From the IMG/VR virus record IMGVR_UViG_3300009177_000046, positions 1 through 57,861 of that record: a stretch of 57,861 nt of DNA; one strand, 5' to 3'. The translations under genes and the position numbers were made by a program. This stretch comes from a virus. This document shows positions 1-57,861 of the stretch, in pieces. Position 1 is the stretch's first letter, and each line of letters opens with the position of its first letter. The notes under the pieces were generated by a model. That model saw nothing but the letters and a program-made list of their open reading frames with translations. It was not told the DNA's origin and made no database searches.

Positions 1-224
1 AGATCGCCGGCATCCTGCAGGCGGGTACTGCGATCGAGGAGCGCACGTTCGATCAGTACGGCACCCGGGCGGCTGAGTTGACCCGCCGGATCAACGAGTA
101 CGCCGAGATGCTGGGTGACCGCTCCGAGTTGGCTGCCCTGCAGGTGCAGCTGTTCACCGGCCAGTTGGTGTCCCTGTCCGATCAGGTCCGTCAGCCCGGT
201 CAGCGCCGAGGGAGGGTGGCCTGA
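1..224 (+). CDS. hypothetical protein, 3' part only
   Basis: Open frame running in from outside the window (codons in phase with position 3) and ending in TGA at 222-224. The visible 73 residues are mostly charged and helical in look (IEERTFDQYGTRAAEL...RRINEYAEML), with no motif I recognise. The stop overlaps the next start as TGATG, so it belongs to the same translationally coupled plus-strand operon. The N-terminus is missing. Confidence 0.6.
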   Translation, partial: IAGILQAGTAIEERTFDQYGTRAAELTRRINEYAEMLGDRSELAALQVQLFTGQLVSLSDQVRQPGQRRGRVA

Positions 225-457
225 TGACCAAGGGACTCACCAACGAGGAGATGCGTCAGCGGGTGCAGGCACTGGTCGAGGCCGAGAAGCGCATCGACGC
301 GGCCGTTCAGCGCTCGGACTACACCAGTTGGAGGTGGGCCTCGTACGGGAAGCCATCGAGCGGGGGGCCGTACATGTGGAACGACATCATCCTGACCCAC
401 CCCGATGGCATGAAGAAGGTCATCGAGGCACTGACGTTCGTGGAGGAGATGGCCTGA
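224..457 (+). CDS. hypothetical protein, 77 aa
   Basis: Starts at ATG 224 overlapping the previous TGA, with GGGAGG a few bases upstream as ribosome binding site. It ends in TGA overlapping the next ATG. The first half is probably helical (NEEMRQRVQALVEAEKRIDAA) and the rest is Trp/Tyr-rich. No family is recognised. It is supported mainly by coupling on both sides and a clean frame. Confidence 0.7.
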   Translation: MTKGLTNEEMRQRVQALVEAEKRIDAAVQRSDYTSWRWASYGKPSSGGPYMWNDIILTHPDGMKKVIEALTFVEEMA

Positions 458-639
458 TGGCTGGCAGTGAGCGGGAGCCGCACGACTACGAGCGGGGGGA
501 TGTGCGCCACCCCATGCACACCGAGCCGATGTGTCTGGTCTGCGGCAACCCGCCCTACCACTGGCTGCACGACATCGACCGGGTCCTGAAGTGGGAACGG
601 ATCATGACGTGGGACGTGAAGGAGAAGCACGATGGCTGA
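457..639 (+). CDS. small CxxC protein, 60 aa
   Basis: ATG at 457 shares a base with the upstream TGA (TGATG). The 60-residue product has one CLVCG motif near residue 26 followed by a Trp/His-rich stretch (PPYHWLHDIDR), as in half zinc-ribbons. The last 8 bases overlap the next gene. Metal binding is inferred from the CxxC only; no function can be assigned. Confidence 0.65.
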   Translation: MAGSEREPHDYERGDVRHPMHTEPMCLVCGNPPYHWLHDIDRVLKWERIMTWDVKEKHDG

Positions 640-1189
640 ACTGAACGACTACAGGTTCCACGAGGGGGAGCGGTACTGGCCGGTCCCGCATTACCTCCCC
701 AAGTTGGCCGAGGAGGGCAGGACGCTCAACGCGAAGTTCTGGACGATCACCGTCCACGAGCAGACCTGCCGGTACGCCAAGGACTCCCGACGCACGGCCA
801 GCACCGAGGACGTCAGCTACCTCGCCGAATGTGGGTTCGACCCGCCGAAGCGCGGCCAGCGGGTGACGTGGATCGGCTGCAAGACCTGTCGCACAGCCTT
901 CCAGCCGAAGGAGTACTGGATGGCCGTGGGCAAGGCCGAACTCGAGGCCCGGCGGGCCACCGAGGCTGCCCATCGCGAGGAGGAGCGAGCGGAACAGCGG
1001 ATGCGCAAGGCGAAGAAGGCCCGGGAGACCGCCATCAAGGACGAGCAGGAAGACCACTACAACCGGACGTACAAGCGGGAGGTCGACTTCGACATGGACC
1101 TCATCGCCGCCGAAGTCGGCGCACGTTGGGATGCCGAGAACCCAGAACTTGCAGCCCTGCTCGAGTCAGTGAAGGAGAACGAAGGATGA
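632..1189 (+). CDS. hypothetical protein with CxxC and charged helix, 185 aa
   Basis: Starts at ATG 632 inside the end of the preceding gene, preceded by GAAGGAGAAGC, a good ribosome binding site. It has cysteines near residues 46 and 70 and a GCKTC motif around 88-92, a possible zinc site. A long highly charged Ala/Glu/Arg/Lys helix (about 108-140, EARRATEAAHREEERAEQ) follows, then an acidic end. The family is unknown. The stop overlaps the next ATG as ATGA. Confidence 0.7.
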   Translation: MAELNDYRFHEGERYWPVPHYLPKLAEEGRTLNAKFWTITVHEQTCRYAKDSRRTASTEDVSYLAECGFDPPKRGQRVTWIGCKTCRTAFQPKEYWMAVGKAELEARRATEAAHREEERAEQRMRKAKKARETAIKDEQEDHYNRTYKREVDFDMDLIAAEVGARWDAENPELAALLESVKENEG

Positions 1190-1350
1190 CCATCGAACAC
1201 GGGACCGAGACGGAGTTGCGTCAACATCTGTACCGCATGCTGCTCTCGGACTGCCAAGAGTTCGGCAGCACCACCTGGCACACCGAGAACGCGCTCTGGC
1301 CCGTCGTCTCCTCCGTCGTCCTCGATGAGGATCTGATCCTCGATGCGTGA
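1186..1350 (+). CDS. hypothetical protein, 54 aa
   Basis: Short gene starting at ATG 1186 in the ATGA overlap with the previous stop, with GAAGG just upstream. The sequence is acidic (MTIEHGTETELRQHLYRM...VVLDEDLILDA). The next gene starts 8 bases before its end. No motif is recognised; support comes from spacing and coupling. Confidence 0.6.
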   Translation: MTIEHGTETELRQHLYRMLLSDCQEFGSTTWHTENALWPVVSSVVLDEDLILDA

Positions 1351-2116
1351 GCGGATCACCGGCTACGTCGGCGAGCTCATCGAAACCTTCTGGGTGGAGG
1401 GGAACGTCGTCAAGCAGCCGCTAGTCATGCTGCCCATCGGCTACGGCGACCAGGTGGAACACGTCAACGGGACACTCACCCGGCTGGTGCGTCGCAGCCC
1501 CCGAATCACGGTGGGGATGCTGGTCCTCCCGGAGGAGGACACCGATTTCACCGCTGAACTCCCCGACATTCAGCAGGTGGTCGCCGAGACGGGCACTGAA
1601 CTGCACCGGATCGGGGCGAAGGTCGAGATGAGTACCGGCATCCTGCTGGCGGCCCGCACCGACCTGACCCCGCACATGGTCGCCACCTTGGGCAAGGCGA
1701 CCGCCACGAAGATTGGAATCGATCCGGATCGGGTGAGGACACACCTGCTCACCGCACCGAGCGACCCGGTGGACCTCGACATCCGTCCGAAGCCGGCGAC
1801 GACGGTGACCAACCCGCTCCCTCCACGACTGGTGGCGGGCTGGCTGAGTCGCCCGGAACTGGAGGAGCGACACATGTGGCTGGTGAGCATGGGTGAGATC
1901 CCGCCCCCGCTCGACTTCCACAGGATCCTGCACGCCTCCGTGAATGAGGCAGCCATCGATCCAGCCCTGCGCAACGCCTGGGTAGATGGGGATCTTGACG
2001 CCGTGCTGGTGCTGGGAGCCCGCCTGCTGGGCAATGAGGAGTACTCATTCCCCTCCTACCTGGAGGGGCTCTACAACCACTTCACCTACCGCGCCTCGAA
2101 CTGGCCGCGCGTCTGA
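1343..2116 (+). CDS. hypothetical protein, 257 aa
   Basis: Clean 257-residue frame beginning at ATG 1343. It looks like a soluble alpha/beta protein. Two stretches are rich in hydrophobic beta strands (VVKQPLVMLPIGYG; ITVGMLVLPEED), and a C-terminal half carries many Trp/Tyr residues (YLEGLYNHFTYRASNWPRV). There are no cysteine clusters, signal peptide or membrane segments, and no nucleotide-binding loop. I do not recognise the family. It sits in the early-type plus-strand operon. Confidence 0.7.
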   Translation: MRERITGYVGELIETFWVEGNVVKQPLVMLPIGYGDQVEHVNGTLTRLVRRSPRITVGMLVLPEEDTDFTAELPDIQQVVAETGTELHRIGAKVEMSTGILLAARTDLTPHMVATLGKATATKIGIDPDRVRTHLLTAPSDPVDLDIRPKPATTVTNPLPPRLVAGWLSRPELEERHMWLVSMGEIPPPLDFHRILHASVNEAAIDPALRNAWVDGDLDAVLVLGARLLGNEEYSFPSYLEGLYNHFTYRASNWPRV

Positions 2117-2126
2117 GAGGAAGGCC

Positions 2127-2414
2127 ATGATCGAACGTGACCATCTGATCCATCTGGCGATGGAGACGTCCTTCGCCAAGGCGGGGATCCCCACATCTTG
2201 GGAGTTCCCCGGAATCCTGTCATTCACCGTCGACCGTCAGTGGGCGACCGGCCTGTGTGGCTGGCACTACGCCACACCGTGGGACGGGGACGGCGAGGCG
2301 ATCGGCATCGCCGACGAGGAGGACGACCTGAACGACATGACCCCCGAGGCCATCGCCACGGCATGGCTGGCTGTCCTAGGACAGGACCATCTGAAGGAGG
2401 CGCCATGGCACTGA
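2127..2414 (+). CDS. hypothetical protein, 95 aa
   Basis: ATG at 2127 preceded by GAGAGGAAGGCC, 10 bases after the previous stop. The product is acidic, with a run ADEEDDLNDM around residues 67-76, and has no cysteine pairs beyond a single Cys. Function unknown. The final 10 bases overlap the next gene. Confidence 0.65.
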   Translation: MIERDHLIHLAMETSFAKAGIPTSWEFPGILSFTVDRQWATGLCGWHYATPWDGDGEAIGIADEEDDLNDMTPEAIATAWLAVLGQDHLKEAPWH

Positions 2415-2554
2415 CGCATATTGAAATAGCAGCGCTGAACGCACAGGTCGAATCCGTGAAGCAGTTGACACGGATCGCCGACGCACTGGAGCGGATCATC
2501 GAACTCGACAAGGTTCAGGCGATGTTCTCGGTCGAGATCAAGGGGGACCTGTGA
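2405..2554 (+). CDS. short helical protein, 49 aa
   Basis: ATG 2405 follows AAGGAGGCGCC, a strong ribosome binding site lying inside the previous gene. The product is almost entirely amphipathic helix (IEIAALNAQVESVKQLTRIA, ALERIIELDKV), so a small coiled-coil or oligomer is likely. The stop overlaps the GTG start of the ligase gene. Confidence 0.6.
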   Translation: MALTHIEIAALNAQVESVKQLTRIADALERIIELDKVQAMFSVEIKGDL

Positions 2555-3342
2555 AGACCCTCACCGCCCAGTTGGCGACCGAGGTCCCCATGATGCAGTC
2601 GCCCAAGTACGTCGAGGACGACGGATATGCGGTGGAGCCGAAGTTGGACGGACACCGGCTGTTGCTGGTGGGCACCGGGGATAGCGAAGTCGTAGCCCTG
2701 GGTCGGTCCGGCGGTCCGTACGGCCATCAGATTCCGAAGCCTCTGAAGCGGCTGCGCCTGCCGCAGGGCTGGACCGTGGATGGGGAGATGGTCGACAAGG
2801 TGCTGTGGGTGTTCGACCTGATCCCTGACGGTCGGGAGGCCCTCACCTTGACGGCCCGCCGCAACCTGGCCGCGGCGCTGGTCCACTATCTGGATTCCCC
2901 GTCCATGCGTCTGGTCATCCAGGCCAGGGGCGTGGAGAACAAGACAGAACTGATCCGCCAGATCATCGAGACGAAACGGGAGGGCTTCATCATCAAGCGA
3001 CTGGACGCCCCGTACACACCGGGGCGTTCCGCATCGTGGATGAAGGTGAAGCTGGTCTCCACGATCGACGCCGTCGTCCTGGATGTGCGTGATGACGGGA
3101 AGGAGTCGGTTCGGCTGGGCGTCTACTCGAAGGGCAAGATGATCGACGTCGGCCGCACGTCCATCGTGGGCAAGGGGAAGATCGCCCCGGGCGACGTCCT
3201 CGAGTTGCGCTACCTGTACGCCACCGACCGATCGAGGCCACGGCTGGTGCAGCCCCGCGTCATGCGCCGCCGCACGGACAAGACCGCCACGGAATGCACG
3301 GCCGACCAACTCAAATACACGAACAAGGCCGTAATCGAGTGA
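2551..3342 (+). CDS. ATP-dependent DNA ligase
   Basis: Seals nicks in duplex DNA through a ligase-AMP intermediate. The nucleotidyltransferase motifs are present in order: motif I KLDG with the AMP-accepting lysine at residue 31, motif III VDGEM near 76-80, IIIa LWVFDL near 85-90, motif IV EGFIIKR near 144-150, and motif V WMKVKL near 163-168. A short OB-fold-like C-terminus follows. At 263 aa it is a minimal ligase without the extra N-terminal DNA-binding domain of larger enzymes. Translation starts at GTG 2551 overlapping the upstream TGA. Known role in phages: joining Okazaki fragments and recombination intermediates. Here it complements the RuvB, Sak4 and SSB genes further on. Confidence 0.9.
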   Translation: MKTLTAQLATEVPMMQSPKYVEDDGYAVEPKLDGHRLLLVGTGDSEVVALGRSGGPYGHQIPKPLKRLRLPQGWTVDGEMVDKVLWVFDLIPDGREALTLTARRNLAAALVHYLDSPSMRLVIQARGVENKTELIRQIIETKREGFIIKRLDAPYTPGRSASWMKVKLVSTIDAVVLDVRDDGKESVRLGVYSKGKMIDVGRTSIVGKGKIAPGDVLELRYLYATDRSRPRLVQPRVMRRRTDKTATECTADQLKYTNKAVIE

Positions 3343-3497
3343 GCACGGACGATCGATTCACCGACGAGGAACTCCGCGAACTGCTGACGGTCACCCTCAG
3401 GAAGATCCACGCTGACGATCCTGAATACGCGGAGGCCTCCTTCGCTGCTCGCATCGAAGAGGCCATCACCCGACGTAACACCCTGAAGGAGAACTGA
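3339..3497 (+). CDS. hypothetical acidic protein, 52 aa
   Basis: GTG at 3339 in the GTGA overlap with the ligase stop gives a 52-residue, helical, acidic product (VSTDDRFTDEELRELLTVTL...). No motif is recognised. The start is chosen because it is coupled to the ligase stop; an upstream ATG in the same frame would run far into the ligase gene. Confidence 0.6.
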   Translation: MSTDDRFTDEELRELLTVTLRKIHADDPEYAEASFAARIEEAITRRNTLKEN

Positions 3498-3498
3498 G

Positions 3499-4176
3499 TT
3501 GTCGAACAACGAGTATGAGAATGGCACTTTCACCCTGCCCACTGCTGCTGTCGCACCGCTGAAGAAGCTGCTGCGCGAGGACCAGAACGCACATCGGGAG
3601 CGGATCTTCGCCGAGGCGAAGCGCGTCCACGTCAAAATCAAGACCACCAGCCGGGAGAAGTACCAGAAGGAGCTGACCCGGCGCGACGACACCAACTGGA
3701 ACAGCGTCTACGACTGGGCCGCCATCTACGTACTGGAAGGGATGCTCCGTCGTCGGGGTGACAAGCCGCCCGTCACCCCGATCGTGGCGGACATGGACGC
3801 CATCCTCCCGGAGGCGAAGTCCACGACGACTGAGTTCCGGATCCTCACCAAGCACGATCACAACTGTGGTGTGATCAGGTTCAAGGGCCGCGAGGTGACC
3901 TGGTCGGTGTGGGAGAACAACCGCGCCGTGGACCACGCCCACAGCGGCAGCACCGCGAAGGTCTTCTTCGGCTACCTCGACCGACTGACCTGGACCCGCG
4001 GGACGGGCGGCTACACGATGTACGACTCGGAGTACAACGAGGACTCGATGGGCAACCGCACCGGGGCCAGCCTGTCCGCGACGTGGGGTCCGCTCGGCGA
4101 GAGGCAGAAGGTCTGGGACCTGCAGACACGCGGGTTCTCCCTGGCCCAGGCCAAGAAGTACGCCAAGGCACGCTAA
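3499..4176 (+). CDS. hypothetical protein, 225 aa
   Basis: Start TTG at 3499 with GAAGGAGA at the proper distance. The first half is basic and helical (KKLLREDQNAHRERIFAEAK). The middle is beta-rich and ends in a Trp/Tyr/Thr-rich part (LTWTRGTGGYTMYDSEYNED). No catalytic motif, signal or membrane segment is seen. Function unknown. 31 bases separate it from the next gene. Confidence 0.7.
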   Translation: MSNNEYENGTFTLPTAAVAPLKKLLREDQNAHRERIFAEAKRVHVKIKTTSREKYQKELTRRDDTNWNSVYDWAAIYVLEGMLRRRGDKPPVTPIVADMDAILPEAKSTTTEFRILTKHDHNCGVIRFKGREVTWSVWENNRAVDHAHSGSTAKVFFGYLDRLTWTRGTGGYTMYDSEYNEDSMGNRTGASLSATWGPLGERQKVWDLQTRGFSLAQAKKYAKAR

Positions 4177-4207
4177 CCTGTCCGCACTCGAGGCCCCTGG
4201 AGGCCAG

Positions 4208-5077
4208 ATGCTCACGCTCGATCTCGAATCACGCCCCGCCCAGCCGGTGCCAACGCCGGTGGCTGAAGCAGCCTGGGCCGCGATCCGGGCCGATTTCGGC
4301 CTGAACCCAGACGGAAAGGTCCGGATCATCAAGCACGGCGGGAACACCAAGTTGGACCACGAGATGGTCCGGAATCCCACCGCGCTGATCGCATCGCACA
4401 CCCTGCCGTCCGGCCGGGTGAACGGAACGTGCGTGAACGACACCCACTGCGCTGTGACGTGCGTGGTGGACAAGTCGTTCCGGGCCACCACATCCCAGGT
4501 CGCCACCGCACGGCAGGCCCTGCTGGCCCTGCTGAAGGCCGACGCCGATGCGTACGCCACGCTGATGGTGCGCGACGTGAGGGCCCTGGCCCTCCGGGCC
4601 GACCGCAACGACCAGACCTTGGTGGTCCGGCCGAATGTGGGTTCCGACGTGGCGTGGGAGCGGTGGCTGCCCGGCGAGTTCTGGGACGCCATCTCCGACG
4701 CCGGTGGCCATGCATACGACTACACCAAGCGGATCGATCGCGTCGGGCATCTGATCCCCGGCGTGTACCGCACGACGTACTCGTCCACGTCGGCCACCCG
4801 GCTGAGCACTGTGAAGCGGATCCTCGACCGGGGCGACACGGTGACCGCGGTCCTGCGCCAGCCAGCGAACCCCCGGGACAAGAGCGTCCCACCGACGTTC
4901 GCCGGCTTCCCGATGGTGTCCGGGGATGCCACCGACAACCGCTTCCTGGACCCGGCCGGCGTGATCGTCGGCTTGTCCGCGAAGGGCCAGCTGGTCCGGC
5001 AGTGGCGCAAGACCGGCCAGTGGGGGGCACTGGTCGCCACGTTCGACAACCACGCGAAGCAAGGAGACAGGAAGTGA
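4208..5077 (+). CDS. Gp88-like cysteine-cluster protein, 289 aa
   Basis: A cysteine cluster near residues 76-86 (GTCVNDTHCAVTCVVD) is followed by a helical stretch (TARQALLALLKADADAYATLM) and later Trp-rich and basic regions. This arrangement resembles the actinophage 'gene product 88' family, whose members carry a similar cysteine cluster before a conserved helical region. That assignment is from memory of the pattern and moderate at best. Biochemical role unknown; an Fe-S or zinc site is possible. ATG 4208 is preceded by GGAGGCCAG. The stop overlaps the next GTG. Confidence 0.65.
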   Translation: MLTLDLESRPAQPVPTPVAEAAWAAIRADFGLNPDGKVRIIKHGGNTKLDHEMVRNPTALIASHTLPSGRVNGTCVNDTHCAVTCVVDKSFRATTSQVATARQALLALLKADADAYATLMVRDVRALALRADRNDQTLVVRPNVGSDVAWERWLPGEFWDAISDAGGHAYDYTKRIDRVGHLIPGVYRTTYSSTSATRLSTVKRILDRGDTVTAVLRQPANPRDKSVPPTFAGFPMVSGDATDNRFLDPAGVIVGLSAKGQLVRQWRKTGQWGALVATFDNHAKQGDRK

Positions 5078-5367
5078 TTTCCCTGAACGAGGCGTATCGA
5101 GACGCCATCAAGCGGCAGATGCCGGACGTGCCGGCAGCCCTGATCGACGTCCTGCCGTGCGACTTCGATGCGTTCGATGCGGGTCAGCCCTACATCGCGC
5201 AGACCGGCGGCTGGTGCATGGTGCTGATGTGCGGCACCCGGGGCATGGTCCAGGACGGCATGTTCTACGTCGGCGACTACCCCGACCCTGAGAGCGGCGA
5301 GGGCACCGACCTGTACGAGGGCCCCGACGTCGACACCGCATGGCGGTTCCTGACCGAGGGGGTGTGA
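5074..5367 (+). CDS. hypothetical protein, 97 aa
   Basis: GTG 5074 sits in a GTGA overlap with the previous stop and has AAGGAGACAG upstream. The product is acidic (PDPESGEGTDLYEGPDVD) with two central cysteines. No family is recognised. It is coupled to the following gene by TGATG. Confidence 0.65.
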   Translation: MISLNEAYRDAIKRQMPDVPAALIDVLPCDFDAFDAGQPYIAQTGGWCMVLMCGTRGMVQDGMFYVGDYPDPESGEGTDLYEGPDVDTAWRFLTEGV

Positions 5368-5639
5368 TGTCTGGCGACACCTACAGGTTCGAACGCCTGA
5401 AGGGAAAGCTTCGGCTGTTTGGTTTCAGTCGGGTGGACCTGGAGACGACAGACCAGAGCACCGGGTACGGCTTCAACGTCACCGCACTGTTCCGTGGCGA
5501 TCGGATGCTGACGCCGGAGGAGATGGAACCGGTCGTCGACTACCTCGAAGAGATGAACCTGCTCGACATCGACTGGAACGGACCCGTCGGGGAGGACGAG
5601 TACGGCTACGCACACATCAACCTGAAGGAGACCCCATGA
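5367..5639 (+). CDS. hypothetical protein, 90 aa
   Basis: ATG 5367 in a TGATG overlap. Small acidic alpha/beta protein (LTPEEMEPVVDYLEEMNLLDIDW). No recognised motif. The end overlaps the next ATG (ATGA). Confidence 0.65.
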   Translation: MSGDTYRFERLKGKLRLFGFSRVDLETTDQSTGYGFNVTALFRGDRMLTPEEMEPVVDYLEEMNLLDIDWNGPVGEDEYGYAHINLKETP

Positions 5640-5899
5640 GTCGATCACTGCACTTCACTGGCACGACCGTCCTGTCCCTCTTCGAATGCGACCTCTGTCG
5701 CCAGTACACCGGACGGGTGCTGACCGACTCGTACACCGGCAAGGACATCTGCTTCGACTGCGCCTCCGGGCCCAGCGATCACGGCCTGTTCTACACGATC
5801 ACCCAGGACCCGGAGGAGGACGAGGGCGACAACCTGATGAAGGTGGCAGAGGAGCAGCTCGACAGGTTCGTCAGCGACGACGAGGAGGACCAGGCGTGA
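5636..5899 (+). CDS. small two-CxxC zinc-ribbon protein, 87 aa
   Basis: CDLC near residues 18-21 and CFDC near 41-44 form a classical zinc-ribbon or treble-clef spacing. A very acidic tail follows (DPEEDEGDN; VSDDEEDQA). Such small zinc proteins often bind nucleic acid or host proteins, but nothing here identifies the partner. It overlaps both neighbours. Confidence 0.7.
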   Translation: MSRSLHFTGTTVLSLFECDLCRQYTGRVLTDSYTGKDICFDCASGPSDHGLFYTITQDPEEDEGDNLMKVAEEQLDRFVSDDEEDQA

Positions 5900-6279
5900 C
5901 CATCCACATCAGCGAAGAGACCGACGAAGTAACCAACGATGCGATCGAAACGAGGCGGAGGAGGTTCAACCTCGCCCTGGATCACCAGTTCGAACGGATG
6001 CGGAACCGAATCACCCGGGTGCCGAGCACGGACAGCCTCTCCCACAGGGCGATGGCGATCGCGGGGGTCTTCAACGTCCTGTCCTGGACTGTCTCCTTCC
6101 TCGGGGGCGCCCTCGCATTCTTCGTGTTCCTGGTCAGCATGCTCACGAACAGGGACCTGATCCTGAGCACGGCCGCTGCCATTCTCATCATCATCTTCAC
6201 GCTCATCGCCTGGGCCTGCATTTCCATGACCACGCTGGTGGCCGTGTACATCGCGTCAAAGGAGGAGACCTATGAATAA
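5896..6279 (+). CDS. two-span membrane protein, 127 aa
   Basis: GTG 5896 overlaps the previous TGA. After a basic, soluble N-terminal half (about 1-52) come two clear hydrophobic spans: about 54-78 (AIAGVFNVLSWTVSFLGGAL, FFVFLV) and about 90-118 (AAAILIIIFTLIAWACISMT). A short acidic tail ends it. It might be a membrane-remodelling or superinfection-related protein, but no family is recognised. It precedes two further small hydrophobic genes. Confidence 0.7.
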   Translation: MTIHISEETDEVTNDAIETRRRRFNLALDHQFERMRNRITRVPSTDSLSHRAMAIAGVFNVLSWTVSFLGGALAFFVFLVSMLTNRDLILSTAAAILIIIFTLIAWACISMTTLVAVYIASKEETYE

Positions 6280-6385
6280 CAGGACGTGGTCCAAGAAGAG
6301 CACCGCCCCGCTCTCCGTCGTCCTGAACGGCATGTCTGCCGGCGTGGTCCTGGCAGCCGTCCACTATGTGTCCACCCATGTCTGA
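6272..6385 (+). CDS. mini membrane-type protein, 37 aa
   Basis: ATG 6272 lies inside the end of the previous gene with AAGGAGGAGACCT directly upstream. The 37-residue product has a basic start (MNNRTWSKKS) and one moderately hydrophobic stretch (APLSVVLNGMSAGVVLAAV). It is supported by the strong ribosome binding site. Confidence 0.5.
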   Translation: MNNRTWSKKSTAPLSVVLNGMSAGVVLAAVHYVSTHV

Positions 6386-6400
6386 CGCAGAGGTGATGCC

Positions 6401-6502
6401 GTGAACGGGTTCATCTGGTGGATTCTGGGATGGATCACCGGGGTGCTGTCACTGATGCAGGTCCAGGTCATCCGGGCCAGGCCCAAGCGAAAGGAGGAGT
6501 GA
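6401..6502 (+). CDS. mini membrane protein, 33 aa
   Basis: GTG 6401, preceded by GAGGTGATGCC, reads a 33-residue product that is a single hydrophobic span (FIWWILGWITGVLSLMQVQV) followed by a basic tail (RARPKRKEE). The topology is that of a small anchored peptide. It ends immediately before the next ATG. Confidence 0.5.
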   Translation: MNGFIWWILGWITGVLSLMQVQVIRARPKRKEE

Positions 6503-6859
6503 ATGAATCCGCCCACCTGCCCGGCGTGTTGCAAGCCCGACGAGGACTGCATGTGCGACTTTGATCGGATCGACTTGGCGGTGGCTGTCCACTGGGCGAC
6601 CGCCACCCAGGACGACCCGATGCTGGCGGCACAACGCTCCGAGACGTACACCGCAGCGCGGGGCAACCTGTACGTCAAGCTCGTCGAACTGCTGCTGCCC
6701 GGCTATGACTACTACGCCCCGCAGATCGCGTGGCGCGTGGTCAGCGAGACCCTGCCCGACTCCGGCCCGGAGTCGGCCCGGCACTTGATCCAGGCGACCG
6801 TCGACAGGTTCAACGCCGAGAGCGACCTCAAGTTCTATCTCTCTGAAGGAGCCCGATGA
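6503..6859 (+). CDS. small cysteine-rich protein, 118 aa
   Basis: ATG 6503 follows AAGGAGGAGTGA. The N-terminus carries CPACC (residues 6-10) plus CMC (17-19), a possible metal site. The remainder is a helical soluble domain (YVKLVELLLPGYDYYAPQIA). Function unknown. It is coupled to the next gene by ATGA. Confidence 0.65.
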   Translation: MNPPTCPACCKPDEDCMCDFDRIDLAVAVHWATATQDDPMLAAQRSETYTAARGNLYVKLVELLLPGYDYYAPQIAWRVVSETLPDSGPESARHLIQATVDRFNAESDLKFYLSEGAR

Positions 6860-7176
6860 GGAACGAATGGAATGGCTGGGTGCTCGACCCCGACACCCTG
6901 ACTCTCGTGTGGCCGGGCAACGGCTACTACATCGACCTGGACCGCTGCACCGCATCGTCGAGGGTCCTCGACTGGATCATCCAGATCCGCAAGAAGACGT
7001 GGACCAGCCCCGAGGTGATGGCCGGCCTGGTCCAGGCGTTCGATGACGTGCTGGATCCGCAGGCCACCCTCTGCTCGTCCGGCCGGTCGCTGACCATCAC
7101 CAAGGAGCGCGTCGCGCTCTTGGTCGAGAGTGCCGTCACGCGGGGGGCACCGCTGGCCTCGAGCGTGGGCATCTGA
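6856..7176 (+). CDS. hypothetical protein, 106 aa
   Basis: Clean frame starting in the ATGA overlap at 6856, with GAAGGAGCCC upstream. Mixed alpha/beta, no recognised motif. TGATG couples it to the following gene. Confidence 0.65.
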   Translation: MRNEWNGWVLDPDTLTLVWPGNGYYIDLDRCTASSRVLDWIIQIRKKTWTSPEVMAGLVQAFDDVLDPQATLCSSGRSLTITKERVALLVESAVTRGAPLASSVGI

Positions 7177-7334
7177 TGCATTGCCCGACCAGTCCCGTCA
7201 ATGTCGACGGGATCGAGCACACCATCATCGGCTGCGGGTCCACCAACGTGGAGGGCCCCGACGATGAAGGCCTGTACGACTGCCATGACTGCGGCATCTG
7301 GTTCAACCCCACCCTGGAGAGGGAGGACGCATGA
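7176..7334 (+). CDS. small zinc-finger-like protein, 52 aa
   Basis: ATG 7176 in a TGATG overlap. The 52-residue product has a C-terminal CHDCGIWF motif and upstream cysteines (C3 and the GCG near residue 20), compatible with a zinc ribbon. The stop overlaps the next ATG (ATGA). Confidence 0.6.
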   Translation: MHCPTSPVNVDGIEHTIIGCGSTNVEGPDDEGLYDCHDCGIWFNPTLEREDA

Positions 7335-7537
7335 ACGACGAGATGGAGCCGCCCCCGCTGGTGAAGGACATGATCCTGTTGGCGGACTGCCCGGACTGCG
7401 GAGAGACCGACCACATCGAAGACGGCGACGAGCGCTGTTGCATGGACTGCGGCCGGGTCAACCAGTACATCGATTGGGATTCCTACACGAGTCGTTACTA
7501 CTGGAGGGAGCGTGAAACTCGACAGACGATCCAGTAA
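7331..7537 (+). CDS. small zinc-ribbon protein, 68 aa
   Basis: CPDCG near residues 20-24 and CCMDCG near 36-41 form a zinc-ribbon pattern like those of TFIIB or RNA polymerase subunit ribbons. The rest is acidic then Tyr/Arg-rich. It ends at TAA 7535-7537, and the 42 bases that follow hold short repeats and a possible promoter for the ParB-like gene. Confidence 0.7.
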   Translation: MNDEMEPPPLVKDMILLADCPDCGETDHIEDGDERCCMDCGRVNQYIDWDSYTSRYYWRERETRQTIQ

Positions 7538-7540
7538 ACT
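7512..7540 (+). promoter_or_regulatory. possible promoter upstream of ParB-like gene
   Basis: GTGAAA at 7512-7517 and TAAACT at 7535-7540 are separated by 17 bases. They resemble a sigma-70-type -35/-10 pair (one mismatch from TTGAAA; weak -10). The stretch 7538-7579 is unusually AT-rich for this genome and precedes a gene that, unlike its neighbours, is not coupled to the one upstream. Tentative. Confidence 0.25.
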
Positions 7541-7566
7541 CACGAAACTCAGCACTTTCCACTTTC
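7515..7566 (+). repeat. short direct repeats before ParB-like gene
   Basis: AAACTC occurs at 7515-7520, 7536-7541 and 7545-7550. CACTTTC is tandemly repeated at 7553-7559 and 7560-7566. The repeats flank the possible -10 element and could be an operator or leader element, for example for autoregulation by the ParB-like product. Chance is not excluded. Confidence 0.3.
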
Positions 7567-7579
7567 GAAGGAGACGATC

Positions 7580-8362
7580 ATCACCACTTTCCCGCCTGAC
7601 CTCATCAAGGACGTCCCCCTGGCGGACCTCGTCATCGACCCGGACGCCCAGCGCGAGGTCGACTCCAAGCGTGCCCAGTACATGGCCGACAACTGGAACC
7701 CCAAGCTGTTGCAGGTGATCACCGTCGCCGTGGACCCGGTCGACGGCACCCTGTACCTCGTCGACGGTGGCCACCGTGTCACCGCAGCCCGGCTGCTGGG
7801 CATCACCTCACTGACGGCGGACGTGAAGTACGGCCTGAGCAAGGAGGAGCGCGCCGAGCTGTTCATCGAGCTGCAGTCCGAGCGCAAGCCGATCAACCCG
7901 CTGACCCTGTTCAACGTCCGCATCACCGCCGGCCACGTCCGCGAGACGGAGATCGAGCGCCTTCTGTTCGACCGTGGCATGAAGGTGGGTGGGTCGCCGT
8001 CCACCAACGTCGTGGCCTCCATCTCGGGCCTGACCAAGACCTATGACGATGGGGGTAAGGAGCTGGTCGGCAAGACGATCGACGTGCTGCGCGCGGCCTT
8101 CGGCACCCATGGCGGTGACGCTTGGCAGCCCGACATCCTGCGCGGCACCGCCATCGTGCTGTTCCGCAACGCGACCATCGACATCCAGCGCTTGGTGCGG
8201 ACCTTGCAGACGGATGCACCGCGCATGTGGCTGTCGTACGTCGCCACCCGCTCGCGTGGCTCCGGTGGTTCCGGCGGTCGTCCGATGCACATGGCGAAGC
8301 TGATCGTCGAGCGTTACAACAGCGGCCTCACGGCCAAGTCGAAGAAGCGCATCGCCCTGTAG
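7580..8362 (+). CDS. ParB/Srx-like nuclease-fold protein, probable AUC start
   Basis: A ParB/sulfiredoxin N-terminal domain: DPDAQR at residues 20-25 and the diagnostic GHR at 64-66 (LVDGGHRVTAARLLG). It resembles the phage ParB-like proteins grouped as DUF6551. Such domains bind or hydrolyse nucleotide and can nick DNA; the role in phages is unsettled. After TAA 7537 the frame has no ATG, GTG or TTG until codon 35. That later start would delete DPDAQR. AAGGAG at 7568-7573 sits 6 bases before ATC 7580, so I infer AUC initiation, giving 260 aa (ATC 7577 is the alternative). The C-terminal half is a helical domain ending in a Gly/Ser linker and a basic tail. A 178-base structured gap follows. 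Confidence 0.8.
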   Translation: MTTFPPDLIKDVPLADLVIDPDAQREVDSKRAQYMADNWNPKLLQVITVAVDPVDGTLYLVDGGHRVTAARLLGITSLTADVKYGLSKEERAELFIELQSERKPINPLTLFNVRITAGHVRETEIERLLFDRGMKVGGSPSTNVVASISGLTKTYDDGGKELVGKTIDVLRAAFGTHGGDAWQPDILRGTAIVLFRNATIDIQRLVRTLQTDAPRMWLSYVATRSRGSGGSGGRPMHMAKLIVERYNSGLTAKSKKRIAL

Positions 8363-8540
8363 TACCCGACATGCCGAGCGGGAGTAAGCCGGTGAGAGCA
8401 CCGTGACGGCGCTAGTCCATCCCCGGCAGTCGGGGCCTGGGTCATTCCTTTCAGTCCTTGGGTGACCCGACAACCGGGCTGGGGCCTCCTGCAGTGGTGG
8501 GGGAGGCCTCAGCCCAAATCTCTCTGAAGGAGACCACCTG
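8363..8540 (+). other. structured non-coding leader/terminator region
   Basis: The longest gene-free stretch of the left arm. It contains successive inverted repeats: CGGTG/CACCG (8390-8394 with 8399-8403, AGAG loop), CCCCG/CGGGG (8421-8425 with 8431-8435), GGGTCA/TGACCC (8439-8444 with 8463-8468), and a 14-bp stem GGGCTGGGGCCTCC with its partner 8502-8515 containing one G-U pair (8476-8489, 12-base loop). The last could end ParB transcription without a U-tract. The whole could be a structured leader of the RuvB-like gene, whose ribosome binding site GAAGGAGA begins at 8526. No reading frame is evident. Confidence 0.5.
8476..8515 (+). terminator. strong hairpin between ParB-like and RuvB-like genes
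   Basis: Arms 8476-8489 and 8502-8515 pair over 14 bp with a single G-U wobble. There is no U-run after it, so it is either an actinobacterial-type I-shaped terminator or an mRNA-stabilising structure just upstream of the RuvB-like ribosome binding site. Confidence 0.45.
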
Positions 8541-9686
8541 ATGTTTGACGACATCGGCGCCCTTGAACTGGGCGCCATCTACGCAATGACTCGACACCGC
8601 GACGACGTACTGCGTGACGAGCGACTCGAGCAGATGCAGATGCAGCAGGAACAACGGCGGGTAGAGGCCGTCGCTACCGTCGAACCCGTGAGCACACCAT
8701 GGGGTGAGGGCTACCCGGAACCGACGAATGTCGAGATGGTGGGCGACTGGGGCGACTTCATCGGCCAGGACGCCTTGAAGCGCACCCTGATGGTCTACAT
8801 GACGAAGGCCCAGGAACTGGACGAGGCCCTCCCGCACGTCCTGCTGGCCACCGGTCAGCCCGGGGTCGGCAAGAGCACGGTGGCAAAACTGATCGCCAAG
8901 TCGATGGGCCGTCAACTGTACGAGGTGGTGCCACCGTTCACCGTCGAGACCTTGGCCGGGATCTTGGACGAGATGTGGCCGAAGAGCTTCCTGTTCATCG
9001 ATGAGATCCATCGGCTGGCGATGGGCCGATCCCGTAGTGCGGAGATGCTGCTGAAGGTGCTGGAGGAAGGCAAGCTCCCGCTGCCGGACGGCACGATGCT
9101 GAGCCTGCCCCCGATCACGGTGATCGGGGCCACGACCGAACCGGACCTGCTGCCGGAGCCGGTGCTGGACAGGTTCAAGATCAAGCCGGCGTTCACCCCG
9201 TACTCAATCGGTGAGTTGGGTCAGATCGCCATGCACACAGCCTACAAGCAGGGCTACGACGTGGGCGAGCGACTGACCAGCGACCTGGCCATCTCGATGG
9301 CATGCGCCTGCCGGGGGACGCCACGAATCCTGGGCGAGATGGTGATGGGCGCCGACGCCCTGTTCCACGTGTACGGTCGACCGCCGACGGACGCCGAACT
9401 GTTCGACTTCCTGCAACTCGAGCCGGACGGCCTGACCCGCCAGCACGTGGCGTACCTGGTGACGCTGTACCGGCACTTCGGTAAGCGCAATCCGATGGGC
9501 CGGGTGGAGTACATCGCCGGTGAGGGGGCGATGCAGGGACTGCTACGGGAGACGAAGCCGGGTGTGAACCGGCTGGAGCGCTACCTGCAGGAATGCGGGA
9601 TGTTGGAACGAACACCGAAGGGCCGCAGGCTCACCGACATGGGGGTTCTGCGTGTGAAGACACTGATAGATGAGGGGAAATCGTGA
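8541..9686 (+). CDS. ruvB-like: RuvB-like Holliday junction branch-migration ATPase
   Basis: AAA+ motor predicted to drive branch migration of Holliday junctions. Motifs: IGQ box at 74-76, Walker A GQPGVGKS at 105-112, Walker B LFIDEIHRL from 151, sensor 1 GATT at 196-199, arginine finger in LDRF at 211, then a RuvB-like lid and winged-helix region. The order and wording (LFIDEIHRL, VIGATT) match RuvB closely rather than clamp loaders. Length is 381 aa against about 340 for bacterial RuvB, owing to a charged N-terminal extension of about 55 residues. No RuvA or RuvC partner is visible in the window. ATG 8541 has GAAGGAGACCACCTG upstream. Confidence 0.88.
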   Translation: MFDDIGALELGAIYAMTRHRDDVLRDERLEQMQMQQEQRRVEAVATVEPVSTPWGEGYPEPTNVEMVGDWGDFIGQDALKRTLMVYMTKAQELDEALPHVLLATGQPGVGKSTVAKLIAKSMGRQLYEVVPPFTVETLAGILDEMWPKSFLFIDEIHRLAMGRSRSAEMLLKVLEEGKLPLPDGTMLSLPPITVIGATTEPDLLPEPVLDRFKIKPAFTPYSIGELGQIAMHTAYKQGYDVGERLTSDLAISMACACRGTPRILGEMVMGADALFHVYGRPPTDAELFDFLQLEPDGLTRQHVAYLVTLYRHFGKRNPMGRVEYIAGEGAMQGLLRETKPGVNRLERYLQECGMLERTPKGRRLTDMGVLRVKTLIDEGKS

Positions 9687-10168
9687 GGCAGGAACTGAGG
9701 CCCTGGGAACGACTGAGGCCAGCCAAGCCGAAGCCACTGACGCCGGAGAAGATCGCCGCACTCAAGGCGACCGGCGGTGTGACCGAGGATTTCCTGGCCG
9801 AGCTGCAAGCGGCGGAGGTCTGGATCAACCACAAGTACACGGTCCAGGTGACCCGACGCGAGGACGGATCGGTCGCCGAGCTGAGCATCCGGCGCAACGA
9901 CCGGAAGGCCGCGCACGACTGGCGTGACTTCCAGCGGATCAAGAACGAGATCGCCGGGGACGAGATCGAGGCCGTCGAGTTGTATCCGGCGATGAGCCGG
10001 CTGATGGACACGGCCAACCAGTACTACATCTTCTGCCTGCCCCCGGGCGAGAAGGTGGCCGCCGGACTGATGGTCACCGCCCGCGCCACCACGGCAGAAG
10101 CCGCCGCGCTCGGAGCCACGCAACGGGAACTCCCCTCCGATTGGGTCCTTCCGGAGGTGGAGCTGTGA
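9683..10168 (+). CDS. DUF7694-like phage protein, 161 aa
   Basis: GTG 9683 overlaps the RuvB stop. The centre is very characteristic: NHKYTVQVTRRE, ELSIRRNDRKAAHDWRDFQR, IKNEIAGDEIEAVELYPA, and RLMDTANQYYIFCLPPG. It matches my memory of the DUF7694 family found widely in phages and prophages, whose function is unknown. It is possibly nucleic-acid associated because of its place after RuvB. The end overlaps the next GTG. Confidence 0.8.
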   Translation: MRQELRPWERLRPAKPKPLTPEKIAALKATGGVTEDFLAELQAAEVWINHKYTVQVTRREDGSVAELSIRRNDRKAAHDWRDFQRIKNEIAGDEIEAVELYPAMSRLMDTANQYYIFCLPPGEKVAAGLMVTARATTAEAAALGATQRELPSDWVLPEVEL

Positions 10169-10386
10169 GCGACAGCCAGTTCGTCTGCCAGAGGTGTGGG
10201 GTCGCGGTCTACTCCTGGTCCACGGCCACGGCAGGGCATGCGACCACCTTCTGGAAGCACGCCGCAGGGCCCAACATCAAGTCCTGCGGGAAGTCGCCGA
10301 TCGTGGTGGAGCGCAAGGCGTGGAATGCGGAGTTGGCCCAGTTCGTGACCGACGCCGCCGATGCGGTCAAGAGGCACCAGTCATGA
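10165..10386 (+). CDS. small CxxC protein, 73 aa
   Basis: GTG 10165 in a GTGA overlap, preceded by GGAGGTGGAGCT. CQRCG near residues 8-12 and a single later Cys (KSCGK) suggest a partial zinc ribbon. Otherwise a short helical protein. Unknown role. Confidence 0.65.
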   Translation: MSDSQFVCQRCGVAVYSWSTATAGHATTFWKHAAGPNIKSCGKSPIVVERKAWNAELAQFVTDAADAVKRHQS

Positions 10387-10595
10387 ACGACTGCCCCGGC
10401 TCAGGCCGGCTCGACACCTTCGCCTCATCCGCCGTCCTGCAGAACAGCATGGCGACCGGCAAGCCATCGAGAGCACGAGTCCACTGCGCTGAATGTGGCC
10501 GCTACTTCAATGGCCGAGTGGTCACGACCACTGGCGGGATCCCGCTGGACCACCCGCACGTCGCCGTGCCCAGGCACAGAGCTAAGGAGAACTGA
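10383..10595 (+). CDS. small zinc-finger-like protein, 70 aa
   Basis: ATG 10383 in the ATGA overlap. CPGSG near the start and CAECGRYF near residue 37 resemble a CPGSG...CxxCG small zinc motif common in actinobacteriophage hypothetical proteins. His-rich end (DHPHVAVPRH). The stop overlaps the next start (TGATG). Confidence 0.65.
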   Translation: MNDCPGSGRLDTFASSAVLQNSMATGKPSRARVHCAECGRYFNGRVVTTTGGIPLDHPHVAVPRHRAKEN

Positions 10596-10912
10596 TGGAC
10601 CTGGACGAGATCGAGACGGCCTGCGAGAAGTTCCTGATCGACCTGAACGACCTCGAGGACCGACTGCTGCACGTCGTGATCAACGACGACGACAACGACC
10701 TGATCGACATCCTGCTGAACGGGGGGCCGCAGTGCCAGAGCTGCGGCTCCTGGAAGGTGTGCGACAAGGACGACCCCGACGCCGTCGAAGCCATGGACGG
10801 GACCTGGTGCAAGCAGACCAGGTACACAGTGACCGGGCACTGGACCATCGCCTGCGACGGCTGCGGCAAGCGGTACAACATCCTGAGGGACGAGGTGAAG
10901 AGTGATCACTAA
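10595..10912 (+). CDS. zinc-ribbon protein, 105 aa
   Basis: An acidic helical N-terminal half (ETACEKFLIDLNDLEDRLLH) is followed by CQSCG (about 47-51) and CDGCGKRY (about 89-96), two CxxC pairs about 40 residues apart, a zinc-ribbon layout. No specific function. AAGGAGA precedes ATG 10595. Confidence 0.7.
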   Translation: MDLDEIETACEKFLIDLNDLEDRLLHVVINDDDNDLIDILLNGGPQCQSCGSWKVCDKDDPDAVEAMDGTWCKQTRYTVTGHWTIACDGCGKRYNILRDEVKSDH

Positions 10913-11180
10913 GAGGCTGGACGTGGACCTGACGGGGCTCTTCCACGACGAGGCGGTTGTGACCGTGAGCGCCGCCCCGTCCGGGTACGTGCTGGAATGG
11001 AACGACGGTGTGGCCAATGAGTGGGTCGAGGAATATCCGACCCTGTCAGCGGCACTCGCGCGGGCTGCGGCCCTGGCAGCGTGCATGGAGTCGGGATGGG
11101 AGCGCAGCTTCATGGCCGACCCGGAGGTGTTTACGCAGCGCGTGACCACCTTCATGAACGAAGAGGCTCTGACCGGGTGA
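10902..11180 (+). CDS. hypothetical protein, 92 aa
   Basis: GTG 10902 lies inside the previous gene's end. Small alpha/beta protein (AVVTVSAAPSGYVLEWNDGV, then an Ala-rich helix ALARAAALAACM). No motif recognised. Confidence 0.6.
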   Translation: MITKRLDVDLTGLFHDEAVVTVSAAPSGYVLEWNDGVANEWVEEYPTLSAALARAAALAACMESGWERSFMADPEVFTQRVTTFMNEEALTG

Positions 11181-11246
11181 CGGGCTTGGTGGAACGGGCG
11201 CTCATGCCTGACGATGACCTATCGTGGAATATGGAGCGCCCGAAAG

Positions 11247-11483
11247 ATGACATACCTGGTCCGCTTGATGTACGAGTCCGAGGCATCGACCCCGAGGGGA
11301 GCTGCCGAGGAGTTCATGGCAGTGCTGCGGGAAGATGCCGACGCGATGGTTTTCCAGGTCATCGACGAGAACGACGAAGCGGTGTACGTCCAGCCCGAAA
11401 CTGGCGTGGAGATGGACGGGCTCGAGTTGTATGCCGGCCTGTCGGACTGGTTCGATTCCGACGACTCCGCCCCATACGGATAG
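11247..11483 (+). CDS. hypothetical acidic protein, 78 aa
   Basis: I place the start at ATG 11247 (MTYLVRLMYESEA), preceded by GGAG at about 10 bases. An in-frame ATG at 11214 has no ribosome binding site. The product is acidic and mostly helical then beta (GAAEEFMAVLREDADAMVFQ). The 66 bases before it contain no convincing gene. Confidence 0.6.
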   Translation: MTYLVRLMYESEASTPRGAAEEFMAVLREDADAMVFQVIDENDEAVYVQPETGVEMDGLELYAGLSDWFDSDDSAPYG

Positions 11484-11512
11484 AATCCTCGAGGAGGCCC
11501 GCGGGAGGCGTC

Positions 11513-11713
11513 GTGCACGGCAAGCCAAGTCCCTACCGATTCGAACGTGACCGTGATGGTTCCGTGCGCCTGCGAATCCGCTTCACCAAGGAAGAAGCCG
11601 ACACTATCGAGGCAGCCGCCGACGGCGAACCACTCCTCACCTGGCTACATGAACTGATCCACGAATCCGCCGCAGAAGAAGCAGCAGCTCTGAAGGAGCA
11701 CAACAATGGCTAA
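11513..11713 (+). CDS. hypothetical protein, 66 aa
   Basis: GTG 11513 preceded by GGGAGGCGTC, a good ribosome binding site. Charged, probably beta-hairpin then helix (YRFERDRDGSVRLRIRFTKE, EADTIEAAADG, LHELIHES). The beta-then-helix layout might suit a small DNA-binding fold, but no family is recognised. TAGAAT at 11481-11486 upstream could be a -10 box, weakly. It overlaps the next gene by 8 bases. Confidence 0.6.
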   Translation: MHGKPSPYRFERDRDGSVRLRIRFTKEEADTIEAAADGEPLLTWLHELIHESAAEEAAALKEHNNG

Positions 11714-12275
11714 GCATACTGGGGTCTTCAACAACCTGGACCCATCACAATTCTATTTCGCCGGCACGGCAGTGATCGACGAAGAGTTCGAGTACTACGG
11801 CCCGGGGACGTTCGTTCAGTTCCTCCTCCTGAATAAGATCGCCCTGCGCGTCGCGTACGCCGCAGCTGAGGGTGACGCGAATCCGGTCATCGTCCTGGCG
11901 AACAAGACCCACGTCCGAGGCTATGTGGCCACCGACGACGAGACGTTGGAGGATTTCTGCGTCCGTCTCTCTCAGGAGTCCCGCAACATGAAGGCGACCC
12001 GACTGTTCTGGTGGCGCCGGGCGAAGGTGACCGCCTTCCCGAAGAACCTGCCGATCGCTGAGCAGATGATGGACGAGTCGATCGATGCCGGGGAGACTGA
12101 GTACGAACTGCATGATGGGATCGTCTGGTACGCCGAAGCCTCTGCCGCCGACGATGATGAAGGAGCTCCAGTCAGGGTGTCGGGAATCATGGATCTGGCC
12201 GGACCTGAGCGACTGATCGATCCGAAGATGCTGAGCCAGCAGCCGATGGATCTACTCGTCGGGATCCTGGAGTAA
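11706..12275 (+). CDS. hypothetical protein, 189 aa
   Basis: ATG 11706 with AAGGAGCACAAC upstream, overlapping the previous gene. Soluble alpha/beta protein rich in beta strands (FVQFLLLNKIALRVAYAAAE; HVRGYVATDDETL), acidic overall, without cysteine clusters or nucleotide-binding motifs. Function unknown. It directly precedes the recombinase-like/Lsr2 fusion. Confidence 0.7.
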   Translation: MAKHTGVFNNLDPSQFYFAGTAVIDEEFEYYGPGTFVQFLLLNKIALRVAYAAAEGDANPVIVLANKTHVRGYVATDDETLEDFCVRLSQESRNMKATRLFWWRRAKVTAFPKNLPIAEQMMDESIDAGETEYELHDGIVWYAEASAADDDEGAPVRVSGIMDLAGPERLIDPKMLSQQPMDLLVGILE

Positions 12276-12281
12276 TCCTCC

Positions 12282-13532
12282 ATGGGCGGCTGGGATCCCC
12301 TCGAGTCTCAGGACCAGTGGGATGTCGAACTGGTCCTGCTCGAAACCGAGATGGCCCAGAAGGTCCGCCGCAGCCGCGTGAACGTCTTCAACTCCTGGGC
12401 CCACCGCAACGGCATTCACGGCCCTAAGGAGATCACCCCGGAGGCCTGGCTGGAGTTCGCGACCTGGCTGGAGATCGACCAGGACTACGCACCGGCGTAC
12501 CGCAAGCACGTGATCATGGAGGTTCGGGAGTGGCTGGCCTGGGCGGCGGAGCGTGGATACTGCGATCCGATCGAACTAGGCCAGCCGATCCCCCAGCACA
12601 GCCTTGAAATGCTGTGCCGAGCACACCGTGCGAATACCTTCGACCACGTGGGTCCTTTCGAGTACCAGCAGCGTGAGATGATCCTCGGGCTTGTCTTCGG
12701 TGTAGGGATGAACCCCGACCGACTGCACGAACTATTGATCTCCGACTACGACTTCCGCCGGCACACCCTGCTCGGGGTGCCGATGGACCCACGGGCGGAG
12801 AAGCTCGTCCAGCGCTACCTGGGCCCCCGAATGCGCCGCCCAAGGGGGACCGATCATCTTCTGGCAGAAAGAAACGGAACGCAATTGCAGCCCACGACGG
12901 TACGAGTACGACTCAACGATTTGCTCCGCACGTTCGGCGGACTTCCCCCGGTGGACCGGAATCGCGTAATATTCAAGTGGATGCCAACACCTCATCGGGA
13001 CTTCGATCTGGTGCTTGACATTCTGTCCGGACGGCCGGTACTGCAGGCCCGAAAGCATGCATACGACGCCGGGCTGGTCATACGCGGGATACTGAATCTC
13101 GCGAAACAGAAAGCCGTAGCCCTGGATACGGACCACAATCCAGGAGAAGGGATCCGTATGGCAATCCAGATGAAGCAGGTTCACGTATGTGACCGATGTG
13201 GTGATGAGGGGTTTCCCATCACGATCGGTTGGCCTGAGGGGACGGCAACGATCGACCTGTGCCAGTTGCACCTGACCGAGCTGGTCGGAAATCCGATCGA
13301 GATCGAGGACGAGGCTCCCACGAACGGCGCGAAGCCGAAGGTCACCAACGGGAAGCCGGCGAAGCCGGCGAAGATCACGCAGAAGACGAAGACCCCGTCG
13401 CTTTCCACCGAAGCCCGCAAGTGGGCCCGGGAGAACGGGATCGAGGTGCCCAAGCGGGGGAAGGTTCCCAGCGACATCATCGTGCGATACCAGGCCATGG
13501 CCGACCGCTCGCTCGCCGCCGTCGGATTCTGA
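12282..13532 (+). CDS. fusion: degenerate tyrosine-recombinase-like region + zinc finger + Lsr2 C-terminal domain
   Basis: Three parts are visible in 416 aa. Residues about 10-95 are a helical SAM/core-binding-like domain. About 125-270 resembles a tyrosine recombinase catalytic core (VFGVGMNPDRLHELLISDYD around 138-157), but the position of the box I arginine is Asn and no clear HxxR...Y set remains, so it is probably inactive. C303/C306/C327/H330 form a zinc finger (CDRCG...DLCQLH). After a Lys/Pro-rich linker, 377-405 matches the Lsr2 C-terminal DNA-binding domain (WARENGIEVPKRGKVPSDII), with RGK in place of the usual RGR that enters AT-rich minor grooves. It is likely a DNA-bridging or silencing protein. 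It lies last in the plus operon, before a terminator. An internal ATG at 13158 with a ribosome binding site could give the Lsr2 part alone. Confidence 0.7.
   Translation: MGGWDPLESQDQWDVELVLLETEMAQKVRRSRVNVFNSWAHRNGIHGPKEITPEAWLEFATWLEIDQDYAPAYRKHVIMEVREWLAWAAERGYCDPIELGQPIPQHSLEMLCRAHRANTFDHVGPFEYQQREMILGLVFGVGMNPDRLHELLISDYDFRRHTLLGVPMDPRAEKLVQRYLGPRMRRPRGTDHLLAERNGTQLQPTTVRVRLNDLLRTFGGLPPVDRNRVIFKWMPTPHRDFDLVLDILSGRPVLQARKHAYDAGLVIRGILNLAKQKAVALDTDHNPGEGIRMAIQMKQVHVCDRCGDEGFPITIGWPEGTATIDLCQLHLTELVGNPIEIEDEAPTNGAKPKVTNGKPAKPAKITQKTKTPSLSTEARKWARENGIEVPKRGKVPSDIIVRYQAMADRSLAAVGF
13158..13532 (+). CDS. possible internally initiated Lsr2-like protein, 124 aa
   Basis: In-frame ATG 13158 is preceded by AGGAGAAGG (13142-13150). 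Translation from here gives a 124-aa protein with a zinc finger plus Lsr2 DNA-binding domain, close to the usual size of stand-alone Lsr2 (about 110 aa). Whether it is made in addition to the 416-aa product is an inference from the ribosome binding site and the domain boundary. Confidence 0.35.
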   Translation: MAIQMKQVHVCDRCGDEGFPITIGWPEGTATIDLCQLHLTELVGNPIEIEDEAPTNGAKPKVTNGKPAKPAKITQKTKTPSLSTEARKWARENGIEVPKRGKVPSDIIVRYQAMADRSLAAVGF

Positions 13533-13589
13533 CCGACACGCCGACCAGCTTGCGCGATTCCACGAAAGGCATCCGCTAGCGTGCTAGTC

Positions 13590-13629
13590 AGCACCCGCCC
13601 TGTAGCCCCCCCGTCGCAGGGCGGGTGCT
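13590..13629. terminator. bidirectional terminator at convergent junction
   Basis: A perfect 13-bp inverted repeat AGCACCCGCCCTG (13590-13602) with its complement at 13617-13629 and a 14-base loop lies between the last plus-strand gene (stop 13532) and the last minus-strand gene of the replication operon (stop 13631). The plus side is followed by CCTATTTCCCC. It can serve both directions. Confidence 0.85.
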
Positions 13630-13630
13630 C

Positions 13631-13828
13631 CTATTTCCCCATGGTGGGGTACTTGCGATGAACAGCCGCCCGCACCTGCTTCTTCTCTGACGCGGTGCCG
13701 AACTGGGACACCCGTGCCAATGCGTTCCTGGCGTGAGCCCGATCGTGGATGGGGTACTTTCGCTTGCCGGGCAGGGCGAAGCTCGTGCTCTTCATGCTCT
13801 TGCGCCTCTTGGCTTTCAACTTGGCCAT
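13631..13828 (-). CDS. small basic conserved phage protein, 65 aa
   Basis: Very basic product with the characteristic core YPIHDRAHARNALARVSQFG followed by VRAAVHRKYP. This core recurs in small phage and bacterial proteins (I recall it as the DUF6582 type), sometimes as a module within larger phage structural or protease proteins. Here it is stand-alone, with a basic N-terminus (MAKLKAKRRKSMKS) suggesting nucleic-acid binding. AAGGAGG precedes the ATG. It is the last gene of the minus-strand replication operon. Confidence 0.75.
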   Translation of the reverse strand: MAKLKAKRRKSMKSTSFALPGKRKYPIHDRAHARNALARVSQFGTASEKKQVRAAVHRKYPTMGK

Positions 13829-13860
13829 GACCGCCTCCTTAACCTCATACGGTAGGCGCG

Positions 13861-14124
13861 TCAGGCGTCAGCGGGAAGCCGTCCCTCGCTCTTGAGCCTC
13901 TCCCGCTCGACCTCGGTGGTCCCACCCCACATGCCGTGCTCGTCATGGGTGATCGCATGCTCCCGGCATTCAGCCCTGTGCGAGCAGGACATGCAGATGG
14001 TTCGCATCTCAACGAGTTGCTTCGGCGAAACCCTGGACTGGATCGGAACCCACTTCAGCTCGGGATGCTCACGGCACTTGGCATCTGCCATGAGCGGTGG
14101 CCGGCTCGCCTCTGAACCCTTCAT
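13861..14124 (-). CDS. whiB-like: WhiB-family Fe-S transcription factor
   Basis: Four cysteines C17, C44, C47 and C53 (with CMSC and CREHA) plus the GMWGGTT turn at 64-70 and a basic C-terminal helix define WhiB (Wbl) proteins. These carry a 4Fe-4S cluster and bind the sigma-A subunit of actinobacterial RNA polymerase. 87 aa is a normal size. The start at 14124 is chosen because it forms an ATGA overlap with the upstream gene and has GGAG upstream; ATG 14091 would give 76 aa and keep all cysteines. Phage WhiB proteins are known to dominate host WhiB targets. Here it probably reprograms host or phage transcription. Confidence 0.9.
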   Translation of the reverse strand: MKGSEASRPPLMADAKCREHPELKWVPIQSRVSPKQLVEMRTICMSCSHRAECREHAITHDEHGMWGGTTEVERERLKSEGRLPADA

Positions 14125-14489
14125 CTCACACTCCGCATCGACTTCCACTTCATCCAGGCACCTGTAGCAATCAGACCCACCGCCACGATGAACATGTTCA
14201 GGTTGGCACCGGTCGGCGGGAGCGTCTCGGTCGGAGACGGTTCGGGCGACGGCGTAGCTGAAGCGGTCAGCGTGCAGTCGTTGAGGTACATCTCCTCGCC
14301 CTCGGGCCAGTTCTGCCCGGGAGTCACGTCGGTCACCGCGGGCCACACGTCGTACTCGTGGTTCTCGTGACCGTTAAGCGCTTGGTGCGGGATGTCGAGG
14401 GCCTGCCAATAGCCGCCGTCCTCGTCCCAGTGACAGATCACGATGCGGGAGTTGCCTGCGGGGACAATCTGAATGTCACCGTCCGACAT
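14121..14489 (-). CDS. LPPTG-tailed protein with ICH...NGHENH motif, 122 aa
   Basis: The C-terminus has the architecture of a sortase substrate: Pro/Ser/Thr-rich spacer, LPPTG at 90-94, one hydrophobic span (about 98-113) and a basic tail (KWKSMRSVR). The N-terminal part holds VICHWDEDGGYWQALDIPH and NGHENHEYDVWP, reminiscent of the ICH...NGHxxHxxDIIP repeat in actinobacterial surface proteins. There is no obvious N-terminal signal peptide, which is odd for an exported sortase substrate. ATG 14489 overlaps the HNH stop (TGATG) and its own stop overlaps the whiB start, so the three are coupled. Role unknown; host envelope display or exclusion is speculative. Confidence 0.75.
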   Translation of the reverse strand: MSDGDIQIVPAGNSRIVICHWDEDGGYWQALDIPHQALNGHENHEYDVWPAVTDVTPGQNWPEGEEMYLNDCTLTASATPSPEPSPTETLPPTGANLNMFIVAVGLIATGAWMKWKSMRSVR

Positions 14490-14884
14490 CAGTCCTCCTG
14501 ATGCTCGCGAAGGATCTCCTGCACGGTCATCGGCTCCGCCGGCTTCCGGTCGATCCACTCGTAGGTTTCGCCGATCAGCGCCCAGCCTCGAGGTGTCCGG
14601 ATCGGGATCGGGGCCGGGTCGTCCCAGCTCGCGACGAGGAAGCCGGCAGTTCGCGCATCCGCCGGATGTGCATGCACCCAGCCGTGGCATCCGGTCGTTC
14701 CCGACCCGCAGAGCAGGACCAGATTCTCCACCGAATCCTGACCCCCCTGGGAGCGCCTGCGCCGGTGATGCATCGAGGCCCTCACTCCCTCCCGGATGTA
14801 GGCCCCGCACCGCTCACAATGCCGCTGAGCCCGCTCATGGACCATCCGGCGAGGATCAGACGTCGATCCGCTGCTGGATGCCAT
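14489..14884 (-). CDS. HNH endonuclease
   Basis: Small nuclease of the treble-clef HNH fold: CERC (23-26), HH (39-40) at the catalytic position, N54, C59...C66-H67, and the terminal H-x-HP (71-74). Metal-dependent DNA nicking or cleavage is predicted from the family. 131 aa is typical for a free-standing phage HNH. The start at 14884 (GGGAGCAGGAGC upstream) overlaps the primase-helicase end by 29 bases; ATG 14845 is an alternative. It is not next to terminase here, so a homing or replication role is as likely as packaging. Confidence 0.8.
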   Translation of the reverse strand: MASSSGSTSDPRRMVHERAQRHCERCGAYIREGVRASMHHRRRRSQGGQDSVENLVLLCGSGTTGCHGWVHAHPADARTAGFLVASWDDPAPIPIRTPRGWALIGETYEWIDRKPAEPMTVQEILREHQED

Positions 14885-16964
14885 GCTCCTGCTCCCAGGA
14901 CTCCTCGGCTCTGTCGTACTTGAACCGGATCAAGTTCCCCGACCGGGTGAACGCCCCACTGAGCATGGCGTCCAGGAAGAACGGACGGACGGCCTTCTCG
15001 CCGCCGTACATGGCCCCCGTAGCGTGCATGAACGCCTGCTCGGTGATCGGACAGGCGTCCATCAGATGCTTGACGATCGTCTCCGTGTCCAACGTCGGGG
15101 CACTGGTGGCACCGCCGCTGCCACTTCCGCGTCCGCTGCCGAACTGCTGCTGTGGTGGGTGATAGTCGTCGATCCGCGTGTAGGCGATCGACTCCTTGTC
15201 CCGGTACAGGGCCAACGGCTCCGGGGGTGCCGCGTCACGGAACGCCGTGAACGTGGCGGCCACGTTGAACGGGTTCTCCACCGACCGTTCGATGAAGTTC
15301 AGCAGCACGGTGGCGTTCGGCCAGCCGGTCCACAGGAACGAACCGGCGACGCTGTCCTGATCGGCGGTGTCCTGGGTGTGGCTGGCCTGCTTGCGGCGAT
15401 GGTGGCTCAGGACGAACGCACACTTGTGCTCGGCTATCAGCGAGTCGATCACCGAGAACGCGGCCATCAGATGCGAACTCTTCTCGACATCGGACAGGAA
15501 CTTGTAGGCCGTGTCCAGCACGACCACCTCGGCACCGTTCATCGCGATCAACTGCGACAGGGTCTCCTGGGCGTTGTGCTGGTCCAGCTTGATCAGGTGA
15601 TCGTGGTCGACGAGCAGGTTGTCCACGCCCGCCGCATATGCGGGACGGGCTGCGATCAGGGCGCTGATCCGATCGAACAGTGACCGTTTGCTCAACTCCC
15701 GGTCCAGCAACAGCACCCGGGTCGGCTTCTCCACCCCGAACCGGCCCAGGAATGGAATCCCTGCGGCAAGTGACAGCGCCAGATTCTCGATGAAAAGGGA
15801 CTTTCCGACTTTCCCCGTCCCGGCCACCAGTAGACGGCCCGCGGCCGGCAGGATGCCGTGCTCCACGAGGAACGCTGTCTCCTCAGGTGGGCTGTCCATG
15901 ATCTCGGCGAACGAGGACACCCTCATAGTCTGGGCCTTGCCAGTGATCATGCCCTTCAGGTCATCGGCGCTGCCCTCGTCGCGCATCATGAACTCGTTGA
16001 TGTCCGTCTTGCGCTCACCGGGGGGCAGGGGGAGGAGCACGTTGCGGGCCCGCCAGCCCAGTTGCTCGACCCGGCGTTGTGCAGCGTCCTGGCCGGGGTT
16101 ATGGCCCATGCACCGGGACATGCCCTCGGACTGGCACTTCGGGCACTTCTTGCCCTCGTCGGGACGGTCGTAGATGTGGAAGTCGGGGCTGTCGTTGTCG
16201 AACATGACCGCGATCCGCCGGGCGTGGGTGAACAGGCTCATCCACTCCTCGCGCCACACGTTGGCACCGGGAACCCCGACGGCGGCGTACCCCAACTGGA
16301 CGAGGAGCTGCGCCTTCATCTCGCTCTCGGCGATCACCACCAGCCCGTTCTCGTCACCCACTGCGTCCCCGGCGTTGTACAGGTACGCCTCCGCCCCCGG
16401 CTCCCAGGTGTACTTCCACTTCGGGTCGCCGTACGGGTCGTAGTACCGGAAGAACCGGGGGCGCCGGCCGTGCAGGTAGGGGATCACGTACCTGCCACTG
16501 GCCCGGTCGTAGCCGAGTCGGAACCGTTCGATGGTCTGATCGGTCAGGCCGTGCTCATAGAACGGGCGGCGCAACGCCTTGCTGAGGTCCATCTCGAACA
16601 ACTGCAACTGCTGGTCCCGGGTGCGGACCTCCTCGACCCAGTTGTCCTCCACGTCGATGCCGAACAGCCGTTCCAGCGCACGCAGGTTGCCCCGCTCACC
16701 ACAACTGGGGCTGAAGCACTGGAACAGGCCCGACGTCTTGTTGAGGTAGAACGTGGGCGCCTTCCCCCGGTCCATCTCCCCGGGGGAGTCGTGGAATGGG
16801 CACCGACTCCCCCGTTCCTTGCCCTTGACCGGAGCCTTCTCGCTGTACCCCTGTTCGTCGAGGAGCCTGCATGCAGCCTCCCCTTCAGAGGGGGCCATCC
16901 GGTGGCCCACATTCGCCATGCGGGAGATTTCCCGCTTCGACGGGACAAGGCGAAGAAGTACCAC
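14856..16964 (-). CDS. bifunctional primase-helicase (CHC2 zinc finger, TOPRIM, RecA-like ATPase)
   Basis: Domains in order: zinc finger (C55, H58, C83, C88), TOPRIM with acidic residues E213/E215 and D256-x-D258, then a RepA/AAA_25-type ATPase with Walker A GTGKVGKS (382-389), Walker B VVVLDT (480-485) and SHH near 520. The protein should prime and unwind DNA at the fork, like T7 gp4 in concept, though the motor is of the RepA type. Between the TOPRIM DxD and the following helix there is an extra segment with C274, C277, C285 and H288, a probable zinc knuckle. GTG 16964 (GAGAGGG upstream) is used; ATG 16919 is possible. It is followed by HNH and preceded by SSB. Confidence 0.85.
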   Translation of the reverse strand: MVLLRLVPSKREISRMANVGHRMAPSEGEAACRLLDEQGYSEKAPVKGKERGSRCPFHDSPGEMDRGKAPTFYLNKTSGLFQCFSPSCGERGNLRALERLFGIDVEDNWVEEVRTRDQQLQLFEMDLSKALRRPFYEHGLTDQTIERFRLGYDRASGRYVIPYLHGRRPRFFRYYDPYGDPKWKYTWEPGAEAYLYNAGDAVGDENGLVVIAESEMKAQLLVQLGYAAVGVPGANVWREEWMSLFTHARRIAVMFDNDSPDFHIYDRPDEGKKCPKCQSEGMSRCMGHNPGQDAAQRRVEQLGWRARNVLLPLPPGERKTDINEFMMRDEGSADDLKGMITGKAQTMRVSSFAEIMDSPPEETAFLVEHGILPAAGRLLVAGTGKVGKSLFIENLALSLAAGIPFLGRFGVEKPTRVLLLDRELSKRSLFDRISALIAARPAYAAGVDNLLVDHDHLIKLDQHNAQETLSQLIAMNGAEVVVLDTAYKFLSDVEKSSHLMAAFSVIDSLIAEHKCAFVLSHHRRKQASHTQDTADQDSVAGSFLWTGWPNATVLLNFIERSVENPFNVAATFTAFRDAAPPEPLALYRDKESIAYTRIDDYHPPQQQFGSGRGSGSGGATSAPTLDTETIVKHLMDACPITEQAFMHATGAMYGGEKAVRPFFLDAMLSGAFTRSGNLIRFKYDRAEESWEQEHGIQQRIDV

Positions 16965-17042
16965 AGGATGACCCTCTCTTCCGAACTGTTCGTACGTGGA
17001 ATTACCCGTGAACGACCTCGCTCAGGGGAACCACCGTAGCCA

Positions 17043-17621
17043 TTAGAAGGGGACGTCATTCCATTCTGGAGCGGGTGTCGCCGATGTACCTGCAGCGGAT
17101 GTTGCGAAAGCCCGCTGGGCGGGCTCCTGAGCGGGTTGCTGGGCGGGCTGCTGTGCGGTGCCCTCCTTCGCCGGCGGGAGCAGGGACTCCACCTCGTAGC
17201 CACTCTTCGGCTTGCCGGTGACGGTGTCGATCTGGGTGCCGGTCCACACCTTCGTGGTGCCCCGGCACTTGCGCCCGATCAGCAGGTCGGTGTCCAGTTG
17301 GAAGCCTTCACGCAGCGGCCCCATGTCCAGCACCGCCTCCGTCCAACGCCGCAACTGGTTGCGCTCGTGGGTGGAGAACTGGTCGGAGACCGACCCGTAG
17401 ATCTTCGTGCCGACCAGCACCTCGTATTTGCCCACCGGGCTGCCATCCCCGATGGCCTGGATGCCGAGGATGGTGAACGTCCAGCGCAGCCGGTTGAACG
17501 TGCCGCCGTCCCGGCTCTGACGGACGACCTCCGCGATGTTGTCCACCTTCAGGTGGAGGATCGATTCGGCGGGCAGACTGACGAACTCAGGCTGATCCGA
17601 GTGTTCCAGGGTGTACTTCAC
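17043..17621 (-). CDS. ssb-like: single-stranded DNA-binding protein
   Basis: An N-terminal beta-rich OB-like region of about 140 residues (FNRLRWTFTILGIQAIGDGS; YEVLVGTKIYGSVSDQF) is followed by a flexible Gln/Pro/Ala-rich linker with AQQP-type repeats. It ends in EWNDVPF, the acidic-aromatic tip by which SSB proteins recruit partners (DDIPF type). Together with its place between Sak4 and the primase-helicase, this supports SSB, although the OB domain is not obviously of bacterial SSB type. 192 aa. Confidence 0.75.
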   Translation of the reverse strand: MKYTLEHSDQPEFVSLPAESILHLKVDNIAEVVRQSRDGGTFNRLRWTFTILGIQAIGDGSPVGKYEVLVGTKIYGSVSDQFSTHERNQLRRWTEAVLDMGPLREGFQLDTDLLIGRKCRGTTKVWTGTQIDTVTGKPKSGYEVESLLPPAKEGTAQQPAQQPAQEPAQRAFATSAAGTSATPAPEWNDVPF

Positions 17622-17633
17622 TTCCCCAACCTC

Positions 17634-19184
17634 CTAGTTGGCGGCGACGACGCCGCGCGTGGTTTCGATGTAGCAGTTGGTGCACAGGCTCTTCTGGTAC
17701 CGAGCCCGTGCCAGACTCGCGATGCTCTGGTCATCGATCTCGTTGCCGCACCGCTCGCAGTGCGACGTCGTGATCACCTCGGCATTGAGCGCCGCCAGTG
17801 CGGCCATGGCCGTCTCGTTGGTGGCCACCTCCTCCTGAACCAGGGTCTCTGGCTGCGAAGGGGCGACATCCTCAGTCTGCACCTCACGTTCCGGCTCGCC
17901 GGGAACTTCGGCCGCGACATGCTGGGGGGCTTCGACGTGCGGGCCGGACCCGTTCGTTCCGACCTCGCGCATCAGCGCCTCCAGCTTGTTCAGCAGCGAC
18001 GACCGGGGCTTGGGCTTGGCCTGCTCCCCCGCGATCGCCTCCGCGATCAGCCGCGCGTCCCGGCCGACCTGAGCCAGGACGCCCTCGATGGTGGCGTTCA
18101 TGTCTAGCCCGTCGTCGAGCAGGTTCATCTCCTCGATCAGGACACGCATGGTGCCCCGGCCGTCGACCTCGACACCCCTGGCCTCGTCCTCGAGGACCGC
18201 CTGCCACATCTGGACCAACTTGCGCGCCTGCCCCAACGTGATGGCCTGCACCTTCGTCTGCGGGAACGAAAGCCCCATCCCGTCGTAGATCTTCTTGACA
18301 TAGGTCATGGCGTTCGGAGTGATCGGATCGTCACTGTCCGGACGTGCCGCCGGTGCGGTGGCCGGCGCGGGTGCGGCAGGTGCCACATCGGCGGACGTAC
18401 GAACCTCGACCGGAGGACCGGCCTCATGCTCCTGCGCACGGGCCCGGCCCTTCATGGCGGTGGCCAGGATCGTGGAGAAGTTCGGGTCGATGATCGACGG
18501 CAGCTGACCGGCAGCCCGGTTCCCCAGGTAGGTGAACACCTCGTCGCCCTCGGTGCGCATCCAGTACTTGATGTACGGGCTGCCGTCCGGGGCGATCTCC
18601 TGGCGGCGGAAGCAGTACAGCGAGTAGCCGACCATCCCGGCCAGATCCTCGGCGATGGACCCCTGAAGGCCGGGCAGGACGATGTTGCGCTCCTCGTCCC
18701 CGAAGCCCAGCGTCGACGCCTTGGTGTGCGCGGTGAAGACGACGTGCATCGGCAACGCCGTGAACGCCCGGATGATCCCGACCATCTCCTCGCGCAGCCA
18801 CGCCCAGTCGTCGCGCAGGAACTGGGTCTGGCGCTGCTCGCGCAGCCGTTCGCCCTTCGCGATGGCCTGCAGCGTGTCGAGGGTGTCGATGCCGACCGCC
18901 TCAATCTCACGCATTTGCAGGCGCTGCGCCGCTTCCTGGCGCATCCCCGGGTCCCCGAGCACCATCAGCAGGTTCTTCAGGTCGTCCAGCCCGCTGACCG
19001 TCACGTAGGGCACGTTCAGGTGGGCCACCGACTGCAGGTTGTTCGCGTGCGGCTCGGTGTCCGCGATGATGATGTTGGGGATCGAACCCAGGAAACTCGT
19101 CTTTCCCGACTTCGGCGGCCCCGTCACCAGCATCTTCAGTTTGTCCGGGTAGTCTTCCCACCCTGTTCGCTTGATCAGTTCCAC
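17634..19184 (-). CDS. Sak4-like RecA-fold single-strand annealing ATPase with C-terminal zinc finger
   Basis: P-loop GPPKSGKT at residues 21-28, an IADTEPH motif, Walker B-like AVGIDTLDTL and a conserved FTAHT strand form the short RecA core of phage Sak4/AAA_24 proteins, which anneal single strands with the cognate SSB. The core occupies about 1-250. The remaining half is a linker rich in Ala/Pro/Glu, a helical segment and a terminal CERCG...CTNCY zinc ribbon, making it (516 aa) much longer than usual Sak4 (about 250). GTG 19184, with GGGAGA 6 bases upstream, overlaps the preceding gene by 10 bases; the longer frame to 19250 would overlap by 76 and lacks support. Confidence 0.8.
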   Translation of the reverse strand: MELIKRTGWEDYPDKLKMLVTGPPKSGKTSFLGSIPNIIIADTEPHANNLQSVAHLNVPYVTVSGLDDLKNLLMVLGDPGMRQEAAQRLQMREIEAVGIDTLDTLQAIAKGERLREQRQTQFLRDDWAWLREEMVGIIRAFTALPMHVVFTAHTKASTLGFGDEERNIVLPGLQGSIAEDLAGMVGYSLYCFRRQEIAPDGSPYIKYWMRTEGDEVFTYLGNRAAGQLPSIIDPNFSTILATAMKGRARAQEHEAGPPVEVRTSADVAPAAPAPATAPAARPDSDDPITPNAMTYVKKIYDGMGLSFPQTKVQAITLGQARKLVQMWQAVLEDEARGVEVDGRGTMRVLIEEMNLLDDGLDMNATIEGVLAQVGRDARLIAEAIAGEQAKPKPRSSLLNKLEALMREVGTNGSGPHVEAPQHVAAEVPGEPEREVQTEDVAPSQPETLVQEEVATNETAMAALAALNAEVITTSHCERCGNEIDDQSIASLARARYQKSLCTNCYIETTRGVVAAN

Positions 19185-20014
19185 GTTTCTCTCCCATTTT
19201 CCTTCGTGCCACCCAGTTCGGGTAGTCCACAATTCCTGCGCCACTGACACCAGACGCAGGTCTCTCCTGAGATGTTCGGGACGAATATCTCCGCCTCGAT
19301 GCTGGCGGCCATGGCATCAACGGCGATCTCGAGCCGCCGATAGTGCCGTTCGGTCCGTTCACCCGCGTCGATGCGGTGAACGTCCACCAGATGTATCCAT
19401 TCTCCCCACCGTCGCGAACCGACCAGCCTGTCGTACAGGTCCGGCCCGTTCGGCAGCCCGTCCCAGAAGGAACGGACGGTGGTGGCGTAGCAGTAGGCCG
19501 AGAACTGGATGTCCTCAGCGAGCGCCTCCTTCGTTGGCGCCTTCTTCCCCGACTTGAAGTCCGAGATGAGGACGACCTGCTTGTTGATCTTCGGCATGTA
19601 ACGCAGGCACAGCCGGTCGATGGTCCCGGTCAGCTCGTTGCCCTTGCTCCCGATGGGGACTGTGAACTGGTACTCCCGGGCCAGCACCAGGTCGGTGTTC
19701 CATTCGAACACGGAATGCCAGTCGCGCAGGATCTTCCCGCCGGACAGGTTGTACTTCCGCCAGTCGGTGCCCCGCACGTAGTAGTCGATCTCCCACTCCG
19801 GGTTGTGCGCCTGGGGGTCCTTCCAGTACTTGCGGAACATCTTGATCGCCCCGTCCAGGTCGCCTGTTTCTTCCAGGTACTGCAGGCATTCGTGCATGAT
19901 CGACCCGAATGTCAGCGCCCCGGACTGCTCCCGTGGCAGTCTGTCGATGTGCTCGTAGCGGTACCGCAGGGGGCAGGAGGCGAACGACTTCAACGCGCTC
20001 TGACGTACCTGCAC
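19175..20014 (-). CDS. Cas4/RecB-like PD-(D/E)XK nuclease with Fe-S cluster
   Basis: Motifs in order: SALKSFASCPLRYRY with C14, GSIMHE with H41, GTID with D133, ISDFKSGK with D152 and K154, Q170-xxx-Y, and a C-terminal C253/C256/C262 triad. The four cysteines are placed as in Cas4/AddB-type 4Fe-4S nucleases, and the catalytic residues are complete. Predicted exonuclease producing 3' single strands for the annealing protein that follows it. GTG 20014 has GGGAG 6 bases upstream. It is the first gene of the replication/recombination operon. No adjacent Cas genes or CRISPR array are seen. Confidence 0.88.
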   Translation of the reverse strand: MQVRQSALKSFASCPLRYRYEHIDRLPREQSGALTFGSIMHECLQYLEETGDLDGAIKMFRKYWKDPQAHNPEWEIDYYVRGTDWRKYNLSGGKILRDWHSVFEWNTDLVLAREYQFTVPIGSKGNELTGTIDRLCLRYMPKINKQVVLISDFKSGKKAPTKEALAEDIQFSAYCYATTVRSFWDGLPNGPDLYDRLVGSRRWGEWIHLVDVHRIDAGERTERHYRRLEIAVDAMAASIEAEIFVPNISGETCVWCQWRRNCGLPELGGTKENGRETWN

Positions 20015-20097
20015 TCGAAACTCCCGACCTCGGCTTGGACTACTTTCCTACCGCACCCCTCTGACATTGGGGGGGAGGAGGACGCCGTGTCGGAAGG

Positions 20098-21819
20098 TCA
20101 GTACCACAGGGTGTACGTGTGGAAGGTGCCCATGCTCCCGCTGCCGGGCGGGGTGTAGACCACGGACGCTTGGCCGGCGGGGATCGTGGGCACGTTCGTG
20201 TACATCTCCAGGTAGTCGATCATGTGGACGGTGGCCGCCGCCGAGGACTTGCGGATCCGGACCCGCAGTGGGCCGCCCGCCCAGATCAGGCCACCCCCGG
20301 CAATGGTCGGCGTCACCGTGGTGTAGGTCGAGCTGACGGTGGCGGCCCCGTCGAACGCGGTGTCGACCAGTTCCGTGGCCCCACTGAAGAAGTGGTAGTG
20401 CATGTCGGTCGCACTGTGGGTGCCGGTGAACCGGTGTCGCAGACGTAGGTGCCAGACGCCTGGATCGAGATCGAACGTCCCGTCTACCCACTCGCCGGAT
20501 CCGTCGAGCACAACTGCCGATCCGCTGGACGCGGCGAGGTCGCTGATCGTCAGGACGGCGGAGGAGGAGCGGGCCAGGTCCTCGCCCTGCAACCGCAGAT
20601 CGTCCACCATCGGCCAGCTGGCGGTGTAGAGGCCGGTGTTGTTGTTCAAGACCAGTTGCACCGGATCCCCGATGGTGGCCCCACCTGAACTCTGCAACGC
20701 GACCACCACCGTGGACCCGGATGATCGCCCGGACACTCCGGCCGCACTGAGCTGGAAACTGACCGGCCGGATGGCGTAGGGCAGTTGGATCTTCGGGAAG
20801 GCGCTCGTCCCATCGAAGACGGTTCCGACGAGGGCGCCGGAGAACGTCAGAGACTGGGAGCCGCGCGGCATCGCAGTGATGGGCAGCTGACCCTGCGCTG
20901 AACCCATATTGATGAGCGCACCCCCACTGAAGGTGGAGGACCGGTACTTGGGTGAGCCTTGCTGCATCTCGTCGCCGGCATCCACCCAGGTCTTGCGCAG
21001 GATCACAGAGTCCTCGGCCTCAGTCTCCACGACCTCATGGACCAGGGACGATCCGGTGTACCCGCCTGGGGTGAGGGATCGGTACAGCCGCCACCCGGAG
21101 GCGCCATCCCAGGTGCCACCTGGCCACGTCTCGAGCGAGATCGCCACGGAGCAGGTGTTCCCGGTGGTGTTGGCCCGGGGGGCGACCGTGGTGTAGTCCA
21201 TGGTGTCCCCGGTGTCGGTGAAGTAGTCCGTCAGCCCATCATGCTCACCGCAGTAGAAGAACTGGCTCTGCCCGTCCTTGGACCGGAAGACGTTGGCGTA
21301 GAGGACAGCGCCCGGCAGGTCTGGGATGTCTACGACGACCGAGTTGGTACTGCCGGATGAAACGGTCAAAGTGGCCGGGGGTGAGGGGTTGGTCTCTCCA
21401 CCCGAATCACTGACGTACGTGTACACGTAGGCATAGATCCCCGGGGTGATGGTTCCCCCGGTAGCGAAGGCGGTAACCCCAGGGGCTCCGTCGATCGCTA
21501 TGGCGTTGGGCGTGACGACCTCGCCCTCGGAGCTGACGGCCGTCTCCAACCCCCACCGGTCCAGCAACGACACGCTGTAGTAGTAGGTGCGCCCCGCCGC
21601 CAGTTGGCCCCCGGTGGAACTGGCTGTCAGCACTGGCACGGTGTCTTCTGGCGGGTCCGCCAGCCGTGGGGAGGCGTCGTGCGTGTGGTACTCCAGGGCC
21701 CGCAGCAGAGCATCAAGGGTCAGCCGGTCACCGTCCAGGGCCTTGAACCCATCCTTGGCGACTGTCTCGCCGGGTCCGATTCGAGTCAGGCCATAGTTCG
21801 GAGTGTCTGCGGTGTCCAC
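20098..21819 (-). CDS. minor tail protein with Fn3-like repeats, 573 aa
   Basis: The N-terminal 50 residues (TPNYGLTRIGPGETVAKDGF...LEYHTHDAS) look like the virion-attachment segment of actinophage minor tail proteins. Two Ig/Fn3-like domains with the strands TYYYSVSLLDRWGLETAVSS and IYAYVYTYVSDSGGETNPSP follow, and beta-rich domains extend to the C-terminus (FHTYTLWY). Probable receptor-binding or accessory tail protein. It is separated from the rest of the minus-strand tail genes by the plus-strand cassette. It ends 83 bases before the nuclease gene; in those 83 bases I see no clear terminator or promoter. Confidence 0.7.
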   Translation of the reverse strand: MDTADTPNYGLTRIGPGETVAKDGFKALDGDRLTLDALLRALEYHTHDASPRLADPPEDTVPVLTASSTGGQLAAGRTYYYSVSLLDRWGLETAVSSEGEVVTPNAIAIDGAPGVTAFATGGTITPGIYAYVYTYVSDSGGETNPSPPATLTVSSGSTNSVVVDIPDLPGAVLYANVFRSKDGQSQFFYCGEHDGLTDYFTDTGDTMDYTTVAPRANTTGNTCSVAISLETWPGGTWDGASGWRLYRSLTPGGYTGSSLVHEVVETEAEDSVILRKTWVDAGDEMQQGSPKYRSSTFSGGALINMGSAQGQLPITAMPRGSQSLTFSGALVGTVFDGTSAFPKIQLPYAIRPVSFQLSAAGVSGRSSGSTVVVALQSSGGATIGDPVQLVLNNNTGLYTASWPMVDDLRLQGEDLARSSSAVLTISDLAASSGSAVVLDGSGEWVDGTFDLDPGVWHLRLRHRFTGTHSATDMHYHFFSGATELVDTAFDGAATVSSTYTTVTPTIAGGGLIWAGGPLRVRIRKSSAAATVHMIDYLEMYTNVPTIPAGQASVVYTPPGSGSMGTFHTYTLWY

Positions 21820-21852
21820 TTCCGAGGATCGTCACCAATCAGAAAACGATTG

Positions 21853-23490
21853 ATGCCCCCTTGCTGCCGACAACCGTGCATGGGCATCCCACAGCCACGT
21901 CTCTGGCGCATGACGGCCGTCGACGGAACGGCCGTCGGCCTGACTGGGGTCACCTTTTCTCACATGGTGATCCTCGGAGCAACTACCGACCTCAGCCTCC
22001 TGGCGGTACTGAGTTGGTACGACGACGCCGCATTCCAGTACCAGAGATACCTAGTAGCCCTCGATCCGGGTAGCTTGACCACGAACACCGCCATGATCCG
22101 TCGCATCATCAGTGATGGCCCTGCCGCCGAAGTCAGCGGCAGAACCGAGCAGCACAACGACACCCGTATCGTATGGACGGCCTACGAACCTAACACCGCG
22201 GATCCTGGGGAATTCATCTACACGTACGGTCCGGAGGGCCTCTCTGATGGGGTCTCTATCCAGCCATTCTTCCCCCCTGGAGCGACGATCCATGGCATAA
22301 CCATCCACCGGTGCGGCGATCCTGACTACCTATGGGGCAGGGAAAGTTCTCTCGAATCCAACGGATCTGGCCCGGCCGAAGTTATCAGCATGTGGCGCAT
22401 CAGTGATGGGGCTCGGGTCTCCACCACGACGATCAAGGAACTCGACGAGTACAACGAACTTCCTCCGTGGGAACGGACCACCCAGAACTACCGCATCAAC
22501 AGGCAGGTCGTCTCCGCACCCGACCAGAATCACCTGATCGTCCACAACTACTCACCCTCGGTCATCAGTGGCCAACCAGATATTGAGCTTATGGATACGA
22601 ACACCACCATCCGCGACGGGTACGGCGGTATCTACTACTGGTCCACCTCTGCCCGCTTTCATGTCCACATCAACGAGACAGGATTGACCCGCAGTGGCCC
22701 CGTTGGCATATTCTCGAATGCTGCCGTCTCCACTACGGGCTACGCGTGGTATAGCCGGGAGGCGGCCGCAGCACAACCCATGCCGTCCGGCTCGGTCACT
22801 GTAGCGGGGCACACCTTCGGGATCGGCACCTACGACGACAACGATGCGGGAGTCCACGCCCGTGTCTTTTCGAGTGTCGACCAGTCCCGAATTCCAGGGT
22901 GGGCCGATTCCCCAGATTATCTCGTATTCAGCAAGACTTGGTACTTTACGATCAGCTTCGATGCCACCGTTGCCGGCACTGGAGACTTCGACGCGTACAT
23001 AAACACCAGCGGCCCCCCGTGGTACCTTGGAAAGGAAACATTCGGCTTATTTGACTCCGCAAATCCAACCCTGCACATGACTTACACCTGGGACAACACC
23101 GAGATGAACGGCGGACGTCTGGAACTGGTAGCCACCAACACGGGCACGATCGTCGATACCTTGCCCCTCCCACTGCACGAGGACTACTACTACCCCTGGC
23201 CGAACTACCTGACCTACGCGCCGGGCCAGGTGTTCACGGGCAGCGCACTGTTCAACCCGTGGGACGGAACGCGTCCAACCGCCGACAGCTTCTTCTGGCG
23301 GATCATCACCGTAAGTGGAGATTCCATGTCATATTCCCCAGTCCACTCCTACACCCTGCCGGCACATTTCACCTGGCAGGATGACTTCGATATCCGACCC
23401 GGGTACAGGTACGTGAACGACGTGGCGTTCGGTGTGTGGAACAACCAGGTCGTCGTCCACCCCATCGCCCATACCAGTACCTGCGGATGA
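21853..23490 (+). CDS. large secreted-looking beta protein, probable tail appendage
   Basis: First gene of the plus-strand cassette. About 545 aa, rich in Tyr, Trp, Asp, Thr and Ser with many beta strands, typical of tail-spike or lectin-like proteins. There is no enzyme motif that I can name (HVHINETGLTRSGPVGIFSN; TYTWDNTEMNGGRLELVATN). The start is uncertain: ATG 21853, 21880 and 21910 are all in frame and none has a good ribosome binding site. It diverges from the minor tail gene with only 33 bases between. It is coupled to the glycosyltransferase by ATGA. Confidence 0.6.
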   Translation: MPPCCRQPCMGIPQPRLWRMTAVDGTAVGLTGVTFSHMVILGATTDLSLLAVLSWYDDAAFQYQRYLVALDPGSLTTNTAMIRRIISDGPAAEVSGRTEQHNDTRIVWTAYEPNTADPGEFIYTYGPEGLSDGVSIQPFFPPGATIHGITIHRCGDPDYLWGRESSLESNGSGPAEVISMWRISDGARVSTTTIKELDEYNELPPWERTTQNYRINRQVVSAPDQNHLIVHNYSPSVISGQPDIELMDTNTTIRDGYGGIYYWSTSARFHVHINETGLTRSGPVGIFSNAAVSTTGYAWYSREAAAAQPMPSGSVTVAGHTFGIGTYDDNDAGVHARVFSSVDQSRIPGWADSPDYLVFSKTWYFTISFDATVAGTGDFDAYINTSGPPWYLGKETFGLFDSANPTLHMTYTWDNTEMNGGRLELVATNTGTIVDTLPLPLHEDYYYPWPNYLTYAPGQVFTGSALFNPWDGTRPTADSFFWRIITVSGDSMSYSPVHSYTLPAHFTWQDDFDIRPGYRYVNDVAFGVWNNQVVVHPIAHTSTCG

Positions 23491-24050
23491 TCATCCACCG
23501 GTACTGGACCGGCGACGCACCAGTCCCTATCACATCGGCCATAGCCGCATTGGCCGCGTCCCAGTACGGGCAGGTCATCGACTGGACAGACGACTCCCTC
23601 CCTCCCGGTGTACTCCTAGAGGTGGACCGCCTCTCCGATCTTTGCCCAGACGACCTAGAACGCCACCGGGCAAATATCGTCCGCCTGCTGCTGCTGCAGT
23701 TGATTGGCGGCATCTGGACCGACCATGACTTCTTCCTGTTGAATCTTCCCGACATCAGCCGGCCCACGGTCGCCAGCTATCCCGGTGGCGTCACCTGCTC
23801 CTGCTTCATGGCGTTCCGGCCCGGAGATCCACTGCTCTACGAAGCGCTGGACGCCGTCGGACCAGCAGACCGTGCGCCCATGGCGTCGGGCTCCCTGATG
23901 CTGGAGCGGGTGTGGGGCAATCGGGTCGCCAAGATCGAACTGCCCCACAGCATCGCACTCAACGGCCCACCCACGAACACTGCTGCCCGTAACGAACGGG
24001 TCTGGGGGGTCCACTGCTTCTCCACCGCGGCAGGTTCCTATGGCAGCTGA
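23487..24050 (+). CDS. DxD glycosyltransferase (Gly_transf_sug type)
   Basis: Starts at ATG 23487 (MIIHRYWTGDAP) overlapping the previous stop. The segment RANIVRLLLLQLIGGIWTDH, with DHD at 79-81, matches the nucleotide-sugar binding signature of capsular-polysaccharide/TcdA-type transferases (SDxxRYxxLxxxGGIYxDxD). The opening IHRYWTG matches their IPKxIHxxW start. At 187 aa it is short but appears to include the core. The predicted role is transfer of a sugar from a nucleotide donor, acceptor unknown. Its place among tail-appendage genes suggests glycosylation of a virion protein or of the host surface. Confidence 0.75.
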   Translation: MIIHRYWTGDAPVPITSAIAALAASQYGQVIDWTDDSLPPGVLLEVDRLSDLCPDDLERHRANIVRLLLLQLIGGIWTDHDFFLLNLPDISRPTVASYPGGVTCSCFMAFRPGDPLLYEALDAVGPADRAPMASGSLMLERVWGNRVAKIELPHSIALNGPPTNTAARNERVWGVHCFSTAAGSYGS

Positions 24051-24168
24051 CAACCTCAACACTGGCATCCGAGGGATCCTGTGGATCAACGTCCTCACCG
24101 CTGAAGTCACCCCGTCGATCGAGTTGATCGATATCTGCTCCGGGTACATAGGAGGGCCCCCAGAATAA
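24040..24168 (+). CDS. small hypothetical protein, 42 aa
   Basis: ATG 24040 within the end of the transferase gene reads 42 residues (MAADNLNTGIRGILWINVLT...) to TAA 24168, which overlaps the next ATG. CGGCAGGTTCCT lies upstream. No motif. It is supported by perfect coupling on both sides. Confidence 0.5.
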   Translation: MAADNLNTGIRGILWINVLTAEVTPSIELIDICSGYIGGPPE

Positions 24169-24404
24169 TGTCCAACGGAGACGCAGAATGGCACATCTGG
24201 GCGGTCGGCCCGATGGGTACCGCTTGTGACCACGGCGAGCGGTGGGGCAGAGACCTCATAATGCACGACAGCATCCTCATCAACGACCTGCCAGTCATTA
24301 CGGCCACCACCTGGCTCACATCACCGGGCGACCGGCTCGGACTGGGCAATCCCAAGTCTCGAGCAACCTACTTCCGGGGCGACGCCATCTGGGAAGCGCA
24401 CTGA
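24168..24404 (+). CDS. hypothetical protein, 78 aa
   Basis: ATG 24168 in a TAATG overlap, with GGAGGGCCC upstream. Trp/His-rich small protein (GDAEWHIWAVGPMGTACDHG). No recognised family. Two bases separate it from the large repeat protein. Confidence 0.55.
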   Translation: MSNGDAEWHIWAVGPMGTACDHGERWGRDLIMHDSILINDLPVITATTWLTSPGDRLGLGNPKSRATYFRGDAIWEAH

Positions 24405-24406
24405 CC

Positions 24407-27079
24407 ATGACCGTGGAAGCGGCCGTTTCCGGTGTTGGCTTCGTCGGCTCGCAGGGTGTCGGAACTGGCAACCTGCTGCCTAGCGATTTCCTGCTACCCG
24501 GTACGGGACTTCTGCCCGGAACGAGCGACCTCGCGGACGCAGACGTAACGCAGATCGCTTCGGCCGCTGCCACTGGAGCTGGGACCACGGCAGCATTGGT
24601 TCGTAGCACGACATTCACCTCTGCCGCCGGAGCCGGATCGGTCACAGCGCTGATCGCCACATCGGGCTCAGCCTCCGTGACAGGCACTGGATCGGTTACA
24701 GCACTGGCTAACGCCGTATCAGAAGGACTCTCTTCTGTTCTAGGCGTCGGATCGGTTACGGCACTGGCTCGCACATCGGGATCAGCCTCTGTAACGGGCG
24801 TCGGATCGATTACGGCACTGGCTAACGGCGCATCAGGGGGATCCTCTTCGGTTCTAGGCGTCGGATCGGTTACAGCACTGATCCGCACACTGGGCTCAGC
24901 CTCCTTGACGGGCACTGGATCGGTCACGGCACTGGTCCGCACATCGGGCTCAGCCTCCGCAACGGGCTCAGCCTCTGTAACGGGCGCTGGATCGGTCGCA
25001 GCACTGATCACCGCCACGGCCACCGTCCAGGGCACCGGTACTACTAGTTCAGTTGGCAGGACATCGAGCTTCGCATCTGCGACAGGCGCCGGATCGGTCG
25101 CGACGCTCACCACTCAAAGAGTGAATGCATCAGTCCTGGGTGCCGGGGCGTCCACGGCGCTGGTCACGAGCAGCGCGAAGGCGTCAATCCTGGGCGCCGG
25201 AATAGCCGGCGAAACCGGTGATGTCGGCATAAGGTCTGGCTCCGCCTCGGTGACGGGTGCCGGATCGGTTGCGGTACCACGAGTCATCAACAGAGCGACG
25301 GTGTCGATTCAAGGCGACGGCTCCGTTAGAACGGCACCGCCTGGAGGCACATTCACCTTTGGGCTCACCTCCTTGTTGATGGGCGTCGGATCGGTTACGG
25401 CGAGAGTTGAAAACATTTCCTCCGCGACGAGCGTTGGATCGGTTACGGCGCTAGTCACCACCCGGCCACCACTCGTAGCGGATCATGGCTTCGGATCTGT
25501 TTCAGCACTAGCAGGCGGATCGTTCACGGTCGCCCATTCCGCGGTGATGGGCACCGGATCAGTCACAGCACTGGTTGGCGAGGTGCCTGGTGGTATCACC
25601 ACCGCCGGCTTCACGTTCGTGAGGGGCACCGGAGCGGTCACAGCTGTAACTGGTGGATCTCTCGGGCTGTCCTCCGCCTTTGGCGTAGGCTCAATTGCAG
25701 TAGGCGTTCAATTCAGATCACCTCAGGTGCTTGTCCGGGGCGTTGGATCACGCACGGCGCTTGCCACCAGGGGAATGGCTTTATCAGTCCAGGGCGCCGG
25801 TGCTGTCACTGCCTATGCGGGATTGGCTAAGGGGACTGCTGCAGTTACTGGTGCTGGAACCTTGGCTGCTGCAGCGCTGGTAACCGGCGCCGCCATACTC
25901 ACTGCCGCAGATGAAGACGAGGACATCTACGGGGACTGGGAGGACGTGTTCGGCCTGGACCTGCTGGACGACGCACTCATCGCAGTGGGTGTCATTACAA
26001 CGGGTGTTCCTGCAATCGGTCCGCCCACGAGACTGGTTCCCACGAGTCTGCCGAACCCCCCGGAATCGCACTACCCCGGGGTTCGCATCGGATCAACTTA
26101 CATCTCCGGAATCGGCACGGTAACGGTGATCGGAGGAGTCACCGGCACCAGCAACTACGCGACCGTCGTTGGATCCGGATCCACTACCGCCAATGCAACG
26201 GCATCGGTGACGCCTGTCCCAGGCGTCCTGCAGGACGCCGACCACAACAACATCTGGAACCTCGTGGGAGGGGCCGAGTTCGGCCCCGTCTTTACGGTCA
26301 CGGTGGTGATAACCATCGACTCCACCAACCCCAAGCTCACCCTGAACAACACCACCACGAGTTCCGTGTTGAACAGCAACAAGACTGGGACGTTCACCGC
26401 AGGCACCACCCTCACGTACGCGAGCCTCGGGGGAAACAGCTGGAACAACGCGTTCATCACTGACTTCCTCACGGGATCCTTGGTCGTCCTGTCCTCTGCG
26501 AACTACGGGGTGATCATCCCTGGATCCGCATCCGTCGCTGGGCGCGGGACGACCACCGCAGCAGGAGTGGTTCCGCACGGCATCCTGCAGGATGCCGACC
26601 ACGACAACCAATGGGAGGTCGTGGGGGGCTTCCCGTTCGGCCCTGTCTACTCGATCGTGGCGGTACCGACCGCCGCGGTCACCAACCCAAGCATCGTCCT
26701 GTTCAACACGTCCACGAGCGCCTCCTTGCAGGTCTTCGCCCCTCCGGGGGTTTACCCCGCAGGCGGCACCATCGCATGGGGAGACCTCGGCGGCGGTTAC
26801 TGGAACCGGGTCACCATCACGGACTCGTCGGGCTCTGTCGCGATGACCTCTGTCGATTACGGGATCGTCGTCCCTCTGTACACGGCCGCGGCCCTCGCTG
26901 GAGCAGGTGCGGTCACCGCGCAGTCCAGGCTCGCCCATGCCGGGTCCGTGAACGTCGCTGGATTGGGTGCGGTGACAGCGAAGGATTCCACCTACGACGA
27001 ACTAGCCAGCAGCATCATCTTCGGACAGGTATTCGATTCTGATGCCACACTCAACCTCGTCGCACAAGTATTCGAGTAG
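24407..27079 (+). CDS. 890-aa repeat protein, probable beta-solenoid tail fibre or adhesin
   Basis: From about residue 60 to 500 the chain is built of short Gly/Ser/Ala/Thr/Val repeats of the form SASVTGxGSVTALxRTSG, 18-20 residues long. Such sequences are expected to form stacked beta strands. Between 24635 and 24917 the DNA repeats with alternating 54- and 60-base spacing (114-base unit), indicating recent tandem duplication. Around residues 606 and 725 two related domains begin with LQDADHNNIW and LQDADHDNQW. The C-terminus is acidic/aromatic. No enzyme motif. A structural or attachment role is inferred from context with the LamG-like fibre. Confidence 0.7.
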   Translation: MTVEAAVSGVGFVGSQGVGTGNLLPSDFLLPGTGLLPGTSDLADADVTQIASAAATGAGTTAALVRSTTFTSAAGAGSVTALIATSGSASVTGTGSVTALANAVSEGLSSVLGVGSVTALARTSGSASVTGVGSITALANGASGGSSSVLGVGSVTALIRTLGSASLTGTGSVTALVRTSGSASATGSASVTGAGSVAALITATATVQGTGTTSSVGRTSSFASATGAGSVATLTTQRVNASVLGAGASTALVTSSAKASILGAGIAGETGDVGIRSGSASVTGAGSVAVPRVINRATVSIQGDGSVRTAPPGGTFTFGLTSLLMGVGSVTARVENISSATSVGSVTALVTTRPPLVADHGFGSVSALAGGSFTVAHSAVMGTGSVTALVGEVPGGITTAGFTFVRGTGAVTAVTGGSLGLSSAFGVGSIAVGVQFRSPQVLVRGVGSRTALATRGMALSVQGAGAVTAYAGLAKGTAAVTGAGTLAAAALVTGAAILTAADEDEDIYGDWEDVFGLDLLDDALIAVGVITTGVPAIGPPTRLVPTSLPNPPESHYPGVRIGSTYISGIGTVTVIGGVTGTSNYATVVGSGSTTANATASVTPVPGVLQDADHNNIWNLVGGAEFGPVFTVTVVITIDSTNPKLTLNNTTTSSVLNSNKTGTFTAGTTLTYASLGGNSWNNAFITDFLTGSLVVLSSANYGVIIPGSASVAGRGTTTAAGVVPHGILQDADHDNQWEVVGGFPFGPVYSIVAVPTAAVTNPSIVLFNTSTSASLQVFAPPGVYPAGGTIAWGDLGGGYWNRVTITDSSGSVAMTSVDYGIVVPLYTAAALAGAGAVTAQSRLAHAGSVNVAGLGAVTAKDSTYDELASSIIFGQVFDSDATLNLVAQVFE
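24635..24996 (+). repeat. coding tandem repeats, 54/60-base units (114-base superunit)
   Basis: The core GGATCGGT recurs at 24635, 24689, 24749, 24803, 24863, 24917 and 24989 (position 24803 reads GGATCGAT). Spacings of 54 and 60 alternate before a 72 step. More diverged copies continue to about 25790. All are in frame, so unit gain or loss would change protein length without a frameshift. Confidence 0.75.
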
Positions 27080-27087
27080 GAGAAATA

Positions 27088-27450
27088 ATGGCCACGTTCA
27101 CCAAGATCAAATTGTCCGCATCCACTCAAGGACGGGGCATCAGGATCACGACCACCTCCACGCCGGGGACCACGATCCACGCCACCGACATATCATCCAG
27201 CACCATTGATGAGGTGTGGCTGTACGTCACCAATGTCTCCACCTTCCCGGTGTTTCTGACGGTCGCACATGGCGGCACGACAAACCCCGACGACTTGATC
27301 ACCTGCAACATCCCGAACCAATCGGGCCTGACGCTGATCGTCCCCGGCCTGATCCTGTCCGGCACCGGGAGCACGGCTGCCACCGTCACGGCATGGGCGG
27401 CTTCAGCGAACCAGCTCTCCATACACGGTTACGTGAACCGCATCTCCTGA
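27088..27450 (+). CDS. small conserved virion-type beta protein, 120 aa
   Basis: Starts at ATG 27088 with GTAGGAGAAATA upstream. The pattern KLSASTQGRGIRI, DEVWLYVTNVSTFPVFLTV and LIVPGLILSGTG, then NRIS at the end, is one I associate with small proteins next to tail fibres in many phages, with an all-beta fold. Possibly a fibre-associated or decoration protein. No enzymatic motif. Confidence 0.65.
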   Translation: MATFTKIKLSASTQGRGIRITTTSTPGTTIHATDISSSTIDEVWLYVTNVSTFPVFLTVAHGGTTNPDDLITCNIPNQSGLTLIVPGLILSGTGSTAATVTAWAASANQLSIHGYVNRIS

Positions 27451-27461
27451 TAGGAGCCGAC

Positions 27462-29009
27462 ATGCGTGGGATGACCCCTCGAACCTTGGCCTCGTCCCAG
27501 GTCTCGGACTGGCACACGCACGCCACCTCCGGCCTGCCGATCCCCGGACGGGCCGGCCCCTACTACAGGGACCTGATCGCCATCAACAACCCGGTCGTGT
27601 ACTGGCGGTTCAACGAGACCGGAGGCACCACTGTCAGGGACTACTTCCGCACCGGGACCACCACGTTTCCCATATCTGGGCCCTCGTTGGACGTGGTCAA
27701 CGCGGCCAGCCTCCTTCAGAGGGAGCCGATGAACGACAGGTCCTGGGATGTCACGGGTGCGGCAGCTGCGGTGAGCCCCTCTAATAGCGCGACCTTTCAG
27801 CGTCCGCTCAAGTTCACTCTCGAGGTGTGGATCAATCTCGATTCCGTGTCCCGCGGCACCGTGATCGCCAAAGAAAGTGCATGGATCCTAAGGGTCCGGG
27901 ACGGCAAGATCGAATGGATCATGGTCGATCCGGCCTATGGCACGACTCGCAGCACGACCACGATCGCCGTCGGCCAGACGTATTACATTGCCACTACCTG
28001 GGACGGCGCCAATTCCAGGCTCTACGTGAACGGCGTGCTGGAGGACACTTACAATGGCTCTGGTGTCAGCACCGGCAATGGCTTCTTCACGATTGGCAGC
28101 ATGTACTTCCCGACGACCGCCGCGTACCGAGACCTCGACTACATGGATGGCCGCATCGACGAACTGGCCATCTATGACAAGGTTCTCAGCTCTGACACAT
28201 TCCTGCAGCACTACCAGGTCGGCACGGCTGACGTCAGTACACCAATCGCCGGAACGCAGGGAGTCGGCACGGTCGTAGCGAAATCAATCTCGGATCCTGG
28301 CTTCGACGCAACGAGATACATCGACACCTCAAATAGCGTCAGGGCCCAGCTCTGGCTTGATGCCCGTTACATGAACGGACTGACCGGCACCAACCCTTCC
28401 GACAACACCACCCCGTCGACATGGACGGACAACGGCTATGCATCGCTGCATGGCACCTTCGTGGGAACGCACACCTTCTACAGCAGCACCCTCACCACGC
28501 CAACCGGCAAGCCTGTCGTGTACTTCAACGGCGGTTACCTGCGCTTGCTGACCAACCCGGTCGGCTATTCCATGGGCCAGACGACCTACATCGTCTTCAG
28601 CCGCAACGGGTACGCAAGTGACACGATCAGCAATGTGCTGTTCGACTCCGGGATACCCACCACCACCAGCACAAGGTACGGGTTCAACACATCCAGTCAG
28701 TTCTACCTGAGCAGCGGGGCCACTCTCACGGGCCAGACCATCAGCACGACAAACTGGGAGGTCATCGCCATCAGAAACAACGGAACCGACTCGAGGATTT
28801 CGCGGCTTGGCTCGATCGATGTAGTCGGGAATGCTGGAAGCCTAGGCGGAGCCGGCACCGGCTACACGGTCTGCGCTGACGACGACCTGACAACCGGATA
28901 CAACGCCCGCATCCTGCTCGCATGCTTGGTCAACTACACAGCCTTCCACAGCGCCGCGACCCGCAAGGCCGTGATGGATGACCTTACAGCCACGTTCGTG
29001 GGTGCGTGA
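27462..29009 (+). CDS. tail fibre/lectin with LamG-like domain, 515 aa
   Basis: An N-terminal anchor of about 40 residues (MRG.TPR.LASSQVSDWH...IPGRAG) is followed by a laminin-G/concanavalin-like jelly roll at about 42-255: PVVYWRFNETGG, FTLEVWINLDS, YYIATTWDGANSRLYVNG and GRIDELAIYDKVLS are hallmark strands. A second beta-sandwich at about 285-515 resembles the same class. Sugar-binding receptor recognition at the tail tip is the expected role. TAGGAG precedes ATG 27462. It is coupled by TGATG to the next gene, which shares the N-terminal anchor. Confidence 0.8.
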   Translation: MRGMTPRTLASSQVSDWHTHATSGLPIPGRAGPYYRDLIAINNPVVYWRFNETGGTTVRDYFRTGTTTFPISGPSLDVVNAASLLQREPMNDRSWDVTGAAAAVSPSNSATFQRPLKFTLEVWINLDSVSRGTVIAKESAWILRVRDGKIEWIMVDPAYGTTRSTTTIAVGQTYYIATTWDGANSRLYVNGVLEDTYNGSGVSTGNGFFTIGSMYFPTTAAYRDLDYMDGRIDELAIYDKVLSSDTFLQHYQVGTADVSTPIAGTQGVGTVVAKSISDPGFDATRYIDTSNSVRAQLWLDARYMNGLTGTNPSDNTTPSTWTDNGYASLHGTFVGTHTFYSSTLTTPTGKPVVYFNGGYLRLLTNPVGYSMGQTTYIVFSRNGYASDTISNVLFDSGIPTTTSTRYGFNTSSQFYLSSGATLTGQTISTTNWEVIAIRNNGTDSRISRLGSIDVVGNAGSLGGAGTGYTVCADDDLTTGYNARILLACLVNYTAFHSAATRKAVMDDLTATFVGA

Positions 29010-29818
29010 TGCGTGGAACACCGGCACGGCAACTGCCCTCGACGCAGGTGACCACATGGCACAACAACAGCACCGTCCTGTTCAGAAACTCCGTGTTCAG
29101 CGGCCCCGCCACGCCGAACATTCCCGGACGTGCGCCCTATAAACAGCTACCTTCCGACATTCCCGACCTCCTGGGATGGTGGGACGCCCGTGATGTCGCC
29201 GCCGGGTCGGTCACGTCCTGGCCCGCACGTGCCGGGGTGATGACCACACTCACTGGAACCGGAACGGCTAGTGGATCGGGGGCAACAGCCAACATCTCGC
29301 AGCCGCGCTACACCTCCACGATCACCGTCGCCAGCGCCGGACTGGCGACCGCCCTGGAACCGTGGTCGATGTGGTTCATCGGCACCGTCACCAGCCTGGG
29401 TGACGGCTCGAACGCGCGCTACCTGTGTGACATCGGGAGCCCTGGTGGGGTCAACGAGTCCGGGCTGTGCTGGTACAACGCCAGCGGCAACGTCACCAAG
29501 ATCGTGTACAGGGGTGACATCACCACACCTGCCGACGGCATCAGCCAGAAGGCCATCAACACCAAGTACCTGTGGATCCTGACCAACCGGGACACGGTCT
29601 ACACCTACACCGAGGCCGGCACGGCCACGTTCATCTCCACCCCCACCTTCGTCCCGGCTACCGCCAACTTCTTCGTCGGACGTCAGCGTGACAACCAGTC
29701 CAACGTCCTCCTTCAGGGGAACGTCAACGCCGTCGGCTTCTACGCGCGGTACCTGACCAACACCGACATCACGGCCTTGCGGGTCTATGCGAACACGCAG
29801 TTCGGCGTGGTGGACTAG
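29009..29818 (+). CDS. tail fibre paralogue with shared N-terminal anchor, 269 aa
   Basis: The first 46 residues (MRGTPARQLPSTQVTTWHNN...NIPGRAPYKQL) parallel the anchor of the preceding fibre. The remainder is a single beta-sandwich (LLGWWDARDVAAGSVTSWPA... ALEPWSMWFIGTV), similar to the second domain of that protein. Probable co-assembled or alternative receptor-binding protein. Its TAG stop overlaps the TAG stop of the opposing minus-strand gene within a CTAG. Confidence 0.7.
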   Translation: MRGTPARQLPSTQVTTWHNNSTVLFRNSVFSGPATPNIPGRAPYKQLPSDIPDLLGWWDARDVAAGSVTSWPARAGVMTTLTGTGTASGSGATANISQPRYTSTITVASAGLATALEPWSMWFIGTVTSLGDGSNARYLCDIGSPGGVNESGLCWYNASGNVTKIVYRGDITTPADGISQKAINTKYLWILTNRDTVYTYTEAGTATFISTPTFVPATANFFVGRQRDNQSNVLLQGNVNAVGFYARYLTNTDITALRVYANTQFGVVD

Positions 29819-30675
29819 GGGATCGTCGGGCTGGGAAAGAACAAACCAGTCAGCATCGGCCTGTTCATGAACAAAGCAAATGTACAACCCTCTGCTTCGC
29901 GCCGGGCGGGCCTAAGACCCACGATCGAGACCTCCACATAACCGTTGAAGTGCCGATCGATGAAGAAGGTGGGCTTGTCGCGAACCTGGATCAGTCCGGG
30001 GATGGTGATCACCTTGTGCGACGAGTTGTGCCAGTCGCCCTCGAAGCCTGACGACATGCCCCCCCAGGCCGCCTTGTAGAGGGTGAGGTCCAAGCCTCTT
30101 CCCCGAGGCCGCTTGACGAACCACCACATCTGGGGTGCCTTGAAACGGTTCAGGGGAGGGGCCAGCGCGAAGCCGAGCACGTCCGTATCCAGGGTGTAGG
30201 ACTCGATGAACGATGCCGCACTTCCGTTGTCCCGGAAGGCCGTGACCGCGACATCGTCATGGACCCACACCGTCGGCTCACTGGAATGGTCGGTGACGAA
30301 CGACCCCCTACCGATCGTGGTGACCACACGGTCGAGCCAGGTGCCACCAGATCCGGAACTGAACCGCAGGACCGAACCCCCGTATGCCGCGTAGACCCGG
30401 CTGCCGTACCGCTGGGCTGCCAGCTGAGCGAACTGGTAATCGCCCGGAAGGGTGGAACCGTCGAGATGGGAGAACGGACTGCGGTGCGTCCGACCGATCA
30501 CCAGCCCGGTGGGATTCTTGTGCAGGTAGACCGACGTCTGACCGCCACGGCTGGCAACGACGGCGATGCCGTCCTGGTACTTCCCGGAGAAACGGTGCGG
30601 CAACTGCGCCACGGATTTCACGTCAAGGTCGCCGGCCGGGGTGCGAATCCCCGCAGCCCAAGGCGTGGCCCTCAT
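29815..30675 (-). CDS. minor tail protein, probable beta-propeller-like, 286 aa
   Basis: Beta-rich protein without cysteine clusters. The repeated patterns GIAVVASRGGQTSVYLHKN, RVYAAYGGSVLRFSSG and PTVWVHDDVAVTAFRDNG are suggestive of propeller blades. It is the last gene of the continuous minus-strand tail operon. ATG 30675 overlaps the previous stop (ATGA). Role in tail tip or host attachment inferred from position. Confidence 0.65.
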   Translation of the reverse strand: MRATPWAAGIRTPAGDLDVKSVAQLPHRFSGKYQDGIAVVASRGGQTSVYLHKNPTGLVIGRTHRSPFSHLDGSTLPGDYQFAQLAAQRYGSRVYAAYGGSVLRFSSGSGGTWLDRVVTTIGRGSFVTDHSSEPTVWVHDDVAVTAFRDNGSAASFIESYTLDTDVLGFALAPPLNRFKAPQMWWFVKRPRGRGLDLTLYKAAWGGMSSGFEGDWHNSSHKVITIPGLIQVRDKPTFFIDRHFNGYVEVSIVGLRPARREAEGCTFALFMNRPMLTGLFFPSPTIP

Positions 30676-31064
30676 CTGGACCTCAGTGCCGCATCCGACC
30701 GCAGTGCATACGCCTCGAACACCAGCCAGAACTTGAACTGCGGTGCCATGGTGTACGAGTCGACCCGGAACCCCATCTCGACACCCCGCCAGAACTTCCC
30801 CTTCGTGACGTAACTCAGCACCATCGCGGTTCCCACCGGCAGCGATCCCACCCGCATGGGGGTGACCGCCTGCATCCCGTAGGTGAAGCTCGGCTCCTCG
30901 AGCAGAGCGGTCTTGAAACTGATCGCCTTGGTACCGGTGAGCCGAGCCTCACCGTTTCCGGTGATGTTGACCACGTACCGGAACCGAGCCGGCCGGGACA
31001 TCGTCTGCTGAAGCTCCCGCTGACCACGCTCGATCTCGTAATAGGAAGTGATGTAGGCATCCAT
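30672..31064 (-). CDS. minor tail protein, 130 aa
   Basis: ATG 31064 in a TGATG overlap with the hub gene. Small mixed protein (RFRYVVNITGNGEARLTGTK; GFRVDSYTMAPQFKFWLVFE), probably all-beta. It is assigned to the tail tip by its position between the hub and the last tail gene; no specific family. Confidence 0.65.
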   Translation of the reverse strand: MDAYITSYYEIERGQRELQQTMSRPARFRYVVNITGNGEARLTGTKAISFKTALLEEPSFTYGMQAVTPMRVGSLPVGTAMVLSYVTKGKFWRGVEMGFRVDSYTMAPQFKFWLVFEAYALRSDAALRSR

Positions 31065-33307
31065 CAGACGACGTCACCCCCAGAGACGGCCCCCGACTCA
31101 CTGAGCCGCTGGTAGAGACCGGGCAACTGCTCGATCATCGGCGTCAGCGCGATCCGGTCCATGAACCAGTCGGAGTCTGGGTCACGGCCGAGCCAGTGCG
31201 TGGTCAGGTCCATCGTGTACTCCCCGCTCTCGAGGTCCATCCGCGAGTTGATGCCGGAGACGTAGTGGATGTTGACCTCATTTGTGACCCGCTCGAAGAT
31301 CCGCACCTGATCATCGAGGTGTAGACCTGGGTGGCCGTACATCGATGCGCTGCCCTTGCGCAGTGTGAACAGCAGCCGCACGGCCACCAGTTCAGCCATG
31401 CGCTGGCATTCCGCGTCACTGACCAGCAACTTGGTCGCATCGGCAGGCATCGCCATGGGTCGCAACTGCCCCTTCAGCATTGCCTTGAAGTCAATGATCC
31501 CGCCGCTCACCAGGTTGGCCCCACCCGCAATCAGCTGGTTTGGGGCGTTGATGTCAGGCTCCTTGCCGACCACCAGAACCTCGGAACGCAGGGACACGTC
31601 GTCAACGACCACGCTGTAGCCGATCAGGTTGACCATCTCGTGCAGTTCGATCGGGTGCGCCAAGGTCCGCACATCCAGCCGGGAGCTGAGCGGGTCGTCG
31701 ATGAAGTTGCCCGCCCCGAAGACGTTGGGCATCCGGAACTGGGCCCCACCGGTGTGATCGATGAAGAAGATGGCACCCAGGAAGTCTGCGATCTGACGGA
31801 TGCACTCCGCGAAGGACTTGTTCAGGAAGTAGTCCCCCGGTGTGGATTCGATGGGCCCAGCACCGAGAACCTCGAAGTCGCCCCAGATGTTCAGGTTGCC
31901 CAGCGCGGACACGCCCAGCAGCGGATCGGCCGTCAATGCATGGGTCCATGTGAACCCAGCCCACCCCAGCAGTTCCTTGATCGCCTGCGACCAGTCGGAG
32001 ATGTCTCCCGGCTCGACGGTCGCCGGAATGATGCGGGACTGGATCGCCTCGGTGGTGTGGTAGGCACGGATTTCGTAGACGGCCACCTTGTAGTCGAAGT
32101 AGGGACCCTCCTCGAAGACCTTCAGGTTGGTGAAGGTGAACCGCACCTTGGAGGCGTTGTAGACCCGTGACAGCCGAACCGTGATCTTCCCGGAACTGGG
32201 GATGGTGACCCGCTTGACGTAGTCGATCCCTGCGCTGTGACTGTGGTCGTGGCCGGCAGCCGAGTAGGGGATGTTCTTGCTACCCGCCCAGTTGCCGCCC
32301 TCGTAGATCGAGATGTAGCACACGTACCCACCCTTGCGGGTATGGACATAGATCTCGTTGATCTTGTCACCGCCGCACTTGGCCTGGATCCACTCGTAGG
32401 AGTAGGACGAACGCGGGGATTCGTACGTGTGACTCAACCAGTAGGTACTGCTCTTGCCGTCGAACGCATCGGAACCCCGGTGCCCGGAAACCGAAGCGCT
32501 GGCACCGTACTCCCCGTGCATGGACATCGCGGCCGTGTCGAACTTGGCGACGTTCTTGCCCTTCTTGGCCTCGCTCCCGGGCACGACCGTGTCCGTGGGG
32601 ACCGGGCTGTAGATCAGCGGGAAGCGTTCCATCGGGAGGGCCGGCGGATAGCAGGGCTGCTCGATCAGCAGCTTGCCCATGTCTCGCATCTCCACCGTGA
32701 TCGTCGGCTGGTTCACACCTCCGGTCGTGGTGGTCCGGTCGATCAGCCACACGCCGGTCAGGACCAGCAGATCGTCATCGTGCGGATGGATGTAGCCGGG
32801 ATCCCCGGGCGCGTAGGCGTCGCCGTTGGCGTCGAAGTTCGCCGAGCCGTACCCCTGGTAGGTACGCACCAGGATGTTGGGGGTGAGCAGACCACTGTGC
32901 GGGTTCGGCGTGTACCCCCAACTGGTGGGCTCACCGAAGACCGACGTCTCAGACAGGGGCGACGCGCCACGATCCAAACTGAAGGCACCCACCCCGAACG
33001 GGTCCTCGTCGTCGCCCTCCCACTGGTATTGCCCCTGCCGCACGTTGGGCAGGTCGATCTTGCAACTGTCGGAATCCGAGCCCAGAGCCCGGTCGATGTC
33101 GATCGTCTTGACCTGCAACTCAATCGCCTGGGTGGGGTTGAGTTCGGTGAGCAGGTAGCGCCACGGTCCTGGACGTCCGGAGGTGGTCGAACCGATGGAA
33201 GCATCCTGGAAGGTGACCCGACCCACCGGGCGGTACTGCCCGATGAAATCACCCTGGGCGGTCAGCTCGTTCCACAACTGGAACTGTGCAGTGTTGGGAT
33301 CGAGCAC
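31064..33307 (-). CDS. tail hub / tail-associated protein (Tal-like) with inserted discoidin-like domain, 747 aa
   Basis: Large gene directly after the distal tail protein, the usual place for the baseplate hub. The N-terminal 240 residues and the C-terminal part (LNKSFAECIRQIADFLGAIF; RSEVLVVGKEPDINAPNQLI) fit gp27-like hub architecture. Between about 250 and 410 an extra domain, ASASVSGHRGSDAFDGKSST followed by YEWIQAKCGG, resembles F5/8 type C (discoidin) carbohydrate-binding modules. Start GTG 33307, two bases after the previous stop. It probably caps the tail tube and contacts the cell wall. Confidence 0.7.
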   Translation of the reverse strand: MLDPNTAQFQLWNELTAQGDFIGQYRPVGRVTFQDASIGSTTSGRPGPWRYLLTELNPTQAIELQVKTIDIDRALGSDSDSCKIDLPNVRQGQYQWEGDDEDPFGVGAFSLDRGASPLSETSVFGEPTSWGYTPNPHSGLLTPNILVRTYQGYGSANFDANGDAYAPGDPGYIHPHDDDLLVLTGVWLIDRTTTTGGVNQPTITVEMRDMGKLLIEQPCYPPALPMERFPLIYSPVPTDTVVPGSEAKKGKNVAKFDTAAMSMHGEYGASASVSGHRGSDAFDGKSSTYWLSHTYESPRSSYSYEWIQAKCGGDKINEIYVHTRKGGYVCYISIYEGGNWAGSKNIPYSAAGHDHSHSAGIDYVKRVTIPSSGKITVRLSRVYNASKVRFTFTNLKVFEEGPYFDYKVAVYEIRAYHTTEAIQSRIIPATVEPGDISDWSQAIKELLGWAGFTWTHALTADPLLGVSALGNLNIWGDFEVLGAGPIESTPGDYFLNKSFAECIRQIADFLGAIFFIDHTGGAQFRMPNVFGAGNFIDDPLSSRLDVRTLAHPIELHEMVNLIGYSVVVDDVSLRSEVLVVGKEPDINAPNQLIAGGANLVSGGIIDFKAMLKGQLRPMAMPADATKLLVSDAECQRMAELVAVRLLFTLRKGSASMYGHPGLHLDDQVRIFERVTNEVNIHYVSGINSRMDLESGEYTMDLTTHWLGRDPDSDWFMDRIALTPMIEQLPGLYQRLSESGAVSGGDVV

Positions 33308-33309
33308 GA

Positions 33310-33735
33310 TTACCCTCCCGCAAACAACCCGTAGAGGACGACCCCTGAGGCGTTGCTCATGAATGTGACATCCAGCGATGCAGAGTAGGTGTGATACCAG
33401 GGGTTGAACGCTCGCCGGACACGCGAGGCAGAGAAGCTGTTGAGGGCCCCCTGGTAGGTGCGGCCCAGGTCATCGTCGATCTGGATCAGGGTGCGCTTCA
33501 GGAACCACTGCTCCATCGCCTCCAGTTGGGTCTGGGTGAGGATGACTCCGCCGAACTGCATGTCGGTGACGCTCAGCCGGCCTTCGGAGAACACTGAACG
33601 ACGACCCGGCCCGAGCGGCATGTTCGTAGCCAACTGTTTGCTGATCGACGGCGTGCCGCCCTCGTTCGGATTCACCTCAAACGTGTAAACGACGGCATCT
33701 CGGACATCTGTGAATGTCCATCGGACAAGGGCCAC
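33310..33735 (-). CDS. distal tail protein (Dit-like), 141 aa
   Basis: First gene after the tape measure. The sequence (WTFTDVRDAVVYTFEVNPNE; ISKQLATNMPLGPGRRSVFS; MEQWFLKRTLIQIDDDLGRT) fits the N-terminal domain of short distal tail proteins. GTG 33735 start with a weak ribosome binding site. Expected to form the ring between tube and hub. Assignment rests on position and general composition. Confidence 0.65.
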   Translation of the reverse strand: MALVRWTFTDVRDAVVYTFEVNPNEGGTPSISKQLATNMPLGPGRRSVFSEGRLSVTDMQFGGVILTQTQLEAMEQWFLKRTLIQIDDDLGRTYQGALNSFSASRVRRAFNPWYHTYSASLDVTFMSNASGVVLYGLFAGG

Positions 33736-33753
33736 GTTCGTTAGTCGTCCAGG

Positions 33754-36700
33754 TCACGGCACGGATCGAGGCGTTGTCGTCGTCGCCCGGGATGCCACCG
33801 CGCTCTGCCGCTTCAGTTCGGACACCACCTGGGCCACCAGGGCCTTGGCGATGGCCGCGGTGGGCACCTGATTGACGATGTCCACGTTCTGATTGACGAT
33901 CTGGGCGCCGTTGGCCATAACAGCGTCGCGAACCGACTGCATTGCGCTGACCAGCGCAGCGCTGTTGCCGGATCCGGACGTACCGACCGACGACATGCGG
34001 CGCACATCCAGGACCGACTGACCGATGGCCTCCCTGGCTGCGTCGGCACCGAGTGAGCGGCGCACCTCGTAGGCGGTGGGCATCTTGATCTCGCCGGGGA
34101 TGTTGAACCCGGACCCGGTGAGCTGATTGCGGATGTCGTCCTGCAGGCCCTTGATCTTGCGCATGATGTCCCGGCGCTGCGCCTCGGTCAGGTTGGTGGC
34201 CTTCAGCATCGTCTGCAGGGCCTTGACCGCCTCCGCGCCGGTGATGTTGCCCATCTCCTTGTTGAAGTCGATGGTGTCCAACTCGTACTGCACCTTTGTG
34301 TCCCGCAGTGCCGCCCGTGCGCCGACCAGGGACGCCCGCGCAGCAATCACCTCGGCCGAGTTCCTACCGCCGGACATCTTCTTCGCGGTGGTCAACTGCG
34401 CCTTGGCCAGCCGCACCCCGATCTCGGCGGACTTGATGATGTCCCCAGAGGCGGTGGCACGAGCCTGAGACAACTGGATGCGAGCCTCGACGACGCCCCG
34501 CTCCGCTCGGACGATCTGCCAGCCGGCCTGGATGCTCTGCTGTAGCGCGGACTGGTACTGGGTGGACGCGGTGCCGTAGATGGACGCGTCGCCCATGGCC
34601 TGCCCCGCTAGAGACTTTGCCATCCGTGCCTGCCGCAGCGCATCTCCTGGTGGGATGCGAGCCGCGGCGGTCTGCCGAGCAGCAGCAGCCTGTGCCATGT
34701 ACACGTCAGTGAGGGCGAGGTTGGCCTGGTTGAGCCGGACCTGGGCCGCGTTCTGGGCCTCCACCCCTACCGCATGGCCCAACTGAACCTGGGCGAGTTG
34801 GACTTCGATCTGCGCCAGTCCTGCCGTGTTGCGGGTGGAACTCTTCGCCAGGTTCAGGCCCAGGCTGTCCTGTGTGGTCAGTTGTTGGGCGGCTTGCTGA
34901 TCCAGCGCCTGCGCCTGCGCCCGTGCCTGAAGGGCTGCACTCTTATCTCCAGCCTTCTCGTATTCGGAAGCCTTATCCCGATATGCGGCGGCACCCTGGC
35001 CGAGGGCAGCAGCGGCGCCGGAGAAATCGCCTGTGAATGCGGCCAACTGTGCTGCAGCGTTGGCCTGGGTGCTGATGTAGCTGAGCAGCGCCTGAGAGGC
35101 CGACGCCGCGTTCTGCGACGCACCCCAGAAGGCGGCCTCGGCCGCTTCGATCTTCTCCTTGTCACCGCCAGCCTGTGCGGAAATAAGATTCTTCGCCGCC
35201 TCGTCCAGAAGATTCTTTGTTATGCCAGCCAGGGCATCCAGTTGGCTCTGCTTGCCACCCGACATGGTGGCCGCCCCCATCAATTTCTTCAGCTCTGGGC
35301 CTTCCAGGCCCGACTCTTCCGCCATTCCCCGCAGAGCATCTGCCACGTCCGTCGACTGGGTCGCGAAGACGGCGTCCATCGATCCCAGGTTCCCCGTCAG
35401 CTTCTGCAGCTCCTGGAGCATGTCCGAGGAGAGCAACTTGATTCCCTCGCGCTGCTCGATCAGCCCCCGGACCTGCTCATCCCACCAGTTCTCCATGGCA
35501 TTGAACTCAGCCTCGTAAGCAACCTTCTGCTCCGCGGACAGGTTCGGATCGTCTTTGATGCTCTGGCGCTTCGCATCGATATCTTTCTGGAACTTCTCGG
35601 ACCTCTTCTTTATTTCGTCGTTCGACAGGTCGGGAACGGTGTCGAAGAAGGTGACCATAGCTTCAGCGTTCTGATTTTTGAGATCAGCCCACATGCCCTC
35701 CAGTTCCTTCTTCCCCGCATCAGGGATGATGCCCATTCGTCTCTTGGGCTCGTTGCGAAGTAGATCGGGAATATTCAGAGGGTTACCACTGAGCGCCTTC
35801 CAGATCGTCGATAGGGACATGCCGGCCATCGCCATACTGCTTGGTTGGTTTATCCCCTTGAGTTGATCGAACGCCGGATTGTCTTCATACGGATTCCTCG
35901 CGGCAGACTCGTTACGGATTTGTTCGTCTGACTTACCGCGCCCCTCCAACGTCTTCTTGTAATGCGCCTCCAAGAAATCCACGGTTTCCTTGTGCTTCTG
36001 GCTGGATTCCATCACCGCCATGATCCCGAGCCCCACAGCCAATGCGGCTACCTGCAACATCCCCGCGCTGGCCCCCATGACGGTCATTGCTTGGCTGCCC
36101 TTGTTCAGTGCAGCAGCCATACGTGTGGCGTTGCGCTCCATGCGATCCAGGGACCGGACCGGACCCGACATCGCAGCAGCAAACTGACCAGAGACACCAC
36201 CGGGCGCTGCAGCGATTGCGGCAGCTCGAGCTGCCGCAGCCTGCGCTGCCCGCGTTTCCATGGCCTGCGCTGCCCGCGAAGTGATCGGCGTGGGAGGCGC
36301 CGCCCCCACGCTTGCCTGCCACGCCAGGAACTCGGCGGAGCGCGCAGCCGCCCGGACTGGAATGCCAAGTTGAGAAGCGATGACGCGCTGCTGCAACTTC
36401 TGCTGATATGCGCTCGGAATCATCACTGGTGCTGCTGCACCGGCTGCACCGGCTGCACCGGCTGCACCGGCTGCCGCACCTGCTGCACCAGCACCAGCAG
36501 CACCAGCAACCGCCGTCTCGATTCCCGCAAGACCGACCCGACCAAGCACAAACTTGTTCATCGTGCCCATGGCGGAGCCGAGCCCAATAAGCGCAGTACG
36601 GAGCAGTTTGATCCCCACGCTCATGCCGATGATCGTGGTGGTCAGGTGCAGGAATTTCTCAGCCAGTGGATGCCGGTCGAAGAAGTCGCCGATCACGGAC

Positions 36701-39700
36701 AGGCCGATTCCCACATCCTGCAGGGCCCTTGCGAACCCCTTCATGATCAGACCAACGGCATCGAGGATGCCAAGCCGGATCAACTGCTCGCCCAGGTTCT
36801 GCAGCCCGGTCTTCAACCTCGCGATCTGGTTGAGGAACTGCTCCGCGATTTGAGCAGCCCGCTTCTCCGCCTCACCATGTGCATTCGTCGACTTGGTGAT
36901 CGTGTTCAGCACCTTGTCGCCGTCCAACAACAGAGCCTGACCCGCTCTGGCCTGCCGCGTGCCGAACAGGACCGTGGCCAAGTAACTCTGCTCAGCCTTG
37001 TCCAGATCCTTGTAACCGCCGACCAATATCCTCAGTGCATCACCGAATTGCCGGGTAGCCAGCGCATCTGACATCTCCGGCGAGGGGAAGGCCCTGTTGA
37101 GTGCCGACATTCCACGGCCGCTCTGCATCGTCGCCAGGATCCGACCGAGTTGCTCACCGGCTGCCGCACCGGTGGCGTTGGTCATCTTCGCGATCTGAGC
37201 CACATACACCGCGGCGTCTTCGAGGGGGATGTTCATCGCCACGGCCTGTCCGGCGAAAGCGCCCAGGCCTTCAGAGGTGACCTCGATATTGGTGCCAAGG
37301 TTGTTCTGGATGACCGTGAGCACGTCAGCGACGTGCGTGAGTGCATCGCTGGTGTACAGGCCGAACGCTGAAGCGGTGGACGCCAACGCGCCCATCCCCT
37401 CCTTCGCGCTCAGGGCACCGTTGGAGATCATCTGCAGCTGTGTGACGACCCGAGTGGCCGTATTTACCTCAGCGACGCTCTCGAACACACCAGCGAGACC
37501 GGCCGCCGTCTCGTATACGTCCGCCAGCGCGACACCGTAGTCGGTGGACGTCTTCAACAACTCGGTCCGCAGGCCGCCGGCAGAACGCCCAGTTGCTTCC
37601 AACGCGGATGACACCCGGATGAAGGTGGACTCGGCCTGCATCGATTGCGAGATGATTTCCTGGATCTGATTGGTGATCCCGAATATGGCCCCAGCGGCGA
37701 AGTTGCGAACGACGAACAGGCCGGCCGAGCTGATGACCCGACCCCAGAAGCCGTGCGTTCCGAACAGGGCGCGTCCCACATCGCCCTGCACACCCTCGGC
37801 CAAGGAGGCTGCGAAGTAGCCGCCGACCTGCCGCCCCGACTTGCTCGCCTCGGCCTTGTTGGAGTCCACCAGGGTCCGGCTGAGATTGGTGATCTGTTGA
37901 CCCGGCAGGTCGATTCCTGTGGCAGCGGAGAGGTCCGCGAACTTGCTCTTCACCGACCCCTTCGTGATCTTCTCCCCGGGGTGCTGCGCCCGCAGCTCCT
38001 GATCGACCCTCGCGAACAGGGCGTGAAGGTCTCTGATGACCTGATCCGTGGGGACGATCGACTTCCCCATCTCCAGGCCGATCCGCCTGGCCTCCGTGAT
38101 GGTCTCCGACGACAATCCACCGAGATTGCCGGCCGCGAATGCTCTCCTCGAATCAGCCCTCTGCTTGGCTGTGGTCGCATCCGCCACCCGCCTGGCGTTC
38201 TCCCTCAGCGCCGCGGCATGGGCGGTTTCCACTGGCCGCGCTGCTTGCTCCAGCGCCTTCTGGCTTTCGACCTGCCGCCGGATGTCCTTCTCGAGGGTCC
38301 TGGCCTCCTGTGAGGTCAGCTTCATTTCGTCGGCGAACAGCCGGGCGGCGTTCTTGGCCTGGACCATCCCCGAGGCGACAGCCTCGGTGCTGACCGCGAG
38401 CGCCTGGTCGGTGGACCTCAGCTTGATCGCTTCACGCGCCTGATCGGTCAGGCCCTGCTTGACCTTGTCCAACCTCTGGATGAGGTCTTCCCTGACCGTT
38501 GTGGTGAGTGCGGGCTGACGAACCGGCACACTCTTCTTCGCCGCATCGTCCATCCGGGCCAGGTCCCCCCGGAAGTCGGGCCCACCCATGGCAGCGGCGG
38601 CGGTGGCGGGCGGCTTCGGCGGCTTCCCGCCCCCGGCTGCACCGAGGGCGAGTTCCTGCTCCTTGGCCTTGGCCAGGGCCTCCATCGCAGCGGTGTAGCG
38701 CGCCGTGGCGGCCGCCAGTCGCTTCTGTCGGGCCTCCTCAGCCTGCGGGGTGGACGCCCTGGTGAAGGACTCGCCCAGCATCGGCGAAACCGTCGACTCT
38801 GGCTTGCCGGCCTTGATCCGCTCCTGGTTCTGCAGGACGGCCGCCATGCCACGATCGCGCAGCCGGTCCAGGACACCCCTTCCTGACCGGGCCGCATCCT
38901 GCTCCCTCGTGGCTGCAGCCAGTTCCTGCTCAGCGGCTCCGACGTCCGCCTTGGCCTTGTTCCGCGCCCGGGTCTGCGCCGCCTTCTGTGCCGGTGTCAG
39001 TTCTGCTGTGACCACAGCCTCCGGGGCCGCAGCCCCGGCCTTGGCGGGAGCGCCACCAGTAGTACGGATGCCCTGGCGAAGAAGGGCGTACACCTTGTTG
39101 ACAGCCGCGGTGACCCGATCGATGGCAACCACATCATCGTCGGAGTCCAACTTCCGGCCGAGCGCGTTGAGGGCTGCGTTCCCGGTCGCACCCCCTCTTG
39201 GTGCGGCAGCCGCTGGAGCCGCCGTCCCGGCTGCTGCGGGGGTCGCTGCGGCCCGGGGAGCCCGGACCCTGGGTGCGGGGGCCACCGACAGGTCGATGCC
39301 GCGTTCTGCGGCGATCGCCTGACCCAACTGGACCTGCTTGATGGCGTTCAGACGGGAGTTCAACAACTTGCGCTCAGCGGCCTGCTCCGTAGTCAGCTTC
39401 ACTTCTCTGCTGGGAGTCGGTATCGCCTTGAGTGAGGCCTCGATGGACGCTCGCTCACCGGCCAGGTCTGTAATCCCCAGTTTGGTGACCCGGTCCTGCG
39501 CCGCCTTGACGCTGCGCTTCAGCGCATCGACTTCCAGTCCCTGCAACCGTGCCCGTTCCCGCTCTTCACCCTTGGGGAGAGCAGCCTCCCGCTCCTTGGC
39601 CAGGGTCTGCTTCTCTGTTGCAGCGGTGAGCCGCTTCTGGGCGGCCGACAGCCGTGCCGCGTCCTTCGCCTCTTCGGCCGCAGTGACTTCCTTGGTGGCC

Positions 39701-42700
39701 GCACGAACTTCCCTGTTGGCTGCCGTGACGTCCAGCCGAGCCTGCTTCGCAACCGACGGTGCCTGAGCCTCCCTGGTGGCCTTCGTGGCCTGGTCCGAGG
39801 CCTTCGCCTTGTCCCTCGTGGCAGCGGCCGACTTCTCCGTCTCGGCGGCGACCTTCTCCTCCGCCTTCTGCGTCTCGGCCAGCGCCTCCGTGTACTTCTT
39901 CTGCGCGTCCTTTGCCTCATTCAGCGTGCCAATGGTCGTCGATCCACGGAGGGTGCGGCTCTGCTGCCGTTGCGCATCCAACGCCAGCCGCTCATCCCTG
40001 AGCTGCTGCTGCGCCTGTGCGTACTCGGGCGTCTGGCGGAGTTGCTCGTGGTGCTCCTTGCTGCCCATCTCGATCTTGGGGACAGGCGCATCACTCGGCG
40101 GAAACTGCGAGAGGTAGGCCTTCAGGTCCTTCTCGGCCTGATCAACCAACTGCCTGAGCCGTGGCAACTCCGACTTTGCCGCCTGCTGCCTTTCCACCGT
40201 CTGCATCCGACGCTCCAGAGCGTCGGCGTAGTTCTTGAGGGCAGCGCTAACCCGCTTCTCGCCGGCCTCTGTAGTACCGGGCGCAGCCGCCCGAGCGGTC
40301 GCCAGATCCGCTCTGGCCTTGTTTGCGACCGTGGTCGCCTTCGACACGTCCTCGCCGCCGTGCCCGTGCAGCACATCCCTTTTCTCGCCAGCGATCGCCT
40401 CGACTTGCCTCAACCTGCCCTGAGCCAGCTGACCCCGGAACTGAAGCCGTTCAACCTCCAGGGCACTCGGGCGCGGACGCGCTGGCCCAGGCTGCGTCTG
40501 TGGACGACGGTCCTTGGCGCCCTCCATCTTGGCCAACTCGGTGTAGAACTTCGCCTCATCCAGGGTGGAGAAGTAGTCGTCGAGATATTTCCGCATCCTG
40601 GCTTCGCGCCGCGCATACTCTTGCTCGGACCACTTCAGGTCAGCCATCAAGCGGGCCATGACAGACCGCTTCTGCTGCAAGCCACGCTCAGCGGAACGCC
40701 TAGTCCGCTTGTTCTTGTTCTCGGGCATCGCGGCGATACGCGCCTCGTCGGCGTCGATCTTGCGCTGCATCTCGTCGACCGCAAGCTGCCGGGCGGTCAC
40801 GTTCTTGAACTGCGCCCTCTCCATCTCGGAAACGCCACGCAGCGCCTCCGGCACGCCACCACCGACACCGCCGAGCCGCTGGAGCTTGGCCCGAGACGCC
40901 CGCGCCTGCCTGAGGAACTCAGTGGGCTGCTCGGTCGGCGTGACCGTGGCGACCGACCGGGCCCGGATGCGCTCCATCAGCGCTTCCCGACGCCGCTCAT
41001 AGTCGGCTCGAGGATCAGCCGCCCGGGCAGCGGCCTGCTGCTCCACCCCCTGCTGGGAGATCAGGACCCCCGGCTCCGTCCTCGGCTGACGCTTGGCCCG
41101 GTTCAGGTCGTCGCGGATCGCCGACACGACCAGTTCCCCGGTCTGACGCAACCGGTCGAACTCCCGATATAACTCGTCGACGCCCTGGAGGCTGGCAGCC
41201 AGCAACGTCGGGTTGATCTTCTTGTCGAAGATCACGCCGTACTCGCGCAGCCGATCGGACATGCGCTTCACCGCATCGGCACCGGTGACCGCTCTCTGCG
41301 TCGTCCCTGCCAGTGGAGCGGTCAGCGCCTCCCGACCGACCTTGTCCAGATCCTGGATCGAGCGCGGGTTCTCCAGACCCAAAGAACGGCGCCTCTTGAG
41401 TTCCTCATTGGCCCGATCCCGCAGAACCTTCTCCTGCTGCTTGACGGCCTCCCGACGCTCCTCCGACATGGCCGGGGCCGCAAGCAGCATCCGGTGACCA
41501 CCGACGGTCTCCTGCGTGGTGGGCGACAGGAACCCCAATTCCCCGGGACGACGGATCCCGATGCCCCCGGCGGTGCCGAACAGCTTGTCGTACTGGGCGA
41601 AGATCTCGGATTCCAGGTGCCGCATCTTCACCATCTGCTGCATCTGCTCCGAGGCAGCCAGCGGACCCTGATCCTTGACGATCTGCCGCGCGTTCAGCCC
41701 GGTCACATTCCGGAGGCTCTTGACCAGAGCCTCCTCGTCGGCATGCAGGGTCTGGCCGCCGGCTATCTTCTGGGCGACCCCGGTGAACTTGGTCAACGCC
41801 TCGACCAACTTCTCCGGCAGTTTCGGCTCCTTGCCGGTATCTATGAAGTTGGCCAGGTTCTGGGTGGCCTTGTTCAGTGGCGCGGTGAGTTGCCGCTCGG
41901 CCTTGCTCACATCTTTCAGGCTCGCCGTTGTGCCGTAGCGGGCCGCCTGCGCTGCTGCGTTCCGCTCGGCAGCAGCCTTGATCAGCGGACCGAAGTCGTC
42001 CCGCAACTCCAACCGCCCCGTACTGCCGAGCCGCAACCCGGGCATCGCCGAGGACATCGGCTGACGCTCTGCACCCTGGTAGCCCAGCGGCTGCAGGAAC
42101 AGGCTCTGGATGCCGCCCATCAGGGCCTGTCGCCGCTCCCTACCTTCTTGCACGGCCTCATGCCGGGCGGCGAACTCCGCCCGCCCCTGGGCCCGAGCCT
42201 GAAGTACCGGGCGCATCTCCTCGCTGGTGAAGTCCTCGTTGACCCCTGCGACCCGATACGGCGCGGCCATCTGCCGCATCCCCTCGGCTTCTGCTTCAAG
42301 GCGGGTGCGCTTCTTCGACCCGACCTCGTGCTGTGCCGCCTTGACCTGCAGTCGCTCCGCCTCGAGCATCAACTCGGCGTACTTGTCGAGGAAGTTGTAG
42401 ACGGATCGCATCTTGGCCAGCGCCCGATTCGCGGCGAGCGCATTCTCATCGTCACCGAGGACCCGCTGGTACGGGTTGACCGCCGGATCGTTCAGATCGC
42501 GACTGCCGGTCGCCATGTGCTGCTTGCCGACGGTGAGGGCACGCTTCACCGTGTCGTCCAGGAACTTACCCACCGTGCCGGCAGCCTGGGCAACGAAGCG
42601 CTGATCCTGCCGGGCCAGACCCATCTGCTCCTGGGTCTCGGCCGCCTTCGTCCGACGAGCGATGGCCTCGGCGTAACGCTTGTTCGCCGCTTCAAGTTGG

Positions 42701-44619
42701 GCTGCCGCCGGCCCGGTCGCCGTATCGACGCTCTTCTGTACCTGGGCAAGATGGTTCCGGGCCTGCTCAAGCTCGACGCCGAGTTCCTTGGTCCGGAACT
42801 GACGCTCCCGCTGCAGGACTTCGGCAAGCTGTTTCTCCGCCTGAGCCAGGGCCGCCAGTTCCTTGTCGTCCGGCTTCCGCTTGATGGCCTTGACCGCGTT
42901 CAATGCCTGGAGGGCCGACTCCGCCTCCTTGCCGGCCGCCTCGAACTCGTCGCGAGCCTTCGTGGCTCGTGCGGCATGTTCCGGGCGTTCCAACTGGAGA
43001 GCCGACACGCCCCGACGAGAAGAACCGCCCCGACGGGCGTTGCGATCCAGAACGTCGAAGGCAGCCTTCTGCTCCGCCGTCATCTCCCCGGTGCCCAGCG
43101 CCTTGACCAGATCGGCCATCGGCGGGGAGAGGATGGTGGTGGCCTCCTTCTTGTATGCGGTGACCCGCTTGGCCAGCTCCTTCTGCGCCGCGTCCATGCC
43201 GGCGTCCGTCGGCAAGCCCTTGGCGTTCACCAACCGCCCCAGGCCTTCGACGATGGCCATCAGGTTCTCTTTGGTGTTCCCCCCGCCCTTGGTGACCGCC
43301 TCGTCCTTGAACTGCCCGGTCGCAGAATCGAAGACCTGCTTCCACTTCTTCTGCAGGTCGGCGGACAGGGTCGCGCCCGGGTCCACGCCGGCCTTCTGGA
43401 AGGACGTGATTATGGCGCGCAAGGTTCCCCACGGATCCTCGGCGGCCCCCTTCGATCCCTTCCGCTGGAGGAGGGACGCCCTGAAGGGGGAGTCGATGCC
43501 GGCGCCTCTCTCCGTGGCGATGTCCATCGCACTGGAGATGTTGATGAAGTCGATCGAGGGTGTGGGCGTCTGCAACGCCGACCGCCGGTAGGCCGCCCGT
43601 GCCTCCCCGCGCGCAGCCTGACGTTCCGCCACCGGCGGCCTCTCCGCCTTCGTCAGCCTCGCCTGCAGCTTCTCCAGATCGGACTGGATCCCGGCCAGGG
43701 ACTCCACGTCACCACCGGGCTGCATGGCCCTCGCGGCCAGAGCGGTCAAAGCGGCGATGTCGGCCCGGAGCTTGGCGATCTTGGTGCTGACCCCAGTCGC
43801 CCCAACGATCTGCGGAACGGTCGGCGCAGTGGTGGCGGTGGGCGCAGCGGCGACATGAGCAGCGGCAGCAGGGGCTGCGCCGGGCGCGGCGGGAACGTGA
43901 GTGGGGGCGGCACCAGGGGCACCACCGGGAGGACGGGTCAGCAACGCATCCCGCAGCGCGACGATGGCCATCTTCACTTCGTCAACGGACCTGCGGACGT
44001 TCTTCTGGACCTTCGTCCCCTCACCGATGGCGCTCTTCAGCCCGTCAAGGGCAGCTTCGCTGACGTGCGGGATGTTCTGCGGCGCGGCAGGCGTCGGGGT
44101 GGTGGCTGCAGGGGGCGGTGCCTGCGTGAGGCTGGCTCGAGCCGCTGCTCGCTCCTCCTGCTCCTGCTGCCGCCGCCGTGCAGCGCCGGTCTTCGCCGGG
44201 GGCGGCGGCGGCTCTGGGAGGAACCGCTTCGTGTTCGGGTCCGTGGTTCGGGCATGCGCCGCCACGGACTTCCGGGCCGCCTCCGCGACCTTATCGGGCA
44301 GGTTGTTCAGGAAGCCCTCGAACCTACCTAAGGAGGTGGTGAACCTGTCGATGCTGGCATCGATGCGACGTGCATCGTCTTCATGCCCACCGCCCCCACC
44401 TCCACCTCCGGCGGTGTGGTGCTGAACATCGACCTTGATGCCGGCCTTCTCCAAGGCCTGGAGCTGTGCAGTCAGACCCTGGGCGAAGCCGTGCATCGAC
44501 TTCATTCGGGTGTCGAAACCCTTGATCACCGCGTTGGCGGCGCCCAGATCCTGCTTGATCTTCTCGAGGAACTTATCCGAGTTGGAATCGAAGGAGACGT
44601 AGAAGTCGGCTCCAGCCAC
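33754..44619 (-). CDS. tape measure protein, 3621 aa
   Basis: Sets tail length and occupies the tube lumen. About 2,200 N-terminal residues are helical, Ala/Glu/Arg/Lys-rich coiled-coil material. At about 2300-2750 lies a TP901-type tape-measure core (FAAGAIFGITNQIQEIISQS; TSTDYGVALADVYETAAGLA). Two hydrophobic stretches follow near 2660-2700 and 2850-2875, and the C-terminal part is again helical. Taking the usual 1.5 Angstrom per residue, the tail would be about 540 nm. GTG 44619 has GGGAGG upstream, directly after the frameshifted chaperone. Its opposite strand has long spurious frames. Confidence 0.95.
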   Translation of the reverse strand: MAGADFYVSFDSNSDKFLEKIKQDLGAANAVIKGFDTRMKSMHGFAQGLTAQLQALEKAGIKVDVQHHTAGGGGGGGGHEDDARRIDASIDRFTTSLGRFEGFLNNLPDKVAEAARKSVAAHARTTDPNTKRFLPEPPPPPAKTGAARRRQQEQEERAAARASLTQAPPPAATTPTPAAPQNIPHVSEAALDGLKSAIGEGTKVQKNVRRSVDEVKMAIVALRDALLTRPPGGAPGAAPTHVPAAPGAAPAAAAHVAAAPTATTAPTVPQIVGATGVSTKIAKLRADIAALTALAARAMQPGGDVESLAGIQSDLEKLQARLTKAERPPVAERQAARGEARAAYRRSALQTPTPSIDFINISSAMDIATERGAGIDSPFRASLLQRKGSKGAAEDPWGTLRAIITSFQKAGVDPGATLSADLQKKWKQVFDSATGQFKDEAVTKGGGNTKENLMAIVEGLGRLVNAKGLPTDAGMDAAQKELAKRVTAYKKEATTILSPPMADLVKALGTGEMTAEQKAAFDVLDRNARRGGSSRRGVSALQLERPEHAARATKARDEFEAAGKEAESALQALNAVKAIKRKPDDKELAALAQAEKQLAEVLQRERQFRTKELGVELEQARNHLAQVQKSVDTATGPAAAQLEAANKRYAEAIARRTKAAETQEQMGLARQDQRFVAQAAGTVGKFLDDTVKRALTVGKQHMATGSRDLNDPAVNPYQRVLGDDENALAANRALAKMRSVYNFLDKYAELMLEAERLQVKAAQHEVGSKKRTRLEAEAEGMRQMAAPYRVAGVNEDFTSEEMRPVLQARAQGRAEFAARHEAVQEGRERRQALMGGIQSLFLQPLGYQGAERQPMSSAMPGLRLGSTGRLELRDDFGPLIKAAAERNAAAQAARYGTTASLKDVSKAERQLTAPLNKATQNLANFIDTGKEPKLPEKLVEALTKFTGVAQKIAGGQTLHADEEALVKSLRNVTGLNARQIVKDQGPLAASEQMQQMVKMRHLESEIFAQYDKLFGTAGGIGIRRPGELGFLSPTTQETVGGHRMLLAAPAMSEERREAVKQQEKVLRDRANEELKRRRSLGLENPRSIQDLDKVGREALTAPLAGTTQRAVTGADAVKRMSDRLREYGVIFDKKINPTLLAASLQGVDELYREFDRLRQTGELVVSAIRDDLNRAKRQPRTEPGVLISQQGVEQQAAARAADPRADYERRREALMERIRARSVATVTPTEQPTEFLRQARASRAKLQRLGGVGGGVPEALRGVSEMERAQFKNVTARQLAVDEMQRKIDADEARIAAMPENKNKRTRRSAERGLQQKRSVMARLMADLKWSEQEYARREARMRKYLDDYFSTLDEAKFYTELAKMEGAKDRRPQTQPGPARPRPSALEVERLQFRGQLAQGRLRQVEAIAGEKRDVLHGHGGEDVSKATTVANKARADLATARAAAPGTTEAGEKRVSAALKNYADALERRMQTVERQQAAKSELPRLRQLVDQAEKDLKAYLSQFPPSDAPVPKIEMGSKEHHEQLRQTPEYAQAQQQLRDERLALDAQRQQSRTLRGSTTIGTLNEAKDAQKKYTEALAETQKAEEKVAAETEKSAAATRDKAKASDQATKATREAQAPSVAKQARLDVTAANREVRAATKEVTAAEEAKDAARLSAAQKRLTAATEKQTLAKEREAALPKGEERERARLQGLEVDALKRSVKAAQDRVTKLGITDLAGERASIEASLKAIPTPSREVKLTTEQAAERKLLNSRLNAIKQVQLGQAIAAERGIDLSVAPAPRVRAPRAAATPAAAGTAAPAAAAPRGGATGNAALNALGRKLDSDDDVVAIDRVTAAVNKVYALLRQGIRTTGGAPAKAGAAAPEAVVTAELTPAQKAAQTRARNKAKADVGAAEQELAAATREQDAARSGRGVLDRLRDRGMAAVLQNQERIKAGKPESTVSPMLGESFTRASTPQAEEARQKRLAAATARYTAAMEALAKAKEQELALGAAGGGKPPKPPATAAAAMGGPDFRGDLARMDDAAKKSVPVRQPALTTTVREDLIQRLDKVKQGLTDQAREAIKLRSTDQALAVSTEAVASGMVQAKNAARLFADEMKLTSQEARTLEKDIRRQVESQKALEQAARPVETAHAAALRENARRVADATTAKQRADSRRAFAAGNLGGLSSETITEARRIGLEMGKSIVPTDQVIRDLHALFARVDQELRAQHPGEKITKGSVKSKFADLSAATGIDLPGQQITNLSRTLVDSNKAEASKSGRQVGGYFAASLAEGVQGDVGRALFGTHGFWGRVISSAGLFVVRNFAAGAIFGITNQIQEIISQSMQAESTFIRVSSALEATGRSAGGLRTELLKTSTDYGVALADVYETAAGLAGVFESVAEVNTATRVVTQLQMISNGALSAKEGMGALASTASAFGLYTSDALTHVADVLTVIQNNLGTNIEVTSEGLGAFAGQAVAMNIPLEDAAVYVAQIAKMTNATGAAAGEQLGRILATMQSGRGMSALNRAFPSPEMSDALATRQFGDALRILVGGYKDLDKAEQSYLATVLFGTRQARAGQALLLDGDKVLNTITKSTNAHGEAEKRAAQIAEQFLNQIARLKTGLQNLGEQLIRLGILDAVGLIMKGFARALQDVGIGLSVIGDFFDRHPLAEKFLHLTTTIIGMSVGIKLLRTALIGLGSAMGTMNKFVLGRVGLAGIETAVAGAAGAGAAGAAAGAAGAAGAAGAAAPVMIPSAYQQKLQQRVIASQLGIPVRAAARSAEFLAWQASVGAAPPTPITSRAAQAMETRAAQAAAARAAAIAAAPGGVSGQFAAAMSGPVRSLDRMERNATRMAAALNKGSQAMTVMGASAGMLQVAALAVGLGIMAVMESSQKHKETVDFLEAHYKKTLEGRGKSDEQIRNESAARNPYEDNPAFDQLKGINQPSSMAMAGMSLSTIWKALSGNPLNIPDLLRNEPKRRMGIIPDAGKKELEGMWADLKNQNAEAMVTFFDTVPDLSNDEIKKRSEKFQKDIDAKRQSIKDDPNLSAEQKVAYEAEFNAMENWWDEQVRGLIEQREGIKLLSSDMLQELQKLTGNLGSMDAVFATQSTDVADALRGMAEESGLEGPELKKLMGAATMSGGKQSQLDALAGITKNLLDEAAKNLISAQAGGDKEKIEAAEAAFWGASQNAASASQALLSYISTQANAAAQLAAFTGDFSGAAAALGQGAAAYRDKASEYEKAGDKSAALQARAQAQALDQQAAQQLTTQDSLGLNLAKSSTRNTAGLAQIEVQLAQVQLGHAVGVEAQNAAQVRLNQANLALTDVYMAQAAAARQTAAARIPPGDALRQARMAKSLAGQAMGDASIYGTASTQYQSALQQSIQAGWQIVRAERGVVEARIQLSQARATASGDIIKSAEIGVRLAKAQLTTAKKMSGGRNSAEVIAARASLVGARAALRDTKVQYELDTIDFNKEMGNITGAEAVKALQTMLKATNLTEAQRRDIMRKIKGLQDDIRNQLTGSGFNIPGEIKMPTAYEVRRSLGADAAREAIGQSVLDVRRMSSVGTSGSGNSAALVSAMQSVRDAVMANGAQIVNQNVDIVNQVPTAAIAKALVAQVVSELKRQSAVASRATTTTPRSVP
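36433..36500 (-). repeat. short tandem repeat in tape measure gene
   Basis: The 9-base unit ACCGGCTGC is repeated about five times, then degenerates into GCACCA/GCAGCACC units. It encodes the Ala/Gly run GAAGAAGAAGAA in the C-terminal third of the tape measure. In-frame slippage here would change length by three residues per unit. Confidence 0.7.
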
Positions 44620-44634
44620 CAGACCCTCCCGAGA

Positions 44635-45752
44635 TCAATCCTTGTAGGCGCGCGCCAAGTCATTCCCGACCAGCTCAGGCTCTTCATCGTCTGAGCTGGA
44701 AGATCCGAAGCCCCGCTTCTCAGCGATGGCTTCGAACCAAGCGTCCAGTCCTTTGGCGTCCGCCCAGAGCCGCTCTGGAGGGACCTCTTCTTTCTGCAGG
44801 TTCTCGAACCAGTTCAGGATAGCCAGTGCGTGTTCGATAGCGACCTGCAGGAACCATGGGATGTCATTTACTCGCTCGACTCCTCGGGGGTAGAGGACTC
44901 TGAAGTCTCCTGCTCGCTGGGCGGCGCCGACGATTCCGAGCCAGGCGCTACCGTGTGCGCTTTTTTTGCCTCCACGGCCTCGGTGACGAAGGCCGCGAGC
45001 GCCTCAAGGATCGTCGCGCGCACCTCCTCGGCGCTGTCGGCCAACTCGCGGGCCGACTCGAAGAACAGCACACCGTGGTCATCGCCCTCACGCACCGCGT
45101 AGAACTGCATCTGCCGTTCATACTCGGTGACGAAGGCCTGCGATCCGATCAGCTCGATGCGCCGCTCACTCGCCTTCTTCTCCAGAGCATCCCTGGCCCA
45201 CAGGCTGTACGACTCCCGCTCCGCGTCGACCAGTTCCATCTCCCGTTTCGACACCTGGTCACCGAAGCGCTTGTCCGCCTCCATCAACGCGTCGTACCCA
45301 GGATCATCCTTTGGTGGTTCGTCCAGATCCTGGTACTCCCGCATCGCATCCTGCAGCGCAGGCAGATCGTCCCACTCGTCGTTGGCCATGACGTCGCGCA
45401 TCGCCTCATCCCGACGTTCCTCGGAACCAGCGACAACCAGGTACTCGATCAGGGTCTCATCGGAGAGGTCCAACGAGAACTCCTGCTGCTGCAGGTACTT
45501 GCTGGATTCCTCATCCCGTCTCGCCCGGAGCAGCGCCTTGGCCCGAGCTGCCTGCGAAGCCCTCTGGGCCATCTCCCGCTGGAGCGGGGAAGGCGGCTGC
45601 ACCCACACCTCCACCTCGTTCTCCCCGAGAGGGATCTTGTTGCCGTCCTCATCCTTGAACGGCCCCAACCTGCCCCCGTCGGCGTCGAAGCGAACCTCGA
45701 TACCGACGGCATACAGATCTGAGAGTTTCCGTCGAGCCTTGATATTCGCCAC
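44635..45752 (-). CDS. tail assembly chaperone, -1 frameshift fusion product (372 aa)
   Basis: Reading the upstream chaperone to the heptamer at 44967-44961 (A AAA AAA, zero frame GCA AAA AAA) and slipping back one base continues without a stop for 108 codons to TGA 44635-44637 (SAHGSAWLGIVGAAQRAG... ending NDLARAYKD). Between the two short stops lies 327 bases of open frame that otherwise would be an empty gap before the tape measure. This matches the conserved G/GT chaperone arrangement of long-tailed phages, where the fusion binds the tape measure and recruits tail tube protein. Product: 264 residues from frame 0 plus 108 from frame -1. Confidence 0.9.
44868..45752 (-). CDS. tail assembly chaperone (unshifted, 294 aa)
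   Basis: Gene between the major tail protein and tape measure, the conserved chaperone position. Helical, acidic protein (LSDLYAVGIEVRFDADGGRL near the start; FVTEYERQMQFYAVREGDDH later) ending in a low-complexity Ser/Glu/Pro tail after the slip site. Most translation should end here at 44868, with a minority shifting to the longer form. ATG 45752. Confidence 0.85.
   Translation of the reverse strand: MANIKARRKLSDLYAVGIEVRFDADGGRLGPFKDEDGNKIPLGENEVEVWVQPPSPLQREMAQRASQAARAKALLRARRDEESSKYLQQQEFSLDLSDETLIEYLVVAGSEERRDEAMRDVMANDEWDDLPALQDAMREYQDLDEPPKDDPGYDALMEADKRFGDQVSKREMELVDAERESYSLWARDALEKKASERRIELIGSQAFVTEYERQMQFYAVREGDDHGVLFFESARELADSAEEVRATILEALAAFVTEAVEAKKAHTVAPGSESSAPPSEQETSESSTPEESSE
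44961..44967 (-). promoter_or_regulatory. -1 ribosomal slippery heptamer (A7)
   Basis: Seven consecutive T on the plus strand give A AAA AAA on the mRNA, in the correct phase (third base of codon 262, then Lys-Lys). This is a canonical X XXY YYZ slip site at the chaperone G/GT boundary. The downstream bases are GC-rich and could pair, but I have not folded them. Confidence 0.88.
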
Positions 45753-45842
45753 GCGCCACTCCCGAGTTCAGATTCCAGTCCAGTCCCAATCCAGTTCCAC
45801 CTGTGAGTCGGACGCCAGGAGCCACGGATGGAGGACAACGAA

Positions 45843-45877
45843 AGAGGGGACCCGCACCTCACGGCGGGGTCCCCTCT
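45843..45877 (-). terminator. terminator/attenuator after major tail protein
   Basis: AGAGGGGACCC (45843-45853) pairs with GGGTCCCCTCT (45867-45877) over 11 bp. Read on the minus strand the stem is followed by TTCGTT. It lies between the major tail protein stop (45890) and the chaperone start (45752) and probably lowers expression of chaperones and tape measure relative to tube protein. Confidence 0.8.
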
Positions 45878-45889
45878 CCCGGGGAAGAC

Positions 45890-47335
45890 TTACGGACGGT
45901 CTCCGCGGTAGACGTACATGGCGCCCGTGTCGGACTGGTAGGTGACCTGCTGGGTGACCTTCTGCTGCACCCGACCCTCGTAGCCGGGGATCGTGAACCG
46001 AACGCCCGGCAGGTAGTGGGTCTTGATCACCGAGCCGGCGGCCACCGCGCTGGTGCCGGCGGACTCCGGGTTGCGCAGCACGATGCGCAGGTTGCCGGTG
46101 ACCGACGAGTTCGGGCCGATGACCTGGGTGCCGGTCGTACCGGTGATCTGCTGCAGCCGCGTGAACAGCGCCTCGATGGTGCGCGGCTTGATCTCGATGG
46201 TGCCGGTCAGGTCGGGGACGTCCGTCGCTTCACGGGCCACGGCGTACACGTTGCCGAACTCGTAGTCGTCCTCGAGGGTGAGCCGCCAGTCGATGGTGAC
46301 CGACTGGACGTCGGGCCAGCGGACCTCGATCTCCTTGCCTGCCGTACCTGCCGTGCTGACGGAGGTCACATCGGTTCCAGTGTTGGCGAACACGATCGTG
46401 GTCCCGGTGGTCCCGGCCAGGGCGGTCCACGATCCGTCGAACGTCGCGTCGGTGATGGCCAGCGCGACCTTGTCCCCGGGGATCAGCCCGTGAGCACTGG
46501 CAGTGGTGATGGTGGCCACGTTGGAGGTGCGTGACTTGTTGACCACGCCGCCACCCACCGGGGTGGCCGTGCCGTAGTAGACGTCGATGTCCTTGCCACG
46601 GACCGCAGCAGGCTTGACGTTCAGGGCCTGGTGCACGGTCTGCGGGTAGGAGGTCGAAGCTGCCACGCCGTACACGGCCCGGATCTTGGCACCGCTGGCC
46701 GGCGCCGTGTTGAACGTGATCCCGCTCGCGGTGTTGGTGAAGTCGGCACCTACGAACTGGCGTGCGCCATCCACGCTGACCGACAGCGCGTACACGGTGG
46801 AGCCGCTGACGCTGTAGGTCAGCGCCGGGGTGGTGGTGAAGGTGAACGCCGTCGTGGACCCGTTGCCGGTGTAGTTGTCCTGCTTGGGCGAGCCCGGGAT
46901 GTAGAAGATCGAGTCACCGCGCAGGCTGAAAGTCTCGCCCGCGTTCTCCCGAAGGCCGTAGCGGTAGGACACCGACTCCAGGGTCAGGTTCGGCACCGCC
47001 ACACCCTTCACGGCGGTGAACGCGCCGAACGGGGACTTGAACGGCGAGATGATGTCCATCGTCTTGGCGAGGCTGAGGTCGTACGAGGTGCCGACAGCAT
47101 CGCTGGTGGGGTTGGCGGCGCCGGTGAGCAGGCCTTCGATCTCACAGTCGACGTTGAGCGCCTCCAGGTTGAAGGTCAGGTCAGGTGTGTCACGCACGAT
47201 CCCGACGGACTGGTAGTTGCCCAGCTCGTAGACCTTCTCCTGGGGGATGTTCAGGTTGCCGGGACCGGCCGTCTGGATGCGGTCGATCACGAAGCCGTTC
47301 GCAACGTGCAGGATCTGCCCTGCGCGAATAGCCAT
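45890..47335 (-). CDS. major tail (tube) protein with inserted beta domains, 481 aa
   Basis: ATG 47335 is preceded by TAGGAGGGAACT, one of the best ribosome binding sites in the window. The position before the chaperones and the beta-rich content support the tube protein. It is larger than usual. Two modules seem inserted: residues about 153-225 (DNYTGNGSTTAFTFTTTPAL) and about 264-333 (RTSNVATITTASAHGLIPGD ... FANTGTDVTSVST). Both patterns recur as surface modules in phage structural proteins. Without them a tube core of about 330 aa remains. A terminator follows. Confidence 0.85.
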   Translation of the reverse strand: MAIRAGQILHVANGFVIDRIQTAGPGNLNIPQEKVYELGNYQSVGIVRDTPDLTFNLEALNVDCEIEGLLTGAANPTSDAVGTSYDLSLAKTMDIISPFKSPFGAFTAVKGVAVPNLTLESVSYRYGLRENAGETFSLRGDSIFYIPGSPKQDNYTGNGSTTAFTFTTTPALTYSVSGSTVYALSVSVDGARQFVGADFTNTASGITFNTAPASGAKIRAVYGVAASTSYPQTVHQALNVKPAAVRGKDIDVYYGTATPVGGGVVNKSRTSNVATITTASAHGLIPGDKVALAITDATFDGSWTALAGTTGTTIVFANTGTDVTSVSTAGTAGKEIEVRWPDVQSVTIDWRLTLEDDYEFGNVYAVAREATDVPDLTGTIEIKPRTIEALFTRLQQITGTTGTQVIGPNSSVTGNLRIVLRNPESAGTSAVAAGSVIKTHYLPGVRFTIPGYEGRVQQKVTQQVTYQSDTGAMYVYRGDRP

Positions 47336-47446
47336 AGTTCCCTCCTAAGGGGACTCTCGCCCATGGGCGGATTTGGCATGGGGCATCGGTCTGATGGTTG
47401 GCCGTATTAAGTTGTGTGCCCGCAAGGCAATAGACGTCCCTCAACG
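47336..47446 (-). promoter_or_regulatory. leader of major tail protein gene, possible promoter
   Basis: The 111-base gap before the tube gene contains, on the minus strand, TTGCCT and TAATAC about 15 bases apart as a weak -35/-10 candidate, then a long untranslated leader ending in TAGGAGG. A dedicated promoter would fit the high demand for tube protein. Weak evidence. Confidence 0.25.
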
Positions 47447-48298
47447 TCACTTCCTTCTGGGGCGGATGGCCCCGACGGAAGCCTTGCTTGCCGCCAGCAC
47501 CTGTTCTTGGTACTCGCGGAAACCTGCTGCGCCGGAGATGCGGACCATGTGCGTGCCCTGGATCTCACGACGGATCTGGATACGAGACGGTCGCACGTCC
47601 ACATCCAGCTCACTCAACCTGTGCACAGCGTCCTTGCCCAGCCGGCTCGACGACGGAGCGAAGTACTTACCTCCCGGCGAGACGCCGAACCCGAGGCCGA
47701 ACTTCAGCACACGCCCCTTCTGAGAGGGGATCCGGATCTGCTGCTCGCCCAGCCGGTCATTCCGGGGACGTCCCGCCTTCCCGGTGCCGGGCTGTCCGCG
47801 CCGTTGCATCGCGTTCTGCTTGGTGCCGAGTTCGACGACGCGCCAGTGCGGGATCTGCTTGAGCCCGGCGGCACCGATTGCGACGGCCGCCTGATTCGTT
47901 CCGACCTTGCCGGCGCCCCAGACGAGGTTCTTCGCGATCGGCTGGTTGGGCCGTCCCCTGCGTGGGCTGGAGGTACGGGGCCTCTTGATCTTCCGCGCAT
48001 TCACAGTGCTTTCCAAGGTGGCGTTCGCCTTGATGACTGCTGCTCTACGCGCGCCCCTCTCAGCACTCTCAATCGCCGTCTTGATCTTGGTGAAGTCGCC
48101 GTCCAGGTCGATGGTGCTGGTCACCGTGACCCACGTCGGCTGCCTCGGTGCCGACCTCAACTCGGCCTTTATGACTGCGCCGGCCCTGGCTGCAGCGAAG
48201 TCGGCATCGCGCTTGGCTCGAGCGGCGGCAGCCCTACGGGCCTTCTCCGCCATTGCGTCGAGCTGGCGATCGACTTCCTGCTCCTCCTCGATGCGCAT
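47447..48298 (-). CDS. head-tail junction protein, basic, 283 aa
   Basis: The N-terminal half is a charged helix (DRQLDAMAEKARRAAAARAK). The middle is basic and Pro/Gly-rich (RTSSPRRGRPNQPIAK), and the C-terminal domain contains VVELGTKQNAMQRRGQPGTG and GVSPGGKYFAPSSS. The W-x-VVELGTK pattern is like HK97 gp10-type proteins near tail completion. ATG 48298 directly abuts the preceding stop. Specific role uncertain. Confidence 0.6.
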   Translation of the reverse strand: MRIEEEQEVDRQLDAMAEKARRAAAARAKRDADFAAARAGAVIKAELRSAPRQPTWVTVTSTIDLDGDFTKIKTAIESAERGARRAAVIKANATLESTVNARKIKRPRTSSPRRGRPNQPIAKNLVWGAGKVGTNQAAVAIGAAGLKQIPHWRVVELGTKQNAMQRRGQPGTGKAGRPRNDRLGEQQIRIPSQKGRVLKFGLGFGVSPGGKYFAPSSSRLGKDAVHRLSELDVDVRPSRIQIRREIQGTHMVRISGAAGFREYQEQVLAASKASVGAIRPRRK

Positions 48299-48556
48299 CT
48301 ACCGGCCCAACTTTCGGTCGATGCGGTCCAGGACCACCAGCAGCTCCTCATTGCGCACGGTGTTGGAATCCTCCGCCTTCAACAGGTCCAACACCGAGTC
48401 GTGGTAGGAGTTGAGCGCATCGATGACGGAACGACGCACCTGTGTCCGCTCCTCCTCGTCAAGCCTGGTCCAGACATCCCGCTCCAGGCCGCCCATGACA
48501 GTACCGAGGGCGCGATCACGGCGGTTCTTCAGGAACTCCTTCACGGGAACGCTCAT
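48299..48556 (-). CDS. small helical protein, 85 aa
   Basis: Highly charged, almost fully helical (RRDRALGTVMGGLERDVWTR; LDLLKAEDSNTVRNEELLVV), suggesting a coiled coil. No family. It is coupled closely with the next gene of the head-tail region. The 83 bases upstream (48557-48639) hold no gene I can support. Confidence 0.6.
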   Translation of the reverse strand: MSVPVKEFLKNRRDRALGTVMGGLERDVWTRLDEEERTQVRRSVIDALNSYHDSVLDLLKAEDSNTVRNEELLVVLDRIDRKLGR

Positions 48557-48639
48557 GACGCCGCCACCCGGCGCATTTCGATTCCCAGGCTCAGCACACT
48601 CATACGTCGGCCCGACGGGCGTCCAGTTGAAAGCAGGCC

Positions 48640-49302
48640 CTACTGATCGTCGTCATCACGCTTGTGTCGCCGCTCACCTTCGGCACGCAGACCCAGGTAT
48701 GCACCAAGCGCACCGATGGCCCCACCGAACAGCACCGACAGCAGGTTCAGCGCGTTCGTTCCCAGCGAATGAACCACTTCGCCCTCGAGCAGGGTCTTCA
48801 CCACATAGAGGAGCGGCCCAAGGGACATCAGTAGCAGCATCCCGCCGAGGGTCATCGCCAGCCACCAGCCCACGTTGTTCTCCAGCGCAGGATCGGGCGG
48901 CCGTTCCACCCGACGCACCAGGTAGGCGGCGGTCGCCGCCACCAGCGCCGACCCGACGGTGAGCATCAGTTGGGTGGCCGTCTCGGACAGCAGCCCACCG
49001 CCACCGAACGCACCGAGGACCTGGGTGCCCACCAACGTCAACCAAGCAACCGCCGTGCACCGCACCAGCACCCGTGCCGCTCGGTGCCGGGGGCTGAGCG
49101 CATCCGTATCCACCGGCGGGGGCGGGAGTTCCGGAAGGGGCGGTACTGGTGGGAGGGGCGGCAGTGGTGGTAGCGGCTCAGGTTCCGGCAGCGGCGGCAG
49201 CGGATCGGGGATCAGCTCGAGTTCTGGCTCAGACTCTGGCAGCGGCTCGGACTCCCGTTCGGATTCGAAGCCGGGCACGGGGCTCGTGTCGTCGTCATCC
49301 AC
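48640..49302 (-). CDS. four-span membrane protein with Pro/Glu-rich N-terminus, 220 aa
   Basis: Residues 1-64 are acidic then strongly proline-rich (PLPPLPEPEPLPPLPPLPP). Four hydrophobic spans follow, at about 78-98, 108-130, 146-168 and 183-206, and a charged tail (RRHKRDDDDQ). An integral membrane protein amid head-tail connector genes is unexpected. It could be a second lysis protein (holin or antiholin-like) or an envelope-associated factor. GTG 49302 start. Confidence 0.65.
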   Translation of the reverse strand: MDDDDTSPVPGFESERESEPLPESEPELELIPDPLPPLPEPEPLPPLPPLPPVPPLPELPPPPVDTDALSPRHRAARVLVRCTAVAWLTLVGTQVLGAFGGGGLLSETATQLMLTVGSALVAATAAYLVRRVERPPDPALENNVGWWLAMTLGGMLLLMSLGPLLYVVKTLLEGEVVHSLGTNALNLLSVLFGGAIGALGAYLGLRAEGERRHKRDDDDQ

Positions 49303-49310
49303 GACGCCCC

Positions 49311-49886
49311 CTAGACGAGTGTGTCGACTAGTTCGAGTTCGGCGAAGTACGTCGTCCGCTCGGCCTGGTTCGCAGTATCCAGGTCACGCGCGAATCGGAA
49401 CGCCTCCACCTCCATGTACCCAACGACATCGTCGGACTCCCCCAGGTAGTCGTACAGCGCGATTGCCTGACCGTTGACCAGTCGGCCCGCGTAGCGATCA
49501 CCGAGGTCTGAGAACAACGCCTGGGCGGTCGCATCGTTGTTGGCGTAGAACACCAGACCGATCTGGTAGGGCTGCGACACCAGGGTGGAACCCAACTCCA
49601 TCTCCTCCGGATCAGCCGGCCGCGGCGCGTCTACCGCGAGCGTGTTCATCGCCGGAGGACCACTGGTGGGATCGGGGTAGTAGTTGATCACCTTCACCGG
49701 CAGGTTCCTGACGAACGCATAGACCTCCCCGGCGTCGACGGTGACCACCTCGAACTGGCTGTTGGTCGGGTTGTTCACCGGACGGGTCGTCGTCCCCGGA
49801 ATCCACCGGCAGGCGATGAGCGTGTTGAACAGGTCCTCCATGATCGACTCGTGGACCATGCGCACCCGGTGCCGAACGTAAACCAT
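49311..49886 (-). CDS. probable tail terminator protein, 191 aa
   Basis: ATG 49886 in an ATGA overlap. Compact alpha/beta protein starting HESIMEDLFNTLIACRWIPG, with YQIGLVFYANNDATAQALFS and YFAELELVDTLV at the end. The style (short helix, then strands; YDYL...VEAFRFARD) fits tail terminator/minor capsid proteins of the gpU/gp17 fold in this genome position. Position-based inference. Confidence 0.55.
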   Translation of the reverse strand: MVYVRHRVRMVHESIMEDLFNTLIACRWIPGTTTRPVNNPTNSQFEVVTVDAGEVYAFVRNLPVKVINYYPDPTSGPPAMNTLAVDAPRPADPEEMELGSTLVSQPYQIGLVFYANNDATAQALFSDLGDRYAGRLVNGQAIALYDYLGESDDVVGYMEVEAFRFARDLDTANQAERTTYFAELELVDTLV

Positions 49887-50353
49887 CAGGATTCTCGAAT
49901 CGCGAAGAAGACCATGGTGAAGACCCCGACGTCGAACATGCCCAACGCCTCCGGCACGTAGCTGAAGCCGTACCGGTCACCGTTGTAGACCATCTCCCGG
50001 CACCCCTTCACCTGGAGGTAGTCCGAGTCGAGGAACGTGACCAGAGCCTTCGTCGGACGGAAGTTGCCCACCGGCACCTCCTCGGCGTCCGCCTTGGTGA
50101 TCTCCACCGCGCATGGCACCTGGACGATCGTCCCCGGACTCTGGATCAGCTCGATGTCAGGATCCATCGGGTTCCCATCCCGATCCAGACGGGGGTTCGT
50201 CACCGGGACGCCGTTCTTCTCGTAGGTGGGCACACCGGCGGGGAAGACGAACCTGGGGCGCAGCGCCGGATCAGGCGGTGAGCCCATCTGCATCGCGAAC
50301 AGGATCCCCTCCCGGAACGCGGTGGCGTCGAAGCCGGCGTACGTCCCGGCCAT
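49886..50353 (-). CDS. probable head-tail adaptor or stopper, 155 aa
   Basis: Beta-rich with a central strand VQVPCAVEITKADAEEVPVG and RPTKALVTFLDSDYLQVKGC, then GDRYGFSYVP near the end. Size and place between capsid and tail terminator genes fit a head-closure (stopper) protein. ATG 50353 overlaps the upstream stop. Confidence 0.55.
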   Translation of the reverse strand: MAGTYAGFDATAFREGILFAMQMGSPPDPALRPRFVFPAGVPTYEKNGVPVTNPRLDRDGNPMDPDIELIQSPGTIVQVPCAVEITKADAEEVPVGNFRPTKALVTFLDSDYLQVKGCREMVYNGDRYGFSYVPEALGMFDVGVFTMVFFAIRES

Positions 50354-50832
50354 CAGGCATCCACCGGGATGTAGCGGCTCAGCCAGTCAAAGGTGTCCAC
50401 CGTCGTGGCCTCGTACCCGCCTTCCTCCCTCACCTCATCGAGGAGATGGCGCTGCGTCTCCCGCAGCCCGGTCAGCAGCGCCGTCATCACCGTCGCCGGG
50501 ATGGTCGTCTCGTACTCGACCGGGCCGGCCTTGGCCCGCAAGCCACTGCTCGTTCCGAGGATCTTGTTGCGGACCACCTTGATGCCCGCGTAGAGCAGGA
50601 TCACCGAGACGTGCTCCCTGGGCAGGTCCAGCCCGCCGTCGAGGTGCTCGACGACACCGTCCTCGCTGCAGGTGTAGGCGGCGAAGAAGCCATCGAGACG
50701 AGCCAGCCAGAAGGCGTCCACCAGAATGCCGACCAGGTCGTCGAAACTCGCTGCGTCCAGGATCCCCGTGGTCCCGGGCACAGAGACCTCCCGCTTCAAC
50801 GCGGGGATGAACTCAGACAGATCGAGCGCCAC
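50353..50832 (-). CDS. head-tail connector-type protein, about 159 aa
   Basis: Helical protein (ALDLSEFIPALKREVSVPGT; SFDDLVGILVDAFWLARLDG) ending LSRYIPVDA. The start is uncertain. GTG 50832 matches the onset of the well-formed domain, whereas GTG 50892 would overlap the upstream gene by 26 bases with a basic low-quality N-terminus. Probable connector or neck protein from position. Confidence 0.6.
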   Translation of the reverse strand: MALDLSEFIPALKREVSVPGTTGILDAASFDDLVGILVDAFWLARLDGFFAAYTCSEDGVVEHLDGGLDLPREHVSVILLYAGIKVVRNKILGTSSGLRAKAGPVEYETTIPATVMTALLTGLRETQRHLLDEVREEGGYEATTVDTFDWLSRYIPVDA

Positions 50833-50866
50833 ACTCTGATGTCGGAATCTACGGGCAGCAGATGAC

Positions 50867-51079
50867 CTACCGCTCGTCCGGCGTAGGCCCACGGAGGATG
50901 TCCCGAGCCGCCTCCACCATCCCCACCTGCATCATCCAGTCCATGCCGGGCGTCGTCTCCAGGACCAGCCCTGTGGGCCTGTCACCGTTAGCCACCCGCA
51001 ACAGCACCACCGCGTCCAGAACTAGATCCCCGTCGGCCAGATCGATGTCGATCCCAAGGGCCGCCAGGTCCACATTCAA
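50867..51079 (-). CDS. small acidic protein, 70 aa
   Basis: Starts at TTG 51079 in a TTGA overlap with the upstream stop (GTG 51073 is an alternative). Very acidic N-terminus (NVDLAALGIDIDLADGDLVL), then a helix with MDWMMQVGMVEAARDIL. Unknown; part of the head-tail gene string. Confidence 0.6.
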   Translation of the reverse strand: MNVDLAALGIDIDLADGDLVLDAVVLLRVANGDRPTGLVLETTPGMDWMMQVGMVEAARDILRGPTPDER

Positions 51080-51588
51080 CGCACGTTCGCGATCTTCTCG
51101 AACTCAGACCGGTCCTTCTGCATCAGCCGCGTCTTCGGCTTCACCTCGGCCAGCCTCGCCTCAACCTCCCGATACCGGCGCAGCGACGCATTGGCCTCCT
51201 CCGCCAGGTTCAGCATGCGCTGCAGCGTCGCCGGGGAGTCCAGCACCTTCAGCCACTCACCCCACGCCAGGTCGCCGGACTTGAGCACGTCGAGGATCTC
51301 CGGATCGCTGAGCGCGTTCGGATTCGACTCGATGGTCACATTGTCCGGCACGGTGATAGGCCGGAAGGTTCCGTTCTTGAACGGGTCATCGGTGACCAGC
51401 ACGATCTTGTCCTGGGTGACCAGGCGCTCCTCCGAACTGCACATGAACTGCCGCCCACCGGAGATCAGGACCTGACCTTCCTCACCCTTCTGGTTGAAGG
51501 ACACGATGCCGACCGAGATGTCCGAGACGTTTTCCCACATCTCGACGAACTCCCGGTCCTCGGCGGTGATACTGCTGCGGTGGAGCAT
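51076..51588 (-). CDS. hypothetical head-region protein, 170 aa
   Basis: ATG 51588 lies downstream of the terminator that follows the capsid gene. A beta-rich first half (VGIVSFNQKGEEGQVLISGG; LVTQDKIVLVTDDPF) precedes a helical, charged C-terminal half (LQRMLNLAEEANASLRRYRE). Possibly a head-stabilising or connector protein; no family recognised. Confidence 0.6.
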   Translation of the reverse strand: MLHRSSITAEDREFVEMWENVSDISVGIVSFNQKGEEGQVLISGGRQFMCSSEERLVTQDKIVLVTDDPFKNGTFRPITVPDNVTIESNPNALSDPEILDVLKSGDLAWGEWLKVLDSPATLQRMLNLAEEANASLRRYREVEARLAEVKPKTRLMQKDRSEFEKIANVR

Positions 51589-51692
51589 CTCTGACTGCCT
51601 CCTCGATGAATGATGGTCGATCTTCGCACTGTTTCCAGAGAATCGGATAGAGGCGCCCTGATCGGCGAGTCACGAAATAATGCCAGTACACG

Positions 51693-51731
51693 CAAGAACC
51701 CCCGCCGGGGGTCGCCCAGCGGGGGTTCTTG
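51693..51731 (-). terminator. terminator after major capsid gene
   Basis: A 13-bp perfect inverted repeat CAAGAACCCCCGC (51693-51705) with its complement at 51719-51731 and a 13-base loop. It lies 16 bases beyond the capsid stop and is expected to attenuate read-through into connector and tail genes. In the 104 bases from 51589 to 51692 I see nothing further. Confidence 0.85.
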
Positions 51732-51746
51732 GCTCAGATCGAACGA

Positions 51747-52679
51747 TTACGGGGTGATTGCCGTATCGATGAACCGACGGGCCCGCTCCGGGTGGTGCAC
51801 CAGCACACCAGTGTCCCGCCGAGCGAGGTAGTGCCAGTACCAGTTGTCCAACTCGGTGAACTCCTTGGACTGGAGTCCGCCGTAGAAGGCAACCTTCCCG
51901 GCGTCCTTGCCCAGGATCCACATCTCGTTCGCCGGCAGGAACGCGGTGTCGTCCTCATCCTTGTAGTTCTTGATGGAGACGATCTGCGCACCCCGGTAGG
52001 TGCCGAGGACTCCGCGCTGGCGGATCTCCTCGAGGGTGGTGTCGGAGAACCCGGTGAAGTCGGTGATCTGGTCGACCATCGTCGCCCGCCCCACGATGAC
52101 AACCTCACCGGTCTTGGTCTCGTCACGCACCGCCCGGATCGCTGCGTTCACGCTGGCCTGGGCCACGCCAGCTGCACTGACGTAGTAGGGGCCGGACGGG
52201 ATCGCCTCGGACAGGACGGTACGAACCCGACGGTTCACCTCGGCGTCCATCCGCTGGATGGCCAGGTCCCGAAGGGTCTGGGCCGACTCAGCGAAGTTCG
52301 TCAGGAACTTGTCCTCGAACTCGTAGACGTGCACACCGAGCATGTCGCGCGGCATCTCCGAGACTTCGGAGAGCAGCTCGCTGGACTCGATGTAGCCACC
52401 ACGAGCCATGAAGAACGCCTTCAGGCCCTTGGCTTCCTTGACGAAGATGCGGCCGCCGAAGTCGGTCCGCTCGGTGTCGAGCCACTGATCCACGAGGGTC
52501 TGGTACTCGAACCCAAGGAGGATCGACTCGGTGAGGTCGGCTGCGAAGTCCCGGCGCCACTGAGGGTCGTTCCAGTACTTCTTCGCCTCCTCGTTCGCCG
52601 CCGTCATGATCTGCTGACGCTCGCGGTTCTCGGCCTGCGACCGACCGAAGGAATCGACCAGCTGCTTTGTTGCGCTCAT
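51747..52679 (-). CDS. major capsid protein (HK97 fold), 310 aa
   Basis: Helical N-terminal delta-like region (SATKQLVDSFGRSQAENRER), then DFAADLTESILLGFEYQTLV, a long spine-helix region (ESAQTLRDLAIQRMDAEVNR) and the C-terminal A-domain-type segments GEVVIVGRATMVDQITDFTG and GVLGTYRGAQIVSIKNYKD. These and the position after the decoration gene mark the HK97-fold shell protein. ATG 52679 is chosen over in-frame TTG 52688 because GAGGAG sits 9 bases upstream of it. Followed by a strong terminator. Confidence 0.85.
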   Translation of the reverse strand: MSATKQLVDSFGRSQAENRERQQIMTAANEEAKKYWNDPQWRRDFAADLTESILLGFEYQTLVDQWLDTERTDFGGRIFVKEAKGLKAFFMARGGYIESSELLSEVSEMPRDMLGVHVYEFEDKFLTNFAESAQTLRDLAIQRMDAEVNRRVRTVLSEAIPSGPYYVSAAGVAQASVNAAIRAVRDETKTGEVVIVGRATMVDQITDFTGFSDTTLEEIRQRGVLGTYRGAQIVSIKNYKDEDDTAFLPANEMWILGKDAGKVAFYGGLQSKEFTELDNWYWHYLARRDTGVLVHHPERARRFIDTAITP

Positions 52680-52696
52680 GTTGATCAACTCCTCTC

Positions 52697-53224
52697 TCAG
52701 AACCGGAACCGGGCTTCGACGACCTTGGTCGTCGTGTTGACGGATTCGACGGTGAGCCAGTTACCGTCGGAGGTGCCGTTGGCGACCTTCCACTTGCCCG
52801 CGCCGTCGGGGGTGAGAGCCGCCCCGATGGCAAGGGTGCCGAGGGTGATCGAACCGGCGAACGGCGTGTACGCGGCCTGGGAACGGCCGTCGTAGAGGGT
52901 CTTGGCCGCGGTGTCCCGGAGCCAGATCTTCGTGCCGGGGCCGTGGACGATCTGGACGTACGCACCGAGGGGGACCGTGGTGAGATCCCCGGCGCCGTAC
53001 AGGCCCGCGTCGACCCCCTGCAGGAGGATGTACTCGTAGACCGCGACACCTGCGGACCCGTCGGCTGCAGCGCCCGCCGTGGCTGCCTTGACCCGGCCGG
53101 CACTGGCCGAATCCAGCATCACCGGAGCGCCGATCACGATCGCCCCCGAAGCCGGGGTGCGGAACCGTCCACTCCGGACGATGTTCTCGAAGGAGCGGAA
53201 ACCGAAATTGCGTGTGTATGCCAT
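52697..53224 (-). CDS. capsid decoration/stabilisation protein, 175 aa
   Basis: Directly upstream of the capsid gene. All-beta, Ala/Gly/Val/Thr-rich (ASGAIVIGAPVMLDSASAGR; GVAVYEYILLQGVDAGLYGA; GSITLGTLAIGAALTPDGAG), in the style of lambda gpD-like or head-fibre trimer proteins. It likely binds capsomers after expansion. ATG 53224. Confidence 0.7.
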   Translation of the reverse strand: MAYTRNFGFRSFENIVRSGRFRTPASGAIVIGAPVMLDSASAGRVKAATAGAAADGSAGVAVYEYILLQGVDAGLYGAGDLTTVPLGAYVQIVHGPGTKIWLRDTAAKTLYDGRSQAAYTPFAGSITLGTLAIGAALTPDGAGKWKVANGTSDGNWLTVESVNTTTKVVEARFRF

Positions 53225-53236
53225 TACTGCACCCCC

Positions 53237-54019
53237 TTATCGAGGAAGACCGAGGACTGCGCGCCTCGGCGAGATCTGCTTGGCCTCATCGACAGGCTTG
53301 TCGGCAAGGGTGCCAGACGTCCCCGACATCGCCGATGCGGTCTCGGCTACGGGGGCACCGGCTGGCTTGAGGTTGCGCCATTCCTCAACCCGGTCGTTCC
53401 AGTCGGCATCGGCGAAGTCAGCCCACTTGGAGGCCTTCTCGGCGATGTACTCGGGGTTGAACAGTCCGAGCGTCTTGACCTGGTCGGCGCGCTTGCTGGC
53501 CAGCTCAGCCTTCTCGGCAGCCACCTGCTTGGCTGCCGCGTCGGCCCTCAGGGCTGCGACCTCGTCGGTGGCCGTCTTCAGGGTTACCTGGGCGGTGTCC
53601 AGGTCCTTGTTCAGACGTTCCACCTGGCTGTTGAGGTCTGCGTTCTGCTTGCCCAGGGTGTCAACCTGGGCATTCAGTGCCGCCACCTCTTCGGTCTTCG
53701 CGGTCAGCGTCTGCTGAACTTCAGCGTTCGCGTCCCGGACGGCCTTTTCGAGGAGAGCCTCATGCGTCTCACGGGAGATCATGTTGGCGGTTTCACTCAT
53801 GGCGGTGGTAATCCCTCCCTCCGGAGAGTCGTTGGAGATGGGTGGTGCGTCCAACGGCTTATCACCGGAGGGACTGGACGCTGATTGTGGGCTTGACGCT
53901 GTGGCCACCTGGGAGGCCAGCCGTTCTGAGCAGAACGGGCAGGAATCCGGTGAGTGGGCCACTCCTTCTGGTTGGGCAGCCAGTAGTTGGTCGTGCATCT
54001 GCACCGCGTCAATGCCCAC
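53237..54019 (-). CDS. scaffold-like protein with N-terminal CPFC motif, about 260 aa
   Basis: The central half is a long coiled coil (EALLEKAVRDANAEVQQTLT; AALNAQVDTLGKQNADLNSQ), as expected for a scaffold between protease and capsid genes. The N-terminal 30 residues carry SPDSCPFCSERLAS, a small metal-like motif seen in some actinophage protease/scaffold proteins. The C-terminus is basic (ISPRRAVLGLPR), fitting capsid binding. The start is ambiguous: TTG 54040, GTG 54019, GTG 54004 or ATG 53998 are in frame; GGAGG lies about 14 bases before GTG 54019. Confidence 0.7.
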   Translation of the reverse strand: MGIDAVQMHDQLLAAQPEGVAHSPDSCPFCSERLASQVATASSPQSASSPSGDKPLDAPPISNDSPEGGITTAMSETANMISRETHEALLEKAVRDANAEVQQTLTAKTEEVAALNAQVDTLGKQNADLNSQVERLNKDLDTAQVTLKTATDEVAALRADAAAKQVAAEKAELASKRADQVKTLGLFNPEYIAEKASKWADFADADWNDRVEEWRNLKPAGAPVAETASAMSGTSGTLADKPVDEAKQISPRRAVLGLPR

Positions 54020-54050
54020 GCCTAGTTGTCGAACCTCCAATGCGCGAGAT

Positions 54051-54338
54051 TCAGCCGGACGTTTCCCCCGGGTCGGGGGTGGGGTCGACGATCCCAGGGG
54101 GAGCGGTCACGCTCTCCCCGACCAGTGACGGTCCTGGAGGTCCGACCTGGCTGGACGCTAGGGAGGTCAGCACCGACATTGCCGCCCCGAACAGGACCGA
54201 CACACCCACTGCCTTGCTGGTTGACACCACGTCACCGACGTCGGTCCACACGGTGGTCCCTAGGGCGAACAGACCGAACTGAGCAGCCGTCTTGAGGGCC
54301 CGCTCTAGCGTGGCAATCCAAAAAGCCTTGTCGAACAT
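54051..54338 (-). CDS. holin, phage r1t-like family, 95 aa
   Basis: The N-terminus MFDKAFWIATLERALKTAAQ matches the opening of r1t-type holins (FxKAFWxxTxERAxKTxAQ). A first hydrophobic span (FGLFALGTTVWTDVGDV) and a second (AVGVSVLFGAAMSVLTSLAS) follow, then a Pro/Gly-rich tail. It forms membrane lesions that release lysin at the end of infection. ATG 54338 with AAGGAGGAGTG; the TGATG overlap couples it to a 33-aa zinc peptide. No endolysin is seen in this window. Confidence 0.82.
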   Translation of the reverse strand: MFDKAFWIATLERALKTAAQFGLFALGTTVWTDVGDVVSTSKAVGVSVLFGAAMSVLTSLASSQVGPPGPSLVGESVTAPPGIVDPTPDPGETSG

Positions 54339-54439
54339 CACTCCTCCTTCGTCCGGTGGTCGGGAAGTGGTCCGTCGCACCAGTCACACCACGCCGGATC
54401 ACCGGCACCTGGGACGTACCCGCAGTCCGCGCAGATCAT
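54338..54439 (-). CDS. 33-aa double CxxC peptide
   Basis: Too short for usual gene finders, but bounded by an ATGA overlap with the protease stop (54436-54439) and a TGATG overlap with the holin start. MICADCGYVPGAGDPAWCDW... contains CADC and CDWC spaced 12 residues apart, a compact zinc-ribbon or rubredoxin-like knuckle, and a basic/acidic tail. Its coding sequence also carries the holin ribosome binding site. Confidence 0.7.
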   Translation of the reverse strand: MICADCGYVPGAGDPAWCDWCDGPLPDHRTKEE

Positions 54440-55218
54440 GCGTGGGCCTGAATGACCATAGCCATCAGCGCCTCCCACTCAGTGGTGGTCACATCACTGG
54501 TGGCGTTGGCAGCCTCGTAATGCTGTTCGGTGTACTCAGCGAACGCGGCCGCTTCCTTCATGATCTCCGGGTCGATCACCCCGGCGGTGGCACCCTTCCA
54601 ACCGGGCTTGGCAGGCGGAACGATGAGGGCCCCGCCCCGGAAGACCGGGTTGACGATGTGCCGAATGCTGGAACGATCGTGCAGATGCTCGCAGTGGGTA
54701 TCGACGGCGTTGTAGGCGAACTCCTTGCCACAGCCGTTCGGTCCGGTGCAGCGCAGGTGGGTTCCCACGCACTCCATGCTCAGCGCGAGCAGACCAGCCT
54801 GGTTGGCGTTCTCAACGAGCGCCGCCTCCCTGGGGAAGATGTGCTGCCACAGGCCGGCCAGGACCTGGATCTTCATGGAGCCGGCCGGCTCTGAACCGGC
54901 AACCGCGAGATGTCGGTCCAGCTTCACCGTCCTGGTGTCGGCGAAGAAGCCGACCGGCTGCTTCCATTCGTGGACCATGTTCAGCGGCGCGTACCGGATC
55001 GTGTACTCCGCCAGCTCGAGGTCCCCGGCTGTCCAGAACTGACCGTTGGAGTTGGCCTTGTCCCCTTCGACGAAGTTCCCGCCGATCCACTGGATCATCG
55101 GGTTGGACCGGGCGATCTTCCACTGCAGGCCGGCGCAGTCGACCTCGTCCCGGTTCAGGGATGAGGCGAACGAAACCAGGATCGTACTGTTCGCACGATT
55201 CAGGACAACGGTTTCCAC
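54436..55218 (-). CDS. capsid maturation (prohead) protease, S78-like, 260 aa
   Basis: Likely serine protease with the prohead-protease pattern: FWTAGDLELAEYTIRYAPLN followed by MVHEWKQPVG (H83 candidate), and later LLALSMECVG (S147 candidate). It lies between portal and scaffold, the standard place. It also carries CTGPNGCGKEF...THCEH (C157, C163, C176, H178), a possible zinc site, and a helical C-terminus. GTG 55218 is the first in-frame start; its ribosome binding site is weak. Confidence 0.7.
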   Translation of the reverse strand: METVVLNRANSTILVSFASSLNRDEVDCAGLQWKIARSNPMIQWIGGNFVEGDKANSNGQFWTAGDLELAEYTIRYAPLNMVHEWKQPVGFFADTRTVKLDRHLAVAGSEPAGSMKIQVLAGLWQHIFPREAALVENANQAGLLALSMECVGTHLRCTGPNGCGKEFAYNAVDTHCEHLHDRSSIRHIVNPVFRGGALIVPPAKPGWKGATAGVIDPEIMKEAAAFAEYTEQHYEAANATSDVTTTEWEALMAMVIQAHA

Positions 55219-55255
55219 GTCAGGACTTCGGCCTGGGGACGGTCAGGATTGCGAC

Positions 55256-55567
55256 ATGAACGTCATCAAGTCCCTCTGGGCGGCTGTTCAAGGTGATCCC
55301 AAGTTCATGAGAGCTGTGAACGGGTGGTTGACCATCGTGTGGATTGTGATGATCCCGATCAGTATCGTCACCGGCTGGATCAACTCGGTGACCTACGTGG
55401 CAGCGTTAAGTCTGTGGGCCCTGGTGTCGGGGCATTGGAGCGCGTGGCAAGCCGCTCGAGTTGAGGTGGCCCAGGAGCAGGCCGAGCGGAAGCGTGATGA
55501 GCAGGACCTGGCTGAGGACGTGAAGAGCAAGCTCATCGAGGGTACGAACATCGAACCCACAGAGTGA
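55256..55567 (+). CDS. two-span membrane protein on opposite strand, 103 aa
   Basis: Lone plus-strand gene within the minus-strand head operon. After a short N-terminus come two hydrophobic spans, about 22-43 (WLTIVWIVMIPISIVTGW) and about 47-66 (VTYVAALSLWALVSGHWSAW), then a charged helix (VEVAQEQAERKRDEQDLAED). I recall similar small membrane proteins in other actinophages, without known function. ATG 55256 has AGGATTGCGAC upstream. It is followed at once by a terminator hairpin, which supports independent expression. Superinfection exclusion is a possibility only. Confidence 0.75.
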   Translation: MNVIKSLWAAVQGDPKFMRAVNGWLTIVWIVMIPISIVTGWINSVTYVAALSLWALVSGHWSAWQAARVEVAQEQAERKRDEQDLAEDVKSKLIEGTNIEPTE

Positions 55568-55568
55568 T

Positions 55569-55601
55569 GCCCCGGTACCGGAGGTCGGTCCGGTCCGGGG
55601 C
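55569..55601. terminator. hairpin at convergent junction
   Basis: GCCCCGGTACCGG (55569-55581) pairs with CCGGTCCGGGGC (55590-55601) except for one bulged base, with an 8-base loop. It separates the plus-strand membrane gene (stop 55567) from the minus-strand 40-aa gene (stop 55619) and can act for both. Confidence 0.75.
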
Positions 55602-55618
55602 GGTCAACTCAGAGGCTG

Positions 55619-55741
55619 CTACTTGTTCTGCTCGGCCTCGCGCTGCTCGCGCGCCTGGCGCTCCGCCTCAGTCTCGTTGGGCTGAGGTGCGTTCGGATCG
55701 TTCGGCTGGTTCGGCTGGTTCTGGCCCTGCACTGCACCCAT
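55619..55741 (-). CDS. 40-aa Asn/Gln/Pro-rich peptide
   Basis: ATG 55741 is preceded by AGGAGGAACCATC, a perfect ribosome binding site. Product: a disordered QNQPNQPNDPNAPQPNETEA region, then a charged helix (ERQAREQREAEQNK). No family. It follows the CsbD-like gene by 15 bases and looks co-expressed with it. Clear base composition and ribosome binding site make it a credible gene. Confidence 0.65.
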   Translation of the reverse strand: MGAVQGQNQPNQPNDPNAPQPNETEAERQAREQREAEQNK

Positions 55742-55756
55742 GATGGTTCCTCCTGA

Positions 55757-55939
55757 TTAGCGGGTGATGTCCTTGGTGGTGTCCTTCAGATCCTCAGCGA
55801 CCTGCCTGGCGTTGGCATCGACCTGCTCGGCCTGACCCTTGGCTTCGAGATCCGCGTTGCCGGTCACCTGACCGGTCGTCTCCTTGACCTGGCCCTTGGC
55901 CTCCTGCGCCGCGTTCTTGATCTTGTCCGTGCCGCCCAT
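55757..55939 (-). CDS. CsbD-like stress protein, 60 aa
   Basis: TDKIKNAAQEAKGQVKETTG followed by DLEAKGQAEQVDANARQVAE reproduces the CsbD family pattern (DKIxGxxxxxKGKxKExxGxxTxdxxLexxGxxxQ...). Bacterial CsbD proteins are small, disordered, general-stress induced and of unknown mechanism. Finding one between portal and protease genes is unusual. It is basic/acidic balanced and has no signal peptide. ATG 55939. Confidence 0.8.
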   Translation of the reverse strand: MGGTDKIKNAAQEAKGQVKETTGQVTGNADLEAKGQAEQVDANARQVAEDLKDTTKDITR

Positions 55940-56005
55940 AAGGGATCCTCTCGTGTGGGCTACCCCGCATTAATCAACCTACCCACCCCGGACAGGCTCA
56001 TCCCC

Positions 56006-57709
56006 TCATTCGGTACCACCACGTTTCCGGGGCTCGTCCTCCCTCACGCCGGGTGGCCGACCGGGATCCTTCTGGGGCTGCGGTGGTTGCGGCTGCTGCG
56101 GCTGCGCACCGAACGGGTTCTGCTGCGGCGAGGTGAACGGCGTGCCGGACTGGAACACCTTGTCGTAGGCGACCCGCTCGTGGGCCCGGCGCCGAGCCTC
56201 GACATCCTGGTCGAAGTCCAACTCGTCGAGCGTGGTCTCCCTGGAGATGTCGCCGCGGTCGCGCAACTTCAGGATCGCGTTCATCACGTCGACCCGGAAG
56301 TCCAGGGACACATGCTTGGGCAGGAACGTCAGCGTGGGCCGTTCGTCCAGTTCCTCGCTGACGTTCATCGCCCGGTTGAAGATGTGCCGCTCGAACGCAC
56401 GGATCATCTGGTGTCGGCGGTTCTCCAGGCCCTGACTGACCACCCGGGACATCTCCGACACGCCGGACCCGGACGAGTTCCCGCCCTGGACGATCGGCTG
56501 GAAGCTGCGCAGCGCGGCGAACACCAGCCGGGAGTCCAGCACCTGCCAGCGGGATTCGGTCAGCGTGTTGTCCAGCGCCGGGCTGACGATCTCCACGGAC
56601 AGCCGGTGGTCGCCGACCATGACGGGCAGTCGGGCGACCACCCGGGACTGCTCCTTCAGGTTGTCGATCTCCGCCGGCTTCGCCGGGAACTTGTCCGAGC
56701 CCTTCTTGATCACGATGATGAAGTTCGCACTGCCGACCAGTGCGGAGTTGTCCGAACTGCGCAGCGCCGACTTCATGTCCAGGATCTCGAAGATCGGCTT
56801 GAGTCGAACCGCGGCGAACCGCTCGTACTGGGCCTTGGTGAGGGAGTGCCTGAACACTGTGCCGGGTCGGAACAGCCATAGCCGATCGGGATCGACGCCC
56901 AACTCCTGACAGAGGTGGATCTCGTCCACCGTCGGGGTGTACTTGCCGTCCAGCAGTTGCAGCACGGTGCTGTCGATCACCTCACCGGCCATCACCTCGG
57001 CGAACGCCATGTCCTCGCTGCGACCTGCGCAGTAGGCGAACCGTTCCCGGCCGAACATGAGCTGCCCGACCGGCAGGACCTTCGTCGGGTCGAGGATGGT
57101 CATCGACGACGGAACGAACAGGTCGTAGCGCTTGCGCCGCTTGGTGTTCCCACCCCTCGACGGGGCCTCCTCGAGCAGCTTCTCGGCGTCCGGCTTGGTC
57201 CGCACGGTGTAGGTGCGTCGGTCCCACCACAGTCCGACGTACACCTGGGACACCTTGAACAGTTCGCGGAACATCTCCCGCAGCCGGCTGTCCAGATCCA
57301 CCTCGGCGGCCCACTGATTCCAGACGTCCTCCTGGTCGTCGTCGTTCATCTCGAACCGGCACCGGTTGAACGTGAGCCCTTCGGTGACGTCGGCCAGGGT
57401 GGACAGGATGTCGTCGTGGTCCACGGCGAACGCGGCCCGGCTCATGTCGGAGAAGATGTGGCCCAGCCCGTTCCACCGCTTCCGACCGAAGATGTCGGTG
57501 ACGCCCCGGTCCCGGTTGCTGCGCAGTGACTGGCTCCACTGCTCGACGATGCTGGCGATCTCCCGGTTCTCCCTGAGTTCGTCCATGAACAACTCGTCGG
57601 GAATCCCTGACTCGTTGACGTAGTGGAGGCTAGGAGGCGTAGAAGAGCGGACCATGCCGCGCTCCGACTCGAAAGTCCCTGACTCATCCACCGGGGAGAA
57701 CTGATCCAT
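56006..57709 (-). CDS. portal protein, 567 aa
   Basis: Dodecameric gateway for DNA at one capsid vertex. Size, position after the terminase remnant, and sequence features fit: an N-terminal DELFMDELRENREIASIVEQ helix, LREMFRELFKVSQVYVGLWW, a stem/wing region with EILDMKSALRSSDNSALVGS and FIIVIKKGSDKF, a long ERHIFNRAMNVSEELDERPT helix, and a disordered Gln/Pro-rich tail (QPQQPQPPQPQKDPGRPP). ATG 57709 overlaps the upstream stop (TGATG). A 66-base gap separates it from the CsbD-like gene. Confidence 0.85.
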   Translation of the reverse strand: MDQFSPVDESGTFESERGMVRSSTPPSLHYVNESGIPDELFMDELRENREIASIVEQWSQSLRSNRDRGVTDIFGRKRWNGLGHIFSDMSRAAFAVDHDDILSTLADVTEGLTFNRCRFEMNDDDQEDVWNQWAAEVDLDSRLREMFRELFKVSQVYVGLWWDRRTYTVRTKPDAEKLLEEAPSRGGNTKRRKRYDLFVPSSMTILDPTKVLPVGQLMFGRERFAYCAGRSEDMAFAEVMAGEVIDSTVLQLLDGKYTPTVDEIHLCQELGVDPDRLWLFRPGTVFRHSLTKAQYERFAAVRLKPIFEILDMKSALRSSDNSALVGSANFIIVIKKGSDKFPAKPAEIDNLKEQSRVVARLPVMVGDHRLSVEIVSPALDNTLTESRWQVLDSRLVFAALRSFQPIVQGGNSSGSGVSEMSRVVSQGLENRRHQMIRAFERHIFNRAMNVSEELDERPTLTFLPKHVSLDFRVDVMNAILKLRDRGDISRETTLDELDFDQDVEARRRAHERVAYDKVFQSGTPFTSPQQNPFGAQPQQPQPPQPQKDPGRPPGVREDEPRKRGGTE

Positions 57710-57861
57710 CAGGGGGCTCCTGTCGCGATTTTGTAGTCCAACTCTCTGACCGAATGCAGCCGGCTGGCGATGGCGTACTGCCGACCCAACTCGTCCAATG
57801 TCGGCTCCAGCTCCTGGGACCGCACCGTCTTCCAGACCGGAGCCATCACCTCGATCCGGGA
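57709..57861 (-). CDS. C-terminal fragment of upstream gene, probably large terminase
   Basis: The last 50 residues of a gene entering from the right edge (RIEVMAPVWKTVRSQELEPT ... SVRELDYKIATGAP), ending in TGA 57709-57711 that overlaps the portal ATG. Being immediately upstream of portal it is most likely the end of the terminase large subunit, but no nuclease or ATPase motif is inside the window. Confidence 0.55.
   Translation of the reverse strand, partial: SRIEVMAPVWKTVRSQELEPTLDELGRQYAIASRLHSVRELDYKIATGAP

Follow-up and report, generated by a model that had tools for sequence, protein, structure and literature searches.

Organization of the locus

The window analyzed is the complete stretch of 57,861 nt held in the viral record IMGVR_UViG_3300009177_000046. 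As the preliminary description had it, one uninterrupted frame runs from 12282 to 13532 on the plus strand and specifies a protein of 416 aa (P0001), in which a recombinase part, a linker and an Lsr2-like part follow each other (Table 1). The ATG of the frame lies 6 nt past the stop codon of the upstream gene, to which its start is coupled. No stop codon separates the recombinase part from Lsr2, and translation from 12282 therefore yields a fusion.

Table 1. Features of the fusion locus and of its upstream neighbourhood, in window positions
Feature	Position	Strand	Basis
RuvB-like ATPase, neighbourhood marker	8541–9686	+	relatives near recombinase in G013 and G014
Gene upstream of the fusion, neighbourhood marker, outside the protein	11706–12275	+	relatives near recombinase in G013 and G014
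Complete 416-aa ORF, composed of dead recombinase part, linker and Lsr2-like part	12282–13532	+	open frame
Core-binding (SAM-like, helical) domain, residues 4–95, border approximate	12291–12566	+	hhalign; AlphaFold2 pLDDT ~90; PDB 3nrw
Recombinase catalytic domain, first part, residues 104–219; homology ends here	12591–12938	+	hhalign; AlphaFold2
Asn144 at the box I Arg position	12711–12713	+	alignments with recombinases
Deletion site of the beta-hairpin with the catalytic Lys, residues 164–167	12771–12782	+	alignments
Residues 220–292, without recombinase similarity, low-confidence fold, atypical codon use	12939–13157	+	shuffles; AlphaFold2; codon use
AT-rich dip, spans the internal start	12961–13200	.	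54.6% G+C vs 63.9% in the window
AGGAGAAGG, Shine-Dalgarno-like, for the internal start	13142–13150	+	-9.6 kcal/mol, best in the ORF
Internal ORF, 124-aa Lsr2-like protein	13158–13532	+	Met293 at the Met1 position of stand-alone phage Lsr2 proteins
Probable metal site CxxC...CxxH (C303, C306, C327, H330) in the Lsr2-like N-terminal region	13188–13271	+	sequence; alignment position; phrog_4061 pattern
Lsr2 DNA-binding domain PF23359, RGK at 13455–13463	13404–13496	+	Pfam; AlphaFold2 pLDDT ~90

In dinucleotide shuffles, the frame stays open by chance over residues 1–219 in a fraction of 0.002 (0.2%), over 12282–13157 in 0.00025 (0.025%), and over residues 220–292 in 8.6%. The first ~300 nt have phage-like codon use, whereas that of about 12820–13060 is poor. 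Because the frame is rarely open by chance and the codons at the 5' end are phage-like, the data favour the view that residues 1–219 are maintained as protein; the stretch 220–292 is a joining piece of uncertain status.

Megablast of the first 25 kb of the window against 50,697 phage records gave no match. The capsid-like gene of the window led to 49 related viral contigs, one of which is identical at 100% over that gene. The proteins of a 12-kb contig (L004, IMGVR_UViG_3300025941_000968) are 99–100% identical to those of window 47447–57846; the contig stops short of the fusion region. Since it carries another dataset number, the phage of the window may recur.

Elsewhere in the window, a DUF6551/ParB-like nuclease-type protein is encoded at 7538–8362 (+). 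Cluster A phages devoid of an integrase use parABS, and by analogy a link of this ParB-like protein to maintenance is possible. A single 3621-aa ORF, found at 33754–44619 (-), is probably a very long tail (tape-measure) protein, and a 60-aa CsbD-like stress protein (PF05532, 2e-14) is encoded between virion genes at 55757–55939 (-).

The recombinase part

Compared by profiles and pairwise alignments, residues 4–219 are homologous to XerC/D-type tyrosine recombinases. Alignment by hhalign with a profile of 31 integrases covered residues 26–218 (97.6%, E 4e-12). Full-length, catalytically intact recombinases occur in two large related phages, G013 and G014 (PF00589 4e-27 and 1e-27, respectively); they match P0001 at E 5e-9 (G013) and 1e-10 (G014). 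Identity to the nearest relatives is ~26% over residues 1–219. In the shuffle test, the control stretch 131–215 gave P 0.0005. With regard to membership in PF00589, the core-binding domain and the N-terminal part of the catalytic domain are both present in residues 4–219. The Pfam search of the 416-aa protein found no recombinase domain match, and PHROGs gave a weak integrase hint only (E 0.008).

The neighbourhood is also common to the three phages. In G013 and G014, relatives of the RuvB-like protein (RuvB_N 2e-26, RuvB_C 5e-7; labelled clamp loader in PHROGs) and of the gene preceding the fusion are located upstream of the recombinase, at a distance of no more than about 6 kb. Because homology and neighbourhood agree, the recombinase part is most likely the recombinase of the phage's own lineage rather than a chance similarity. 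No other integrase of the same family was found in the window, and a scan for syntenic loci by RuvB returned, at high identity, G014 alone. Directly downstream of the recombinase, G013 and G014 encode a conserved Cys-rich protein (L054:665-1282 (-), L053:368-1060 (-)), free of Pfam matches, at the position taken in the window by the fused Lsr2.

AlphaFold2, run with the integrase alignment, gave pLDDT values mostly of ~90 for residues 4–229, <50 for 231–310, and ~90 for 374–410. The leading Foldseek matches listed from the PDB were all tyrosine recombinases, and the isolated core-binding domain 3nrw was matched at TMt 0.80 and rmsd 1.0; whole-chain TM-scores were low because the model is unfolded in part. 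Having been built on an integrase alignment, the recombinase fold is a consistency check and not an independent proof. Single-sequence AlphaFold2 reached a mean pLDDT of 34.5, and served for helix positions only. A recombinase-like region had been proposed to extend to residue ~290. Alignments bear this out for residues 4–219 and the predicted structure for 4–229; residues 220–292 score at shuffle level, and the model is unfolded from 231 to 310.

Loss of the catalytic residues

The recombinase family keeps R172, K196, H263, R266, H289 and Y298 (as numbered in the G014 protein). In P0001 the box I Arg is replaced by Asn, as anticipated, and a deletion has moreover removed the hairpin with the catalytic Lys. 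The HxxR, H/W and Tyr nucleophile motifs of the C-terminal lobe are not recognizable, in agreement with the preliminary description; similarity stops at residue ~219, and residues 216–292 compare with the catalytic C-terminus at shuffle level (P 0.3–0.9; profile score P 0.35). With Asn144 in box I, the Lys hairpin lost and no similarity past 219, P0001 cannot, judged from its sequence, be an ordinary tyrosine recombinase.

A degenerate C-terminal lobe, of which PTPHRDF or KHAYDAGLVIRG would be relics, was considered and rejected, as profile scores equal those of shuffles (P 0.35). A hidden frameshift was likewise discarded: the other forward frames of 12900–13200 have neither HxxR nor GH...Y motifs, and contain stops. 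The alternative that the fusion carries a divergent recombinase that is still active is hardly credible: recombinase homology is real, and PTPH at 235–238 falls on the HxxR His in one alignment, but the box I Arg, the Lys hairpin and a Tyr nucleophile motif are missing and the C-terminal half scores like shuffles.

The Lsr2-like part and its internal start

The Lsr2 DNA-binding domain PF23359 is recognized by Pfam at 40.6 bits (cut-off 26.9). The RGR AT-hook-like motif is replaced by RGK at residues 392–394, as had been noticed; a Cellulosimicrobium plasmid likewise encodes an annotated Lsr2 family protein with RGK. The N-terminal dimerization domain PF11774 has no Pfam match, yet in alignment the corresponding segment falls on that region of stand-alone Lsr2. 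The Ku-like phrog_4873 matches residues 362–405 of the 416-aa protein.

Met293-Ala294 falls on the Met1-Ala2 or Met1-Ser2 of stand-alone phage Lsr2 proteins, one of which begins with Met-Arg. The CDRC...DLCQLH stretch, formerly viewed as a separate zinc finger, aligns with the 'VDD...IDL' stretch in the N-terminal region of ordinary Lsr2, and so lies inside it. CxxC...CxxH is a probable metal site built into this region, metal binding being suggested by the residue pattern. Since Met293 is at the native N-terminus and CDRC...DLCQLH within the N-terminal region, residues 293–416 are, by alignment, one whole Lsr2-like protein, atypical in its N-terminal region.

The in-frame ATG at 13158 (Met293) is preceded by AGGAGAAGG, as reported earlier, and would give an Lsr2 of normal size. 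Pairing with the tail of 16S rRNA is the strongest of all possible starts of the ORF (-9.6 kcal/mol vs -5.9 for the first start), a value reached by just 3.6% of the in-frame internal ATGs of this phage. The predicted internal start is more than a chance occurrence. Since Met293 occupies the native N-terminus of stand-alone Lsr2, 13158 is argued to be the old start of an lsr2 gene; in the simplest history, part of 12939–13157 would be the former upstream region of that gene. The AT-rich dip is a local GC minimum, and ranks among the lowest 0.85% when G+C is taken over 240-nt windows. Sharma et al. 2021 (PMC8612146) described drops in GC ahead of lsr2 genes of phages, and suggested autoregulation. 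No sigma-70-type promoter was found near the internal start.

Distribution

In this analysis the fusion is represented by a single contig. A second recombinase-Lsr2 fusion was sought in viral contigs, phage records, plasmids and recombinase-bearing relatives, and none was found; the homologues keeping both parts that the preliminary description had called for did not emerge. Patterns drawn from P0001 or its N-terminal half (viral contigs), and A1 and the Lsr2 part (genome contigs), retrieved no fused relative. Scan A3 used a motif so short that even the known relatives were not confirmed by it. Of 47 recombinase ORFs gathered from viral contigs, not one is joined to an Lsr2-like frame or has one within 1.5 kb. 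Among relatives, in a few and perhaps incomplete contigs, no Lsr2 domain was detected in those bearing a recombinase (G013, G014, L152/G045), and no recombinase in those bearing Lsr2 (G003, G004). Matches to a Rhodococcus plasmid over residues 151–405 were rejected as a fused homologue, being ordinary Lsr2 with a spurious upstream extension. No recombinase-Lsr2 fusion was found in the open-licence papers searched.

One viral contig, G001 (IMGVR_UViG_2974622993_000001; L002, L055, L057), encodes two clear Lsr2 proteins and gives a third, weak Lsr2 match. In G004, an Lsr2-domain ORF (L146:1492-2016 (-)) is antisense to a virion gene that the window's family conserves.

Proposed origin and possible function of the fusion

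The reading put forward, tentatively and at a little short of an even chance, is that a recombinase that lost catalysis was joined in frame to an lsr2-like gene, and that both a 416-aa fusion and a free 124-aa Lsr2 are made. It is consistent with the homology of residues 4–219, the neighbourhood common with intact recombinases and the predicted fold, with the loss of the catalytic set, and with an internal Shine-Dalgarno sequence which is placed at the native Lsr2 N-terminus. The Ku-Lsr2 proteins described below offer a precedent. Against it stand the lack of a fused homologue in any collection searched and of any close relative, and the atypical codon use of residues 220–292, whose frame may be open by chance. 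The AlphaFold2 model rests on the integrase alignment, and a catalytic domain reduced to one half is a putative DNA binder.

From the computed homology, catalytic loss, borders, start signal and GC dip, we infer two products and roles in DNA targeting, silencing and autoregulation; the co-oligomerization with host Lsr2 put forward in the preliminary description is likewise conjectural. A phage tyrosine recombinase would have lost the box I Arg, the Lys hairpin and a recognizable HxxR/H/Tyr lobe; the remnant would have been joined across an AT-rich stretch to an entire lsr2-like gene, and the start codon and ribosome-binding site of that gene would survive at 13158. In the 416-aa fusion, the core-binding domain and the remaining catalytic half-domain would only bind or locate DNA, and the Lsr2 part would bind AT-rich DNA. 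The free 124-aa Lsr2 would be able to bind that DNA too, and either the fusion or host Lsr2 may be modulated by it. The two proteins would likely act in the control of phage gene expression, or in maintenance, once integration was lost, perhaps with autoregulation through the AT-rich dip. A more specific proposal, that the dead recombinase serves to address an Lsr2 silencer to DNA and that a nested free Lsr2 is translated off the same mRNA, which would make a two-isoform, site-targeted nucleoid protein in a phage, is rather unlikely.

The main rival holds that a decaying recombinase is accidentally in frame with a live gene, that only the 124-aa Lsr2 matters, and that 12939–13157 is its old upstream control region. 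The loss of the catalytic half, the dip in codon use and GC over about 12820–13200, the strong Shine-Dalgarno sequence at the native Lsr2 start and the absence of fused relatives all fit such a relic. Decay is less easily reconciled with residues 1–219, which are so diverged from their nearest relatives and still in an open frame, as with the phage-like 5' codons, the start coupled to the upstream gene and the confidently predicted recombinase fold. A relic is on balance somewhat unlikely.

The 416-aa protein might also be the sole product, the internal ATG being an unused leftover. The single long frame and the coupled start are in keeping with this; the ribosome-binding site at 13158 exceeds that of the first start and of most internal ATGs, and its location exactly at the Lsr2 N-terminus makes disuse improbable. 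An assembly chimera or a sequencing error joining two unrelated genes is very improbable: the junction is covered by one contig only, but the frame is open throughout, the genes ahead of it agree with those around the intact recombinase, and a GC dip of this sort is what a natural lsr2 upstream region would show.

What steers silencers of the Lsr2/H-NS type to particular sites, apart from AT content, is an active question, and little is known of the reuse of dead integrases by phages. If the preferred reading of a fusion plus a free Lsr2 is true, recombinase DNA-binding modules, a complete Lsr2 and a nested start would allow targeted silencing to be tested with a single gene. If the recombinase part is only a relic, the locus shows how a fusion may originate, with an integrase devoid of its catalytic lobe running into an lsr2 gene.

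Comparison with known systems

The closest precedent, by analogy, for a fusion of this kind is provided by the Ku-Lsr2 proteins of the cluster J mycobacteriophages Omega and Corndog (PMC8612146), the only Lsr2 fusion of a phage that the searched literature yielded; the dead recombinase would be a second partner. In both, a C-terminal Lsr2 DNA-binding domain is attached in one frame to a DNA-acting phage protein. The partner is Ku in the former, a dead recombinase in the 416-aa ORF; Ku-Lsr2 has the last ~30 residues of Lsr2 only, whereas the 416-aa ORF has a whole Lsr2-like protein with its own internal start.

The 13158 product resembles the stand-alone phage Lsr2-like proteins of PHROG 1223 and CgpS-type silencers in DNA-binding domain, size and start position, and differs in having CxxC...CxxH in the N-terminal region, no PF11774 match, and a fused recombinase part. 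In PHROGs it matches the small phage family phrog_4061 (E 0.001–0.0012), whose members, such as the protein of Streptomyces phage Nanodon (L199:1498-1875), show a similar CD..G...DLCxxH pattern; the Nanodon protein has neither the Pfam Lsr2 DNA-binding domain nor a recombinase part, both found in the 416-aa ORF. With XerC/D-type recombinases (those of G013/G014, XerA 5hxy, lambda Int 1p7d), P0001 has in common the core-binding domain and the first catalytic half; it differs from them in the loss of the catalytic Arg and Lys hairpin, and in a C-terminal catalytic lobe that is absent or unrecognizable.
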